Position numbers and translations under genes: made by a program. Below, one piece after another: positions 1 to 64,000 of a stretch of DNA of 64,000 bases (its first letter is position 1; each line of letters opens with the position of its first letter). Location: contig SCHM01000002.1 of NCBI GenBank assembly GCA_004123355.1, positions 7,661,569-7,725,568 of the forward strand, read 5' to 3'. This DNA comes from Amphirosellinia nigrospora. Lineage: Eukaryota; Ascomycota; Sordariomycetes; Xylariales; Xylariaceae. The notes under the pieces were generated by a model that worked only from the letters and a program-made list of their open reading frames with translations, searched no databases and had not been told where the DNA came from.

Positions 1-1430
1 TTCTAAAAACCAGATCAAAGCTTACTTATAAGAAAAAAAAAAATTAATCCGAACTTACGCAACTAAAGACTAAGTATTACAAATATACTAGTGTAGCAAT
101 AAAACAGAACCTTTTTATAACGGACTATAAGCTATAATAAGTTGTTATTACGGCAATACTTATAAGTTACGGAGCCCTAGCAGAATTTAACTACTAAACA
201 AATATAATAGAACTAACCTATTTCCTACGTATAGCGATAATAGCTACCCTATATAAAGCTTATAGTACGCTAGCTAGACAATGCTAAAAAACGATCGAAA
301 GCGCCTAAAAGCAATAATAAAGTAGCTAGATTATAAATAGTTTTATTACAAAAATACTGGTTAAAATAAATAACTAAAAGCAATTATCTAAGGAAAAAAA
401 TAGTTGTAGCTCTAGGGTAGCGACTGGCAAAGCCTTGGCGGGCACTGCAAGCTAGCCCCACCCTACAGCTATAAGTATTTAGCCCACCACAAAAACTAGA
501 CTTAGCCCTTTATTTAATCAACCAACCTAGTATATTAAGAACTGATCTACACAGCCTAAACCGCAATAGTAAAGGCCCCGTAGGTTACTCAATATAGGTT
601 GCCAAGCACGCACAAATACGCTACTAAATTAACGTCGACGCTGCGAATTAGCCGTTCTACAACTTTTAACCGCAGCTAATCACGTTTTCCTAACTTTAAA
701 CGCTATCCGAAGCTATATCTATACCGTTCTATAACTTTCGTTTGCAGCCAAATATATATTTAAAAATACTATTAGCGCTCCGTTCGCTATATATAACCGA
801 TTTATATCTTACGTATAAACGAAACGCCGTTAATGTTTTGTTCGTTTAATCTTATTAACGCTAAAACCGTCCGTTTTATAATTTTTACTATAGCTGAATA
901 CGAATTTAAAATTATCTATCTAACCTACCGAAAGCTATATAACCGATCTATATCTTACATACAAACTAAACTATAGGATCTAATACGCCGTTAACGTCCT
1001 TATTTTAAAACGCAGATCTTAAAACGTAAACCTCGATACGTAGATTTACGTAAACTTAGATACGTAGACCTAGATACGCAGACCTAGATATATAAACTTA
1101 GATATATAGATTTAAATACGTAAACCTAGATACGTAGACCTAAATATGCAAACCTAGATACGCAGACCTACGCAGACTTCAACCTGCATAGACTTACACA
1201 AACCTACACTTGTATAGACCCTTATAGATCTACAGACCCCTTTATAGACCCCTATAAGTCTACAGACCCCTGCAGATCTATAAACCCCCCTACAGACCCC
1301 TGCAAACCTACGCAAACCTAGGTACAAGAAGGTAGTATTAGTAATATAGGTGGATTTATGGCTAGTACTTATAGCTAGGGTATATAGCTAGGCTAGGGCT
1401 AGGCTAAAGCTATTAAAGTTAATAAGATTT
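1..1430. other. Gene-free DNA with strand-biased RIP-like mutation
   Basis: No open frame of useful length is visible. TpG is scarce on the plus strand while CpA remains common, so the G-to-A direction dominates here. This is what C-to-T change on the minus strand alone would leave. A less altered patch lies at about 410-480. The stretch ends with short GCTAGG-type repeats at about 1,370-1,405. I cannot assign it to a repeat family. Confidence 0.6.
1021..1320. repeat. Degenerate minisatellite, about 14-bp period
   Basis: Repeated units resembling GATACGTAGACCTA run from about 1,025 to 1,170. They grade into C-rich units of the type CAGACCCCTA up to about 1,320. Units differ by substitutions, many of them G-to-A. 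No coding potential is seen. Confidence 0.6.
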
Positions 1431-1439
1431 TTATATATA

Positions 1440-1690
1440 TGTGGCATTTACTACGCGTAAGTAAAAAGACCTAGTGCCCCTAAGGCACTAAGGTTACCCT
1501 ATGGCTGTACGTAGCTGTGACCAGTGGCTGTAGCATACCCCACCTAGGGGTGGGTCACTTGACCACTGGCTACAGCCCCACGTATATAAAGTAGGTGGTG
1601 GCCACAGGCCACCACCACTACCTTTACAACACCACCAGACTTATAAATACTATAATATACACTCCTACCCCAGGCTTCTTGTATTAAATA
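1440..1690. repeat. Unmutated island with hairpins, LTR-promoter-like
   Basis: Base composition changes abruptly to about half G+C, with CpA and TpG retained. It holds a perfect 7-bp inverted repeat (1,472-1,490) and a perfect 10-bp inverted repeat around ACA (1,594-1,616). Two related 15-bp segments with CCAGTGG/CCACTGG cores lie at about 1,516 and 1,560. A TATATAAA box follows at about 1,583. The layout resembles the promoter part of an LTR, but no partner copy is in the window, so the identity is inferred only. Confidence 0.4.
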
Positions 1691-4600
1691 AATAAAAAAA
1701 TTATATAATAAAATTTGCGGTAATATTATAAAAAAAAAATATAAAATTAAGAACTAAAAAGCAGAAATAATTAGATTTTTAGCTTTATTAAGGGTTTTTA
1801 GTCCGCGGTTTAAATATTTAATAAATCAAAGTTATATAATTTTTTTAACGCGCTATAAAACTAAATAGCTTGCTATAATTTAAGCTACTTTTTCGTTATA
1901 GCTTTATTTAATATATAAATATATTATTAAATTACGCTAAGCGCCGCTAATAAATAAAATATTTAAAAAACTTTTAATATATAGCTAATCAATATAAACG
2001 GCTTTAAAAATATTATTTATTATAAGCTAAATAACGAAAAAATAAAAATAGTTTAAATATTAGTTAGCCCGTACGGGTTTTTAATTAGCCAAATATTTAT
2101 ATTTATATTTATATTTATAATAAATAAAGAATTTAATAAAGCTATCGAATTTTTTAAGATAAATAAGCGGGCGGCTAAATAATTGTTTTTTTATACGAAA
2201 GCTAACTTATTAAAAATCAAAAATAATAACAATATAATATTATAAAATAAAAAAAGCTTATATTAATAAAACTTAAAACGTTTAGTTTTATTATTAAATA
2301 TTTTTACGAAAATATTATTTTATTAGAATTAAAAATAGCTTTTAATAATATATATTAGTTAATAAAGTACAACGTTTTAAAACTACTATAAAATAAAGTA
2401 GTAAAATATAAAAAAGCTATATATATACGCCACTATTAAGTTTAGTTTATAAATAGCTTCGGCGTAAAATAGCTAAAGCAAAAATTAAATTAAAATTATT
2501 TAGTTAAAAAAATAATTAATCGTATATATAAATTAAATATATAAGTTAATAAAAAACTTAGTATTAAAAAAGATTTTTTTAATATAAAAAAAAAGCTTAG
2601 TTTTTTTTTAAAATAATTTTAGTTTAATTAAATTTTAAAGCGTAAAATATTGGACTAAATAGTAAAAAAAAACGCAAAACAATAATTATATATATTCGAA
2701 AAATAAAAATAAATAACAGTTATTAAAATATTAGCTTTAGTTTAAAATAAAAAAGGTAATTATTTATTATAACGCTTATTATTTAGGTATTATATTAAAT
2801 ACTATATAAAAATCGAAAATTAAATTAAATAAAAAGATTTTTTATATATAACTATATAGTTATATAAAGCTTATAAAAATAATTTTACTAGTTATTTATA
2901 TAATAATAAATATTTATATTTATTTTTATAAAGATTATAATATAAAAGCTAATAATTATTATTTTATTAGTTTTTATATATTTAAATAAGTTTTTTAAAG
3001 TAAATACAAACTAAAAATCGTTAATAAAGCTAAGCTACGTAAAAAAAAAGATTTATTATTTTTTTGCCTTTTTTATTATTTTATAAATAATAACTAAAAA
3101 GCTATATTATACTTCGTAATATTATAAAAAACGTTATTTAATATACTTTTTAAAAATAAGCTAAAATAATATAAAATATTTAAAAATTATTAAGCTTTTA
3201 GCGCTAATAGTAGTAATAGCGGGCGTAAAAAAGCGCTAGCTTATTTATTATCTATTATAGTTTTTTTTTATAAAAATACTACGGCTTTTTATATAAAACG
3301 GCTAAATATAAAAATATTTAAATATATATATATAAACTAAAACGTACTATTATATAATTTTTCTAGCAAATTATATAAATAGTAACTAATAAAAAATAGC
3401 TAAATAATATTAACGTATATTATTATATATTATTATTTAAACTTATAAAAAATTAAAAAAATAAGATTAAAATATTTATTATTTTTTTTTTTTTTTGTTT
3501 AGAATCTAGTTTAAAAAAACGTTTTTTTCCGGTTTAGTTTTAGGACTTTTTTTTTTTTTATATTATTTATTATTATAGAATTTATTAGTTTTATTGTTTT
3601 AATTTTATATTAAATTAATTTATAAAACTAGCTAAAACTTTTTTAAATAATATTTATAGTTATTTCTTTTAAAGTTTTTAAAGCGATTTATTTTATTAAA
3701 AAAGTTAAAATTATTTATAAATATATTGTTTTGCTATTTATTTAAATTTAAGTATTAATATAAAATATTTATAGTTTATAATAACAATTTCGATAATTTT
3801 TTTATCCAGAAAAAAACAAAATTTATAATAATAAATAAAAACGCTTAATTTTTAAACTATTTAATAGCATAGCTTTAATATTTATTACTATTAATATATA
3901 ACCGACTAATAATTTAACTACGGAAATTTTTTATAAATTTATTAAAATCAAAAACTTAAAACGTATAAAATATATATTATAATTTTATTTACTAAATAAA
4001 GCTATATTTAAGTTTAAAATAACGTATATTAACTATTAGTTTTAATATATTAAAATAGCATAAAAATAAAAAACGTTTATATAAAACGTATTATTAAATA
4101 AATATTAAAAAAATTATATAGCTTAGTTTTTTATTATTATTATTACTATTTATAAAAATATATATATTATCGATTATATATAATATAACTTATTAATAGT
4201 TATAATAAATACGTTTTTTTTTTATATTTGCTTATATTTTATTTATATTTTAATCTATATTTTGTTTACGTTTTTATTTATATTTAATATAATAAAGCGT
4301 TAAAGTTTTTTAAACCGATTATAATAACTAAAAAATAGCTTAATAAATTAAATAGTTAGCTAGTTAATATGTTTTTATAAGTTATTATCTACGATTTTAT
4401 TTATATTATTTAATATGTTTAATAAATTAGCTATTTAATTTATTATTTAATTAATTAGTTTAATAATAAAATAATTTTTTTTATTTTTTTATATTAATTA
4501 TAACGTACTATATAAGTATTTTATATATATAAGCATTTTATATACTTTTTTTATTTTATATTTTTATTTTTATTTTTAAATATTTTAATAATTAATAATA

Positions 4601-5376
4601 GCGCTATTATATAAAAAAGCAATTTATAGCTTATATTATAAGCTATAAAACGCAACGAAAAATTATTATTATAATATATTATAAAAATTTATAATGTTTT
4701 TAGTCGATTTTTTATACGTGCTATAATAAAATTTTATCGAAATAAACTAAATAGCTAATAATATAAAATTATTAGAATTCGAAAAAAAATTAATCGTATA
4801 ATATATATTTAATTTAAATTTATAAAATTTTCGCTTAAATTAAATAATATTAAAATATAGCTAATTAATTATTATATAAATATAATATATTATTTATTAA
4901 AATTAATTAAGCTTTAAATTTTATATAATAATTATTTAACTTTTAAATATATTTTAATTATTAAATTAATTATTAATAAATTTTATATAAAAATTTTAAT
5001 AAATATTAAAAATAATTTAAGCTTATATAAAATATAATTATAGCTAAAAATATTTATAAAGCAAATATTTATAACTTTAATAAAATAAAGTTTATAATAA
5101 ACTAAATATTATTTAAAATAATTATAACGTTATATAAACGTTATAAATAATTAAAAACTATTTAATAAATAATTAAAAATAAATAATTATTATTTATATT
5201 ATTTTATTATAGCTATTTTATTTTACTATATATTATTTTAGCTAGGTTAATCTATTTATTATTTTAATATAAAAATAACCGTTTATTAATTAATTAAAAA
5301 ATTAAAATAATAAAAATAGCTAAATTATAAACAAAAAAATTTAAATTAAATTAAATATTTCGATTATTATATAATA

Positions 5377-5661
5377 TGTTAAGTAGCTAAAAGGTATAAT
5401 ATTATATGTAATAAAAAGTAAAATAAATATTTATATATATTAATTTATTTTTTTAATTATTTGTATAAAAGCTAGGCTTTTATGCGGAAAATTTTTTTTA
5501 CGAAAAGAATTTTGTTAAATATATTATATAACTAGATTGGGCGGATATATTAGTTTAATTTTATTATACGAACAGTTAATATTATAGTTAATAATTAGCT
5601 ATTATATGTAGTTAATATTAATATATTAATTTTATACGTAAATAATATTATAATTATAATA
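5377..5661. repeat. Left terminal repeat of the LTR fossil
   Basis: This segment matches 12,352-12,631 along its whole length in direct orientation. Shared landmarks are the ATAATATTATATGTAATAAA stretch near its start, GGGCTTTTATACGG-like and GGGCGGATATA segments in the middle, and ATTTTATACGTA near its end. It begins with TGTT, consistent with a terminal TG. Confidence 0.65.
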
Positions 5662-6002
5662 TTAGTTTTTTTTTTTTTAGTTATAATATATTTTTATACG
5701 ATTATTTTTTTAATATAAAAATCTAAACGTAAAAAAAATATTAAATATATTATATAGTAAATACGTAAATAAAAAAACGCCCGATAGTATATTAAATTAT
5801 TATTTTTTTAAAATATCCGGTATTTATATAATTATACGTAAAAAAAAAGTTAGTAAATATAAATAAAAAAGCTAATTTATATATTTATTATATATAATTT
5901 TTTTGTTTAATTTGTTTAAATATTTTAAAAAATTAAATAATATATTGCTTTTATATTTGTTATTATTGTACGTAAGTTAAGTTACTTTTATATTATTTTT
6001 TT

Positions 6003-6240
6003 GTTTTTTTTTTTTTTTTTTTTTACGCGCGTATATTTATATTTATATATATATATATATATATATATTTATACGTATGTTTTAATTAATTTTATAAACT
6101 TATATAATATTAAATCTAATAATTATTATATAATAAACATAATATTAGCAATAATATTAATAATAATATTAGTAGTACTAATAATATTAATAGTAATATT
6201 ATTATTATTATTGCTATTATTATTATTATATATAAAGTTT
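6003..6240. repeat. Simple-sequence tract: poly-T, (TA)n, (TAA)n
   Basis: A run of about 20 T is followed by a TA dinucleotide run near 6,040-6,068 and by ATT/TAA triplet runs from 6,130 to 6,235. It lies inside the LTR fossil. The open frame that crosses it is an artefact of this composition. Confidence 0.7.
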
Positions 6241-9200
6241 TTAAATTTTTTAAATATTATATTAATAAACAATTAAAATAAAATTATTATTATTAATAAT
6301 AGCTATTGTTAGACTTGTTAATTTTATTAGGGTTTTTTGTTTATATTTTATGTTTTTTATTTTAATAGTATTATATAGTTTTAAAACTTTATATGTTTAA
6401 AAAATAGTAGTATTATAAAGGTTTATAGCTTTTTTACTAAAAGTTAGGCCTATAAAACCTTTATATTAGCGTTATATATAAACGTACGTATATTTTTATT
6501 TGTTTATTTATATAAATAATTTTTAGTATATATTTTAATTAATTTGTTTTATTATATAATAAAATAAAAAAATATAATTATTTTGCTTTTTTACGATATT
6601 ATTTTTAAATATTATTAATTATTATTTTTGCTAATATATAAACGAAGTTTATATATTAAAAAGATATTTTATACGATTTTTATTTAAAATTGCAGCTAAA
6701 TTATTATTTTATACTAGGATAGTTTATATAATAGTTATATTAATTATTAAAATGTTTTATTTAATTAATATTTATAGTGCTAAGTTTTTAAAATAGTGTT
6801 TATAATGTTTATATAGCAATTATATAATATTTATTATTTTATTATATATAGTTTAAGTTTAAAAAAAAAAAAAGGAAATAAAAGATTAATTATACGCGTT
6901 ATTTTTCGAAATATAAATTTTAGTTATTATTTTTGTTATAATTTTTTAATTTTTTTATTATTTATATATAATATTTGCTTTTTTAAATATTTATATATAA
7001 TATATTACTTTTATATATGTTTAGCTATTATTTATTATATAAATATATTTTTTATAGTTTTTAATAAATGTTTTAATTTATATAAATAGTTTATTTATAA
7101 AAACTAAAGTTTTTAATATTTAGTTTAATATATGTTAATAAATATATTAGCTAAGTTATTTTTATTATTAATTTATTATATTTTAAAGATTTTTTTTTTT
7201 TATATAATTTTTAAAAAAATATATATTTATTAATTTTTTTTTTAAATTATTTTTAGCTTAATTAAATAATTATATAATAATTTAAATTTAAATATAAAAT
7301 AATAAATATTAAAAATAAATTAAATATTTTTATAATTTTTTAAAATATTATATAAAAAGTAATAATATTAAAACTATTAATTATATTATATAATTTATTA
7401 GCTAGAATATTTTATATAATTTTTTTATATTTGTTTAAATTTAATATATAATATTGTTTTTAATTTTAAAGTTTAAGTTTATTATATTTTTTATATAAGT
7501 TTTAATTATAAATATAATAATAAATTTAAATTATAAAATTATATTTATATTATTTATAAATAATTTATTTATAAAAATAAAAAGCTTTATATAATAAAAA
7601 TCGAAAAAAAAAACATAAGTTTTTTCGATAAGTTATTTTTTTACTATTTAATTCGTTTGTTTAATATTTTAATATTATATAATTATAGCTTAATAATTTA
7701 AGCTATAATAGTAAAATATATAATTTTAAATTAATATATATTAATATATATTTTTTAGTTTATTAAAAATATAAGCTTAAATAAATTTTTTTATATAAAA
7801 GTTAATTTTAGTTAAATTTTTAGCTTAATTTTTTTAGGTTATTATAATATTTTATTTATACGAAAATTTTTTGCTATTAAATTTAAAAAAATATTTAAAA
7901 AATAAAATTTTTTAAGTTTTACGTAAAATTTTATTTATTTAAGTTTTTTTTTTTGCGCAATAAAAAATCTAGCGTAATAAAACTTAATATATTATTATTT
8001 ATATTTTAATTATTTTAAAAATATTTAAACTATTATATATAACTAATAATATAAGTTATATATAAATATTTATATTTTAAGTTTTTTTAATAATATTAAT
8101 AATATATTTTAAATTAATATAATTTAAATTTAGCTAAACTATATAAAAGTTATATAATATATAAATAGTTTTTAAAAAATATTTTTTTTTTGTTTTAAAA
8201 ATAAATAAATATAAATATTATATAATAATTTATTTTTTAATTAAATATAAGTTTAAATAATATTTTTAAGCTTATATAAAGTTTTAAAGTTTTATAAAAA
8301 ATAAATTAAATATTAAAATTAATTATTAGTTTATTTATTAAATCGTTAGCGATTAAATTAAAATAATATTTTTTTTAATATTATTATATTTTTATATAAT
8401 AAATTTAAACTTTTATATAGTTTATAGTTTTTTTTTAATTTTTATATAAAATAAAACTTAAAAATATATTTTTTTTTATAAATATTTAAATTATATATAA
8501 TAATTTAAAAATATTTATATAATAAGTTTATTAATTTTTATTATATTTAACTTTTTAAATAGTTTATTAAAAGTTATAATAATTTTATTTATATATAATT
8601 TAATTATTAATTTAAAAGCTTATTTTTTTTTTTATTAAAAAAATCTATAAATTTAAATATTATATAATAAATATATTTAAACGTTATATAATAATAAAGC
8701 TAAATTTTTTTTTTTAACTAATTATATTTTTTTTAATAATTATTAGTTATATAAATTATATATTATTTTAGTTTAAATTATTTATTTAAATATTTTTATA
8801 TAATAATATAGTTTAATTTATATATATTAAAATATATTAATTTATTAATCGAAATTATAATTATATTTAATTTTTTAATTATTTTAATTTTATAGTTTTT
8901 TTTATTTGATTTTTTTTTTTATATTAAAATTTGTTTTAAAAAAAAATATAAATATATTATATAAAAATAGTTTATTTCGTTCGTTAATCGTATAATTAAT
9001 TTTAATTTTTATATAGTTTTTATATAATATTTTTATTATTTTTTAAATAATTATTATTTTTATATAATAAAAAAAATAAAAAATTTTTTATTAATATAAA
9101 AATAAGCTTTAAAATAAAAAAAATTAATATAAAATTATTAATTTAATAAATTATTTAATATTTTTATTATTATTTATAAAATTAATTTATTATTTATATA

Positions 9201-12200
9201 TATATCGATTTTTTTCCGAAAAATATTATATATATATTTAAATAGTTTATATATTTATTTTATTTTATTATTTAATATATTTTAATAAATATTTTATAAT
9301 TTATATATTAATTATTTTTATATATTTTTTAAATTTATTTAAAAAAATTTATTTTAAAATTATATATAATATTATTAAAAGTTTTTAATAAATATTAATT
9401 TAATATTTATATAATATTTTTATATATTTTATATAAATATTAATTTTAAAAAAATCGCCGCTTAAAATAATATAATAATATTAATAATATATAATATTTT
9501 AGTTATTTATTTGTATAATGTTTATAATTTTATAGTTAAATTTATAATTATTTTTAATTATAAATTTAAATTGCTATAAAGTTTTATTATATATTTAATA
9601 ATAATAATAAAATTTTTAGATTTTTTTAAATAAATTGTTCGATTTTATATTTTATATAAATAATATTTTATATAATTTTTTATATAAAAATATCCGAATT
9701 ATTTATATAAATAGCGTAATTTAATTTTTATAAAATAGCTAGTTATTTTATATAAACTAATATTAAAAAAAATAATTTTATTTATATATAATAAAAATTA
9801 TTTTTATTTTTTTATGATAATATTTTTTATATTATCGAAATATATTTTTAAATAGTTTATATTTTTTAAAAAAAATAAAAATAAAATAAAAATATTTAAA
9901 ATATAAAATATTATATAATTAATTTAATTATTAATTTTTATTATATTAATTAAAATTATATAGTTTTTATTAAAGCTTTTTTAGCTATTTTAAAAGTTTA
10001 AATAATTTTAGCTTTTAAGTTTTTTTATATATAAGCTTTTATTTGTAGTTTTTTTATAATAAAAAATTTTAAAGCTTTTATATTTTAAATAATATTTTAA
10101 TATTTTATATAATATTAATTATTAAATATAAATAAATTAAATAATTAATCTATAATTATTAATTAAATATTTTTTTTTATTATATAATATATAAATATAT
10201 TATTTATAATATATATATAATTTTTTATTTTATATATTCGAATTTTTTTTTTTTTTTTATTATATATATTTAAATAATTTTTATATTTAGTTAAATAAAT
10301 TAAAAATTTTTTAAAAGTTAGTTTATTTTTAAATATTATTTTATATATATTAAAATATTAATTTTTCGTACGAGATTTTTTTAAAAATATATTAGTTAAT
10401 TAATATTTTTTTTTTAATAAATAAAATATTTTTTATTTATATATAAGTTTTTTAAAAAATAATTATTTATATAATTTTAGCTAATATATTATTTTTAAAA
10501 ATTTTTAAAATATTATATAATATTTTTATATATAAAATAATAATTAATTTTAGTTATATTATTAGTTTATATAATAAAAATTTTTTATTTTTTATATAAA
10601 ATATTAAATTATTAGGTTTTTTTTAACTTAAAAATATAAATAAAAGTTTAAAAAAATTTTCGTATATAAGTTTTAAAAAATAAATACTGTTTTAAATTTT
10701 AGAATATTTTATATATATATAATAGTTATATTTAAATAAATTTTTTTTAAATATTTTGTTTTAAATATTTTTAAGCTTTAAATAGTTTATTAATTATAAT
10801 TTTAATATTTTATATAAAAATAGTTTTTTTTTTATTTATATATTTATACGAAAATAATATTAGTTTAATTAGTTTAATATTAATATATATTTATAATTAT
10901 ATTAAATATAAGTTTATAATATTATATTTTTTTTTATATATAATTAAAACTAATATAATATATAATAATTTTTTATATAATTAATTATATTAAAAAATAT
11001 AATATAAAACTAATTTTTATAATTTTAATTTATAATAATAATTAACGAACTATTATATTTTATTATAAAATAAATTATATAGCTTTTTAGAAATTTTTTT
11101 TTTTGCTAAGTTTTTAAAAAAATTTAATACTTTATAAATAAAATAGCTTTATTTTAAATATTATATATAAAAAGATTTAAATTTTAAATAAAAATATTTT
11201 TATATTTATATTATATAATAAATAAATTATTTAAAGTTTAAAAAAAATTTTAAAAAACTAAATATTTTGTATATATTAAAAATAATATATTTTTTTTTAT
11301 ATAAAATAAATTATTAATTAAAATAAATAATAAATAACGTTTAATAGTTATAAAAAGTTTTTAAAATTTTATTTTTAATATTTTATTTTTATAATATTTT
11401 ATTATTTAAAGTTAAAAAGCTAGCTTTTAGTTATATATAAGTTATTTGCGGCTATTTTTTTTATTTATTTTTTTATTTAAAAAAAAAAATCGTAAAGTTG
11501 CTTTATTATATAAAAAATTTTATTAATTTTAAAATTATTAATTTAGCGTAAAAAGTAATATTATTTAAAATAATTATATAAAAATTTAAAATCTATATAT
11601 TAAAATATATTTATTTTTTATAAATTATATAATATAGTTTTTTTTAACCGCTTTATAATTTTTAATTTAAAACGTTTTTTATATAAAAATATTATAAATT
11701 TTTTAATAATTTAAATATTAATTTTATTAAATATTTTAAGTTTTATTGCTTTAAAATTTTTGTTAATATTTTTTAAAAGTTTTTAAATTATATAAAATAT
11801 AATTATATTTTATATATAAATATATTGTTATATATTAATTTATTTTATAATAACTATTTTAAAGTTTTATAAAATATTTTATAATATAGAAATTAATAAT
11901 TTTTATATAAAATTTAAAAATATATTAGTTTTTTAAGCGATTTTTTTAGCTATATTTTATATAAAATATTAGCTAAAAAAATAAAAAATTATTTTAGCTG
12001 TTTTTTCGAAAATATAGCGTTTTTATACGTTTAGCTATATTAATTATTATATAATTAGTTATTATTTTTTATTATATTTAAAAATTATAAATAAAAAATT
12101 ATTAAATTATATTATAAATTTTTACGTAGTTTATATAATAATAATTAAAAAATAATATAATTATGCGCTATTAATTAAACTTTTATATAAAATATAATAT

Positions 12201-12351
12201 TAAAGTACGTTAAAATAATTAATTTTTTTTTTTTATTAATATAATATTAAAAAAACTAAAGTACGATATAAAAAATATAGCTTATATAATTAAGTTTAAA
12301 TTTTATTTTTTTTTTATTAATTTATATTTTTTAGCTAAAAATATTAATTAA

Positions 12352-12631
12352 TATTAAATAGCTAAAAATATAATATTATATGTAATAAAATAAAATAAAT
12401 ATTATATATATTATTATTTTTTTTTAATTATTTATATAAAAACTGGGCTTTTATACGGAGAATTTTTTTATATAAAAAAATTTTATTATAATATACCGTT
12501 AACTGGATCGGGCGGATATACTAGCTTAATTCTATTATATAAATAGCTAATATTATAATTAATAATTAGTTATTATATATAATTAATACCGATATATTAA
12601 TTTTATACGTAGATAATACTATAATTATATA
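12352..12631. repeat. Right terminal repeat of the LTR fossil
   Basis: Direct repeat of 5,377-5,661 with the same order of landmarks. It retains a somewhat less mutated middle part around GGATCGGGCGGATATA than the left copy. The ends are placed by comparison of the two copies and may be off by a few bases. Confidence 0.65.
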
Positions 12632-14339
12632 TAATATATTATATAATAAATTTTATTACTTTTTAATTTAAACAGTTTAAAAGTTATTATTTTATTAAAT
12701 TCGAATTATATATTAAAAAATAATAAAATTATTATTTTTATATATTTATTTATTTATTATATAATTTTAGTTTTTAAATTATAATTATTTTAGTTTTTTA
12801 AAATAGTTATATAATAAACAAATTAATAAATTAGCTTAAATTTATATTTTTATATTAAAAAAAAAAATTTTTTTATATTATTTTATACTATATATAATAT
12901 TATAATAATATTAAAAAATATTAAAAAAAACTTTTAAAAAGCTAGTTTTATTTTATATAATTTAAAGTATATTATTTTATAACTTTTGTTTAAAAATTTA
13001 ATTAAATATTTTTAAAGTTATTTAACAAACTTTAAATTTAAAAGTATAAATATTTATAACGTAAAAATATTAAATTATAAGTTTATATTAAATATAAGGT
13101 TATATAATATTAAAATAGCTTTTTTTATAATTATTTTAAATATAATTAATTTAATTATAAAAAAATAAACATATTAAAATAAAATTATATTATTTTAATT
13201 TAAAATAATTAAACTTTAAAAAATAAATTATAAACTAAGCTAATATTATTATATAAAAAATAAACGGATTTAAATTAAAAAAACATTTATTATATAAAAA
13301 AAATAAAATTAAAAAACTAAAAAAGCTATTAAAAATTAAATAAATAATAAAATATAGTTAAGTAATCGTTATACGAAAAAAAATATTATAAATAAACAGT
13401 ACTATAAGATTTACAGCAAGCTTAAATATATAATATATTATATAAAATAAAATAAAAATTTAGCGAAAACGATTTAATTAGTTTTAATTAATTTTTATAT
13501 TATTATTAAATTATATTAATTATTCGTATAAAAGTGCGAAAAAGTATATAGGATGCTTATATAATATATTATTTTGTTTACTATAATAAAAATTAAATAA
13601 AAAGCTTAAAATAAGTTTAAATTAACTAATAAATAATAATAGTACTAAAAATACTATAAAAATTTAATTTTTTATTTTTTAAAAAGTAGGATTTTATGCT
13701 TTTTAATGCTTAAAATTTTCCTTTTTTATTATTATTATATAAACTAGCTATAAGATTTAGCTATAAAAGCTATATAAATCTTTAAAGATTTTTATAAAAA
13801 CTTAAAAAGCTAATATTATTCTGATTATTTTTATAAACTAAAGTATATTATATTATTATATATTATTTAAAATAGCTTTAAGTTCTTTTAAAAAGTTATA
13901 TTTTAAAAGTTTATAAAAAAAAGTTTTAGAATTCGGCTATAAATTAAAAATATAAAAAAAATTATATTAAAATTAAAATAAAAAACTAAAGCTTTTAAAA
14001 ACTTTAAAAAAATTATTAGCTAAATAAACTTTAAATTTTAAATATTTAAATATAAGCTTTAGTTATATTTTATTTTTTATCGAATTATTTTTAAATATAA
14101 AACTTTATTATATTTTTTTTTTTTAATTTTATAAATTAAATAAATTTTATAATTAAAAACTAAATATTTAATATTTGAGTTTAGTTTCGGTATTTTTTAA
14201 AGTTTATTATAGCTTTATATAATTATTTTAGTTTTATAATATATTTAGCAGTAAATTTACGTAATATTTATAAGTAGTTTTTATAGCTATTTTAATTAAA
14301 AAGTTAAACTAATTTAACTTATAAATAGATATATTATTT

Positions 14340-14990
14340 AAACGTTAGGCTTTTAATTTTAATATATATTTTTATATATTTTTTAAGGCTTTTTTTATTA
14401 AACGTTTATTAAAAATATAATTTAAATATAAATATTTTTTTTAAAGTTATATATATTTTTTATATATTATTTAAAGCTTTTTTATTAAACGTTTATTAAA
14501 AAATATAATTTAAATAATTATACTTTTTTTAAAATCTATATATATTTTTTATATATTATATAAAGTTTATTTTATTAAATATTATTAAAAAATATAATTT
14601 AAATATTTATATTTTTTTTAAAGTTTATATATATTTTTTATATATTATATAAAGTTTGTTTTATTAAATATTTATTAAAAAATATAACTTAAGTATTTAT
14701 ATTTTTTTTAAAGTTTATATATATTTTTATATATTATATAAGGTTTATTTTATTAAACGTTTATTAAAAGTATAACTTAAGTATTTATATTTTTTTAAAG
14801 TTTATATATATTTTTTATATATTTTTTAAGGTTTTTATAGCTAAATATTTATTAAAAAGTATAACTTAAGTATTTATATTTTTTTAAAGTTTATAATTTT
14901 TTTATATGCTTTTTAAGGCTTTTATTATTAACGTTTATTAAAAAATATAATTTAAATATATATACTTTTTTAAAGTTTATATATATTTAT
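14340..14990. repeat. Tandem array of about seven 88-bp units
   Basis: A unit with the order TTTTTAAGGCTTTTATTAA, CGTTTATTAAAAA, TATAACTTAAGTATTTATA, TTTTTTAAAGTTTATATATA recurs at about 14,402, 14,490, 14,579, 14,668, 14,758, 14,844 and 14,932. Spacing is 86-90 bp. Copies differ by a few substitutions and small indels. The array is inside the RIP block and is itself RIP-altered. Confidence 0.75.
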
Positions 14991-16573
14991 AAATAATATT
15001 AAAATAAAATCTAAAAAAAAAAGTTTTTTTTATACGTTTTATATATAAAAAAGCTTTTTATTTTTATATAATTATAATTATAATAAGCTTAAAATAAATA
15101 TTAAAAATAAAACTTTTAGTTATAGTTTATATTTAAATATAAAAATAATTTAAGTTTTTTATAAAAATAAATAAATAAAATTATAGTTTATTTTTTAAGC
15201 TTATTCGAACGTTATAAATTTATAAAATATAGTTAATTTTAATAAAAATTAAATAATATTTGTTTAAACTTTTAGTTTTATTAATAGTTTTTAATTATTT
15301 AAATATTTTTTGTTTTATTTAAATTTATAGCTATAATTAAAATCTATTAGGTTAAAAAGTTTATATATTTTAATTAGTTATTTTTAATTAATTTTTTAAA
15401 GTTTTTTTTTTTATAGTTTAAAATAAAATAATTTTAAAAAAAAATATTTAATTTTATAAAAATTTTAAAAAAATTTAAATATTAATATAGTTTTTTATTT
15501 TTTTTTTTAAAAAGCTAGATTTTTTTTTTATTTTTTAAATAAAAACGCTAAAAAAATAATAAAAAATACTAATAATATTTGCTCGCAAATTTTAGCTAAC
15601 TTTTTTATATTATAGTTTTAATAAATATTATTAATAAATATTAAATTAAAAATTATAATATAATAAAATTTATCGAAATTTTTAATTAAATTAAAACTTA
15701 TTTAATTAAAATATTTATTAAAACTAAATAATATTATATATTATAGTTATATTTTTTATATAAAGCTATAAATAATAAATATTTTTTAAATAGAATATAA
15801 AAAACTTAAAATTATTATTAATAATATATTTTACGTTTTAGCTAGCGTTTTTTATATTTTTTCTTTTAAGTTATATATTATAAAAATTATTAATTTTATA
15901 AAGTTAAAATTAGGTTTATTTAATTTAAATTCTTTAGTTTATTTATTATAGTTATTTTTATAAGTTTTAAAAAAGTTTTTGCTAAAATTAAAAATTTTTT
16001 TATTTATATTTTATTTTTAAAGCAAAAATAGCATTTAAAAAAAAACGGGCAAAAAATATTTTTTTTAAATAGATTTTTAATAATATATTAAATAAAAAGT
16101 TTTTTTTTATTATATTATAAAATGCTATAACTATTAAAAATATATATAAAAATTTTTTATAATTTTAATATAATAATAAAATAAATAATAGTTTTATAAT
16201 TATATATTATTAATAATTATTTTAATTAAAATTAAAGTTTAATAGTTTATATTTGTTAGCTTTTATTATTTTATTTTTAAAATATTAAATAACGTATAGT
16301 TTTATTTATTTTTAATATATTTTAAATTTTTTAACTATTTAGCGTTAATTATTAAGCAAGCTATTTATATAATTTTATAAAAAATTATTAATATATTAAA
16401 ATAACGCTACGTTTATTAATATTAAATAACTATTAGCGCTTTATATTATTTTTAATTAATTATTTTAAAAATATTATTTAAATAAAAAATTATTAAAGCT
16501 TAATTTTTTTTATTTAGTTTAAATAATTTTAATAAATATTAAATTAATTTTTAAATAATAATTAACTAACGTT

Positions 16574-16680
16574 TTAGTTTAAAATAGCCTAGCTTAGCTT
16601 AAAATAGCCTAGTTTTAGCTTAAAATAGCTTAGTTTAGCTTAAAATAACCTAGCTTTAATTTAAATAACCTAGCTTTTAT
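16574..16680. repeat. Short tandem array, about 24-bp unit
   Basis: About five copies of a unit like TTAGCTTAAAATAGCCTAG follow each other. The copies vary as TAGCCTAG, TAGCTTAG and TAACCTAG. Confidence 0.65.
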
Positions 16681-17370
16681 AAGCTTAGTTTTTTAAGCTT
16701 ACTATAATAATAACTTCGAAAAAAACTATAAATAACTTTAAGGCTTATAAAAATAGTAAGCTTATATATACGTTAAATATTATTTTTTATTATTTAAAAT
16801 TATTATATAGTTTGTTTTTATAATGTTTATAAAAATTTAAGCAAAATTAGTTTTAAGTTTTAGTTTTAATTTAGCGCTAGTTTATATTTTTATTATATAC
16901 TTAATATAACATAATAAATCGTAGTTTAAACGAACAATTTTTTTATAACGTTTTAAAAACATATATTTAACTTTAAATTTTAAATAAAATATTATGCTAT
17001 ATTTAATAGCTAAAATTATATATTAACGCAAAAAATATAAACTTTTTATTTTTCGATTTAATAGTTTTTTCGAATAGTTTTTTAAATTTATTTATAATAA
17101 GTTTTATTTTAAATTAAATATATACTAGCGTAAAATTTTAGCTCGATAATTATTAAATTAGCGGTATTTTTTTTTCGGTTAAATTATTAAACTTTAAAAA
17201 TTTCGGCTATTTAAAGCTTTTATTAAAATTATAATTTATAATTCGATAATAGCTAAAAAAACGAAATTTAATAATAAAAATAAGTTAATAAATAAAAATA
17301 TTATAAATAAATTAATAAAAAAAAAAAATTTTTATTAAAAAAAAAACAGTTATATATAAAATAAAAATTA

Positions 17371-17577
17371 AATTAAAAAATATAATTGTTTTAATATTAT
17401 AGTTAGCTAAAGCAACTAAGCTTAAAACTAAATTAAAATATAATTATTTAATATTATAATTATTTAAATAATTAAAGCAGCTAAGCTTAAAATTAAATTA
17501 AAAAATATAATTAATTTAATATTATAGTTAGTTAAAACAACTAAATTAAAAAATATAATTATTTTAATATTATAGTT
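17371..17577. repeat. Imperfect tandem array, 45-70 bp units
   Basis: Three to four diverged copies of AAATTAAAAAATATAATT, then TTAATATTATAGTTAG, then TTAAAGCAACTAAGCTTAAA. The last copy lacks the CTAAGCTTAAA part. Confidence 0.55.
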
Positions 17578-18892
17578 TTTATATTTAAATAGTTTTATAT
17601 TTATTTTTAGCTTTATAAACTTTTATAAACTTATATAATTATTTATTTATTATTTATTTAAATAAAATAACTTTTTAATTTTTATTTAATTATTTTTAAG
17701 CTATTTAATTTTCGAGTTTATTTTATTATATTTACGATTTTATATTTTATTATATAAAAACTAAAATTAGTTTTATTTTTATAGTTTAGCGCTATTAAAA
17801 CTAAATTATAAACGTATAATATAAAGCTATAATATTTATTATTATTTAATAGTTAATAAAATTATTTTTTAGATTTATTTTAATATTAGCTAATAAATTA
17901 TTATAGTTATTTTAACGAATAAAAACATTATATATTTTTTAAAATGTTATATATTTTACGTTTTAACGTAGTTATTTTATTATTAGCTATAAAAGCTTTT
18001 ATTATATTTAAATATAAATATTAGATTTTATTAAAATATATTTTATAATAATATTATATAATAAATATAGCTAAAGTTTATTATATAATATAGTTTAAAC
18101 TAATTTTAAAGCAATAGTTTTAAGCTTTTAAATTATATTATAAATTATTAAAAGCAGCGTTAAATAGTTATATCGCTAACGATTTTATATTAAGTTTTTA
18201 AATCTTTTTAATAAACGTATTTAGCAATATTATTAAATATTAGTTAGGTTTTTTTATAAAATTAAATAATTATATAAATTATAGTTCGTATATATATTTT
18301 AAATAGAATTATTTTTAAGCTTTATTATATTATTAATATTTTAACTAATAATTATTATTTTTTAAACTTTAATTAATAATTAAATAAAATAAGTATTATT
18401 TATAGATAATATTAAACTAATTATATATTTAACGCGCTTTTGCTGCTTTTTTCGGTAGAAATTTTAGTTTAAAAAATTTTATAAAGCTTAAAAACGATAA
18501 TATTTATATAATATATTTTAACTTAATATTTAAACTTTATAGCTTAATAATATTATAGTTTAAATAAAAACTAAATATTTAATAGTTATTACGATTAAAA
18601 TTTTTTTTTTTTTTCCGAACTTATATTATATAATTATTCTGGCTTATATTGTAGCTAATATTGCTTTAGTATTTTTTTAATAAGTTAATATAATAAAAAG
18701 TATTAATAAATATCGTAAATTAAAACCTAAGTTTTATTTTAAACTAGATTAATAAAAAAACTTAGCTTTATAATAAAAAGTATAAGCAAATATAATAAAA
18801 AAATATGCAGCAAGTAAAAACCTAGGTTTTAACTTTGTACTAGAACAAAGAAAGTAGATATATAGCTAGCACATTATATAGCTAGATACGCA

Positions 18893-18955
18893 ACTTACGA
18901 AACAGACTTACGAAACAGATTTACGAAACAGACTTACGAAACAGACTCACGAAAG
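18893..18955. repeat. 13-bp tandem array at the edge of the AT block
   Basis: Nearly five head-to-tail copies of ACTTACGAAACAG, one with a single change (ATTTACGAAACAG) and the last partial. It sits exactly where base composition returns to normal, and it still contains CA dinucleotides. Confidence 0.85.
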
Positions 18956-20321
18956 TGTCTCTAGAGCTGAGATCTTTCCGAAATAGGAAATCGTTAACTC
19001 CGGGGGTTGGGCTCCTCAATATAGTTACCTAAATCAGTATCCTAGCCTGATTTGACTTTTATCTCTCGTTATATAGTATTCTCGAATTTCTATTTTATCT
19101 GCAAGTGTAATTTCTCCCTCGTTTTCCGTGACGCCGTAGACAACTCGAAATCGGCTCCAAATATTCCTGATTTAGTGTATATGTGGATCGTAACATACCG
19201 TACTCCCCCTATAATCGGCGAGTGAATCATCTTGAACAAATAGTACTGGAGGGTATTAAGTTGTCAAATGAAAAATGTTCGTCGTATGTAATAAATTGCA
19301 AAGGAGCTCACATCGAGTCAAGATTGGTTCGTACCTTCTTGGGCTTCGGAGTTTACACTCGGACCGTGCGCTGGAGTACTCCGCTACTCCAACTTATTCT
19401 CGTGGCCGTTGTTGCCATCATCACTACTCGGCCTCCGTCTCGCATCCTCGCGATCGATCACGCAAGCGTGAGTCGAATGGATACCATCGAGGTCACTGGC
19501 AGACTCCGTTTAATTTGTTTCCGATATACTGGATTTGGGCATTTATTAAGGGTCTTAAATAACGCTGTTGGGAATTCCACGTATACAATGTCAAGGGACA
19601 TCCGAATCCGTCAATGGTGATGAGTTTCGCTGGCTCGAATGAGCGCGGTTGATAGTCTGGAAGCGAAGAATAGCGTCGATCATTGGGTGCTCAACTGTAC
19701 ATATGCATGTAACTAAGAAAAAGTTAAAGGAGGTCAGTCTGCGGGAAGCAACCGGGTTAATGGAGTCCGCCAACCATCGCCCGTGATACTACCCACCTCT
19801 ATAGCAAGGGTGGTCTATTATCCCTACGGCGCACGAGGCCAGGAAACCAACACAAACTACGACCAATTAGAGTGTGTCTGATCACATGAATGAAGTGATG
19901 GCGGAAGGCTGCTGCGGAATAGCTTGGCCCAGTTTGAGTTTATCCGGCGCTCGTGCTCCGTTTTGGGAAACACGGAACGAGACTCTGCGCCGGCGACGCC
20001 AACCTTTCTCCGAACAACGCTTCTAAGTTGAAATCAGTTGAATTAGTTCACAGAACAAGAAATAATAACTCCGATATAAAAAAAATGGAAATGCCTACGT
20101 CATACCCAACCCTGAAACGCGGCAGCCGATATTAGCCTGTGACGTGTGGTCGGGACCCAGTCCGGGTTATTGGGTTCCATCAACGACGGCAAGCTTTTCC
20201 GTTCATGCTGTGTAATATGGGAGTGATTAAAATACTTATTAAGCAATATATATAAAGTGCCTTTAAGTCGCAGGAAGATCGTCTTGATCTTCATTGATAG
20301 CACCAGCCGGCCAGTATTCAA
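18956..20321. other. Intergenic: transition from AT block to gene space
   Basis: Ordinary base composition, no recognisable gene. The one longer open frame (19,183-19,620) lacks a proper ATG start and any known motif. A TATA box for the following AA9 gene is near the right end. Confidence 0.5.
20251..20256 (+). promoter_or_regulatory. TATA box of the AA9 gene
   Basis: TATAAA within an ATATATATAAAG context, about 70 bp upstream of the AA9 start codon. The position fits an AT-rich fungal core promoter. No nutrient-response site was identified with confidence. Confidence 0.4.
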
Positions 20322-21117
20322 ATGCCTTCTTTATCTATCATTGCTGCTTTCTCTTTCCCCTTGTCCATAGCCTACGCCACGGCTATGTGGCTGGAATAAG
20401 GTAAACCAGGGGGCATGGATCGATGGCACCAACCCCAACTGGTATTATCAACCTGCAGGGACCGCTCCTGTAACTCCCGGCTGGCAAGCACTGAACCAAG
20501 ATATGGCTTGTGCGCTCCGACGCCTTCACTACCTCTGATATTGCGTGTCACAAAATGCAAAGCCCGGCCAGGCATACATCGATGCCACGGCGGTGATACT
20601 CTCACATTATATTGGAACACTTGGCCTGATAGCCACAAGGGACCAGTCATCAACTATCTAGCCAATGCAGTGGTGAGTATTTCATATACTCGACGACTAT
20701 ATCATAATCATATTCTAACATACGTTCAGGTGAATGCACGGCCGCCAGCCCGGTGATCTATCGTTCACCAAGATCTCCGAAGGTGCCTACTTATCTGGCA
20801 GCAACCCCGGCACTTGGGTTAAGATACTCTGATTGCCCAAACTTCACTTCGGACGTCGTGCTTCCTTCCGGCCTGGCCCCGGCAACTACGTTCTCCGACA
20901 CGAGATCATCGCGCTACACAGTGCCGGAAGCGAAGACGGTGCTCAGGCATATCCCCAGTGCCTCAACATCAAGGTCAGCGGTAGCGGATCAAAGGCGCTC
21001 CCAGCGGGCGAAAAGGCAACCTCGTTCTACACCCCGACTGACCCCGGCATCCTCTTCAACCTTTACACTACTTTTACCAGCTATGATATCCCCGGCCCAG
21101 ATGTCTGGAGCGGTTAA
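20322..21117 (+). pseudogene. AA9 lytic polysaccharide monooxygenase, broken frame
   Basis: Secreted copper enzyme that cleaves cellulose or hemicellulose oxidatively. The reading starts with a signal peptide (MPSLSIIAAF...). The mature N-terminal His-Gly-Tyr of the copper brace follows once one base is allowed for. Further AA9 marks in order are WYYQPAG, a DIACH block, YWNTWPDSHKGPVI with the second brace histidine, [10 protein letters not shown], and [10 protein letters not shown] with the axial tyrosine. The ending is DVWSG, about 240 residues, so this is a catalytic domain without a CBM1. A 57-nt intron probably lies at 20,673-20,729. At least five frame breaks, several in homopolymers, interrupt the gene as given. 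It may be a true pseudogene near the RIP block, or an intact gene spoiled by sequencing error. The family call is certain, the state is not. Confidence 0.85.
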
Positions 21118-22343
21118 GTGGATGACTTACAGGACATGGAAGTTCATCATCCTATTCATCTAGCATCTTAGCGATTACTTGGACGAGGACCAAGGTCTAT
21201 TCACTGTACCTACTTTTTAGCATAGCCTTGCATTCCATTCTATACGGGAGAGGTAGCATTAGTTCGTACGAGATAGATTTTGCATAATCGAGTTTCAATC
21301 AACATGGGTCCAACACGTCCTTTGTATGACCAGCTCCTGACCACGAAAGAAAACTAACCCGAATGAGCACCTTTTGAAGAGACCATACAAGCAGGAATAG
21401 CCGTATACTTGTAGTAATCATGTAGTCAGCTTGCAGCCCTTTGCGTTCTGCTATAGACCTGAGCTACCGCGATCGGGGAACGCGCTCACTTCCCTTTCCC
21501 AGTATTTAGTAAATTTTCACACGATTCCAGCGGATAATCAGCTGACTCGGAAAGAAACTTCGAGTTATCGTACTTACATGCGAACAGGAATGTCCAATTT
21601 TGTAATGGAGTTTTGAGTCTTCGCATCTCAACTGTTTCTCACCGTATAATAAGCAGCGAAATTCGCTGTGTTGATACGCCGTCGCCGAAGATAGCTGCTT
21701 GCATGACGCTATTATATGAGGACCATAACCAGAGAACTTTTACCTTTATCTTAACGCCGATTCAGAAAAATCGTCGTATATCCGGGTCAGCTGTATCTAC
21801 ATAGAATCATGCGGCTCTGGCCCGATCCGGTTCGCCTTCGGCCTTCGGGATCATCCTTTGCCTATTCGAGATTAGAAACCCATCTTCATGCGGGACCCAG
21901 TCCGCACCATTGAAGGCACCACTGGTCTTCTTTTCGTATGCCAGCGATGGTTTTCAATGTCAACTGAGTTTGATAATGACGGGACTGGCCAGTTACCCTA
22001 TAATCGTTCCGCTGCTTAGTCAACCGCGTTCGTTTTTGCTTCGATTCGCGCTGTTCTCCATCAGCATGGGGTTTTCCGATTGTTAGCTCATTGCGGCGGG
22101 CAGTAGTTTTCCCAATCGCTTACTTAGATCGGTTGAATAGAGACACCGTACCTGCCCCTATTTGTCAACGCGGGCATTGCAGTGTCACACTCGAACAATA
22201 CAGTTGTCTTTGAAGAAGCACATATTTAATATATATGATTCCACTGGACTGGTTATAGAGTAAGTACAATTCAAGCTTATATCTTACACGCAATCAATAA
22301 CCATCTTACTACGTGCAAGTAAGAAGACAGGCCAATACTAACC
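21118..22343. other. Intergenic, nothing recognised
   Basis: Small open frames at 21,431 and 21,613 show no motif. A short hairpin of the form CGGTTCGCCTTCGGCCTTCG lies at about 21,828. The right part is the promoter of the epimerase gene, with an AT-rich TTTAATATATAT patch near 22,225. Confidence 0.4.
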
Positions 22344-23512
22344 ATGAGTGCTAGCCCCAAAATCCTCGTCACTGGTGCCTCCGGTTACGTGTAAGTGTAA
22401 CTCTTAAAAGATTCTACAATAATGCTAACTTAGCCCAGTGGAGGTACGGTTCTTTCACAATTCCTTGCGTCGTCGATCAGCGAGATCCAAAATGCCTCTT
22501 TTTCCGTACTTGTCAGGAAACAAGAGCAAGCAGATAAATACGTTTCCCAAGGTGTTACACCCCACCTCCTCACAGGTCTCGAAGACGTAGAAGCGGTCCG
22601 CCAGCTAGCCAGCCAATTTGACATTATTGTTCACGCGGCGGACTCTACGAATCCTGCAGCTGCCGAAGCGCTGATCTACGGCCTGCGCGAGGGCGCCGAA
22701 AAGAGAGGTAGTGGCACGAAACCACACTTCATTCACTTGAGTGGTGTTTCTAGTCTGGGGTTTAACTGTCTCAAACCCCCTACAGTCATCTCCCATGAAT
22801 TTTCCGACAAGCGGGACGATGTCTATAGCTACATGAAATGGCTAGAGAGTATTAAACCGTACGCCCAACGGACGACGGACCTGGCGGTGATCGACGCTGG
22901 TGAGAAGGCCAACGTCAAGACGTACGTCATCAAGGCACCTCGTATCTACGGCCGCGGACTGGGGCGTTCAATAAAAAGTCCGTTCATATCCCAATGCTCA
23001 TTGGCGGCGCCATTTCAGCAGGGCGACCCGAGTATATTGGCGACGGCGCCGGCATCTGGGATGATGTCCACGTCGCCGATCTCGCCGATTTCTACGAGCT
23101 TCTCCTTGGAAAGATCTTAAGGAATGAAAACGTGCAGACCGGGCCCAAACCCATTTTCTTCGTTCAATCCATCAGACATTCATGGAAGGAGTTGGCCGAA
23201 GGCATAGCTGCGGCCGGCGTAAAGAACGGCGCCCTGAAGTCGACAGAAATAAGGTCGATCCCACTATCTGAGGCTGCCAGAAAATATACCGGCGGAGATT
23301 CTAATGTAGCAGAAGTCGCGCTAGCGTCAAAGTAAGTGGCGAATAGTTTACCATCTCGTCATGTCCTAACTTCAGGTCTACTAATGCTTGTGCGCAACAG
23401 CTCGGTCACGAAGGCGGACCTGGCTCTCGAAATGGGCTGGATTTCCCAAAAGACAGAGGCGGATTTCCAACAAAGTCTACTCGACGACTTCAACGTAGCA
23501 ATTTCAGCTTAA
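22344..23512 (+). CDS. NAD-dependent epimerase/dehydratase (extended SDR)
   Basis: Three exons: 22,344-22,390, 22,439-23,331 and 23,401-23,512. The introns are 48 and 69 nt with GTAAGT donors. The product is about 350 aa. The N-terminus reads ILVTGASGYVGG, the Rossmann dinucleotide-binding loop, formed across the first intron. A YSYMK (Y-x3-K) candidate for the catalytic pair and a RIYGRG motif typical of atypical or extended SDR enzymes follow. The C-terminal half has DVHVADLADFYELLLG, as in fungal NAD-dependent epimerase/dehydratases of unknown substrate. One single-base loss near 22,970, in a GGGG run just before FNKKS, splits the long exon into two frames; elsewhere exon lengths and phases fit. 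The substrate cannot be inferred. Confidence 0.85.
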
Positions 23513-24438
23513 TCACATACGTAGCAAAATTCCAAAAGTCAACAAGACTTACTAGGGATCTGATCAGTTGTACCATAAACACTCTCCTCTTTGACGGATA
23601 GAAAAGAATCAACGGAACTGTAAATAAATGCAAAAAATAACATAAAAATTATAAATAATATTATACCAGAAGCTATTTAACAGACTTTGTCTTGAACGCG
23701 CATACTAATTATATGGTAAATATTAATGACGATTTAGGCACACCTTTTCGATTAGCTCTTGGCAGGAATTGTGCAGGATTTGATTCGCTCAGAAAGTACG
23801 ACGATAAATGTGGTACGGCTACCTTCGAGATATGCTTTCGCATTATGTAGGTGGCGTTCCCTTGGTCTATCCCTGGGTAAGCAGGATATTTATAAACAAG
23901 TAAGGGATATTAATCCGTATCTATCCCACTTTTAAGGACAGAACCAGCACATATAAAACAATGAATGGCCATCCGATCTGGGCATGGTGACACTCAGCGG
24001 CCTGTCTCAATGTCACATCTCACTCAACCTCCTAAGCAGGTATCGTCCAGGAAGATGATTAATCCACGAAGCTTAGCTGAGCTATGTTTGATATTTTGAA
24101 AGCTGTTAGCTACAAAACCGTACGTGTCAGTTATAGTCTGACGAAACGCCCGCGTCTGCGTTGAAGCCCGACGTATGACACCGATCAGCCCCCAACCTCA
24201 GATCTCGCACGGCTAGTGACACAGAAACAAGTCACGATACATTGGTGCTGCCACAAAATTTCGTTGATTTCTCTATAAAGACCCTATATCCCAACTCTTC
24301 CTTTCCTTGCTCTTCTTTTCTTCTCTTATCGTATAACGAACTATTTTCTTACTTGCTAAAAAACTCACGACGTGACTAGCTACCTTTGAGTCTCATATGC
24401 ACCCTAATAGGCCACTTCCTACCTATCAAATAACCAAG
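23513..24438. other. Intergenic, promoter of the next ORF at the right end
   Basis: AT-rich 3' flank of the epimerase gene, then no coding signal. A TATAAA at 24,274-24,279 is followed by a CT-rich tract (24,285-24,328), a common fungal core-promoter layout. Confidence 0.4.
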
Positions 24439-24849
24439 ATGGGCGGCGGACCAGAATGGAAGCAAGTCACCAGCAGCAGCGGTGCCACTCACCCTCCCGA
24501 TACGCCCCCGCTCTCAGTATCAGCCACCTAGCAACCACGAGTTCGCCAGGGCGAGGAAGGACACAACCCCCCTGTCGTGGACACGACTTCAAAAGCCACC
24601 ACCATTTCCTTCGCGCCAAAAGTTGAAAGCCGGCCACAGCCGCAGGCAAAGCCTGACGGGGGGTACGGCGGAAGCACGGACGTGCGCGCAGCTTACCTAT
24701 CGACATCCCGATGCCGAAGAAGCGCTACTTGGCTTGAGCTCACCGAGCTAAAGCGGGCCAGTTTGGAGGTTCATGACTTGGTTTTCTCTCCTATGAGGAC
24801 ACCCCAAAACACAAGCAAGCCGTGGCAAAGCGAAATGGGCGTCTCTTGA
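24439..24849 (+). CDS. Hypothetical protein, about 136 aa, with an internal stop
   Basis: An ATG in good context (ACCAAGATGG) lies 160 bp downstream of a TATA box and a pyrimidine-rich tract. The frame stays open from 24,439 to 24,849 except for one TAG at 24,529-24,531. The predicted product is hydrophilic, Pro/Ser/Thr-rich, with no recognised domain. The internal stop sits in ACC TAG CAA and could come from CAG by a single C-to-T change, or it could be read error. No intron with normal borders removes it. It may be a decayed gene or not a gene at all. Confidence 0.35.
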
Positions 24850-25800
24850 CCTCATATAATGTAGGACAGCAGAAAGGGGAAAAAAAAACAGGGCGAGTTC
24901 ATGCCGTGCCTCGTGGATAAAAAAGGAAATAATATTCGGGGCCATTCATTTACGCCATCAACCCCCTTTTTTCCCCCGTCTCCACTAGTCCTGCGCTGGT
25001 TTTTAACGTAGTCTGGAATAAGCTTGGTAGGAAGGCAACGAGGCAGTATCACAATATATGACGCGTGTAGTGATGTTTGTTGTTTCGATCTTATCTATAC
25101 GGTTGGTTCATTCATGAAATTCTATTGCCTAGTTTCCTGCAGTTTCGAGTGCCAACGGGGTCTGTACGATGGAGACCAGTTGTTGTACGAAGGCCTCTGA
25201 AACTATTCTTGTGGAGGCTATCTGGCTCTGTCCAAGGACTCTATTTGTCTACGTCTGTGTGCGCCTTGTGTGCGCCTTGTGTGCCTCGTGACACTGAGTC
25301 ATATCCGGCTTGATAATGTAACGTGTACTGTCGGCACATGATCAGTCACTGCTACACTTGGTTTTAGTAGTTTCAGTTTACAGTCGGGCGGGAAGAGGAA
25401 CATGCTAATTCATCAAATTACAATTTCATATGAGTCTCTACGTTGGTCTATGAAGATGGTGTGAAACACAGTCACGCTGCCTTCGTCAAGTACAGGATCC
25501 TCGACGTGTCTCAAGCGAGTTGAAATGGGACCCCTTTTTATATTTATGTACAAACCCAATGAAGGGATTTACTTTCCACATGCCGTAGACCTAATGAACG
25601 GCACCTCATTCTATCATTGTACAGTATATATCCAGCCAAATTATGCGTGTCTTTTTGTGTAGCCAGTATGCGATTGCATGCTCATATCTCGTAATTCATG
25701 ACTTCGTCACTTGCCAATCTCATAGACTTACTTCAATAGCAGAACTAGCCGGCTACACATTAGTAGCCAGGCGACAATCCCAAATTTCGGAAAATACTTT
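24850..25800. other. Intergenic between convergent genes
   Basis: Nothing recognised. Small open frames on both strands lack motifs, and one near 25,230-25,290 reflects GTGTGCGCCTT repeats. Confidence 0.4.
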
Positions 25801-27045
25801 TTACAAGCTGTAAGACGACACATAATACTGCAAGGTATTAGTTTATCTCTAGGAACAAGGCCCAAATAACTTGTTCCGAGGGTTAGATGAACTTACAGTG
25901 ACAACTGAATCGTCTGCTTGAGGGTCGTCGTGATGCGGCACATAAACATACAAAATCAAGCATGATCGTCCGCAAAACACGCAATGACTCGGCCGTCTAG
26001 ACGTCCGACGCTGAGGACCTTGCTCCAATCTTTTCCGTCGACACGCACAGTAGCCCACTTGTTTGGGCCTTCGTTACGAAACCGCGTGCTAGGATGATCC
26101 TCGATGGCGCACGTCAACTGGCTGGGGTCCAGCTGCGGGTTCTCGAGCCCGTTCCACACGACTCGACATCAAGGGTATCAGTATCTAGGCGCAGGCGTAA
26201 ATCACCATGCATGTTGGCGCTGAGCTCGAGCTTTGGGTTCACGCTCGCGGCCGAGGCAGAGGAGGAAGCCGCTCGTGACGCGACGGCGAGTTTTGTGAAG
26301 CGGTCCGATATAGCCTTGAGCTGGAGCAGCGGCGGTAGTTGGATGTGGACATCTGGTTCCCGCACCTTGGGTTGCATGATGGTTTCGACTGTCTCTGGAT
26401 GGAGCACCCGGACCGGGATGTCTTGCGTGATGACCTTTTCGCGCTCACGCTGCAAACTTGTCTCGAGAGGCTCGGCCGCAAAGACGCTGTCGTCGTCGTC
26501 ATTGAACGGGTCGATGCCAGGGGGGCGGGTGGCGGGGTTTGCGTTGAAGCGGGCGGCACCCTGAGGGGGGTTCGCGGGTGCGGTAGAGGTGGTGATGGTC
26601 ATGGAGAGAATGGGCATGCCATCTTTCTTGGTCAGGCGAAGGGACGCCGAGACTGCATTGGTGGCAGATTTGAGAGCGCGTTGGAGCGGGACGAGCGGTA
26701 GTTCGAGGTTGATGGTGTTGTTCGGTTCGGCGGATTGGATCGTGTAATTGTCGAGGATGAAATCGATGGACAAGGAGCTGCACAGGAAAAAGGTCAGTCA
26801 GCAATGACGTGTTGGATCCACTTCTCGTCTTCAAGGTCACTCACGCCCAGACCTGAGATCCCGTGTCTGGGATCACGGTGAAGCGGACAGTCTCGTCGTC
26901 GAGGCGCACCCACGCGATTTTCTCGAGGGACGAGAGCGCTGCCACCAGCTCTGCCGAACCCCGTGTTAGCCTCCTACATTACCTGACTGGGGCAGGACGT
27001 ACTTGAGAATGTCCGCGTATTTCGTAGACTCGCTTTGAATCTCAT
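25801..27045 (-). CDS. HUS1: HUS1, checkpoint clamp subunit
   Basis: Part of the 9-1-1 (Rad9-Rad1-Hus1) sliding clamp that signals DNA damage in the nucleus. Exons on the minus strand are 27,045-27,003, 26,950-26,845, 26,777-25,897 and 25,827-25,801, with introns of 52, 67 and 69 nt. The N-terminus [13 protein letters not shown] is the classical Hus1 start. [18 protein letters not shown], the [12 protein letters not shown] segment and [15 protein letters not shown] follow. The last exon supplies YYVSSYSL, the typical end. The total is about 352 aa, usual for filamentous fungi. Two single-base losses, near 26,160 and 25,985 (before LILYVYVP), break the third exon. With them allowed, all phases fit. 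Since every part is conserved, sequencing error is the likelier cause. Confidence 0.9.
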
Positions 27046-27417
27046 GGTCAATGCTGCAAGTTTTGATGATGTTATCAAGATCTACCGTCACCAGCTAGTG
27101 TTGCATCTGAGATGCGATCTCAGGTGCGAAGGTCGGCGAGATGCATTAATTATCTTAATAGTAGCGTATCACTTAGCGTGGAGTTGCTCTATCTGGTGGC
27201 TCTATAATAGGGCGGGGGTCGCATTATGATCCACTCTCCGGCGCCGGCAAGCTCCCTGCTAGTGCCTAGTTAGCTAGGTACCTGAACGAAGACATCTACC
27301 CCGCCATCCACTCATCAACTCAAAATATCGTCACAACCCCGCCGTGTCCTACCGACCTATATTTGAGGCAGGTGTCATAATCCAGTAGAAACCGAAAAGT
27401 GAAAGACCAGGCCAAGC
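27046..27417. other. Intergenic, upstream of HUS1
   Basis: Divergent upstream region of HUS1 and the small plus-strand ORF. No gene and no clear element are seen apart from GC-rich GGCGGGGGTCGC near 27,210. Confidence 0.35.
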
Positions 27418-27813
27418 ATGGTCCGCAAGACGAAGACCATTAAGAAATTCGCAATCATGTCCGGGCCACTGTTATTCACAGAGCTTAACGCAGGTATTCT
27501 GAACCTTCCCGAATTTCAAGAAGCAGGATACCAAATACAAGCAAACTCCAGTTCCTCGTTCCTATCTCTAATACCATTCCGTGGCCACTGGACTCCCAAA
27601 CTCCGTAAAGGGTCAGCGGGTTGCCTCATGTCCCACCCTCAAGTAAATCAGACCAAATCGGCGGTCGGTCGTATAGAATATTTGCGTGATGTGGCCTGTA
27701 GCGTTTCAACAGACGAGGTTGTGATGCCATTCACAATGAGAGGGCTTGTAGTTTATATATGGGCAAGTTCCATCCTAGTGCTCAGGACATGGGCAACTGG
27801 GGGGATGGGGTAG
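27418..27813 (+). CDS. Doubtful ORF, 131 aa
   Basis: Starts at an ATG with a basic N-terminus (MVRKTKTIKKFAIM) and stays open for 131 codons, ending just past the stop codon of the convergent RING gene, with a 32-bp overlap. No domain is recognised and the sequence is not clearly protein-like after residue 30. It could be a first exon plus intron read-through, or chance. Confidence 0.2.
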   Translation: MVRKTKTIKKFAIMSGPLLFTELNAGILNLPEFQEAGYQIQANSSSSFLSLIPFRGHWTPKLRKGSAGCLMSHPQVNQTKSAVGRIEYLRDVACSVSTDEVVMPFTMRGLVVYIWASSILVLRTWATGGMG

Positions 27814-28715
27814 GGCTCCGCGGAACGCCTTCTTCGGTTCGGCATAGGGTTATAGAATCACGATGGCCGGTAAATGAGAAATCCACAGTATCATGACGAG
27901 CGGTACTGAGTGGCCGCGCAGACGCGGGAGCACCGCCGTCTAAATCGCGGATGAAAGTTCTATAATTCTCGCCCCGCGCACCTTCAGAAGCATAGTTACT
28001 CCGCCCTCTGAAGCCGGTCTGACGTAGCCTAGACTTGATGCCGGTCCGGCTACTTTCAGCATAGGTTGTCCCTCCTACCTCAACGGTGGGCGAGGCCGAC
28101 TGTTTCATTCTCTTCTCTCGCGCCGCAGCGGCGGCGGCTGCAGCAGCGATGGCTGCACAAGTAGTACACTCGCCTACGGTCTGTACATAGGGGTGAACGG
28201 GTGGTGGTGGGTCGGGTCGATTTGGGTGCCCCAGCGTCTAGATAGGCGGCGACGTGGTCGACCTTCGATATGAGGTGCAAATGGAGACCCGGGTGGTGAC
28301 GGGATCGGGGGTGACCACATTGTAATGGGGAGAACCGACGTGCAGGCAGGACGATCGGGTGTCCGCAGGGGTGTTTTGCTGTGGTGCGACAGATGGGACA
28401 GCTCGGGACAGAATGGGGATCGCGCTCAGCCGACTCTTGCAGCCATGTCTGGATGCAATGCGTGCCAAACTTGTGATTACAATGTAAATGCACCCATGAT
28501 TCCAGAATCCCTTCGGGGTTCATTACGCGACTGGATCGTGGCAGATGGGACATTCTTCGAGGGGGACTGCTGGGCCTCTATCTTCTCCTCTTGTTGCGTG
28601 TCGGGGCCGGTGATGGTGGCAGGTTCCGGTACGGCTCCGTCTCGGCGGTCCGATTTCCTGGAAGAAGCTTTTTGAGGAAACCTAGTTTCACTTTGGGGAA
28701 TTGGACTGTCGGCAT
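27782..28715 (-). CDS. RING-H2 finger protein, frame-disrupted
   Basis: Probable ubiquitin E3 ligase. It starts MPTVQFPKVKLGFLKKLLPG. A RING-H2 core follows, with EECPICHDPVA supplying the first cysteine pair. WVHLHCNHKFGTHCIQTWL supplies the C-H-H-C part, and CPICR the last pair. The C-terminal part has ECTTCAAIAAAAAAAAA and a Ser/Arg-rich tail without a second domain. The RING pieces lie in two frames and the tail in a third, so at least three indels separate them between 27,800 and 28,600. The zinc ligands themselves are all present. The substrate is unknown. Alternatively this is a pseudogene. Confidence 0.7.
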
Positions 28716-30441
28716 GGCTAACTTTTATGATAATGAGTGAATTGCGAGATGCACGAAAAGGAAAAGTGATGGTGTAAATGCTGAGATGCAACGCGTGATT
28801 GTTTCCTCCGACTAGTGCTTGTGGACGTAGATGTACTACGTGAGTGTTTTAGTCGAGGATGTGGCCCGGCCACTAATAAGGAAGTGGAGGAATTAACGCG
28901 ACGAGGGATACAATGGTATCAACAAGCCCGCACCACCACGGCCCCCAGTTGGTTGTCCGGGAGGAGAAGGACGGACGTCGGGTGACGCGACAGCTCAGCT
29001 CAGCTTCATTCACAATATGGTGATGAGTGATGGGCCAACTCGCTCGACCGTCAATAAACCCTAAGTCGGACGCAGACGAAGCCGACGAGTATAGATGGAA
29101 AAAATAGAAATGAAACTCTAATAGGGCTCGTCGAGATGGACAAATCGCCGCCGGGGCTAGCGGGTGTAGCGATGACGATGACGATAGATTGACCGCCTGA
29201 ACCTGTCGAGCTTGTTGAGTAAAGGTAGAATCATGAAGACGTAGGTAGCTATGGCCGGACGGTTGGGAGCAGCCACTGACTCGGTCGCTCGATCAGGCTT
29301 CAGAGTGTTGCATTCGCTCTGCTTGCATGGAGCCTCGGAGCCTTTTTGCTTATTACCTGCCTCAGATACTTTTGACACTTAGGTAGTTTGGTTGGGATGT
29401 GCACAGTATAGGGAGCCTGTGGTATTTGGCCGTTTGCTACAGACGGCCATCCAAAATTGGACCTTTGTGGCTTGAAACCTGTCTGGTACGAAACTTAATT
29501 CTCCTCTTTCTGGCTAGCGAAGCAGAGTCCGGATAACTCTAAATTGGAACCAGGGAGGGAGGAAATGTATGAGCGCTATTCGTACGGTGGCATCGGGTCG
29601 ATATATCGTCTGTCTGTCGAGATGTGCACTTTGGGGGGACATTGGGGGAATGCAGCTGACCATCGGGTTGCGAGCTGGTCAACTGCCCTCATTCGCCCGG
29701 TTCGGGGGCTAAGATGGGCATCAGGTGGTGTTTAGTCTGCATTGCTTATCCTGCTGAAGCTTTCCGCATTCGTCAACATTCGCAGGTCGGAAAGATAAGC
29801 TGGAATGTGCGTGCAGGCCACGTGCATGAGCCAAGGTCAATCAATGGGTGAATGATGAACGCTCTGAACAGCTTATTGTTGTTTGCCATCGTTGTCGAAA
29901 TTGAAGCCCCTATAACGTACATATAACCATTGTTATTTACCAACATTGATGCGCCCCTTGCATGCATTCAGCTGATATACTTGCAGACCCTGCCAATCCA
30001 AAGAATATAAAATGTTAATATCCTTCGGGTTCTGCGGTATCATGAAAAACAAGGCTTTCTTAAGATGGGAAAGTGACTTGATAAGCTGGGATAAACATAC
30101 ACGGAGGAAATGTTTGGCAGCGGGCTAGTCTGCTTGGACATCCAACAGGCCTCGCTAGATAGGGACTATTTCTATCAACAGAAATCAGATTGACGTTTCG
30201 AATAATGTGTATGGATATGACGTGAAGAAGTTTTGCTCGATGAACGGTTAAACTCTGCTCTAAAGTGATTGACGATGACGGCTTGTGGCATCATTAGACA
30301 CATCAAGTTCCTACATTAGCGTAGGCTTCCACACAGTAGTCCAGGAAATCGTAAAGTGATACGAGGTGTCCCCCCAATCAAGAATGATGATTAAATGTAA
30401 TATACAATAGACGTCAGCGGTGGAATGTCAACGCTTCCCCA
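28716..30441. other. Intergenic, nothing recognised
   Basis: About 1.7 kb with only short motif-free open frames. A GATGACGATGACGATAG tract lies at about 29,170. It probably holds the RING gene promoter on its left and the 3' flank of the next minus-strand gene on its right. Confidence 0.4.
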
Positions 30442-31043
30442 TTATCGTCGGTTCCGATTATCCCTGTCATCGTCGTTGTCGTCGCTATCATCTCGAAATC
30501 CTTCCTCTAGACTTGAGACAAACCCAGTCAGCCAAATAACGTCCAAGTTCACCCTCATCGCAAGTCCTGCCAGCACACGGGGTAGGTGTGCTTACTCTCT
30601 ACTCAGTCTTCGACTGCTATCAGCATGTTGGTGATGGGTGTCTAGCGAAAGCGCGTGCCGGCGGTCCTCGTCAACCTCGTTCAGTTCTTCGCCCTCCTCC
30701 GAGCTGAAGCCCACATCCGATTCATCATCGGCAACAACCACGCGATCTCTATTGCGCAATCTCCAATGCGACATTGACGATATCCACCGCGCTATCGCAT
30801 CTTGCATTCGTATACGTAATGAGATCGTTTGAGTCGAAAATGTATCGAGCGGGAGGTATTGGCTATATCGGTTTCGGTAGTACCGCCATAACGGAAGGAT
30901 AAGGTACGTCAGTAAGAGGAAGAGAACCAGCGATATGAGAGCCGGTATCAGCAATGTCTACACGATTAGCGAGTGTCAGCAAGGAAGCATGAATAGGTCG
31001 TCGGAGAGGGCGCTACCTTGATGATGGAGATTGTGGCCCCCAT
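30442..31043 (-). CDS. Small single-pass membrane protein, 152 aa, intact
   Basis: Exons on the minus strand are 31,043-31,017 (MGATISIIK), 30,957-30,596 and 30,511-30,442. Introns are 59 and 84 nt with GTAGCG and GTAAGC donors. Phases close perfectly, giving 152 codons plus stop. A hydrophobic helix (about residues 10-28, LLIPALISLVLFLLLTYLIL) is followed by a basic WRYYRNRYSQYLP patch and a long acidic tail ending SRDLEEGFRDDSDDNDDDR. The layout suggests an N-terminal anchor with a cytosolic acidic tail. I know it only as the sort of small uncharacterised protein conserved in Pezizomycotina. For the last splice I chose the acceptor after CTCAAG because it gives the longest sensible tail. 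Confidence 0.75.
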
Positions 31044-34000
31044 CGTAACTGCGAGAGAGCTATCTCTCTCTATTTAACGATGGCGTAGGCTAGATGATGG
31101 GCTGGGTGATGGGGATAACGATACTTGAAATCCCCCAGCCCGGAATGCGGATCGCGTTCGATGGTTGCTGACGATGCTAAGGTGCGCAGGGGGTAGAATC
31201 GGAGTACCGGTAAACCCCGAGAAGTCGGCTTGGTAGAGATCACCTCAAGGTGGTCTTCGCGCGCACCTGGTTAACAACGAGGCTGAGGGAGCAAAGGCTT
31301 TAGCTTAGCACTCCTATCCGAACAGAGTTGCGAAACTGTCGCCGACAAGACTATTGTGTAGATGGAAGGTAGGAATAGGTAATAAAAGTATAATACAGCC
31401 GTAACCGCATTGGCCACAATTTACAGGGGCCGGCCCTCTTGCGACCGCGTCTAAGAAGCTACACTAAATAAGCTACATGAAAATGAACGCTTTCAACATA
31501 CACTGATTATAAAGAACGTTCTTTAATTTTCAAGTTGCGTAGGTATCAATAGATAGCGGTAATTACTCGGTATGGTGATACAATGTTGGATTTGTTGCAA
31601 TATACACATTGGAAGGGCGACGACGATTACGTCTCACCAATTATCAGGACGCAGGTTGGAAGAAAGCGTCACGGAACCTTCCTAGTAACAGGTACGATAC
31701 ACGCGCATTGAACCCCCAATCTGCCGGTCTTATCTATCATGGTGTAAAGGGGCAATATTTGATGTTAAGCGTTTTCATATTATCATGTCCCAAGCCTCTC
31801 TACTCAATTTCTATTAACTACTTCGATTGATAATTTCCATTTTATACTGGGTTAGCTGCCTTTAACCTTATTTTATACATAATTAGACATTGTCTGTCTT
31901 ATTTAAACTCTACAGCCCCCAACCTTGAAATGCATCACTTTGTCTCAATGTCGCCTTAATCGAATCCATAAGTAAATTACCCCATGTGAGGTGGCCTGAA
32001 ATCTTATCTACCTAGGTAAGAAGTCTAGTTTTAAGAGTGCTCCAACGTTGTGACCATCACAGGTTGGCATTGATCTGACACAACAATACATGATGTCATG
32101 GCAGTTCCGATTTATTTTGCCGCACAACTTCATAGAAATTTACTCTAAGCTCGGAAGTTCGGCGTCCAAAGAATCTCGCTCTGGCAATCGCTTGGTGAAG
32201 CGATGACGCCCTGGTTTGCTGAAGAAATTTGCTTGACATCTAAAGTTAGCCCCTACGAGCGGCAATAGGTAAGGAGATAAAAACTCACATTCCTCCGATC
32301 CCTAGAATGAGCCTATGCCAAAAGTTAAAATTACTGCTCTGATGTCTTACTGATAATGGGACGACTTATGCGGTTCTAATTCATAGGACGTTAACTCCAG
32401 GTCTGACTATTGCTTGGTGATCTATGCAAAAAATATAAAAATAGCCTTCCTAAACATAGCAACTTATATCTATAGACAATCAATCTCTCCTCAGTCTTAT
32501 TTGCATGTTTGTTCTGCACTAAATCTAGAACTGCACCTACCCATTACACAGAATATCGCCTCACATCAAGCATCGATATTCCAATATAGATATTAGATAG
32601 GTCTATTGGCGAGTTCATAAGTTGATGGAGTACGATAATCGTTGGCTGCATTCTATCCTTGGCCCTATTGTGCATTTATCTGTCAATTACTCGGGTTGAT
32701 AGGCATTATACTAGGTAGTAAGATATCAGATATCTTTCGCCAGCACAGTGACTTAATGACATGGGCGAATTCCTTTGCCAATCCTTTCGCCGTACCCCAA
32801 TGCTACGTATCGGAAGCTAAGGGGTCATGTTCCATTTATCGTTTCAGGTTCGTTCACCATCGGCTCTATCCATGCCACGTCGGTAGATATACTATGTATA
32901 TGTCATGGGGAACGTATGAGGGATGTCTATCCCGTCGGTGACAAACGGCTTGGGATAAATATTGGCCAATTCGCATTAGAGAGAAGTACACTTCATAAGC
33001 AAGTGGTTCGTGTGACTTTTGATGTTTTACACCTCGATAGTCTATCTAGGTACTTCTCCATCGAGTTGATAGTAAACCTACCTTACATACCTACATGAGG
33101 TTGGGGAGGGTTAGAACCAACTTGGAACATGGTGACTACTACTTCGGGATCTTGGCCCCTGGATCGCACATGGGGCTAGAAACGTGATCGCTGAAAATAC
33201 CAATACTAATTCTAGATTTGGATTAATAAAGTGGCACTCAGATTAGGTACACTGTTTACTGAAGTACACAGGCCCAACTACACACCCCATCGCTGTCCTT
33301 AGGTGCCTTCTAGGTACTAGGTAGTGTGCTGGGGTCCATTCCTCATTGGCTGCGTCGGTGAGCACTGCAACCGCCAAACATCAACCCCAGCAACCAATGC
33401 CAATGCGTAAAACCACCCCTGTAGGCACCTATTAATTTTTGGCACCACACCATTGCGCTAGAGATCATGTATTATGTACTAGATTATAGCACATTGCCTG
33501 CATATACACAGGGTTAATGCCAGTGTATCTGGGTACCTCCCGTCCAAACCCCCAGGCCGAATCGACTGTGGCGGCCCCTTCTCGATTCACTGGTCCATCG
33601 ATACATGGCATCTTGAACCTCCTTTGACCAGCTCCTGCGCACCATTGACCCTATCCACCCAAGGTGCGCTTCGGCTTATCGTGCTTGGTCCCTCCCTTCC
33701 TTTCCGTGGGTTTCGCAGACGGCTTTTCCTTCAATGCCGCCAGCCCACCTGTTTTGAACGACGTCGGCGCTGTTCTCACTTGATATAGCCTCACTTTGTC
33801 CACACCTTCTGTTTGGCCTACACAGGTACATATTTATATTTCGCCTCCCCTCGACTTTCGTTCTACATGTACAAGTACGTCTACCCAGGATTCATATCTA
33901 GTACATCCCGATACCGCGGGGGTCTCATCTTGGCCCATTTCCAATCAGACTTGACTTGACTGGACGGGCACTTTTTTAAGCCACTGCGCCAACACAACAC

Positions 34001-34343
34001 CACCCTCGATCCCTGATTGTCGCTTCATCGCCCGACTCGATGCTGATCTCTGGTTGGCTTGTGCAGATCCTCGTTCGACCTCATATCTTTGAATACCCCT
34101 GTACAACAAACAGTATCCAAAGCGCTGCTCATTGTGCGGGAACATGATGTTCTCCGGTTTGCGACTGCAGCCTCCAGTACATTGACGACGACCCGCTTGC
34201 GACGTTAGACCATCGTGTCCCGATCTTCAGCCCCTCCCTCAAACCTGGTCCTGTATTGCATTGGACAGTCTGCGCTCGGATAAAGTCGTTGTTTGAAGGG
34301 CATCGGGATAGCGGCGGTCTCGTGTCCTCCCTATAGTGTAGAT
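31044..34343. other. Large intergenic region upstream of the formin
   Basis: 3.3 kb without a recognisable gene. Open frames at 31,609, 32,414, 32,642 and 32,775 lack ATG starts or motifs. The last kilobase (33,300-34,343) is pyrimidine-rich with many short CT tracts. It probably includes a long 5' leader and promoter of the formin gene. Confidence 0.45.
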
Positions 34344-37300
34344 ATGTCTTCTGGCGGTAAAGGATTCTTCTCCCGAAGCAAACACAGGAGTGAAAAGCGG
34401 CATACAGGTAGTGAGGAGGGCCGCTTCTTAGCTCCTGACTACGAACCGTCGGTGCGTTCGTCTCGCCACACACGGGAGTCGTCCGTTGCGTCTCTCGATC
34501 GGCCGAGCTCCCCCGAGGCCGGCGTGAACAACTCCGCTGGGGTCATAACCTCCATTCCCTATGGCAACGCACCAAACGAGCGAAACCCAGCGTCCGCCGA
34601 TTATCTCGCTCGGCCCGATCAAATGCCTTCCCGGCGCGATCCCTTGCCCCATCAACTAAACAAAGGCACCGCCGACTACCACCAGTACCCTTCTGTTGAT
34701 GCAAACGGTTCCGCCGGCTCCCACCTCTCCGGCCAACGCCCGCCAACTGGATCTTCGAATATTACCATGGCGTCCACTGGTCGTCAAACGCAATTCCAGC
34801 AATGGGGACCCCAACAAGCCGCCGGTCAAGCACCTCGGGGCAGCTCAAGCAGTTCAGCTGCGTTTAACGAAAGATGGGACTCTCTACCTGGCTGGGGTCA
34901 GCCAGGCCACGGCAGGACTTCACGGCAGAGTGATCAGTCTAGCATCTTCTCAGGTAACGGCCAACCTTCAGACTCCGTCTGGTCCAACAAACGCTTATCC
35001 AGAACAGCACTCCCCAGTGCAACCTCGCAGAGTTCGGTTACCTCTAGTAGAGACTCGCATCGATTAACTAAATTTCCTGGCTCCCCGGCACAGCTACAAC
35101 CCGGTGGCCCAGATGGCTTTTCCCTCACGCGACCTGACGATGATCGACTCACTGAACAGATGTTTTACGAACTGATGCAGAAGCGCGGATGGCACAATCT
35201 TCCTGAACAGGCAAGACGGCAAATGCAGGCATATCCGTCTTCCAAAAAATGGACCCTTATTTATCAAGATCGTTTAACTGAGTGGCAGGGTGATCAAAAA
35301 CGGAGGCAGACTGCGCGAGCTGGCCAATATTCAAATGTCGACATTACTGCAAATTCTGACGAGGAGGGCTCTCCCGAATGGTATGTTCGCAAAGTAATGG
35401 AGAACAGTCTGGACTCGAAGGGCCTAGGTAGTCTCGAGTCAATCTGAGGACACAACAGATCGGTTGGGTGAAGCGCTTCATCGAATGCCAGGGGCAGGTG
35501 GCTCTCACCAACGTTCTGCTGAAGATAAACCGGAAGACTGCTGTTGGGCCAGCTGCGCCCGCCGATTCCAAACAAAGCGACAAGAACCTCGATAAAGAAT
35601 AATATTATAAAGTGTTTGAAGGCTCTGTTAAACAACAAGTACGGTGCTGACGATGCTCTGGCTCACCAACAAGTCGTCGTGGCTCTTGCAACGTCGCTCA
35701 TCTCGCCAAGGCTTACAACGCGGAAACTTGTCAGCGATGTTTTAACTTTCCTCTGTCACTGGGAAGACGGCAATGGCCACCTTAAGGTTATCCAAGCTAT
35801 GGATTATGTCAAATCACAGCAAAATGAGAATGGCAGATTTGACGCGTGGATGCGGTTGGTTGAAGTTACAGTGGACGGTCGAGGGAAAATGGGGAGCCTC
35901 GTCGGAGCTAGCGATGAGGTTCGAACTGGCGGCATTGGCATGGAAAACCTCCTGATGGAATATGCTGTGGCAACTCTGATCCTAGTGAACATGATTATCG
36001 ACGCGCCAGAAGGAGATCTCCAGCTACGTATGCATATTAGGGCCCAGTTTGGTGCCTGCGGGATCAAACGGATCCTCACCAAAATGGAAGGGTTCCAATA
36101 CGACCTGCTAGACAAGCAAATCGAACATTTCCGCTCAAATGAGGCCATCGACTATGAGGACATGCTCGAGCGGGAGAACAGTAGTATCAAAGATAGTATC
36201 GAGGGCGAAGTAAAGGATTTGAACGATCCCACTCAGATCGTGGATGCCATTCAACAACGCTTACAGGGCACCAAAACTCAGGACTATTTTGTTTCTGCTC
36301 TTCAACATCTTCTCCTCATCCGTGAAAATGACGGAGAAGAGCGGTTGCGTATGTTCCAGCTTGTCGATGCAATGCTCAGCTATGTTGCTATGGATAGGCG
36401 ACTGCCGAACTTAGATCTTAAGCAAAGTCTTAATTTCACAGTACAGAATCTTCTGGACAAACTCCACACAGATTCTGAAGCTCGGCAAGCACTGGATGAG
36501 GCTCTTGAGGCTCGCCAGATTGCCGAGGCTGCCATGGCTGAGCGAGATGAAATGAAGGCAAGAGTTGAGCTTGGTGCCGATGGATTTAGTAGCTAAGCTA
36601 CAAAGGCAGCTGGACGAGCAAGCTCGCTTCATCGAGGCCCAAAAAAGACAAGCCGATGGACTTAAAGCGGAGGTTGAGAATATGCAGACAGTCCGTGCGA
36701 AAGAGGCTCAACGTTATGAGCTGGAGACACGTGAGCTTTACCTAATGCTGAGAGATGCGCAAGATGTCGCTGCCTCACAGGCCGCAAAGGGCGCCGTCGG
36801 CGACAAGCCGGCCGAAGAGGATCCCACTCGAATGCAAGGCATCCTCGATCGTGAAAGACTCATGGACCGACTTGCTATGCAACTGGAGCGGCAAAAGACA
36901 CAGTATAAGCTCGAAGGTCGTGTCTGGGGCGAAGCTGTAGGTCCATCCGATCGGCTACGTGCCCTTCGTGAGGAGATGGAGGGTTTCGATGATTCTTACC
37001 CTGACGCCCCTGAAGGAGCTGGACTGCCGCCACTTGGTGTATCTGGTGGGGTTCTCGGGTCAGTCAGGCGGAATACTAAAATCCCAAGAAAACCCGTGGG
37101 TACTCAGTCAGGTACCGATGGCGCCCGCGTTGAGGACGATGACGATGAAACTATCTATGAGAAACCTAGGGTGGTGGAGATTAGAAGGCCTGTGATGGAC
37201 CCTAAACAAGCAAGTAATCTCATCAATGAGATTCGAGCAAAGGGTAGAAAAGAGGATGAGAGTGATTCTGACGCCGGGGACGGCGCTACCACAGGTCCTT

Positions 37301-39562
37301 CACATCCAAGTCTTGAGTCACAGTCGCCAATTACCCCAAGTGACAATGACACGCCCAAGATACAGGTCGACGATACAACAGCTCCACCACCGCCACCGCC
37401 GCCCCCCACTCCCCCTATGCCGGGTCGCCTACCGGGAGCCGCCCCTCCTCCACCGCCTCCACCGCCTCCCCCTTCCCCGGACAACTTCCTGGTGCTGCAC
37501 CCCCTCCGCCTCCACCTCCGCCTCCACCACCTATGCCCGGCTCTTTGGGGGGAGCACCTCCGCCGCCGCCCCCACCAATGCCAGGTGCTATGGGAGGAAT
37601 GCCGCCGCCCCCGCCGCCGATGCCAGGCGCTATATCTGGGCATTTCCTATCTGCTCGAAATAACCTTGAGCCGGTCCTCAATGGAATTGGACTTCCCGTA
37701 GTCAGGCCCAAGAAGAAACTCAAGGCTTTCCACTGGGAGAAAGTCGATGCTCCAGAGACAAGTCACTGGGCAGCTCATACACCCTGCGGAAGCCCGGGAG
37801 GAGAAGTATATAGAACTTAGTAAGAAAGGTATTCTAGACGAGGTTGAGAAGCTATTCCTAGCTAGGGAGATCAAGAAAATCGGTGGCGGTGGCTCTAAGA
37901 AGGACGACAAGAAGCAAATCATTTCTGCCGACCTTCGAAAAGCTTATGGTAAGTTACGCTTCGTGAATTTTATACATGGCTATTGACTAATATGGGTATA
38001 GAAATCGCATTTGCCAAGTTCTCTCAACATTCCGTTGAGAAGATTGTGCAGATGATTATACACTGCGATAAGGAAATACTAGACAACACTGTCGTCATGG
38101 ACTTCCAGCAGAAAGACGACCTTTGTAACATAAATGACAACACTTCCAAACTCATGGCACCATACAGCAAGGATTGGACTGGCCCACAGGCTAATAAGGA
38201 AACCCGAGAACAGGATCCTTCCGAACTCACCAGACAGGACCAAATTTATCTTTACACGGCTTTCGAGTTACATCACTATTGGAAGAGTAGAATTCGGGCG
38301 TTGGCTCTCACACGAAGTTACGAGGTAGACTATGATGAGATCTCGGAGAAGATGCATCAGGTTGTTGCAGTATCCGAAGCTCTACGTGATTCCGTGTCGT
38401 TAATGAATGTTCTTGGTCTCATTCTCGACATTGGAAACTACATGAATGACGCTAATAAGCAGGCTCGTGGCTTCAAACTCAGCTCTCTTGCTCGCTTAGG
38501 CATGGTAAAGGATGACAAGAACGAATCATCCCTCGCGGATCTCGTGGAGCGTATCGTCCGAAATCAGTATCCTGAATGGGAGGGGTTTTCTGTTGATATT
38601 CAAGACGTTATTGTGGCACAAAAGATCAACATCGAGCAATTGCAGACTGACGCAAAGAAGTATATCGACAACATCCGAAACGTTCAATCGTCTCTAGACA
38701 ATGGCAACCTTAGCGATCCTAAGAAGTTTCATCCGCAGGACCGTGTTGCTCAGATTGTCCAGCGCTGCATGAAGGATGCCCGCCGTAAGGCCGAACAAAT
38801 GGAGCTGTATCTTGAGGAGATGATGCGAACATACAAGGATATTATGACTTTCTACGGCGAAGACCCGACTGACGATAACGCTCGTCGCGAATTCTTTGCG
38901 AAACTAGCCTTTTTCTTGCAGGAATGGAAGAAGAGCCGGGAAAGAACATACAAAACGAGGAGACGCGACGTCGAAATGAAGCCAGCATGAAGCGCAAGCA
39001 CCCACAGCTCAAACTATCAGGCAGCGCCACCGAAGGCGCACCCCCATCGCCAGCGTCTGCTGGCGCTATGGATTCCCTTCTTGAGAAGCTGCGGGCAGCC
39101 GCGCCTCAGGCTAGAGATCAACGTGAGCGACGAAAAAGACTACGGCTCAAAGAGAGACATCAAGTACGCATTGCGTCCGGTCAGCAGATACCGGACCTCA
39201 ATGAAATTCCAGAGGCTGAAGCCGGGCTCCATTCTGAGAATAACGTGGGTATCGTAGACTCTGAAGGCAACCCCCTGTCGCCTAATCTCTTATCACCGGG
39301 AACTGCACCTTCAGAAGGCAGCGAAGATGGCGTAGCTCAGAGGGCTGCCATGTTGCTGCAGGACATGAGAGGTGGTGACGGCAATGATGATGGAGATGGG
39401 GAGCAAAAAGAAAGTCTTAGGAGGTCCGCAGCAGAGGAGAGGAGAGCCAGGCGGCGGAGACTGAAGGGATCAACAGCCAACAATTCGAGCACAGGTGATG
39501 GAGATGGTAGTGTCAAAAGCCCAGGTATGGGAGAAATTCCAGCTACTGTCCCGGAAGAATAA
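34344..39562 (+). CDS. sepA: Formin (SepA/Bni1-type actin nucleator)
   Basis: Nucleates and elongates linear actin cables at hyphal tips and septa under Rho-GTPase control. Two exons, 34,344-37,948 and 38,002-39,562, give about 1,720 aa, close to fungal SepA. In order: a Ser/Pro-rich N-terminus opening MSSGGKGFFSRSKHRSEKRH; GBD/FH3 from about residue 270 to 690; a coiled coil to about 870; a proline-rich FH1 at about 1,010-1,100; FH2 from KKLKAFHWEKVD (about 1,124) through LDIGNYMNDANKQARGFKL; and a DAD with MDSLLEKLRAA and RERRKRLRLKE near 1,557. The 53-nt intron has GTAAGT and TGACTAAT. Six indels break the frame, near 35,438, 35,597, 36,583, 37,470, 37,772 and 38,943, at least four in homopolymers. 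They cancel to zero net, and every domain remains complete. In so central a gene this argues for sequence error. Confidence 0.93.
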
Positions 39563-40160
39563 GACCAACGCGCAAAAAAAACATCCTGAGCATAACATGC
39601 CCTCTTCTCGCCACCCCACATATACATACCTTCAGTATCTACAGTATATATGATATAATGTCTAGAACACGATTAATCCACGGCTAGCGAATTAGGCTTT
39701 GGAGAGATAAACCTTGTTACAATGCATTGTCTCAATATCCTGAACTATGAGACGTAAGCGATAGGTAGTCTCACTGATTTATCACGCAGTTAGACTTTAC
39801 TTGTCAGCAGTGCTAAGATGTGGCTTTTACATAAACATACGTACACAGCCTCAATAATGTTGGCCAGATGCAAAATCTCATGAAACAGATTGTAACTCAA
39901 CCATGTTGTGAATTCACTCGGCTGAATGACTGATAAGCTAATAGTCGATCACGGGTAAGTTTCCACTGTTTGTGAATAGTTGGTCTGAATGCTCTTTCGT
40001 GGTTCAACACTTGCGCTACGTTTTCTTTTGATAGACTTGTTATACATAGAAATACAGTAATACCCATTTGCAGCGAAGTGAGGACAAGGTGGACTGAGAC
40101 CTGCTTCACGGAAGAGAATTTAGGACCCGGAGATCAAACCATGGCACCCTAGAGATAGAC
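39563..40160. other. Intergenic between convergent genes
   Basis: 3' flanks of the formin and GH76 genes. AT-rich TATATATGATATAATG near 39,644 may serve as a polyadenylation region. No gene seen. Confidence 0.4.
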
Positions 40161-41875
40161 TTAAATAAGCGCTAGACTTGTGAGCAACAGAGTGCCTAGT
40201 ACAACGACACCGCTTACGCCCGCGTGAGCGCCCGAATTCTCCGGGGTGTTAGAGTTTGAGGGTCCGGGGGAGCCAGCCGTAGAAGTTGTTGCGTTATTAG
40301 TCGCGCCGCTGCCAGTGTTGGAGCCGGAGCCAGAGCCGGAGTCAGAAGTATTGACTGCTGCTGTGTTGGCGGGCAAGAGACTGAGGAGCGCACTTAGGGC
40401 ACTCATCTGCGAAACAGGGATCAGTAGTTGCCTTGGTAGCTATACATTTGTGCGGAGAGCTTAGACAGAACAAGCGTATTTTTTTGTTGGAGATGATTCC
40501 TGTCAAGGTTTGATGAAGTGATTAGAGGGATATCATACCTGAGAACCTGCTCCCGTCTGGTTGTCCCCGCTGGCGGACCAGACGAGCCCGCACATGCGCT
40601 TGTTGTCACCGCCCGTGCAGCTCTCGGCCGCCGCCTTGGCGCTTGTCTTCAGAAATGGGTTGATGAGGTCCGCCGTGTATGGTGCCGCCTGGATCGTCGC
40701 GGCCAAGCTTCGGTGTAGGAAGCCCTTGTAGAACGTCATGTCCGTGTTGCACTTGCTGGGTTCGCAGGCGATTTCCTTGGCGACTCCATCTGGGAAGAAG
40801 ACCTCGATTGTTCGCTGAACAAGGCCGTCTAGGAGTGTCTTCCACTTCTCGTCGCCGCTTGTTGAGTTGTAAAGCACTGCGGCGCCTTCTACGGCCAGGC
40901 CAGCTGCGAATGAGAATTGGACCTTGTTGACTACAGCGAGTTCGGTTAGTATGTATGTGTGGGAAGATTGGAAACGATAGGATGGGTAGGCAAAAAGTAA
41001 AAATACTGGGCTTATACTCACTGCTATCACATGATGCGGCTTGGGTGCCATCAAACACGTTGAATTTCCCATCGATCAATTTCGAAGTTTGTAGCCAGTC
41101 AAACGTATCCTCTGCCGACTTATCCTGAGTCTTATTATTGCCATCCCGCACGCTCAGGCGAGCCCCAAGGTTCGCATAGGCTACGTTGGCAAGAGCTGGC
41201 GGCTTCATCAGTAACTTGCACCTTTTTCAGCGGCGGACTCTATAATCTTACTGGAGACGTAGTTGTAGCCGTTGTTGAACGTGAGGATCTGCCACCTCAA
41301 ACCACCCGTGCAAGCCCCGGTTTCAACGCGTCGAGCATCGGACGACTGCTCGTCGAAGACGTTTTGCACCAAATCAAGCCACTTCAAATTGTCTACTTTG
41401 GGCTCGGCGAAGCCCGTCTCAGCAGCGAGCAGAGCCGCCATTCCCCAGACTGACTGGTCGTCATTGCCCGCCGACGCTGACCAATTAGCGGGAGGAAGTC
41501 ATTGTTTGAGCCGCGCTGCCAGAGGAGACCTTCCGAGATCTTATCGTCGTACTGGGTGTCGCCGGTGCGGCTCCTGTAGTCCAGCATCGTGGCCCACAAC
41601 GCGCCGCCCGTCCATGGGTAGTAGTCGCCCTCGGGCGGTGGGCCGGGGAGCAGGCCGGGATCTCGCCCGTGTAGAAGCTCATGAGATCCTCGGCGACGAG
41701 CGCCGCGGCTTTCTTTACGGAGGCTGTAGGGCTGTTAGTATAGGGCCTAACAAAGCGGCTCTTTAGCGGCCGGGCACTACTGACCTGCATCGTTCACATC
41801 CACCGTCAGACCGGCGGCGACTCCTGTAGCAGACAACAGGAACCGAGCGAGAGAAAGAGAAGATAATCTAGCCAT
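40161..41875 (-). CDS. GH76 family GPI protein (Dcw1/Dfg5-like)
   Basis: Cell-wall enzyme family with endo-alpha-1,6-mannanase fold, thought to link GPI glycoproteins to wall glucan. Exons on the minus strand: 41,875-41,785, 41,723-41,252, 41,195-41,022, 40,930-40,539 and 40,406-40,161. Introns are 61, 56, 91 and 132 nt. It has a signal peptide (MARLSSLSLARFLLSATGVAAG), YYPWTGGALWATMLDY, the NDDQSVWGMAALLAAE block with the catalytic Asp pair, and CTGGLRWQI. GDNKRMCGLVWS is near the end of the domain. A Ser/Gly-rich linker and a hydrophobic tail (VVVLGTLLLTSLALI) fit a GPI signal. The length is about 458 aa. Two single-base losses, near 41,655 and 41,495, break exon 2; with them all phases fit. 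Dcw1 versus Dfg5 paralogue cannot be settled. Confidence 0.88.
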
Positions 41876-43038
41876 CTTGGAATGCCGTATTGCGAAAGAA
41901 GGACACAAGATAGTACCAAGAAAGGTGTAAGTAAAACAAGCCCTTACTTAAGTCAAGAGCATGTGGCGATTATATGATTCCTCTTGAATCCTACACGACA
42001 ATAGATGGTCTTATTAGTGCAATTTCTTTGACGCGAAACAGGCACCAGCCTGCCCTAGCCAGCTAACGGCTTTGACAGAATGGGGCCTTCCCCATAGAAA
42101 TGAGGCTTAGCCCCGTATAGAAGCCAAGGAAGAAGCTGAGGTAAGCTTTTGGTGTCTACCTAGGTAGGTACTTAGATCTTAACGAGGGCTTAGAATCTTG
42201 AAAATCACATGCGATATCTCTGTAGATAAATTCTAGTTTGGAAAATCTACGGAAAGCGTGCTTAACCCCGAACTCATCTAAAGGTTCAACCCTTTGCTAG
42301 TCCATGTCTCGACTTTACAGCGTTGGAACTCACTACGTGCAATTTTTCATTACCTAAACAACGAATTCTCTTAGTAGATTCCACAGCACAGGTTTTCAAA
42401 TTGTATCTTGCCATTTAGGGCCCATGCCCCCTCCTCCTTGGATTGTTGAGCCCATCCGCGAGACTACGAATATCATACTAGGTATACTTCTACATATTGA
42501 CCGCAACGAACAGATTTACTCTGTTTCAATTCTTATTCTCATAGATAACAACAGACCGAGTTCTAACTTACCCTTGATCCTTGTGCACGGCTGTAGCGCC
42601 CATAAGATACTCGGACATAGGATTACGAAGCATACCCGAAATTGTACCTTTTCACAGCGAAAGAGTGATTTTAGATGTACATGGCCCGCTCATCGCCTGG
42701 CTTGAAGGTAATGGAGAGGGTAAAAGACAGCGAACACATGATTTATAGCTATCAGATTCACAAGACCAAGCTAGCGGGCAACAGGGCTCATGAAGGCGGG
42801 CGGCGAATTAGTAAGTCGACTGCGCCGGGATCTGGCTGAACAGGAGGCAACAAGACGCGCAGTGGCTTTGTTAACAAAGGATAGAGAGGAATTCGAACTA
42901 GAGTGAGTATGAGAAAGTCGTAAATTTCGCGAAGCGTTCAAGTTTAAAATATCATATTCTATGACGAATAAAACTAAAGGAGTCGCCTCGGTTTATTTCA
43001 TTTCCATAACAGCGCCCCATTCTTTCTGAGGTGAAATG
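41876..43038. other. Intergenic, nothing firm
   Basis: An ATG-initiated 93-codon frame at 42,424-42,705 begins MPPPPWIVEPIRE but has no known motif. A 38-codon frame at 42,790-42,906 (MKAGGELVSRLRRDLAEQEA...) would form a charged helix. Neither can be called a gene. Confidence 0.35.
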
Positions 43039-44683
43039 CTAACCCGGATCTCTCAAGGGGCAAAACTTTTCTGCATGCCTCCGAACATTGGACTGATCAA
43101 TGTCGCTATACCCGCCGCATCTGCAGCGATACACCACGACCTTCTGGATTAACTCTGGGTGTTTTCTCTTGTTGTGCTTATTAAGGTTGCCGCGGGCGGA
43201 TTTACCCTTGAAAGTCATAGAGCAAGGTTTGCAGACCAGACCCCTTTCGGGTGGGGGCTGGGGATTATAGATCCAGTAGTCGTCGTGTAGGGGCGGAAGT
43301 CGAGAGATCGGAAGTAGCTGACTGAATTCTAGGCTCTGACGCCGAATTAGGACAGTTCTCAGCGACAGTAAACGGTGCCGCAGTATCGTCAGTACCGAGT
43401 CGATCAGAAGCGTCTTTAACTGCAGTACGAATGTCCTGGGTTGGTGGAGGCATGTTTGTCGTAAACTGTAGGCCACTGCTCTGATATTGGCTGCTCTGTG
43501 GTTCATCCTTGCTACTAAGTAAACTAAAAAGGTAAGTACCGACAGCCACCCACCTCATTGCTGTGAGACAAGAGAGGTCGAGGTATGGCTCATCCTTGCC
43601 GCTAAGTAAACTAGAGGGACGTTTACGGAGAGCTACCCACGTCTTTGCTGTGAGATAATAGAGCTCAAGGTACATCATGAGGTACGTCATGAGTATCACA
43701 GAGTTCCAACTAGTATCTTATTTGGTGCCGAATTGCCTCGCTTGCCGGCCGCGTCAAGGAGAAAATATGATATGCCGGGGCCATGCCGAATTACTATTCT
43801 GATGTCAGTCTGCATCAATATATTATGTTGACAGCAGTGATGACTTACGACATAGATGGAGGAGAATCAAACTGAAAACCGCTTTCATCATCAAGACTGC
43901 AATTTTCTTGAGTTTAGCAAGACACTTTTCATATTCCCCCAGCGTATGCGCGCTACGCTTCGCTTGCCAAATCTCACGCCCGTCCGGTGGGCATGGCTCG
44001 TTTGGTCTGTGGACTGGGGTGTAGTGTGAGGGTAGTGCTGTCGTAGATATCGGAGCCGGTAACGATTCACCGTTGTCTGGCCAAAGGCATATACGCCCCA
44101 TTGGTCGACAAGGTTACCAACTAGCGTTTGAAAGAATTCAAGCATGTCTCCGAGGAAAACCCTTTCTGAGTCTACTGCGCGGGGTGTATAGCCCCAGAGA
44201 CAAGACGCTATCTCCAAAAATAGGTGTCGCTCGTCAGGATTGACTGGCGCGTACCAACGGACGATATCACTGATAAATCTAGATGCTGTCAGCAAGATTT
44301 CTAACCTAAAGTCGTTGAGGCCTTAAAATATTCAGCTACTTACTCTTCCATGGTGCATACGAGCTCTGAATTGGAGGCTACCGATCGCATTCCATCCACA
44401 ACCTGTAGGCAGCTGATGATATCCTGAAGTTCATTTGGAAGCCGGCCGTCGATAATACTACAAATTACGCGTGTGCCTCTTTCCCAGATGTTCCGGTTTG
44501 TACCTTGCTGCACTGCGAACAGCTCTAAATTAGGGCTAGACGGACTTCCGCATGCATCTACCAATAGTTGGCGCGACGTATCAAGTCTTGAGAGCAACTT
44601 CCGGCACGTCCACTGGTGTTTTGGGCTTGTATAGCGGTAATAATCTTGGAGTTGTCGGGATAACTTGCGGGATTCGTGTTCAT
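43039..44683 (-). CDS. C2H2 zinc-finger protein, frame-disrupted
   Basis: Probable fungal DNA-binding protein. The last exon has two zinc fingers: CKPCSMTFKGKSARGNLNKH ending in KRKH, and YRCRCGGYSDIDQSNVRRH ending in EKFC. The 5' part holds a conserved helical region (KLLSRLDTSRQLLVDACGSP, then SPNLELFAVQQ, WERGTRVICSIIDGRLP and LQDIISCLQVVDGMRS). A clean 65-nt intron (44,343-44,279, GTAAGT) joins it to FISDIVRWYAPVNPDERHLF. The middle carries two 87-bp repeats. I set the start at the ATG of MNTNPASYPDN, which overlaps the stop of the upstream ankyrin gene as ATGA. One indel near 44,607 would be needed to reach the conserved frame, and another break lies near 44,090. The upstream part could instead be a frameshifted extension of the ankyrin gene. 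The exact structure between 43,400 and 44,090 is unresolved. Confidence 0.6.
43501..43674. repeat. Two tandem 87-bp units inside the C2H2 gene
   Basis: 43,501-43,587 and 43,588-43,674 align without gaps and share CTCATCCTTGC, CTAAGTAAACTA and TTGCTGTGAGA blocks. The length is a multiple of three, and read on the minus strand each gives a 29-residue unit ending in KDEP. A 12-bp direct repeat (GTACATCATGAG, GTACGTCATGAG) follows at about 43,670. Confidence 0.75.
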
Positions 44684-46023
44684 GAATTGGGGCGGCGGGA
44701 ATGCTTCCCTTGGGGGTCCCTGGTGCCCCGTGCCGATCTGTCGGCGCCTGATTGATGTAGATAATGCGCAACGACCTGATGGCCGTTTTTTTCGGCGAGC
44801 AACAACGGATTTCTGTTATAGTAAAGGGGCTTGACGTGGGTGCCACGGCGGATCAACATCTCGACAATGTTAAGACTACCGATCTCTGCCGCGTGACAGA
44901 GGAGTTTCTCATAGTAATACTCGTTCAAAGTTTTACACTTGTTGAGAGCATATAGAATCATCCGCTCCTTCTTGTAGCTAGAGGCCGTGGAAAGGAGCTT
45001 CCAGTAGCTTGCGTTGTTGATGTCGGCACCATGATCGATGACGAGGTAGTCCGCAATCTGCATGTAACCATGCTTGACAGCACAAGCAATCGGCGACTTG
45101 AAACCGTTCCCATTGACATTAGCATTTTTCTCGACGAGATATTGAACAACATTAAAGTGACCGCCTGAGGCGGCGCCAGCGAGGGGAGAGGTGCTAACAC
45201 GGGAGCCGGTGCCCTCTATATTAGCACCTCCTCCAATAAGAACTTCGACTGCGACAAGATTTCCTGCTCTCGCAGCACATTTGAGGGGCTCGGCGGTGAC
45301 GTCGCTTTTGTCCCCATTGACCATCGAACCATGGTCAACGAGAAGACGAAGTATGGGCTCTTTAAAGAACTTTATTGCCGTGCAAAGTGTCCTAGCGTCG
45401 ACGCAAGTCAAGTTCTGGATCATGGAGGCGACGGCGCCATAGTCGCCCTGTTTGATGGCATGGCGTAATTGTAGTGACGGGGAATAGCCTTCGGGCTTTG
45501 ATTCCGAATTCATGTATAATTCCATCTTCTCATCCAAGTCATCAAGGTCGTCTCTGACAGAGCGGCGTTGGATGTCTTGCCAGTGCTCGGTAGTGAGTAT
45601 GTTGCGCTTGTAGAGGCTCTCAGATCCGAACCTTTCAAAGATGGAACGCTCCAAAAGGAAATCCTGAACGAATAGACGAAGTTCAAAAAGCTTGCTACGT
45701 TCCTCACATGACGTAGGCAAATGACTTTCATCTCTGCGACGATTTTCGTCGCTCACGCGATCCTTTAGTGCAGGATAGTATGGAAGCAGATGATCTAGGG
45801 TAATGGGCAGTTTGTCCTGAAGGTAGTGCGAATAGGCTGGCATGATCTCACGCAAAAATTGCTTCAAATAGTCTGATTTAATTGTTATGTCGAGGGAGGA
45901 TCTGTCATGGGTTTCAACAACGCTGAAGCACTCCTCGTAATACTGCATCATGTCTGGGCTCAAAGAAGAATATCGACCAAAGCCAATCGAATACAAGGCC
46001 TGGAGAGTGCTACTGGTAGCCAT
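44680..46023 (-). CDS. Ankyrin-repeat protein, 447 aa, intact
   Basis: Single-exon gene with a clean ATG and stop. The N-terminal half (residues 1-195) is helical and charged with no known domain; it includes PDMMQYYEECFSVVETHD and LFVQDFLLERSIFERFG. From about residue 200 to 440 come about six to eight ankyrin repeats. The clearest are AAASGG-type units such as LAGAASGGHFNVVQYLVEKN, CAVKHGYMQIADYLV and CHAAEIGSLNIVEMLIRRG. It is probably a cytosolic protein-binding scaffold. Its stop codon overlaps the ATG of the next minus-strand gene. Lack of any break here contrasts with its neighbours. Partners cannot be inferred. Confidence 0.85.
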   Translation of the reverse strand: MATSSTLQALYSIGFGRYSSLSPDMMQYYEECFSVVETHDRSSLDITIKSDYLKQFLREIMPAYSHYLQDKLPITLDHLLPYYPALKDRVSDENRRRDESHLPTSCEERSKLFELRLFVQDFLLERSIFERFGSESLYKRNILTTEHWQDIQRRSVRDDLDDLDEKMELYMNSESKPEGYSPSLQLRHAIKQGDYGAVASMIQNLTCVDARTLCTAIKFFKEPILRLLVDHGSMVNGDKSDVTAEPLKCAARAGNLVAVEVLIGGGANIEGTGSRVSTSPLAGAASGGHFNVVQYLVEKNANVNGNGFKSPIACAVKHGYMQIADYLVIDHGADINNASYWKLLSTASSYKKERMILYALNKCKTLNEYYYEKLLCHAAEIGSLNIVEMLIRRGTHVKPLYYNRNPLLLAEKNGHQVVAHYLHQSGADRSARGTRDPQGKHSRRPNS

Positions 46024-47776
46024 TAGTTTCTAGTCTCAAAAAAGATGCAAAACAATGTCTGCAAACCCGCACTCACTCTGAAGATACTGTATAGAAAGAA
46101 AACACTTTGCACCCAGACATTGTGAAAAGCACTCGCTTTCTGGCGGTGTAGAGGAAGAGGAAGCCTATCTGGTGTCAACCTGAATTCGCGGCGACGACGC
46201 CGATGAAAGATTATGATGAACAATTTCTGTGATGAAAACGACGTCTAGGACGATTGTAACGACGAGCGAGGTGCTATCAACTTAGTATTTGAGCATATTC
46301 CTATACCGGCCGACTTCCTTGGAGGAAATTTAGGAATCCGGCCGATAGAGAGGCCGCGCGACAATTAGACATGATCATGTAGATACCCGGCTAAGAGCCA
46401 CTGGATAAGCGCTCCCCCTGCGCCACGACAGTCGTTTGGACGGGGTAATGTGAAGGTCAAAATGTCGATGTGAAGTTTCCAACGTCATTAGGAATGTTCT
46501 GTTGCTCTCTATTCGTCCACTAAAAAGGGCACTAAAGCAAAGTACTTGCAGGGCGGGTCTGATTTACGAGATAAAACTAGGTAGCCAGGTTTAGAAGCGT
46601 CCCTGCACATCTTTGCAGTCTGGTCGGTGGTAGTGATCGCGTCAAGTCACCATAGATAAGTATTTTAACGTAAAAATTGCGTTCAATAGCTGGAGATGCG
46701 ACGAAGCCCAAAATAACAGGATTCTAATGGAAGTAGCAAATGCGAAGTGTTTTGACGATGATTAGAGGTGGTTAAAGATGCATAGGTGTGCGTGGGTGTA
46801 TAGCTGAACCTCTAGGCTGGCAAACAAGTACCTTGGCATATAGAAGATCCGCCCTCGCGTCGGATTCTCCTGGGGGTGTGCTGGGATGCCTATGTCGAAG
46901 CTAGCTATTTCCATCTGTAACTATCCACCTTTGGTTAGATTTATACCCAGAAGTCCTGCAAGAAATCAGCTGAAGAAAACCAGTCTAACCTACCCTCGAA
47001 TCTGCTTAGGATTTCTGTATGTACAAATGAGGATACTTATTTAGGATATCGACCCAAAGGTAGCCCACCGATTGGTTGAAACTTTTCACGACCTCACCGT
47101 CCTGTCCCCGACTCCTGCCCAATTGACGATTCCCTTAAGCATGATACGATCTCTGCGCGCAAGAACCTGCATCAAGCTAGGTCGCGTCATCACAGGGTAT
47201 CTCTCCGAGGGCGCCGATACGGGGAGAGAGTTTCCATGACATTGAATTTAGGAATAAAATTGGGATGGTTAACCACGATCCCTAACTTGAGTAGCATGTC
47301 CAGAAAGTAAGCGTTAGCCACAATTCCTAACTTCAACGACATGTTAGACAAGTCCAAGTGCGTAAGCGTTGCAATATTCCTAACCTTGAGCCATGCCGTA
47401 CTCCATCGTGAATGTTACCAATTCTAGATAGTGGTCGATGACCTCGACTCCCTCCATCGACCTCTGCAATGAAACAATTCTAAATGCTATAACTACCTTC
47501 TTTCCTCAGCTCCATTAGCTTCGACTTTGCACTTCCTTTTGTGTATACCGGAGCGTCTTCGAACAAGTGAACTACCAGCTCAAAGCCACATCCAATATAT
47601 CATTGCTCTTAGCCCAGAGCGTAGGCGCACATCGATTCAAATGCACCAAACGTAAGTTGATCGCCCCTACGAGAGAAACAGACCAAGTATCCCACGGTCA
47701 TTTTGCCCATCGGCACGTCTGGCGCCGAATCTTACACAAGTAACGACCCTCTCGCTAATAGCTATCTTAGCTTGGT
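46024..47776. other. Intergenic, nothing firm
   Basis: About 1.75 kb with no recognised gene. At 47,272-47,400 an imperfect repeat of about 55 bp recurs two to three times (ATTCCTAACTT..., then AAGTAAGCGTTAG or GCGTAAGCGTTG). The left end is the promoter of the ankyrin gene and the right end precedes the membrane-protein gene. Confidence 0.4.
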
Positions 47777-48185
47777 ATGGATTCGACAGAAGCTGATGGC
47801 AGTTATATGTGGCCCCTGACTGTTGTATTGCTGCTCCCTAGCTTCACGCTGCCCTGGCTCACGCTCTTGGCCACCACCGAGCGATTGAAGCGGATCCTTG
47901 AGGGTTCGGTTCTCTGTTCAATGCCCTTTTGTCCGTATACCTCGGCCTCAAACCGCTCTTTGGAGAATCAAACATCCCCTCGTCGTCATCTTTCTGCTCG
48001 TTTTAGCGGTGTCCTTTGGCACGGCTATCTCTGCGGTCATTCTAGCTTTCTCCGAAGACCCGGTCAAAATCACGGCTTCCCACCTTATGCAAGTTCTTCT
48101 TGGCCCAGCGCTGAATTATATGTTCGCAGCTATCATTGGCGCCTATGATCTCAAAGATAGGAGACGGGATGACAGACACGGATAG
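47777..48185 (+). CDS. Small multi-pass membrane protein, frame-disrupted
   Basis: Opens MDSTEADGSYMWPLTVVLLL. The hydrophobic segments are WPLTVVLLLPSFTLPWLTLL (about 12-31), LFNALLSVYLGLK (about 48-60), LVVIFLLVLAVSFGTAISAV (about 77-97) and LGPALNYMFAAIIGAY (about 110-125). It ends with a basic tail DLKDRRRDDRHG. The coding signal runs through three frames. Two single-base losses (near 47,908 and 47,965) would give one 136-aa protein, and the total length fits exactly. No family recognised. Confidence 0.55.
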
Positions 48186-48694
48186 CCCAGGGGGTCTGGA
48201 GAATGAGTGGCACATTGTGATGGATGTAATACAGCAGAAGGTCCAGAAACCGAATATAGTCAAATCAACAAATCAAACCTAAAAATAATCTTCGATCAAC
48301 GTAGAATTTACACATTACGATATAATCTAATTTGTAACATATTGTTTTTTCAATCAAGCAACGCAGTTAGGAAAGCCTATTTCGGTGACGGGCAGCTAGG
48401 CACTTACGTATGTAACGGGGACTTACATCGTGATATTTACATACTATGTAAATAATGAGTAAATTCTAATCAAGAAAAAGCTTATCCCCGGGTGGACCTG
48501 GGAAGCCCCGCCCAGATAAGAACACCGCCTCTCGGCTTTACGACGTCATAACTCGGAGCTACGATGCTCGATTAATAGATTAAAGCCAAGGTTGATAGGT
48601 ATATATAGAAGCCGCGCGCTTGCGATTCCCTGGAATCACTACTCGGTTTGCCTTCCTAGATACCTACCTACTCCATGAAGACGGTTTGTATAAA
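48186..48694. other. Intergenic, AIM32 promoter
   Basis: AT-rich 3' flank of the membrane-protein gene, then a GC-richer part with TATATATAG at about 48,600-48,608, about 90 bp upstream of the AIM32 start. It could be its TATA element. Confidence 0.4.
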
Positions 48695-50043
48695 ATGTCA
48701 TTGCGATTGTTAGCTCGGACCGTTCCGGGGCGGAAACCTAGATCCGGACGACCACATCTCTCTTCTGCCGCACAAACGCGTTCCAGGTTCTTGAACACGG
48801 TCCCGCGATGTCCGTCTCCGACTTGCGAATGCGCCGACACCCCGGAGATGCCACAAGGCCTTCCAATAGACTACGAGGGGCGGTTGAACGGCTTAGTACC
48901 TAATTATGCTGAACAAGTGCTCATTTGTACTGGGAGGAACGACTGGTCGTCGCGCATAGAAGAGGATAACAGCGGCGATAACCTTGCCGCCGACCTGAAA
49001 GAATTGATCGGCCGAGGCGGCACCTACAGTGACGTGAGTCTACTGTCCAATTGGCATATGCCTACGCTGTCTGGCCATCGTTATCCCAGAACTCGGCGAT
49101 GTCCCATGTAGCTAGAGAGATGTCGCTGACGGTAAGTGCATGCCCGTAGCCTTTCCACAACGTCTTCGTTTCCAATACTTCTTTCCCGCCTCAATATCCC
49201 GACGACCTGAGATCCAGACCGCATCTGCCTATCTGCTACCGAGTTTCAAATACGTGCCCTTCCTCCCCAGAGTCTCTTTGATTCTGTGGAAGCTTTAGTA
49301 AAGGGTTATTTGCTGCTGAAAGCTGCACCCCATGAATGATGGCCTGCCCCAAATACATAAAGACCGGCTCCTAAGAAAAGATGCCTATCGTCATGTGCTA
49401 TCTGGCGTCCGCGACGTAGATGACGTGCTAGTTCTGATATGCGGACATGGCGGCAGAGATATGCGCTGTGGTGTGATGGGCCCCGTACTCCAGGCCGAAT
49501 TCGAGAGACAGCTCCCGCAAGCCGGAGTGGAGGTCCTTCAGGGTCCTCCTTGACGAAGGCGTCTCTACGCCAGCCCTATCTGGTACGGCGGAGAAAACCC
49601 GCCCACGGCACGGGTCGGCCTGGTTAGTCACATTGGCGGGCATAAGTTTGCCGGAAATATCATCATCTACCTACCGCCCGCCTTCAAAAACATGCTGGCA
49701 ACCCCACCCGCTGGCTGGTCATGGCGTCTGGTATGCCAGAATCGAACCCAAACATGTCGAGGGAGTGATTCAAGAAACAATCATCAACGGAAATGTCATC
49801 ACAGACCACCTCCGTGGAGCAATTAAACAAACGGGGAGATGGTTCGGTATAGGCATCGCCGTAAAACGACTGCGCCTTCTACTCTTAGGTTTGCGGTATC
49901 GGGAACAGCCGTTCTGGTTGGCCGTTGTTGTATATACTTGTGCTAATAGTAGAAATGTCTTCACTCTCCAACTTTTAAGGTGTTATAATAGAATGGTCGA
50001 TGCTGCATCCCTGCCAGTGACGAACGGCTCGCCAGCTGCATAA
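48695..50043 (+). CDS. AIM32: AIM32-like, sucrase/ferredoxin-like protein, frame-disrupted
   Basis: Mitochondrial protein with a thioredoxin-like [2Fe-2S] fold; the yeast homologue is linked to redox control in the matrix and intermembrane space. Exon 1 (48,695-49,033) starts MSLRLLARTV with a basic, Ser-rich mitochondrial presequence. CPSPTCECADTPEMPQGLPI, then YAEQVLICTGRNDWSSRIEE and NSGDNLAADLKELIGRGG follow. A 116-nt GTGAGT intron leads to PFHNVFVSNTSFPP. Downstream are LVLICGHGGRDMRCGVMGP, with the cysteines and HGGRD typical of the family, and GLVSHIGGHKFAGNIIIYLP with the HxGGHxxA[GA]N signature. At least four indels split the second exon between 49,200 and 49,700. The true stop is uncertain: the frame runs on to 50,043, but conservation ends near 49,845. 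Confidence 0.82.
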
Positions 50044-50164
50044 ACAAAATTGACGGCTGGATATCACCTGGCAACTCTTTAGCTTGCAAACAAGATTAAG
50101 CATCCATAAATTTCAGGATGATGAGGATTCTCTTATCGAATTGATCTCAGTACACAACAATGCA

Positions 50165-51771
50165 ATGAGATGGCTCGGCCGATTAGGGGGGCCCTCACGG
50201 GGTATTCAAACCTCCGTTTCTTATCCCCTCCCTTATGATAAAGTCGCGCACTATTGAGGCAGCTACATATAAACACATCTTTGAGCCGTACCTTCTCCAG
50301 CTCAAGGGTCCTGACCAAGGCGACACATCTCCGTCCGAGGCTACACCATCGGCCGCTACTCACACTTCTGCTTCTACTCAGACTCGAAATGTGCAGTCCC
50401 AAGGCCCGCAATGGACACTTCTAGCACTGATATTTGCCGCCTCGGCAGGGACGGCATATCTATACGACGCCAGTCTGCGTCTCTGGATGATGATGTGATC
50501 AACACATCTACATTCACCGCTTTACAATCACTGAGCGGGAGCAGGTGTCCCCTACAGCATTCATCATTACGCTTCGCCCTAGCGCGTGGGTAGGCCCTGA
50601 AGAGCTTGATTCCGAACGCGTAGAGGGGAAACCGATAGGGTTTCTATCGGCCCGTATTCAAGAGGCAAGGCATCATGGCCTTTGGTCTGTCGAGATCAAA
50701 CAGCCTCAATTACAGATTGGCGAGGCATTACACCCCCCCTGCCCTTTGCCTACGCGGCAAGCTCGTCGGCTGCAGGAGAAAGGGATCTTCGTAAAAATGG
50801 CAGCATGAACAAGCTCAGCCATGAGGAGCAAGAAGAGCAGGCCGACCTCCGTATTCTAATCCGCAAAGGATGGTGGCGAAATGTCAAACTACCTGTCAAG
50901 ACAGCGAGTGGGCGATACTGTCTGGCTGCGTGGCCCGCATCTAGGATTCGATATTCCCCGCCGATTGGGCAACTACAGTGGTTATGATAGTTGCACTGAG
51001 GTTGGAGATCAGAGGGATGTAGTGTTCCTAGCTGGTGGAACTGGTATTGCGCCGGCGCTGCAGATTGCACATAAAGTCCTTGACGGCCAAGACCCAAGTG
51101 ATTCTAAGGACAGCCGACCACGAGTGTCAATTCTGTGGGCTAATCGCTCCGGCGTCGACGCACTCGGTCGCGAGCAGGATCCCCCATTAAAAGGGAAACC
51201 AAAGAATTGGTTTAGATTCTGGGGCGGAGATGGTAGGACTCCTAGTATAGATCCAAAAGGCAATCAAAAGCAGACGGACGGTCAACCAGCTCCCTCCCTA
51301 GCACTCCAAATCCAAGACCTAAAACTGCGCCATCCGTCGCATTTTGAGATCTCATATTTCGTCGACAACGAAGGATCTTTTATCGAAGCGCGCAATGTGG
51401 AAGCCGCACTTACTTCCGCCTCGGGTGGAAAGGGGACGTCTTCGTCCTCCCCTACCCCAGATAGAAGGTGTGTATGGCACTCCGCAAAAGCCGTCGCACT
51501 TCTACCAGACGACAACGATGCAGCGCGCTCTTCCTCTTCGGATCCAGCTTTCGCTTGTACTTGCACTCCTAATACAAAAGTGGAAACATCCACGTCGCGC
51601 CCGGGGTGAACCTTGTTTGCGTCTCGGTCCAGACGGGTTATTACGGCATATGCGGGCGGGAAAAAGTGGCACGACGGGAACGAAATGCAGGGTGCTATCC
51701 GCGGCGTACTAGGCCGAATGCAGCAGGGCGATGCGAAGAAATCGGGCGAGTGGCTAGTGTTGAAGCTGTAA
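50165..51771 (+). CDS. CYC2: CYC2-like mitochondrial flavoprotein, frame-disrupted
   Basis: FAD-dependent reductase of the ferredoxin-NADP reductase fold, related in yeast to cytochrome c maturation at the inner membrane. A basic presequence (MRWLGRLGGPSRGIQTSVSY) precedes a transmembrane segment (WTLLALIFAASAGTAYLYDA). The FAD-binding half has SPTAFIITLRP, LWSVEIKQPQLQIG and VWLRGPHLGFDIP. The NAD-binding half has VVFLAGGTGIAPALQI. The C-terminal GAIRGVLGRM and EWLVLKL end matches this family. Coding signal passes through all frames with about six indels, most between 50,250 and 50,900. Both cofactor-binding motifs are intact. It lies directly downstream of the AIM32 gene in the same direction, so two mitochondrial redox proteins are neighbours here. 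Confidence 0.8.
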
Positions 51772-52062
51772 CATACCTATAGTCCCTTGGACACGTGTCT
51801 GAGTACATGTGAGATTATCATCAGTTTTCATACGCATAGGAACTATACAAGGCAATATCACAGAAGATGATACCAGATCTAATGGTTTCGGTTCGAATGG
51901 TAGCCGATGAGTGGTTTTGTATTCCACTTCTCGTAGACAGAAGTACGGGGTATATAAAGGCCAGCCCTGGAATCTAGCTTGCAACCACCCTGAGAGTCTT
52001 AACTTTTCCCATCTGTGAACATACATCATACACTCTTACACCGAATTGGCACTCCTCCATGG

Positions 52063-52486
52063 CTAATACAAGCCAATACAAATATCACCGCGGACCCTAG
52101 CAGTCAAATGCACTTCGGCCTCTAGATCCAGCTTGATACCGACTAGCAGAGCAGCGGACTTCGGGTTGCCATGTTCGTCGGTAGCGCCCTTGAGCAATTG
52201 ACCTGTGCGAGGGTTGAGGGTTAGAAAGAGTTCCAGCAGGAATCCGGTGCCGTGATGGTTGTAGATGACTTACCGGCTGGTTGGGATAGACCAGATGAGG
52301 TGGGCAGTTGCGGCAGAGTCAAAGAGTTGTTCTGAGGACGACGGCCGCCTCGGGCTTGTCCGTCTGAGTCTGAGTCGCTGTTGTAGACATTGGTGGTCTT
52401 GGGGATAGTGGTGGGACTGAGATACCGTTGTTAGAATTTCCATTACATGGGCGGAGAGTCATCACTCACGCAGTCTGGGTCGACAT
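52063..52486 (-). CDS. Conserved small fungal protein, 99 aa, intact
   Basis: Three exons on the minus strand (52,486-52,470, 52,416-52,274 and 52,202-52,063) with introns of 53 and 71 nt (GTGAGT and GTAAGT donors). Exon lengths sum to exactly 100 codons. It starts MSTQTAPTTIPKTTNVYNSD, has an acidic SDSDSDGQ stretch, a basic RGGRRPQ patch, and ends LLVGIKLDLEAEVHLTARVR followed by GDICIGLY. The C-terminal alternating pattern looks like a short beta-rich module. It fits a class of small Pezizomycotina proteins of unknown function; no role can be given. Confidence 0.75.
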
Positions 52487-52700
52487 TGTGCTAGATTGAG
52501 GGCTTGAGGTTTGTGATGAGATGCAAGATTAGGTATTAGCAAAAGTTAAGATCGTCTAGATGGAATATCGCTCTGCGATTTCTCAAGAGTCAGGCTAGCT
52601 GAAGAGGGTGGGTTGCGGGCTGTTGTTGATGGTGATGATGATGGTGATTGACTTTCTCCAAATTGTGGGCTTCCGCGATGTTTAAATCATGAGCGAATCT

Positions 52701-53157
52701 TCATAGTTCCTTTACCCGATGAGACCATTTCTTCGGTATGACAGCTCCACTATATTCGTGAAGCTCATTCGTGACACAAAAGCAATCCCCGTGTCCCAAT
52801 CCAACATTTCTCGTTCGATATATGGGACGATGCATGCAGCGAGGAGTAGCTGAGTGAGAGTTATCAGGGGTAACCTCGTTCGCGTCGATCTCCATGTTTG
52901 CCGGGCTTCTCGGCTCAGAGATCAAAGCGTTGACAGCCTCAAACACTGGGGATCCTTGGAACCCTTGCCGTACCGCTGCCGCCCCGGTTTCTGATCTGAG
53001 AATGGCATGATCCGTCGGAGATTAACGCGCGGACTGTCAGATCGCTTAAGCACGGACAAGCAGTGAATCGGATTCTATCGCCACGTACTGCAGATGCTGC
53101 ATCCCCTAGCATGGATATCCTTGGTAGCAGTATATCTCCCATGGTAATGCTTGGCAT
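52701..53157 (-). CDS. Hypothetical ORF, about 150 aa, one frame break
   Basis: Starts MPSITMGDILLPRISMLG at 53,157 and is open for 72 codons. An overlapping frame then continues through VFEAVNALISEPRSPANMEI to a stop at 52,701. A single indel near 52,945 would join them. No domain is recognised. It is divergent from the next gene, with only 125 bp between starts. It could be a real gene of unknown function or chance open frames. Confidence 0.3.
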
Positions 53158-53282
53158 TGAAACACTGCTTAGTGTTTGGTGACTTGTACAACCTGTTCAC
53201 CAAATACTATGCTTATGATGTGACTTTGCGACTCGGTGCTTCTTCAATTTATCTCGTTGCCAATCGAAAATTGTTGAATCCC

Positions 53283-54600
53283 ATGTCATCTGAACAACCT
53301 ACACAAAATTCTACTCTTTACAACAAGACTATCAGCGATATTTTAGGTGAAGCTCTTCGTAAAGAGGAGGTTCAAACAGCCCTAAAGGAAGCGTGCCAAG
53401 GGAAATCTCTAGAACAAGTTGCTCAAGAAGCCACCATGGCAATGCCTATGCTTCTGGCGTTGAGCATCTGCCCAGCATTACTCGGGACCCAAGAGGCAAT
53501 CCGCCAAAGCCAATCCAAAAATAAGCGCGAAGAGCATCGCGCTCGCCGATGTAATTTGGTTGTGTCTTGTGTTAAACAGTCAATTAGGAGTCGTGATATC
53601 GACGGGAAACTCGTTGTCTTGAAAGACAATAAGGTAGACCTCCCCTATGAAAGCCACATCTAGTTGCAAGACTAACTGTCTGCGAACTTTTAGCTATGGA
53701 TCACAACTACGCCTGCGGCGTCACACGACGAAGAGCCGGAACCTGCAGACGACGGATATCCATTCTCAGGATACTTCTTGCCATATCCAGGCACTTCATA
53801 TGAAGGCTTGGTCAGTACAATCGCCGATGATCCTCCCATGTTAAATTGGATCTACGTCGACAAAAACACGTACGAGGTCAAATACGGTCTTCGAACCGAC
53901 GCACAAGAGCATCTCACCGGGCCATTTGACTGCACACGGCAGGACCGGCGCATGACTTTAGAAGGCTGGGAGGGCTTCGTAGCGGTAGAAGACTATCCAG
54001 GAGTGTGGGCACTGTACTTTGACCGCGATGATGACGGATTGATCACCAAAGTTCCATGGGCACGAGAGTCCTCGAGGTTGAGCTAACCCGACGAGAAAAG
54101 AAGGAGCGTAAACCCGAACCTGACCCTAGTCAAGCACAGACGTTGGATCAGATGATGAAGCAGCATAAAGAACAGTCGGAGAGACAGGAAGAAGAGGCCA
54201 ATGGCTTTCTACAGGGTGAGGAGCAAAGTCAACAACCTGGCCAGTCAACATTACCAAGCACGGCCCTGCGGATGATCCGATTGAAACAGGCGACGCCGAC
54301 ATAAGTAACTCGCATCTCAGCATAGAGAAACTAAATCTCAATGCCGATCCGGCTACGAATCTTCACGGGCAGCCCACCCATCCCAAACCAAGAGCGGCAT
54401 CTTCAAGTGCCAACTCGGATAGCTTCTCATTCTGGTCGGCAGACAAGAAAATAGACGAAGCTGCTTCAGTTGCCGCGACGAGTATCGACAACGATAATTC
54501 ATCCGACATTACCCCTCAAGATTGTCGGATATCGCAATACAAGAAGCCTTATGTCGAAGACAGCCCTAGCCATGATATCTTAGAATATTCGACAGTATAA
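53283..54600 (+). CDS. Fungal protein of unknown function, about 419 aa
   Basis: Two exons, 53,283-53,633 and 53,694-54,600, around a 60-nt intron (GTAGAC donor, GACTAAC branch site). The N-terminal part, with LYNKTISDILGEALRKEEVQ and TALKEACQGKSLEQVAQEA, is helical. It is followed by CNLVVSCVKQSIRSRDIDGK. The second exon has ADDGYPFSGYFLPYPGTSYE, PPMLNWIYVDKNTYEVKYG, LEGWEGFVAVEDYPGVWALY and FDRDDDGL. The C-terminal third is acidic and low-complexity. This matches a family I recognise as common in filamentous ascomycetes but of unknown role. One base is lost near 54,056 in GGG, and a second break lies near 54,245; with two losses the length is a whole number of codons. Confidence 0.72.
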
Positions 54601-55227
54601 TGGGGAGGCCCCAGTGATTGGGCGAAGCTAGACAGTCTTGATAACTCTCGTAATTAAATTACCTATCATTATAATGTCCATATCGCCTATTCTTGTGCCA
54701 GTACTTAGTTTGAAGTGCTGTACTTGAAGTATTTACTGAGTTGTTTTGCTCTAGGTTCCCCATGCACCTAATTAGAGTAGGCTTGTAATGTAATCAGCCA
54801 ACCTATCTACGCTTAGCATTGGCTTTGTTGACCTTCAGGTCACTATCTGTCTTGATTATCTAAGCGCCATAACCAGTACTGGTCAATGTGACAACAAGAA
54901 AACTATGTGACGATTTATTGACCTTCTAGAACATATCTAAGGGGTTAAGTTTCATGGGGTGTCTCGAAAATTGGGGAAGGTCCTGTATGAGATCTGGGCT
55001 GATATCAGCTGTTGTCAAGCTTTTAGAGTGTTTCATGTTCACCTCCTTGGGACGTCCACAATTCATGCAGCACATAAACATAACGACAATCGAATCGGAG
55101 TTGACCGTTATCATTTTCGACTTTAAGAGTTGCACCAAATATCTCCGATAGCGCATACTACGATCTTCATTGATTTTCTTGCCCACAACCCTGGGTTACA
55201 TCTTTGAAATGCCTTTCCCGCTCCGAA
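54601..55227. other. Intergenic, nothing recognised
   Basis: AT-richer spacer between two same-strand genes. Open frames on both strands at 54,926-55,186 are short and motif-free. Confidence 0.35.
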
Positions 55228-56422
55228 ATGACAACCCGTTATGAATGCAACATCAAATATTCACGAAGCACCGAAATGCTCAAAGACGTCTTTGACTCTA
55301 CGACGAATGGCGTTGGTGGAGATGAGGATATTGCTGAACTCGTCGTGACGGCCTTGGGCACATCAGGTGCACACTATATATGCTGGAAAACCGACTTGGG
55401 GGAATATAAACAACGTGAGTCACGATATTCCCAGTGGATAGATATACCGGCAAGACTAACATGTGGTTCATTAAAGGATCATACGGGCTTCCAGCGCAGC
55501 TGCAAGAATGGCTGTTCCCATCAGATGGCACTACCAGAGATTTTGCCACACTTCAAGTAATACTATTGAGCGACAACGCGTTCTGGGCTTCTGACAAGAA
55601 TGGAGAGATAAGGAATGACGGTCCTAGCCCACTCAAACAACTTCGACGAGCCCTCACAGTCCATGATGGTAGTCCATCGTCTACCCACTATCGAAGCTTG
55701 AGCAGAGGTAGAGACTTCGAACAAAACTCGGAGCGTCCACGATCTACCACACTCCCAGCAACCCTATCGAGAGAAAAAGCCATGACTAGGAGGCAACTAA
55801 GGCCCCTTTTAAGCCATAATCGAACAGCTTCACTAGATAAGCCTCGTCTTGGCCCAGCTGTTCCTGTTGCCGTCCGATGGCAGGGGAGGACATCTCCAAT
55901 CCGTCCGCGGAGCATTGACACTACTATCTATCAAGAACTTGAAGTGTTGAAAGAACAGCCAACGCCTCTGCCTAATGCCACTATACCGACCCATTTTAGC
56001 CCTCGATACACTGCGACAAGCGATTATGATCACAGAAGAAAAGAAGAGAGTAACACTTGGCAAAGACAATCAACACAAGTCGTACATAATAGGCCCAACT
56101 ACGTCGACGCTAGTATTCAAACCGAGCCAGAACCAGAGCCAGAACCAGATGTGATCGAACATGCGCCCAGAGAGTGCCGATGCCGAAGCCACAGTCACTA
56201 TAGCCAACGTGACTCGGCCATATCATTCGGCTTAAGCTCGAAGTCGACAAAGTCTGGCATCACCACCCTATCACAAGGCCCGACTCGGGATTTTTTGAGT
56301 CAGCCTGGGCATATCCTCCCACGATGGTTTCGAACCCAATCGTCATGGGGAGGATGCAGGACTACTTTCGGTCTACGACTTATGTTCTTGGGGCAGCCCT
56401 TCATCCGCAGGGGATGGGGTAA
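55228..56422 (+). CDS. Fungal protein of unknown function, about 377 aa
   Basis: Two exons, 55,228-55,414 and 55,477-56,422, with a 62-nt intron (GTGAGT donor, GACTAAC branch site). The conserved N-terminal domain (MTTRYECNIKYSRSTEMLKD, GTSGAHYICWKTDLGEYKQ, YGLPAQLQEWLFPSDGTTRD) is followed by a long Ser/Arg/Pro-rich region. That region has an EPEPEPEPD run and a CRCRSHSHYS patch. One base missing near 56,295 in a T6 run shifts the end. In the corrected frame it closes with PIVMGRMQDYFRSTTYVLGA and a stop at 56,420, and total length fits. It lies downstream of and parallel to another gene of unknown function and has no recognised domain. Confidence 0.68.
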
Positions 56423-57251
56423 GTTTCGAGTTCGGTTTATTGTGTATATGTATTATAGGCGTACTTCAGAATTCAATGAAACAGACCAAGGCGGGTTGGT
56501 TGTAGTGATTAAAGATTTAATATCATGTGACACTGGCGATCTACACTTGTATAGTGTAGGACTCGTACCTTATTAGAAAGCTGTCACTAGTTTACGGCGT
56601 TGTCTTGACCATGAGGATTGTAATAAGGAGCACAGTACTCATATGGCGCTTATTGAGACAAGAGGACACCTTCAAGCGAATCTCGGTGACTAGCATTAAA
56701 TGCGAGGAAGAAAGTCCCTTTGTTTATATCTTATAATATTATTGTTCGACACTAGGTGGTTGATCAAGCCTCGAACCTAGTGGCGTTCAAAATTGAGCGA
56801 ATTGAGGTGCTAAAGGTTGCTGAGGACTACTTGACCGGCCAAGCTTCTGGAAGAGGAGGATGGTTCTCAAAGTTGGACCCTTAGACCCGTCACCTCCTTT
56901 TGCCAAATATATGAGTCTATCGACATTGAGGCCCCAGCAACGCAGTCGGAAGTCTGTGGGGACGAAGGTATGCATCTTGGTCCTGTTAAAATATCGGACC
57001 GAAACTGCCAAATAACCCAATAACGAACTACAGCAAATATTTAAGCTGGTATACCCAGGTCCCTATACTTAGGGTACGCAGCAGATACTTGTTGCTGTAC
57101 GAGGGTCCCAAGACCTACCTTCATAGAGAGTCTTTATATCTATGTGTGTGTACAATACAATGAAGCTCTAAAGCCTCACGAGGCGGCCCATGATCATAAG
57201 ATAGGCTTAGGGGACTCACCATTATGTGGGGATAATGTCTAACAACACCAG
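56423..57251. other. Intergenic upstream of the tRNA gene
   Basis: Nothing recognised. A short minus-strand open frame at 56,787-57,020 lacks motifs. Confidence 0.35.
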
Positions 57252-57280
57252 TCCTCGGTGGCGCAATTGGCTAGCGCGTC

Positions 57281-57333
57281 GTAAGTTGCATTTCAAATGG
57301 ATGCACGATAACTAGTGTCTAACAATATTATAG
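57281..57333 (+). other. Candidate mRNA-type intron within tRNA-Asn
   Basis: 53 nt starting GTAAGT and ending TATAG, with TCTAAC about 12 nt before the 3' end. These are the donor, acceptor and branch site seen in the protein-gene introns of this window (48-132 nt). Exact removal restores the tRNA. It contains no T4 run that would stop Pol III. Confidence 0.7.
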
Positions 57334-57371
57334 TGACTGTTAATCAGGAGGTTGAAAGTTCGAGCCTTTCC

Positions 57372-57378
57372 CGGGGAG
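57372..57378 (+). terminator. Pol III terminator of tRNA-Asn
   Basis: A run of seven T directly follows the discriminator base of the tRNA. Confidence 0.8.
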
Positions 57379-58804
57379 TTTTTTTCTTCATTTTCCCCAT
57401 GTCTACGTTAGAAAGCATCTTGCTATTTTTTTAACTTGAGTTGTATCTCTGCTCGTCTTTTTGTTTTCTTGCCATGGTAACCGGTACCTTATAGAATCGG
57501 ATTCTTAAAATATTATACTAAAAATGATACACGATCTAGAAGGGCAATTGACACTAGACTTGTTGTGAGGCACGAAATAATAGGTATATGACGGACGTGA
57601 ATTGCTGAAAGTGGTAATAGAAGTCGTCTGAAGTTGACACTTAGCAAGCAGTGTCTAAAATGAGCTTAAAACTAGAATGATGGATATAGTGTCATAACAT
57701 ATTGTAATATTGAGTACATCCTATCGTTGACAAGAACTGCTACGTACCTATCTAGATAGTCGTTTCCTTCTCAAACTAGCATCAAAGACCCCAGAACTGC
57801 CGCCTTTAACACTACCACAGCCCGGGATAGAGGTCTCTGTACAGGTATAGTGTTAGTGATGTCTTCAGGCTCAGGAATATCCATCTTGAGACTCTCGTAG
57901 TTGAGCAATTCACATCTTACGTGAGACGTATTATTTGTCGCGTTGAATCTCTGAAGCCTATACAAAGCGCAATTAAACACCTGCCAAAAAATAATTACTA
58001 CTATCCGCTTGCTGTGAACAGGAACGCTAATTGCAAAACATCATGGCGATCTACTATTTTTCTAACTAGGAACGGGATCAACTGGGTAGCATTTTATGCC
58101 CAGGAGCTGTCAACTGTTACAAGGGCTCTGATTGAGGGCTTGGGAATAGCTTCATTCCTTCACATCTAATAATTGGCTATGGCGTCAAAGGACCTCTTAC
58201 TCTCTATATTCCTAGCAGAGAACTCGGGACCTGACTAGCCTATACATACACGAAATATCGGACTACCCCAACGGACCTCCGTTGGCCTGTGTAGCCAATA
58301 TAGCTCAAAATGGTACAAATTGCCGAGGGCTGAAGCTGTAGGCGAGGTACGTGTAACATCAACTGCAACTTGGTCAACACTGTCGCTCTAATCTCGCTAT
58401 TCGGATAAAATGACACTTAATCCGAAGGTATCATATATTTGACTAGGCCCTTGTAACTGCCTATCAAGCGGAGTACACTATATAAAAGGCCTTGCTTCTG
58501 GATAGCTATCCGGACGATCAGGCAGTATACTACGTAACGGGTCATTACTAACGACGCTCGCCCTTAAGCCCTTAGCGTGCTCGGAATCCCAATTCGGGCA
58601 GCGCGTGGCGACCATATAATCCGCGGTTACCGAGGTTACCATTTAGTCCCACGCTACGAACTTAGTACCTAAGATATTCTAGATATTGTTGGAGTTTATG
58701 AAACCAATGACATAATTATCCATTTATCCTACATTTCGTTATTGATCATATAAACTATCCATCATCTTAACAACTTTCAAACGATCCCATCAAACACATT
58801 CAAT
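57379..58804. other. Intergenic, nothing recognised
   Basis: About 1.4 kb. A TATATAAAAGG box at about 58,480 lies 320 bp upstream of the thioesterase start and may be its TATA element or that of an unseen transcript. Other open frames have no ATG or motif. Confidence 0.35.
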
Positions 58805-59437
58805 ATGTCGTCCTTTGAATCGATTCCATGGTGCGCCGCACTACTCCAGAAGCCTGGCGTTGTCAGGTTCATACCCCAATCTCGCGTACCGGACGGGCCA
58901 TCACAGGATCAACTTTTCAAGATAACCCTTAAGACGGATAATACGATCCCTGAGTATCTTGGTTTCTACCAGTCTCCCTTTTCCGATCCAACGCAAATGA
59001 CGTTGGCGCCCACGCTTTCAACAAATGAGGGACCACGATTTTTAATCAACACTTTATCGCTACTTGTCGATCTCCGCCCTGGTATCAATGGCTATAATAA
59101 GATTGCTCACGGGGGAATGATAGTAGCCCTAGTCGACGAGGCCATGGGCAGTCTTCTTTCCTGCAACACCGAGGTCATGCGTGAGATGATAGCCAAGGGC
59201 GCAACAATCCCAGCCAGCATATTGAATTTAACGGAGGTGGGCCTTATTTTCACCGCCACTCTGAATGTCAAGTTCATGAAACCGATACCCACCCCACAAG
59301 TGGTGATGGCAACTGCGACCCTCACCAAAGCTGAAGGGAGGAAACTTGTATTGGACTTTGACATTAAGGATAGCAAAGGCACCGAGTTTGCGAAGGGCCA
59401 AGGACTGTGGGTTTCGGCCCGTAAAAACAAACTTTAG
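58805..59437 (+). CDS. Hotdog-fold thioesterase (4HBT/PaaI type), 210 aa, intact
   Basis: Single-exon gene. Residues 101-115 read AHGGMIVALVDEAMG. This is the HGG-x-DE signature of the hotdog thioesterase superfamily that hydrolyses acyl-CoA. The region from about 130 to 205 forms the expected beta strands (LNVKFMKPIPTPQVVMATAT, KLVLDFDIKDSKGTEFAKGQ). The N-terminal 80 residues (MSSFESIPWCAALLQKPGVV...) are as in the fungal members. There is no signal peptide. Start choice is clear, as the ATG follows a long AT-rich leader. The substrate is unknown; proteins of this group often sit in secondary-metabolite loci, but no such neighbours are seen. Confidence 0.88.
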   Translation: MSSFESIPWCAALLQKPGVVRFIPQSRVPDGPSQDQLFKITLKTDNTIPEYLGFYQSPFSDPTQMTLAPTLSTNEGPRFLINTLSLLVDLRPGINGYNKIAHGGMIVALVDEAMGSLLSCNTEVMREMIAKGATIPASILNLTEVGLIFTATLNVKFMKPIPTPQVVMATATLTKAEGRKLVLDFDIKDSKGTEFAKGQGLWVSARKNKL

Positions 59438-61118
59438 ACAAAGGAGTCGACAATATATTTTGTATTAATAACGTGCAATAGAGATATAAATTAGGTCTTT
59501 GGCTTTGGCCATGTCGAGGAGATTGATCACTATAATTAGTATCTACATTGTCTTCTTGACTATCAACCATATCGAGCAGTTTAGCTACCTTATGATGCAT
59601 GCCTCCCAGAGCTCTCTCCATAGGCCATTTCCCAGAAAGTTTCTCTACTTAGAGATTTTCGCATAGTCTTATAGCCTAGTCAAGTTTATGTTATAGATAA
59701 AAGCAATGTTGATTGCGGTTGAAAGTATATTAGGTCAAGAAGTTACCATAAATCCTGTGTAAAGGCGTAAGGCATCCGCGGTGTTTAGAAACAGGACTGC
59801 CCGCCGACTGTACAATAATTAAATAGCTGAATAGTACTCTCGTACACCTTCCATTTCATTAATTACCAACTTATTTAACAGTGAGACAGTCCTACTAGAT
59901 ATACTTCTTCTACTTATTATCTCCTTGTTATTGTTGTGGGCCTTCTATTCCGTTATTCATGCTCTATTAGGACATTGAATCGGCCCATGTGCTCCGAACC
60001 TCTGGCCTAGGAGATAATCTGGCTACTACACATCATAAGTTAGGCTTGTTGGCTCCGGTATTTAAAGAACTATGTAACTAGAACTCTGAGCAATGAATTG
60101 AAAAAAGATATAGAACCTTGTGCAGCGTGTAGCTAAGTTATGGTGTTTTATCCCTTTAGTCCCCCACCCTTTAAGATACGTAAATAACCCTTGATTCCTA
60201 TAAGCCCATTTTTCCTTAATGCCATTACGGTACCTTAATCATATTTTTAATGGTCTGGATACCTTGATGTTAAATTGACTATGAATAGTTTCAGCATTTG
60301 ACTTTAATGGCCTCCTGTTGGTGTTATGAATTTGCTTGATATGTTGTATTACAGCAGCGCTACCTAACTCTTGGCGCTATTGTCTTATAAGTCAAGAAGT
60401 TTTCCATAATTGTAGGAAATTTCACGTACAGGTTTCACACGGTCCAGCCCATATCACTCAGATCATTTTCGTGGGCTGAGACATAGGCATATTGGCTTAA
60501 TAAGCCATACCCCCGGCAAAGGTCTTAGAATTCGTCTATAAATTGACATGGGCGAGGTTACACTGAAGTCAGAATAAGGAAACCAGAGCCTCTAGAAACT
60601 CCCATAACATTATTAGCTGAATTAAACTCCAAATTCAAGGCAGTTGAACACAAGCCCTTGTCTTAATAGGAGTTCAGCATTTCTCTTTATTGCAAAATAC
60701 CATTTTGATATAGCTTCCAGTCATTGGGATATCAAGAAAACCAGCTTGCCAGTCTTTTCAAGCGCGGCTCCTGTTTTGTGCTTACGTGGGTGGTAATCGG
60801 CCAGATTGGATAATGGACTGCAACCCTGTTTAAACATTCGCCTCAGAGCTAGACTGGATCTGGCATGACTGCTTGGCGAAATTTCCGGCGATCAGCCAAC
60901 CAGGATCATCAGATCACTTATATATATGCGAATCCCTTGATTAGGAAGGTCACGGGGTTTATTGGGTATTATGATAGGGGGTCGCCTGCTTTACATTCGC
61001 CTTGCCATGCAATTAAAAGAGATCGATGATGCATTTCTCTCTGAGAAGGCTTCTTGCCTTCCTGCCCCGACAACGTAAAGAGGGATAGTGAAAGGCCGCT
61101 CTGCGACTCTTTGTGACG
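59438..61118. other. Intergenic, nothing recognised
   Basis: About 1.7 kb, AT-richer than the gene space, with no open frame of note. TTATATATATGCG at about 60,917 may belong to the esterase promoter. Confidence 0.4.
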
Positions 61119-62324
61119 ATGCAGCTTCTTTACTTTATCTCAGTCCTGGCTGCGTCGGTAGCCCCGGCTCTTGCTGTGCCCGTGGCGGCACGTGCTACGA
61201 CGGGCTGTGGCAAATTTCATCTGCCCGGCCTCACGACGTATCATGGCTTGACCAGTAGTGGACGAGATAGAAAATACTCAATCCATCTGCCGGCGGGCTA
61301 TGATAGCACTAAGGCGTATCCGACTGTTCTTGGCTTCCACGGCTCAAGCAGCATCGGCCTGTTCTTCGAGGTCGACACTAAGATGAGCGAAAGCCGTTTC
61401 AGCGCGAATGTATGTGGTCACCCTTCAGAATTTTCAAGTTTAAGTAAAGGACTAACGACTTGTTATAGAAAATCATGGTGTATCCCGATGGCATAGGGGT
61501 AAGTCTTCTAGACTCATACACGACAGCGGACGGTGAAGAAAAGCTAACTTCGAACTAGGGCGCATGGGCTGGAGCGAACTACTCTCAGGTTTCCGTTACA
61601 GAAGATCTCCAGTTCGTTACTGACCTATTAACCGAGCTTCGGGCTGAGTACTGCGTCGATGATACCCGCATCTACGCGACTGGGTAAGTAACCCGGCTCT
61701 TCCGCAGCGATGTGTTTAGCATTCTCAAATCAGCAAAGTCATCTTCTCTAGGCTAACCTCACAAAATTAGGATTTCCAACGGCGGGGGTTCGTCAATGTG
61801 ATCGCGTGTAGCGATGTCGGCGCAGAATTCGCCGCTTTTGCGCCAGCATCCGGGGCTTACTATACCGACAACGCCGGTGTCGAGGGGTGCAAGCCGTCCC
61901 GAAGCCCGCTTCCAGTGCTGGAGATCCATGGTGGAGATGACCATAGCGTCTACTACGACGGCGGCGAGGGCGAGGGCGGCATTGAACCCGCTATCCCGAC
62001 GTGGTTGGGGTGGTGGGCGGAAAGGAACGCCTGCACGTCTTCGAATGTCGAGGACAGTTTTGATGGGGATGTGCACCATACGACGTGGACATGTGCCAAC
62101 ACTGAAGGTGTTCTGCAGCATTGGAAAGTTGATGACATGGGCAAGTCAATACGCATCTCACTATTCGTAGGGTTTCTACTGATATATGGCTAACATCAAT
62201 GATAGGGCACTGCTGGGCTTCGACCGAAATCAACTTCTCACAGATTTCTGTGCCTCAAGGTCCGACACACATCCAAGCGTCACAGATCATCATGGATTTC
62301 TTCGACCAGTTTACGAAGCCGTAA
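61119..62324 (+). CDS. Secreted CE1-type esterase, feruloyl esterase-like
   Basis: Alpha/beta-hydrolase of the family that removes ferulate from arabinoxylan or acts on related polyesters. Five exons: 61,119-61,409, 61,469-61,498, 61,559-61,683, 61,771-62,140 and 62,206-62,324. The introns are 59, 60, 87 and 65 nt, the last with a GC-AG donor (GCAAGT). The product is about 311 aa. It has a signal peptide (MQLLYFISVLAASVAPALA), GCGK and the Y-x-I-HLPAGYD region. LGFHGSSS, KIMVYPDG and the nucleophile motif GISNGG (Ser about 151) follow. VLEIHGGDDHSVYYDGGEG carries the acid residue, and GHCW carries the histidine. The end is FFDQFTKP without a binding module. One base is missing near 61,789 in the GGGGG-TT stretch after the nucleophile. 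I chose the ATG at 61,119 over the GTG six bases upstream because it starts the signal peptide. Confidence 0.85.
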
Positions 62325-63875
62325 AGTGTATATGTGCACTTAGGGATTTCTTATACTCAATATAGAACTCGAGCTTTTTTTTTTTTTTTTTTTAAACACT
62401 GGGGACCACAAATTGTGTATACCTTGTTGGATAGTAGAAAGGCCCTCGCCGGATGTCAATATCGGGTGTGTTTAATAGGCGCAGATACTTACAGTGCAAA
62501 TGAATTCTATTCCATTCAATTTGAGTTCTGTCAGGTATCTCTGAGCGCAAATGACATATTATCATTGAAACAAAGAGTCTGAACTTATTAATCTTAGCTC
62601 GCATAAAAAAAGCGACTATCGCGAGCTCTTCTACTGTAACAGTTCTTCGATGTGCTACGTCAGCGGATTGCGTTGTTAACTAAGGTAGGTAGAATATTCG
62701 CTAGCTTAGCATGTTTCAGCTCATTGCCCAGTGCCGAACCGCAGCTGACTGGGGGTCCAGAGGCCCCCAAATTGATTGGTTGGTAAGTGCTACTTCCGAG
62801 ACATTACGCACCCCGGCAAAGATCCAAAACGGCGCTTCGAGCCGTCTTTAATTGGACCGGTTGGAGGCTTGGCGCCGAGGGTGGGTCGTTGTTGAATGTG
62901 CCGGCGCTTCGTCGATGTGGAAACAACTGGCCATCGCCGGTGAGATGGTAAACTCGGGGGAAGTATGTGGAGTATGCGAACGTATTGTTTCACCGACTAC
63001 AATTTTTTCGTGAGTTTTACTCTGTCTAGTTGCACGTGTACAAGGGGAACGCCAGCGTGATTGATGCCGAGTTAAGGGTGTGTCGATGCAGAAAATGGCA
63101 TGTCATTGTTGAAGCAAAAACATAGCCACGGTCGGATATGATGGTTCCGAGCGAGATACTACCTGTCAGTCAATTGCCCAAATATCGATAATAGCCCTTG
63201 TACTGCTACCCTGGGAAACATAAACAGTATCGTACATGTAGTTTGACTCATCGCATGGGCCACGCCACGCCACGCCACGTCTAGGCAGCTCATGATGCCT
63301 TCAAACTTGGACCAATAGGTCACAACGACCAGTTGCCTATTTCTTTCTAGTTGTTAAAACAGAGATGCATCATCAACCAATATGAAATATGATACATAGT
63401 TATACAAGCTTCCCCTGGTCCACTGTTATACCGCATCTTGTACCAGCTGTAGGTGTACGACCAGTTCACAGCCAAGCTAAGTACAGGAATCCACCAACGC
63501 GCGTGCAAGGTAGCGTTTATTCGTTGCATCAATACCACATAATACCCAAGCTGTACCTACCCGAAACTCCAAGCCTTCTCGTCTGCACACTCTCTTCCTC
63601 TTCTTTCTCAGTACATGACTCTTTTTGTTTTTATTCTTGCGACTTAATTTCGAGGACGTGCTTTTTGATACCCTTTCATTTTTCGCCCTCCGGTTCAGGC
63701 ATATTTCATTTTCGACTAACCCAGGATCTTTGACTACACACCAGGTTCACAAAGCAATCTGTAACACCTTTCGAGACGAGTGCGGGCACTCCCGCGACCG
63801 AAGACAACTCACGGGAACGACCCCCAATCAATTTTTGAGGAATGATATTGTTGCCATCGTAAAATAGAAAAAAGA
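62325..63875. other. Intergenic, nothing recognised
   Basis: A run of about 19 T at 62,375-62,393, and a short CCACG repeat at about 63,260. The part from 63,540 on is pyrimidine-rich with CTCTTCCTCTTCTTTCTC near 63,590, a usual leader feature for the following gene. Confidence 0.4.
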
Positions 63876-64000
63876 ATGATCACCAGGAACATGAAGTTGG
63901 CGATATTGCTTCTCGCATCCTCGAGTTGCACGCATGCCGCTTGGCTGCGATGGTCTGTCAACCGCGAAGCAGTCCAACCCGCCCAGGAAACAGGTCGTAT
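63876..64000 (+). CDS. Start of a secreted protein, cut by the window end
   Basis: ATG at 63,876 opens a frame that runs to the last base. The N-terminus MITRNMKLAILLLASSSCTH followed by AAW is a clear signal peptide, with likely cleavage after HAA or CTHA. Only about 41 residues are visible, so the function cannot be told. The second methionine at residue 6 could be the true start. Confidence 0.5.
   Translation, partial: MITRNMKLAILLLASSSCTHAAWLRWSVNREAVQPAQETGR

Follow-up and report, generated by a model that had tools for sequence, protein, structure and literature searches.

The DNA analysed here, a stretch of 64,000 nucleotides (the window), carries a tRNA-Asn(GUU) gene that is split in its anticodon stem by an insert with the signals of a spliceosomal intron. 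The features of the locus are as follows.

57252–57378, + strand: tRNA-Asn(GUU) gene, whole split locus
57252–57280, + strand: tRNA-Asn exon 1, 29 nt (nt 1–28 with 20a), comprising the acceptor 5′ strand, the D arm and anticodon-stem bases 1–2
57259–57274, + strand: Pol III A-box-like TGGCGCAATTGGCTAG, uninterrupted
57281–57333, + strand: insert, spliceosomal-type intron, 53 nt, between nt 28 and 29
57281–57286, + strand: 5′ splice site GTAAGT
57318–57323, + strand: branch-site-like TCTAAC, presumed branch A at 57322
57331–57333, + strand: 3′ splice site TAG, with the first AG downstream of the branch site
57334–57378, + strand: tRNA-Asn exon 2, 45 nt (nt 29–73), comprising the remaining anticodon arm with GUU, the variable loop, the T arm, the acceptor 3′ strand and G73
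57357–57367, + strand: Pol III B-box-like AGTTCGAGCCT, uninterrupted
57379–57385, + strand: run of seven T, Pol III terminator-like, directly after G73

The two exons were joined and compared with the cloverleaf and with the bases usual in eukaryotic tRNA-Asn. All 21 cloverleaf pairs were present (19 Watson-Crick and 2 G-U), as was the expected base at each of the 23 positions checked (8, 14, 15, 18, 19, 21, 26, 32–37, 48, 53–58, 60, 61 and 73), among them U8, A14, G18G19, U33, the anticodon GUU, U54U55C56, A58 and G73. ARAGORN called a tRNA-Asn(GTT) of 74 bases after removal of the insert, and only then. When a cut of 53 nt was placed at nine positions from −4 to +4, all five anticodon-stem pairs were obtained at the actual site only, the remaining eight placements giving 3 or 4 pairs each. 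As long as the insert is present, the precursor has an interrupted anticodon stem; a cloverleaf requires the insert to be out. The sequence-only reading had given the insert these coordinates and this length, with a GTAAGT start, TCTAAC and a TAG end, and had held that it splits the anticodon stem between nt 28 and 29 and that its exact removal yields a full cloverleaf with anticodon GUU; mapping on the cloverleaf, the pair count and the ARAGORN call reproduced all of this.

The gene is missed by tRNA searches in their usual form. ARAGORN with default settings and Rfam at the gathering threshold found zero tRNAs in the window, and Rfam at E-values up to 10 gave neither a tRNA nor a group I match around the locus. 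With introns allowed, ARAGORN took the gene, insert included, for a tRNA-Val(AAC) interrupted at 32–33 by an intron of 35 nt. We rejected this reading as structurally poor, since it has a C-T mismatch in the stem and its variable loop is oversized; among the readings listed, none had an intron at 37/38. Given these misses and the misreading as tRNA-Val, fungal genomes may contain further genes of this kind that have escaped annotation. When the window was scanned for tRNAs carrying up to about 210 nt of inserted sequence between the D and T arms, this gene was the only match, and the same scan on 20 random 88-kb sequences gave zero matches.

The joined 74 nt align over their full length with phage genes annotated as tRNA-Asn at 75.7–77% identity (best 5 of 72 records), and a plasmid search with the tRNA sequence returned 5 records, all from lactobacilli; the phage and plasmid matches are useful as isotype support only. 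In exact-pattern scans of a non-fungal collection, the tRNA patterns had 0 matches in three scans of viral contigs, and a 22-nt tRNA-Asn 5′ pattern matched 4 stretches (L001–L004) in genome contigs, a collection again without fungi. By ARAGORN these stretches lie in bacterial genes, namely tRNA-Asp genes of three planctomycete MAGs and the tRNA-Val gene of one Omnitrophota MAG (L003), and are thus not relatives. The general eukaryotic consensus and the fungal neighbourhood suggest that the tRNA is nuclear rather than organellar or bacterial.

The insert has the properties of a U2-type intron: a GTRAGT-like 5′ splice site, a branch site (CTRAY) about 10–20 nt from the 3′ end, a host-like length (as judged from only two comparison introns), and a removal that restores the gene product. 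The presumed branch A at 57322 lies 11 nt upstream of the insert end, and that end, TATAG, contains the first AG past the branch site. The frequency of such signals was determined in the GC-normal part of the window (20001–64000, both strands), which holds 87,896 53-mers. Two of these begin with GTAAGT and end with YAG, and a single one, this insert, has CTRAC at branch distance as well; under a first-order model the full signal set is expected at about 1.5e-7 per 53-mer. For the looser pattern GTAAGT...CTAAC...AG the window has 4 occurrences where 0.6 would be expected, 4 being reached by 1 of 100 shuffles. A chance origin of the signal set is ruled out by the expected frequency of the full set together with the empty tRNA scans of random sequence. 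Furthermore, the boundaries set by the splice signals coincide exactly with those that restore the cloverleaf.

Some properties of the precursor bear on splicing in the opposite direction. The exon junction reads GTC/TGA, in which the exon bases preceding the cut do not match U1 in the usual way, and this atypical junction may count against a spliceosomal reading. With 29 and 45 nt the two exons are very short, and the precursor is foldable, which can also count against splicing. Predicted precursor folds pair parts of the insert, and no special RNA structure beyond that of shuffles was seen in the insert (z 0.24) or in the precursor (z −0.74).

For comparison, two introns of protein genes in the window are supported by domain matches.

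37949–38001, + strand: formin intron, 53 nt, GTAAGT...ACTAAT...TATAG
22391–22438, + strand: intron in a NAD-binding-domain gene, 48 nt, GTAAGT...GCTAAC...CCCAG

Removal of the formin intron extends the FH2 match from profile positions 88–372 (237 bits) to 39–372 (257 bits), and this intron and the tRNA insert are equal in length and identical at their ends (GTAAGT/TATAG). In the other gene the exons join after residue 22, and an Epimerase match spanning residues 14–97 (24.3 bits) crosses the junction. The search from which they come was limited to introns of 44–75 nt and gave 22 rows, the tRNA insert included; two further rows rest on open frames, and the candidates other than these two domain-supported introns, 44 to 73 nt long, are candidates by sequence alone. 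Another join search gave 18 passing joins (those before 19000 left out), many of them plainly spurious; there was also a further set of intron joins (7 of 34 listed), and the joins in an ankyrin gene were uninformative. The insert had been described as just like the protein-gene introns of this DNA, a description that fits the 53-nt formin intron; the second domain-supported intron has 48 nt, and the other candidates range from 44 to 73 nt.

In the same formin gene the GTPase-binding domain (34284–36596) is found in three successive pieces (profile 5–90, 93–127 and 131–188), of which the second is in a different frame, and the gaps between them measure from a few to about 37 nt. These gaps are too small for introns and may reflect indels of an unpolished assembly or a broken gene. 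The window further contains a block of 5–14% GC (2001–18000) that adjoins gene-bearing DNA of about 49% GC. The TpA/ApT ratio is 1.2 in 2001–19000, 1.7 in the first 2 kb and 0.83 in 20001–64000, and the corresponding values of (CpA+TpG)/(ApC+GpT) are 0.23, about 0.5 and 1.16. We take the dinucleotide bias of the low-GC block to be the mark of repeat-induced point mutation (RIP), which makes a filamentous Pezizomycotina-like fungus the likely source.

The transcription signals of the tRNA gene were examined by a scan with the general A-box and B-box consensus, 2 mismatches being allowed for the B-box-like AGTTCGAGCCT. Both boxes are intact, TTTT is absent from 57252–57378, insert included, and the T7 run follows at once; such runs are not rare, with 17 starts on the + strand and 8 on the − strand in 44,000 bases. 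Taken together, the intact A and B boxes, the lack of TTTT in the insert and the immediate T7 favour Pol III and make read-through of the intron possible. The sequence-only reading had suggested that splicing might need Pol II transcription of the gene. This is not required, since spliceosomes accept non-Pol II transcripts, as the pertinent parts of the reports on U6 RNA (PMC10484740) and on rRNA of lichens and engineered yeast (PMC8527467) indicate.

We consider it reasonably likely that the locus is a nuclear tRNA-Asn(GUU) gene transcribed by Pol III, whose spliceosomal intron is removed by the spliceosome. The gene would have gained a U2-type intron in its anticodon stem. Pol III would initiate upstream of exon 1, pass through the intron and terminate at the T7 run; U1 would bind its recognition site GUAAGU and U2 would recognise the UCUAAC branch site. 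The ordinary spliceosome would then excise the 53 nt by intron definition, as with the short mRNA introns of the host, and once the exons are joined the anticodon stem would close and the tRNA would be trimmed and charged with asparagine. We infer transcription, splicing and function of the gene from its sequence. The earlier proposal of a spliceosomal-type intron in tRNA-Asn is partly supported: the anatomy, the signals and the otherwise intact gene agree with it.

The main rival to a spliced intron is a recently disrupted, unspliced copy. Here one dispensable copy among several tRNA-Asn genes would have been hit recently by an intron-like insertion, leaving a young pseudogene without a tRNA product. 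The intron would nevertheless look genuine, because intron gain (by reverse splicing, for example) carries its own signals. If the genome has intact tRNA-Asn copies elsewhere, the cell could do without splicing this one. There is a precedent in eukaryotic tRNA genes with insertions in the D or T arm: according to Yoshihisa's review (PMC4090602), the gene hit is in most cases one of many synonymous ones, and such genes are deemed pseudogenes. However, at this locus 21 of 21 pairs, 23 of 23 positions, both boxes, the terminator and the intron signals are all intact together. A neutral copy would lose such signals over time, so that a prolonged decay is disfavoured, whereas a disruption in the recent past would be compatible with them. 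We regard a disrupted copy as rather unlikely.

The surroundings of the gene were searched for sequences related to the insert. Its 3′ half resembles 56735–56755 (− strand) and 57686–57706 (+ strand), both within 600 nt, so that one look-alike lies inverted upstream and one direct downstream, flanking the tRNA gene. The alignment score of the look-alikes was reached by 3 of 500 shuffles within ±1 kb and by 5 of 500 within ±2 kb, as well as by 5 of 375 ordinary 53-mers compared with their own neighbourhood. In 19501–64000, a 21-mer of the insert, with up to 4 edits allowed, has 2 further copies, the two look-alikes, where 15 random sequences have a mean of 0.13; a 17-mer has 2 at up to 3 edits (random mean 0.8, maximum 2) and a 19-mer has 1 at up to 4 edits (random mean 1.33, maximum 5). 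The first two counts exceed those of random sequence and the third does not. These comparisons, picked after the fact from several, hint at local repeats or at locally templated intron gain. Neither a target-site duplication nor a shared flank of 1–8 nt was found at the insert ends.

Immediately upstream of the gene, TGTCTAACAACACCAG (57236–57251) resembles a branch site followed by a CAG 3′ splice site. It ends at tRNA nt −1, one base before nt 1, and shares 10 nt with the branch region of the intron, the 10-mer TGTCTAACAA of the insert recurring exactly at 57236. At up to one mismatch TGTCTAACAA matches 6 times in the window with 3.79 expected, which is unremarkable (6 were reached by 18 of 100 shuffles), and YAG with CTRAC at that distance has a frequency of about 8e-4 per base in random sequence. 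The likeness of TGTCTAACAACACCAG to a 3′ splice site leaves some room for a Pol II transcript, in which the tRNA-like segment would lie within a spliced noncoding RNA, the intron would be taken out by ordinary co-transcriptional splicing, and the tRNA would later be cut out or be a relic. The immediate T7 and the intact A and B boxes point instead to Pol III, and AACAACAC just upstream of the tRNA could simply be a Pol III start region; we hold a Pol II origin to be quite improbable.

A canonical eukaryotic tRNA intron is excluded by the insertion at 28/29 rather than 37/38. Removal of a non-canonical intron by the tRNA splicing endonuclease and a ligase, as in red algae, nucleomorphs and archaea, was considered by way of the bulge-helix-bulge (BHB) motif, in which a 3-nt bulge flanks each side of a 4-bp helix. 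For the insert, this central helix would form 1 of its 4 pairs at the cut sites and, with shifts of up to ±2 nt, at most 3 of 4. In favour of such an enzyme, archaeal introns occur at non-canonical positions that include 29/30 and 30/31, others are found in nucleomorphs and C. merolae (PMC4090602, in the part on these introns), and many non-canonical introns of G. theta are without a defined BHB (PMC3978253, likewise). The endonuclease would, on the other hand, need no GTAAGT, TCTAAC or TAG, whose coincidence has a p of about 1.5e-7. With the 28/29 site and the poor BHB helix, it is a poor candidate and the spliceosome the natural agent; the claim that the eukaryotic endonuclease does not cut at this site agrees with the position and the structural tests, and we judge its involvement highly improbable.

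In group I introns the final base of the 5′ exon is U; exon 1 ends in C, and no Rfam group I match was obtained at E up to 10. An assembly artefact, with which the formin frame breaks and the unpolished assembly that they suggest would agree, or a very small degenerate group I intron as in Phialophora rRNA, where small putative introns of 56–81 nt are noted in PMC3160393, can hardly be credited, since small assembly errors of 1–2 nt cannot produce a 53-nt intron with exact boundaries and the group I signs are those just given.

A spliceosomal intron at this locus would have consequences beyond the gene itself. A working spliceosomal intron in a tRNA would break the divide between tRNA and mRNA splicing, would show that a Pol III transcript can be handled by the spliceosome even when it is structured and its exons measure 29 and 45 nt, and would offer research on intron gain an example beyond Pol II genes. 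In teaching, the two kinds of splicing are presented as distinct pathways, each with its own enzymes. They are still kept apart in the relevant passages of a 2026 review (PMC13149111). Spliceosomal introns as such are already known, and the novelty lies in a gene class for which no printed precedent was found in the open-access literature. Among the matches listed from open-access full texts, none described a nuclear tRNA with a spliceosomal intron, in line with the earlier statement that none is accepted there. The tRNAscan-SE 2.0 paper, in the places listed, handles non-canonical introns for archaea only (PMC8450103).

Comparison with known systems sets the insert apart from other tRNA introns. 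The canonical introns at 37/38, which are cut by the Sen endonuclease, are likewise intervening sequences in nuclear tRNA genes, but the tRNA-Asn insert lies at 28/29 and has spliceosomal signals. The non-canonical introns of C. merolae, nucleomorphs and archaea share with it a position outside the anticodon loop. They are attributed to the endonuclease, with BHB motifs in archaea and C. merolae, and in the passages of PMC4090602 and PMC3978253 that deal with them GT-AG and branch signals are not described, unlike in the tRNA-Asn insert.

The U6 gene of S. pombe provides a spliceosomal intron in a short fungal Pol III RNA, with the difference that its host is itself a spliceosomal RNA, whereas a tRNA has no such link to the spliceosome. 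Tani and Ohshima are said to have described this mRNA-type intron in the U6 snRNA of Schizosaccharomyces pombe. Its presence in fission yeast U6 RNA, to which the sequence-only reading had pointed as a precedent, is supported by the text concerned of PMC10484740, and an origin by reverse splicing has been proposed there because the intron lies close to the catalytic nucleotides. The lichen rDNA introns are also comparable, being short, spliceosomal and situated in a structured RNA that is not made by Pol II; they differ in that the RNA is a Pol I rRNA from which removal has been reported, while removal from tRNA-Asn is inferred. Bhattacharya et al. reportedly found, in 2000, such spliceosomal introns in the nuclear rDNA of lichen-forming ascomycetes. 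According to the pertinent part of PMC8527467, one lichen rDNA intron, of 57 bp, was removed from Pol I rRNA by yeast. The lichen rRNA introns have been proposed to tie ribosome assembly to spliceosome capacity, and a parallel can be drawn for tRNA-Asn: tentatively, the Pol III tRNA-Asn precursor may be a regular substrate of the spliceosome, possibly in all tRNA-Asn(GUU) copies, in which case asparagine decoding would be tied to spliceosome capacity in a similar way.
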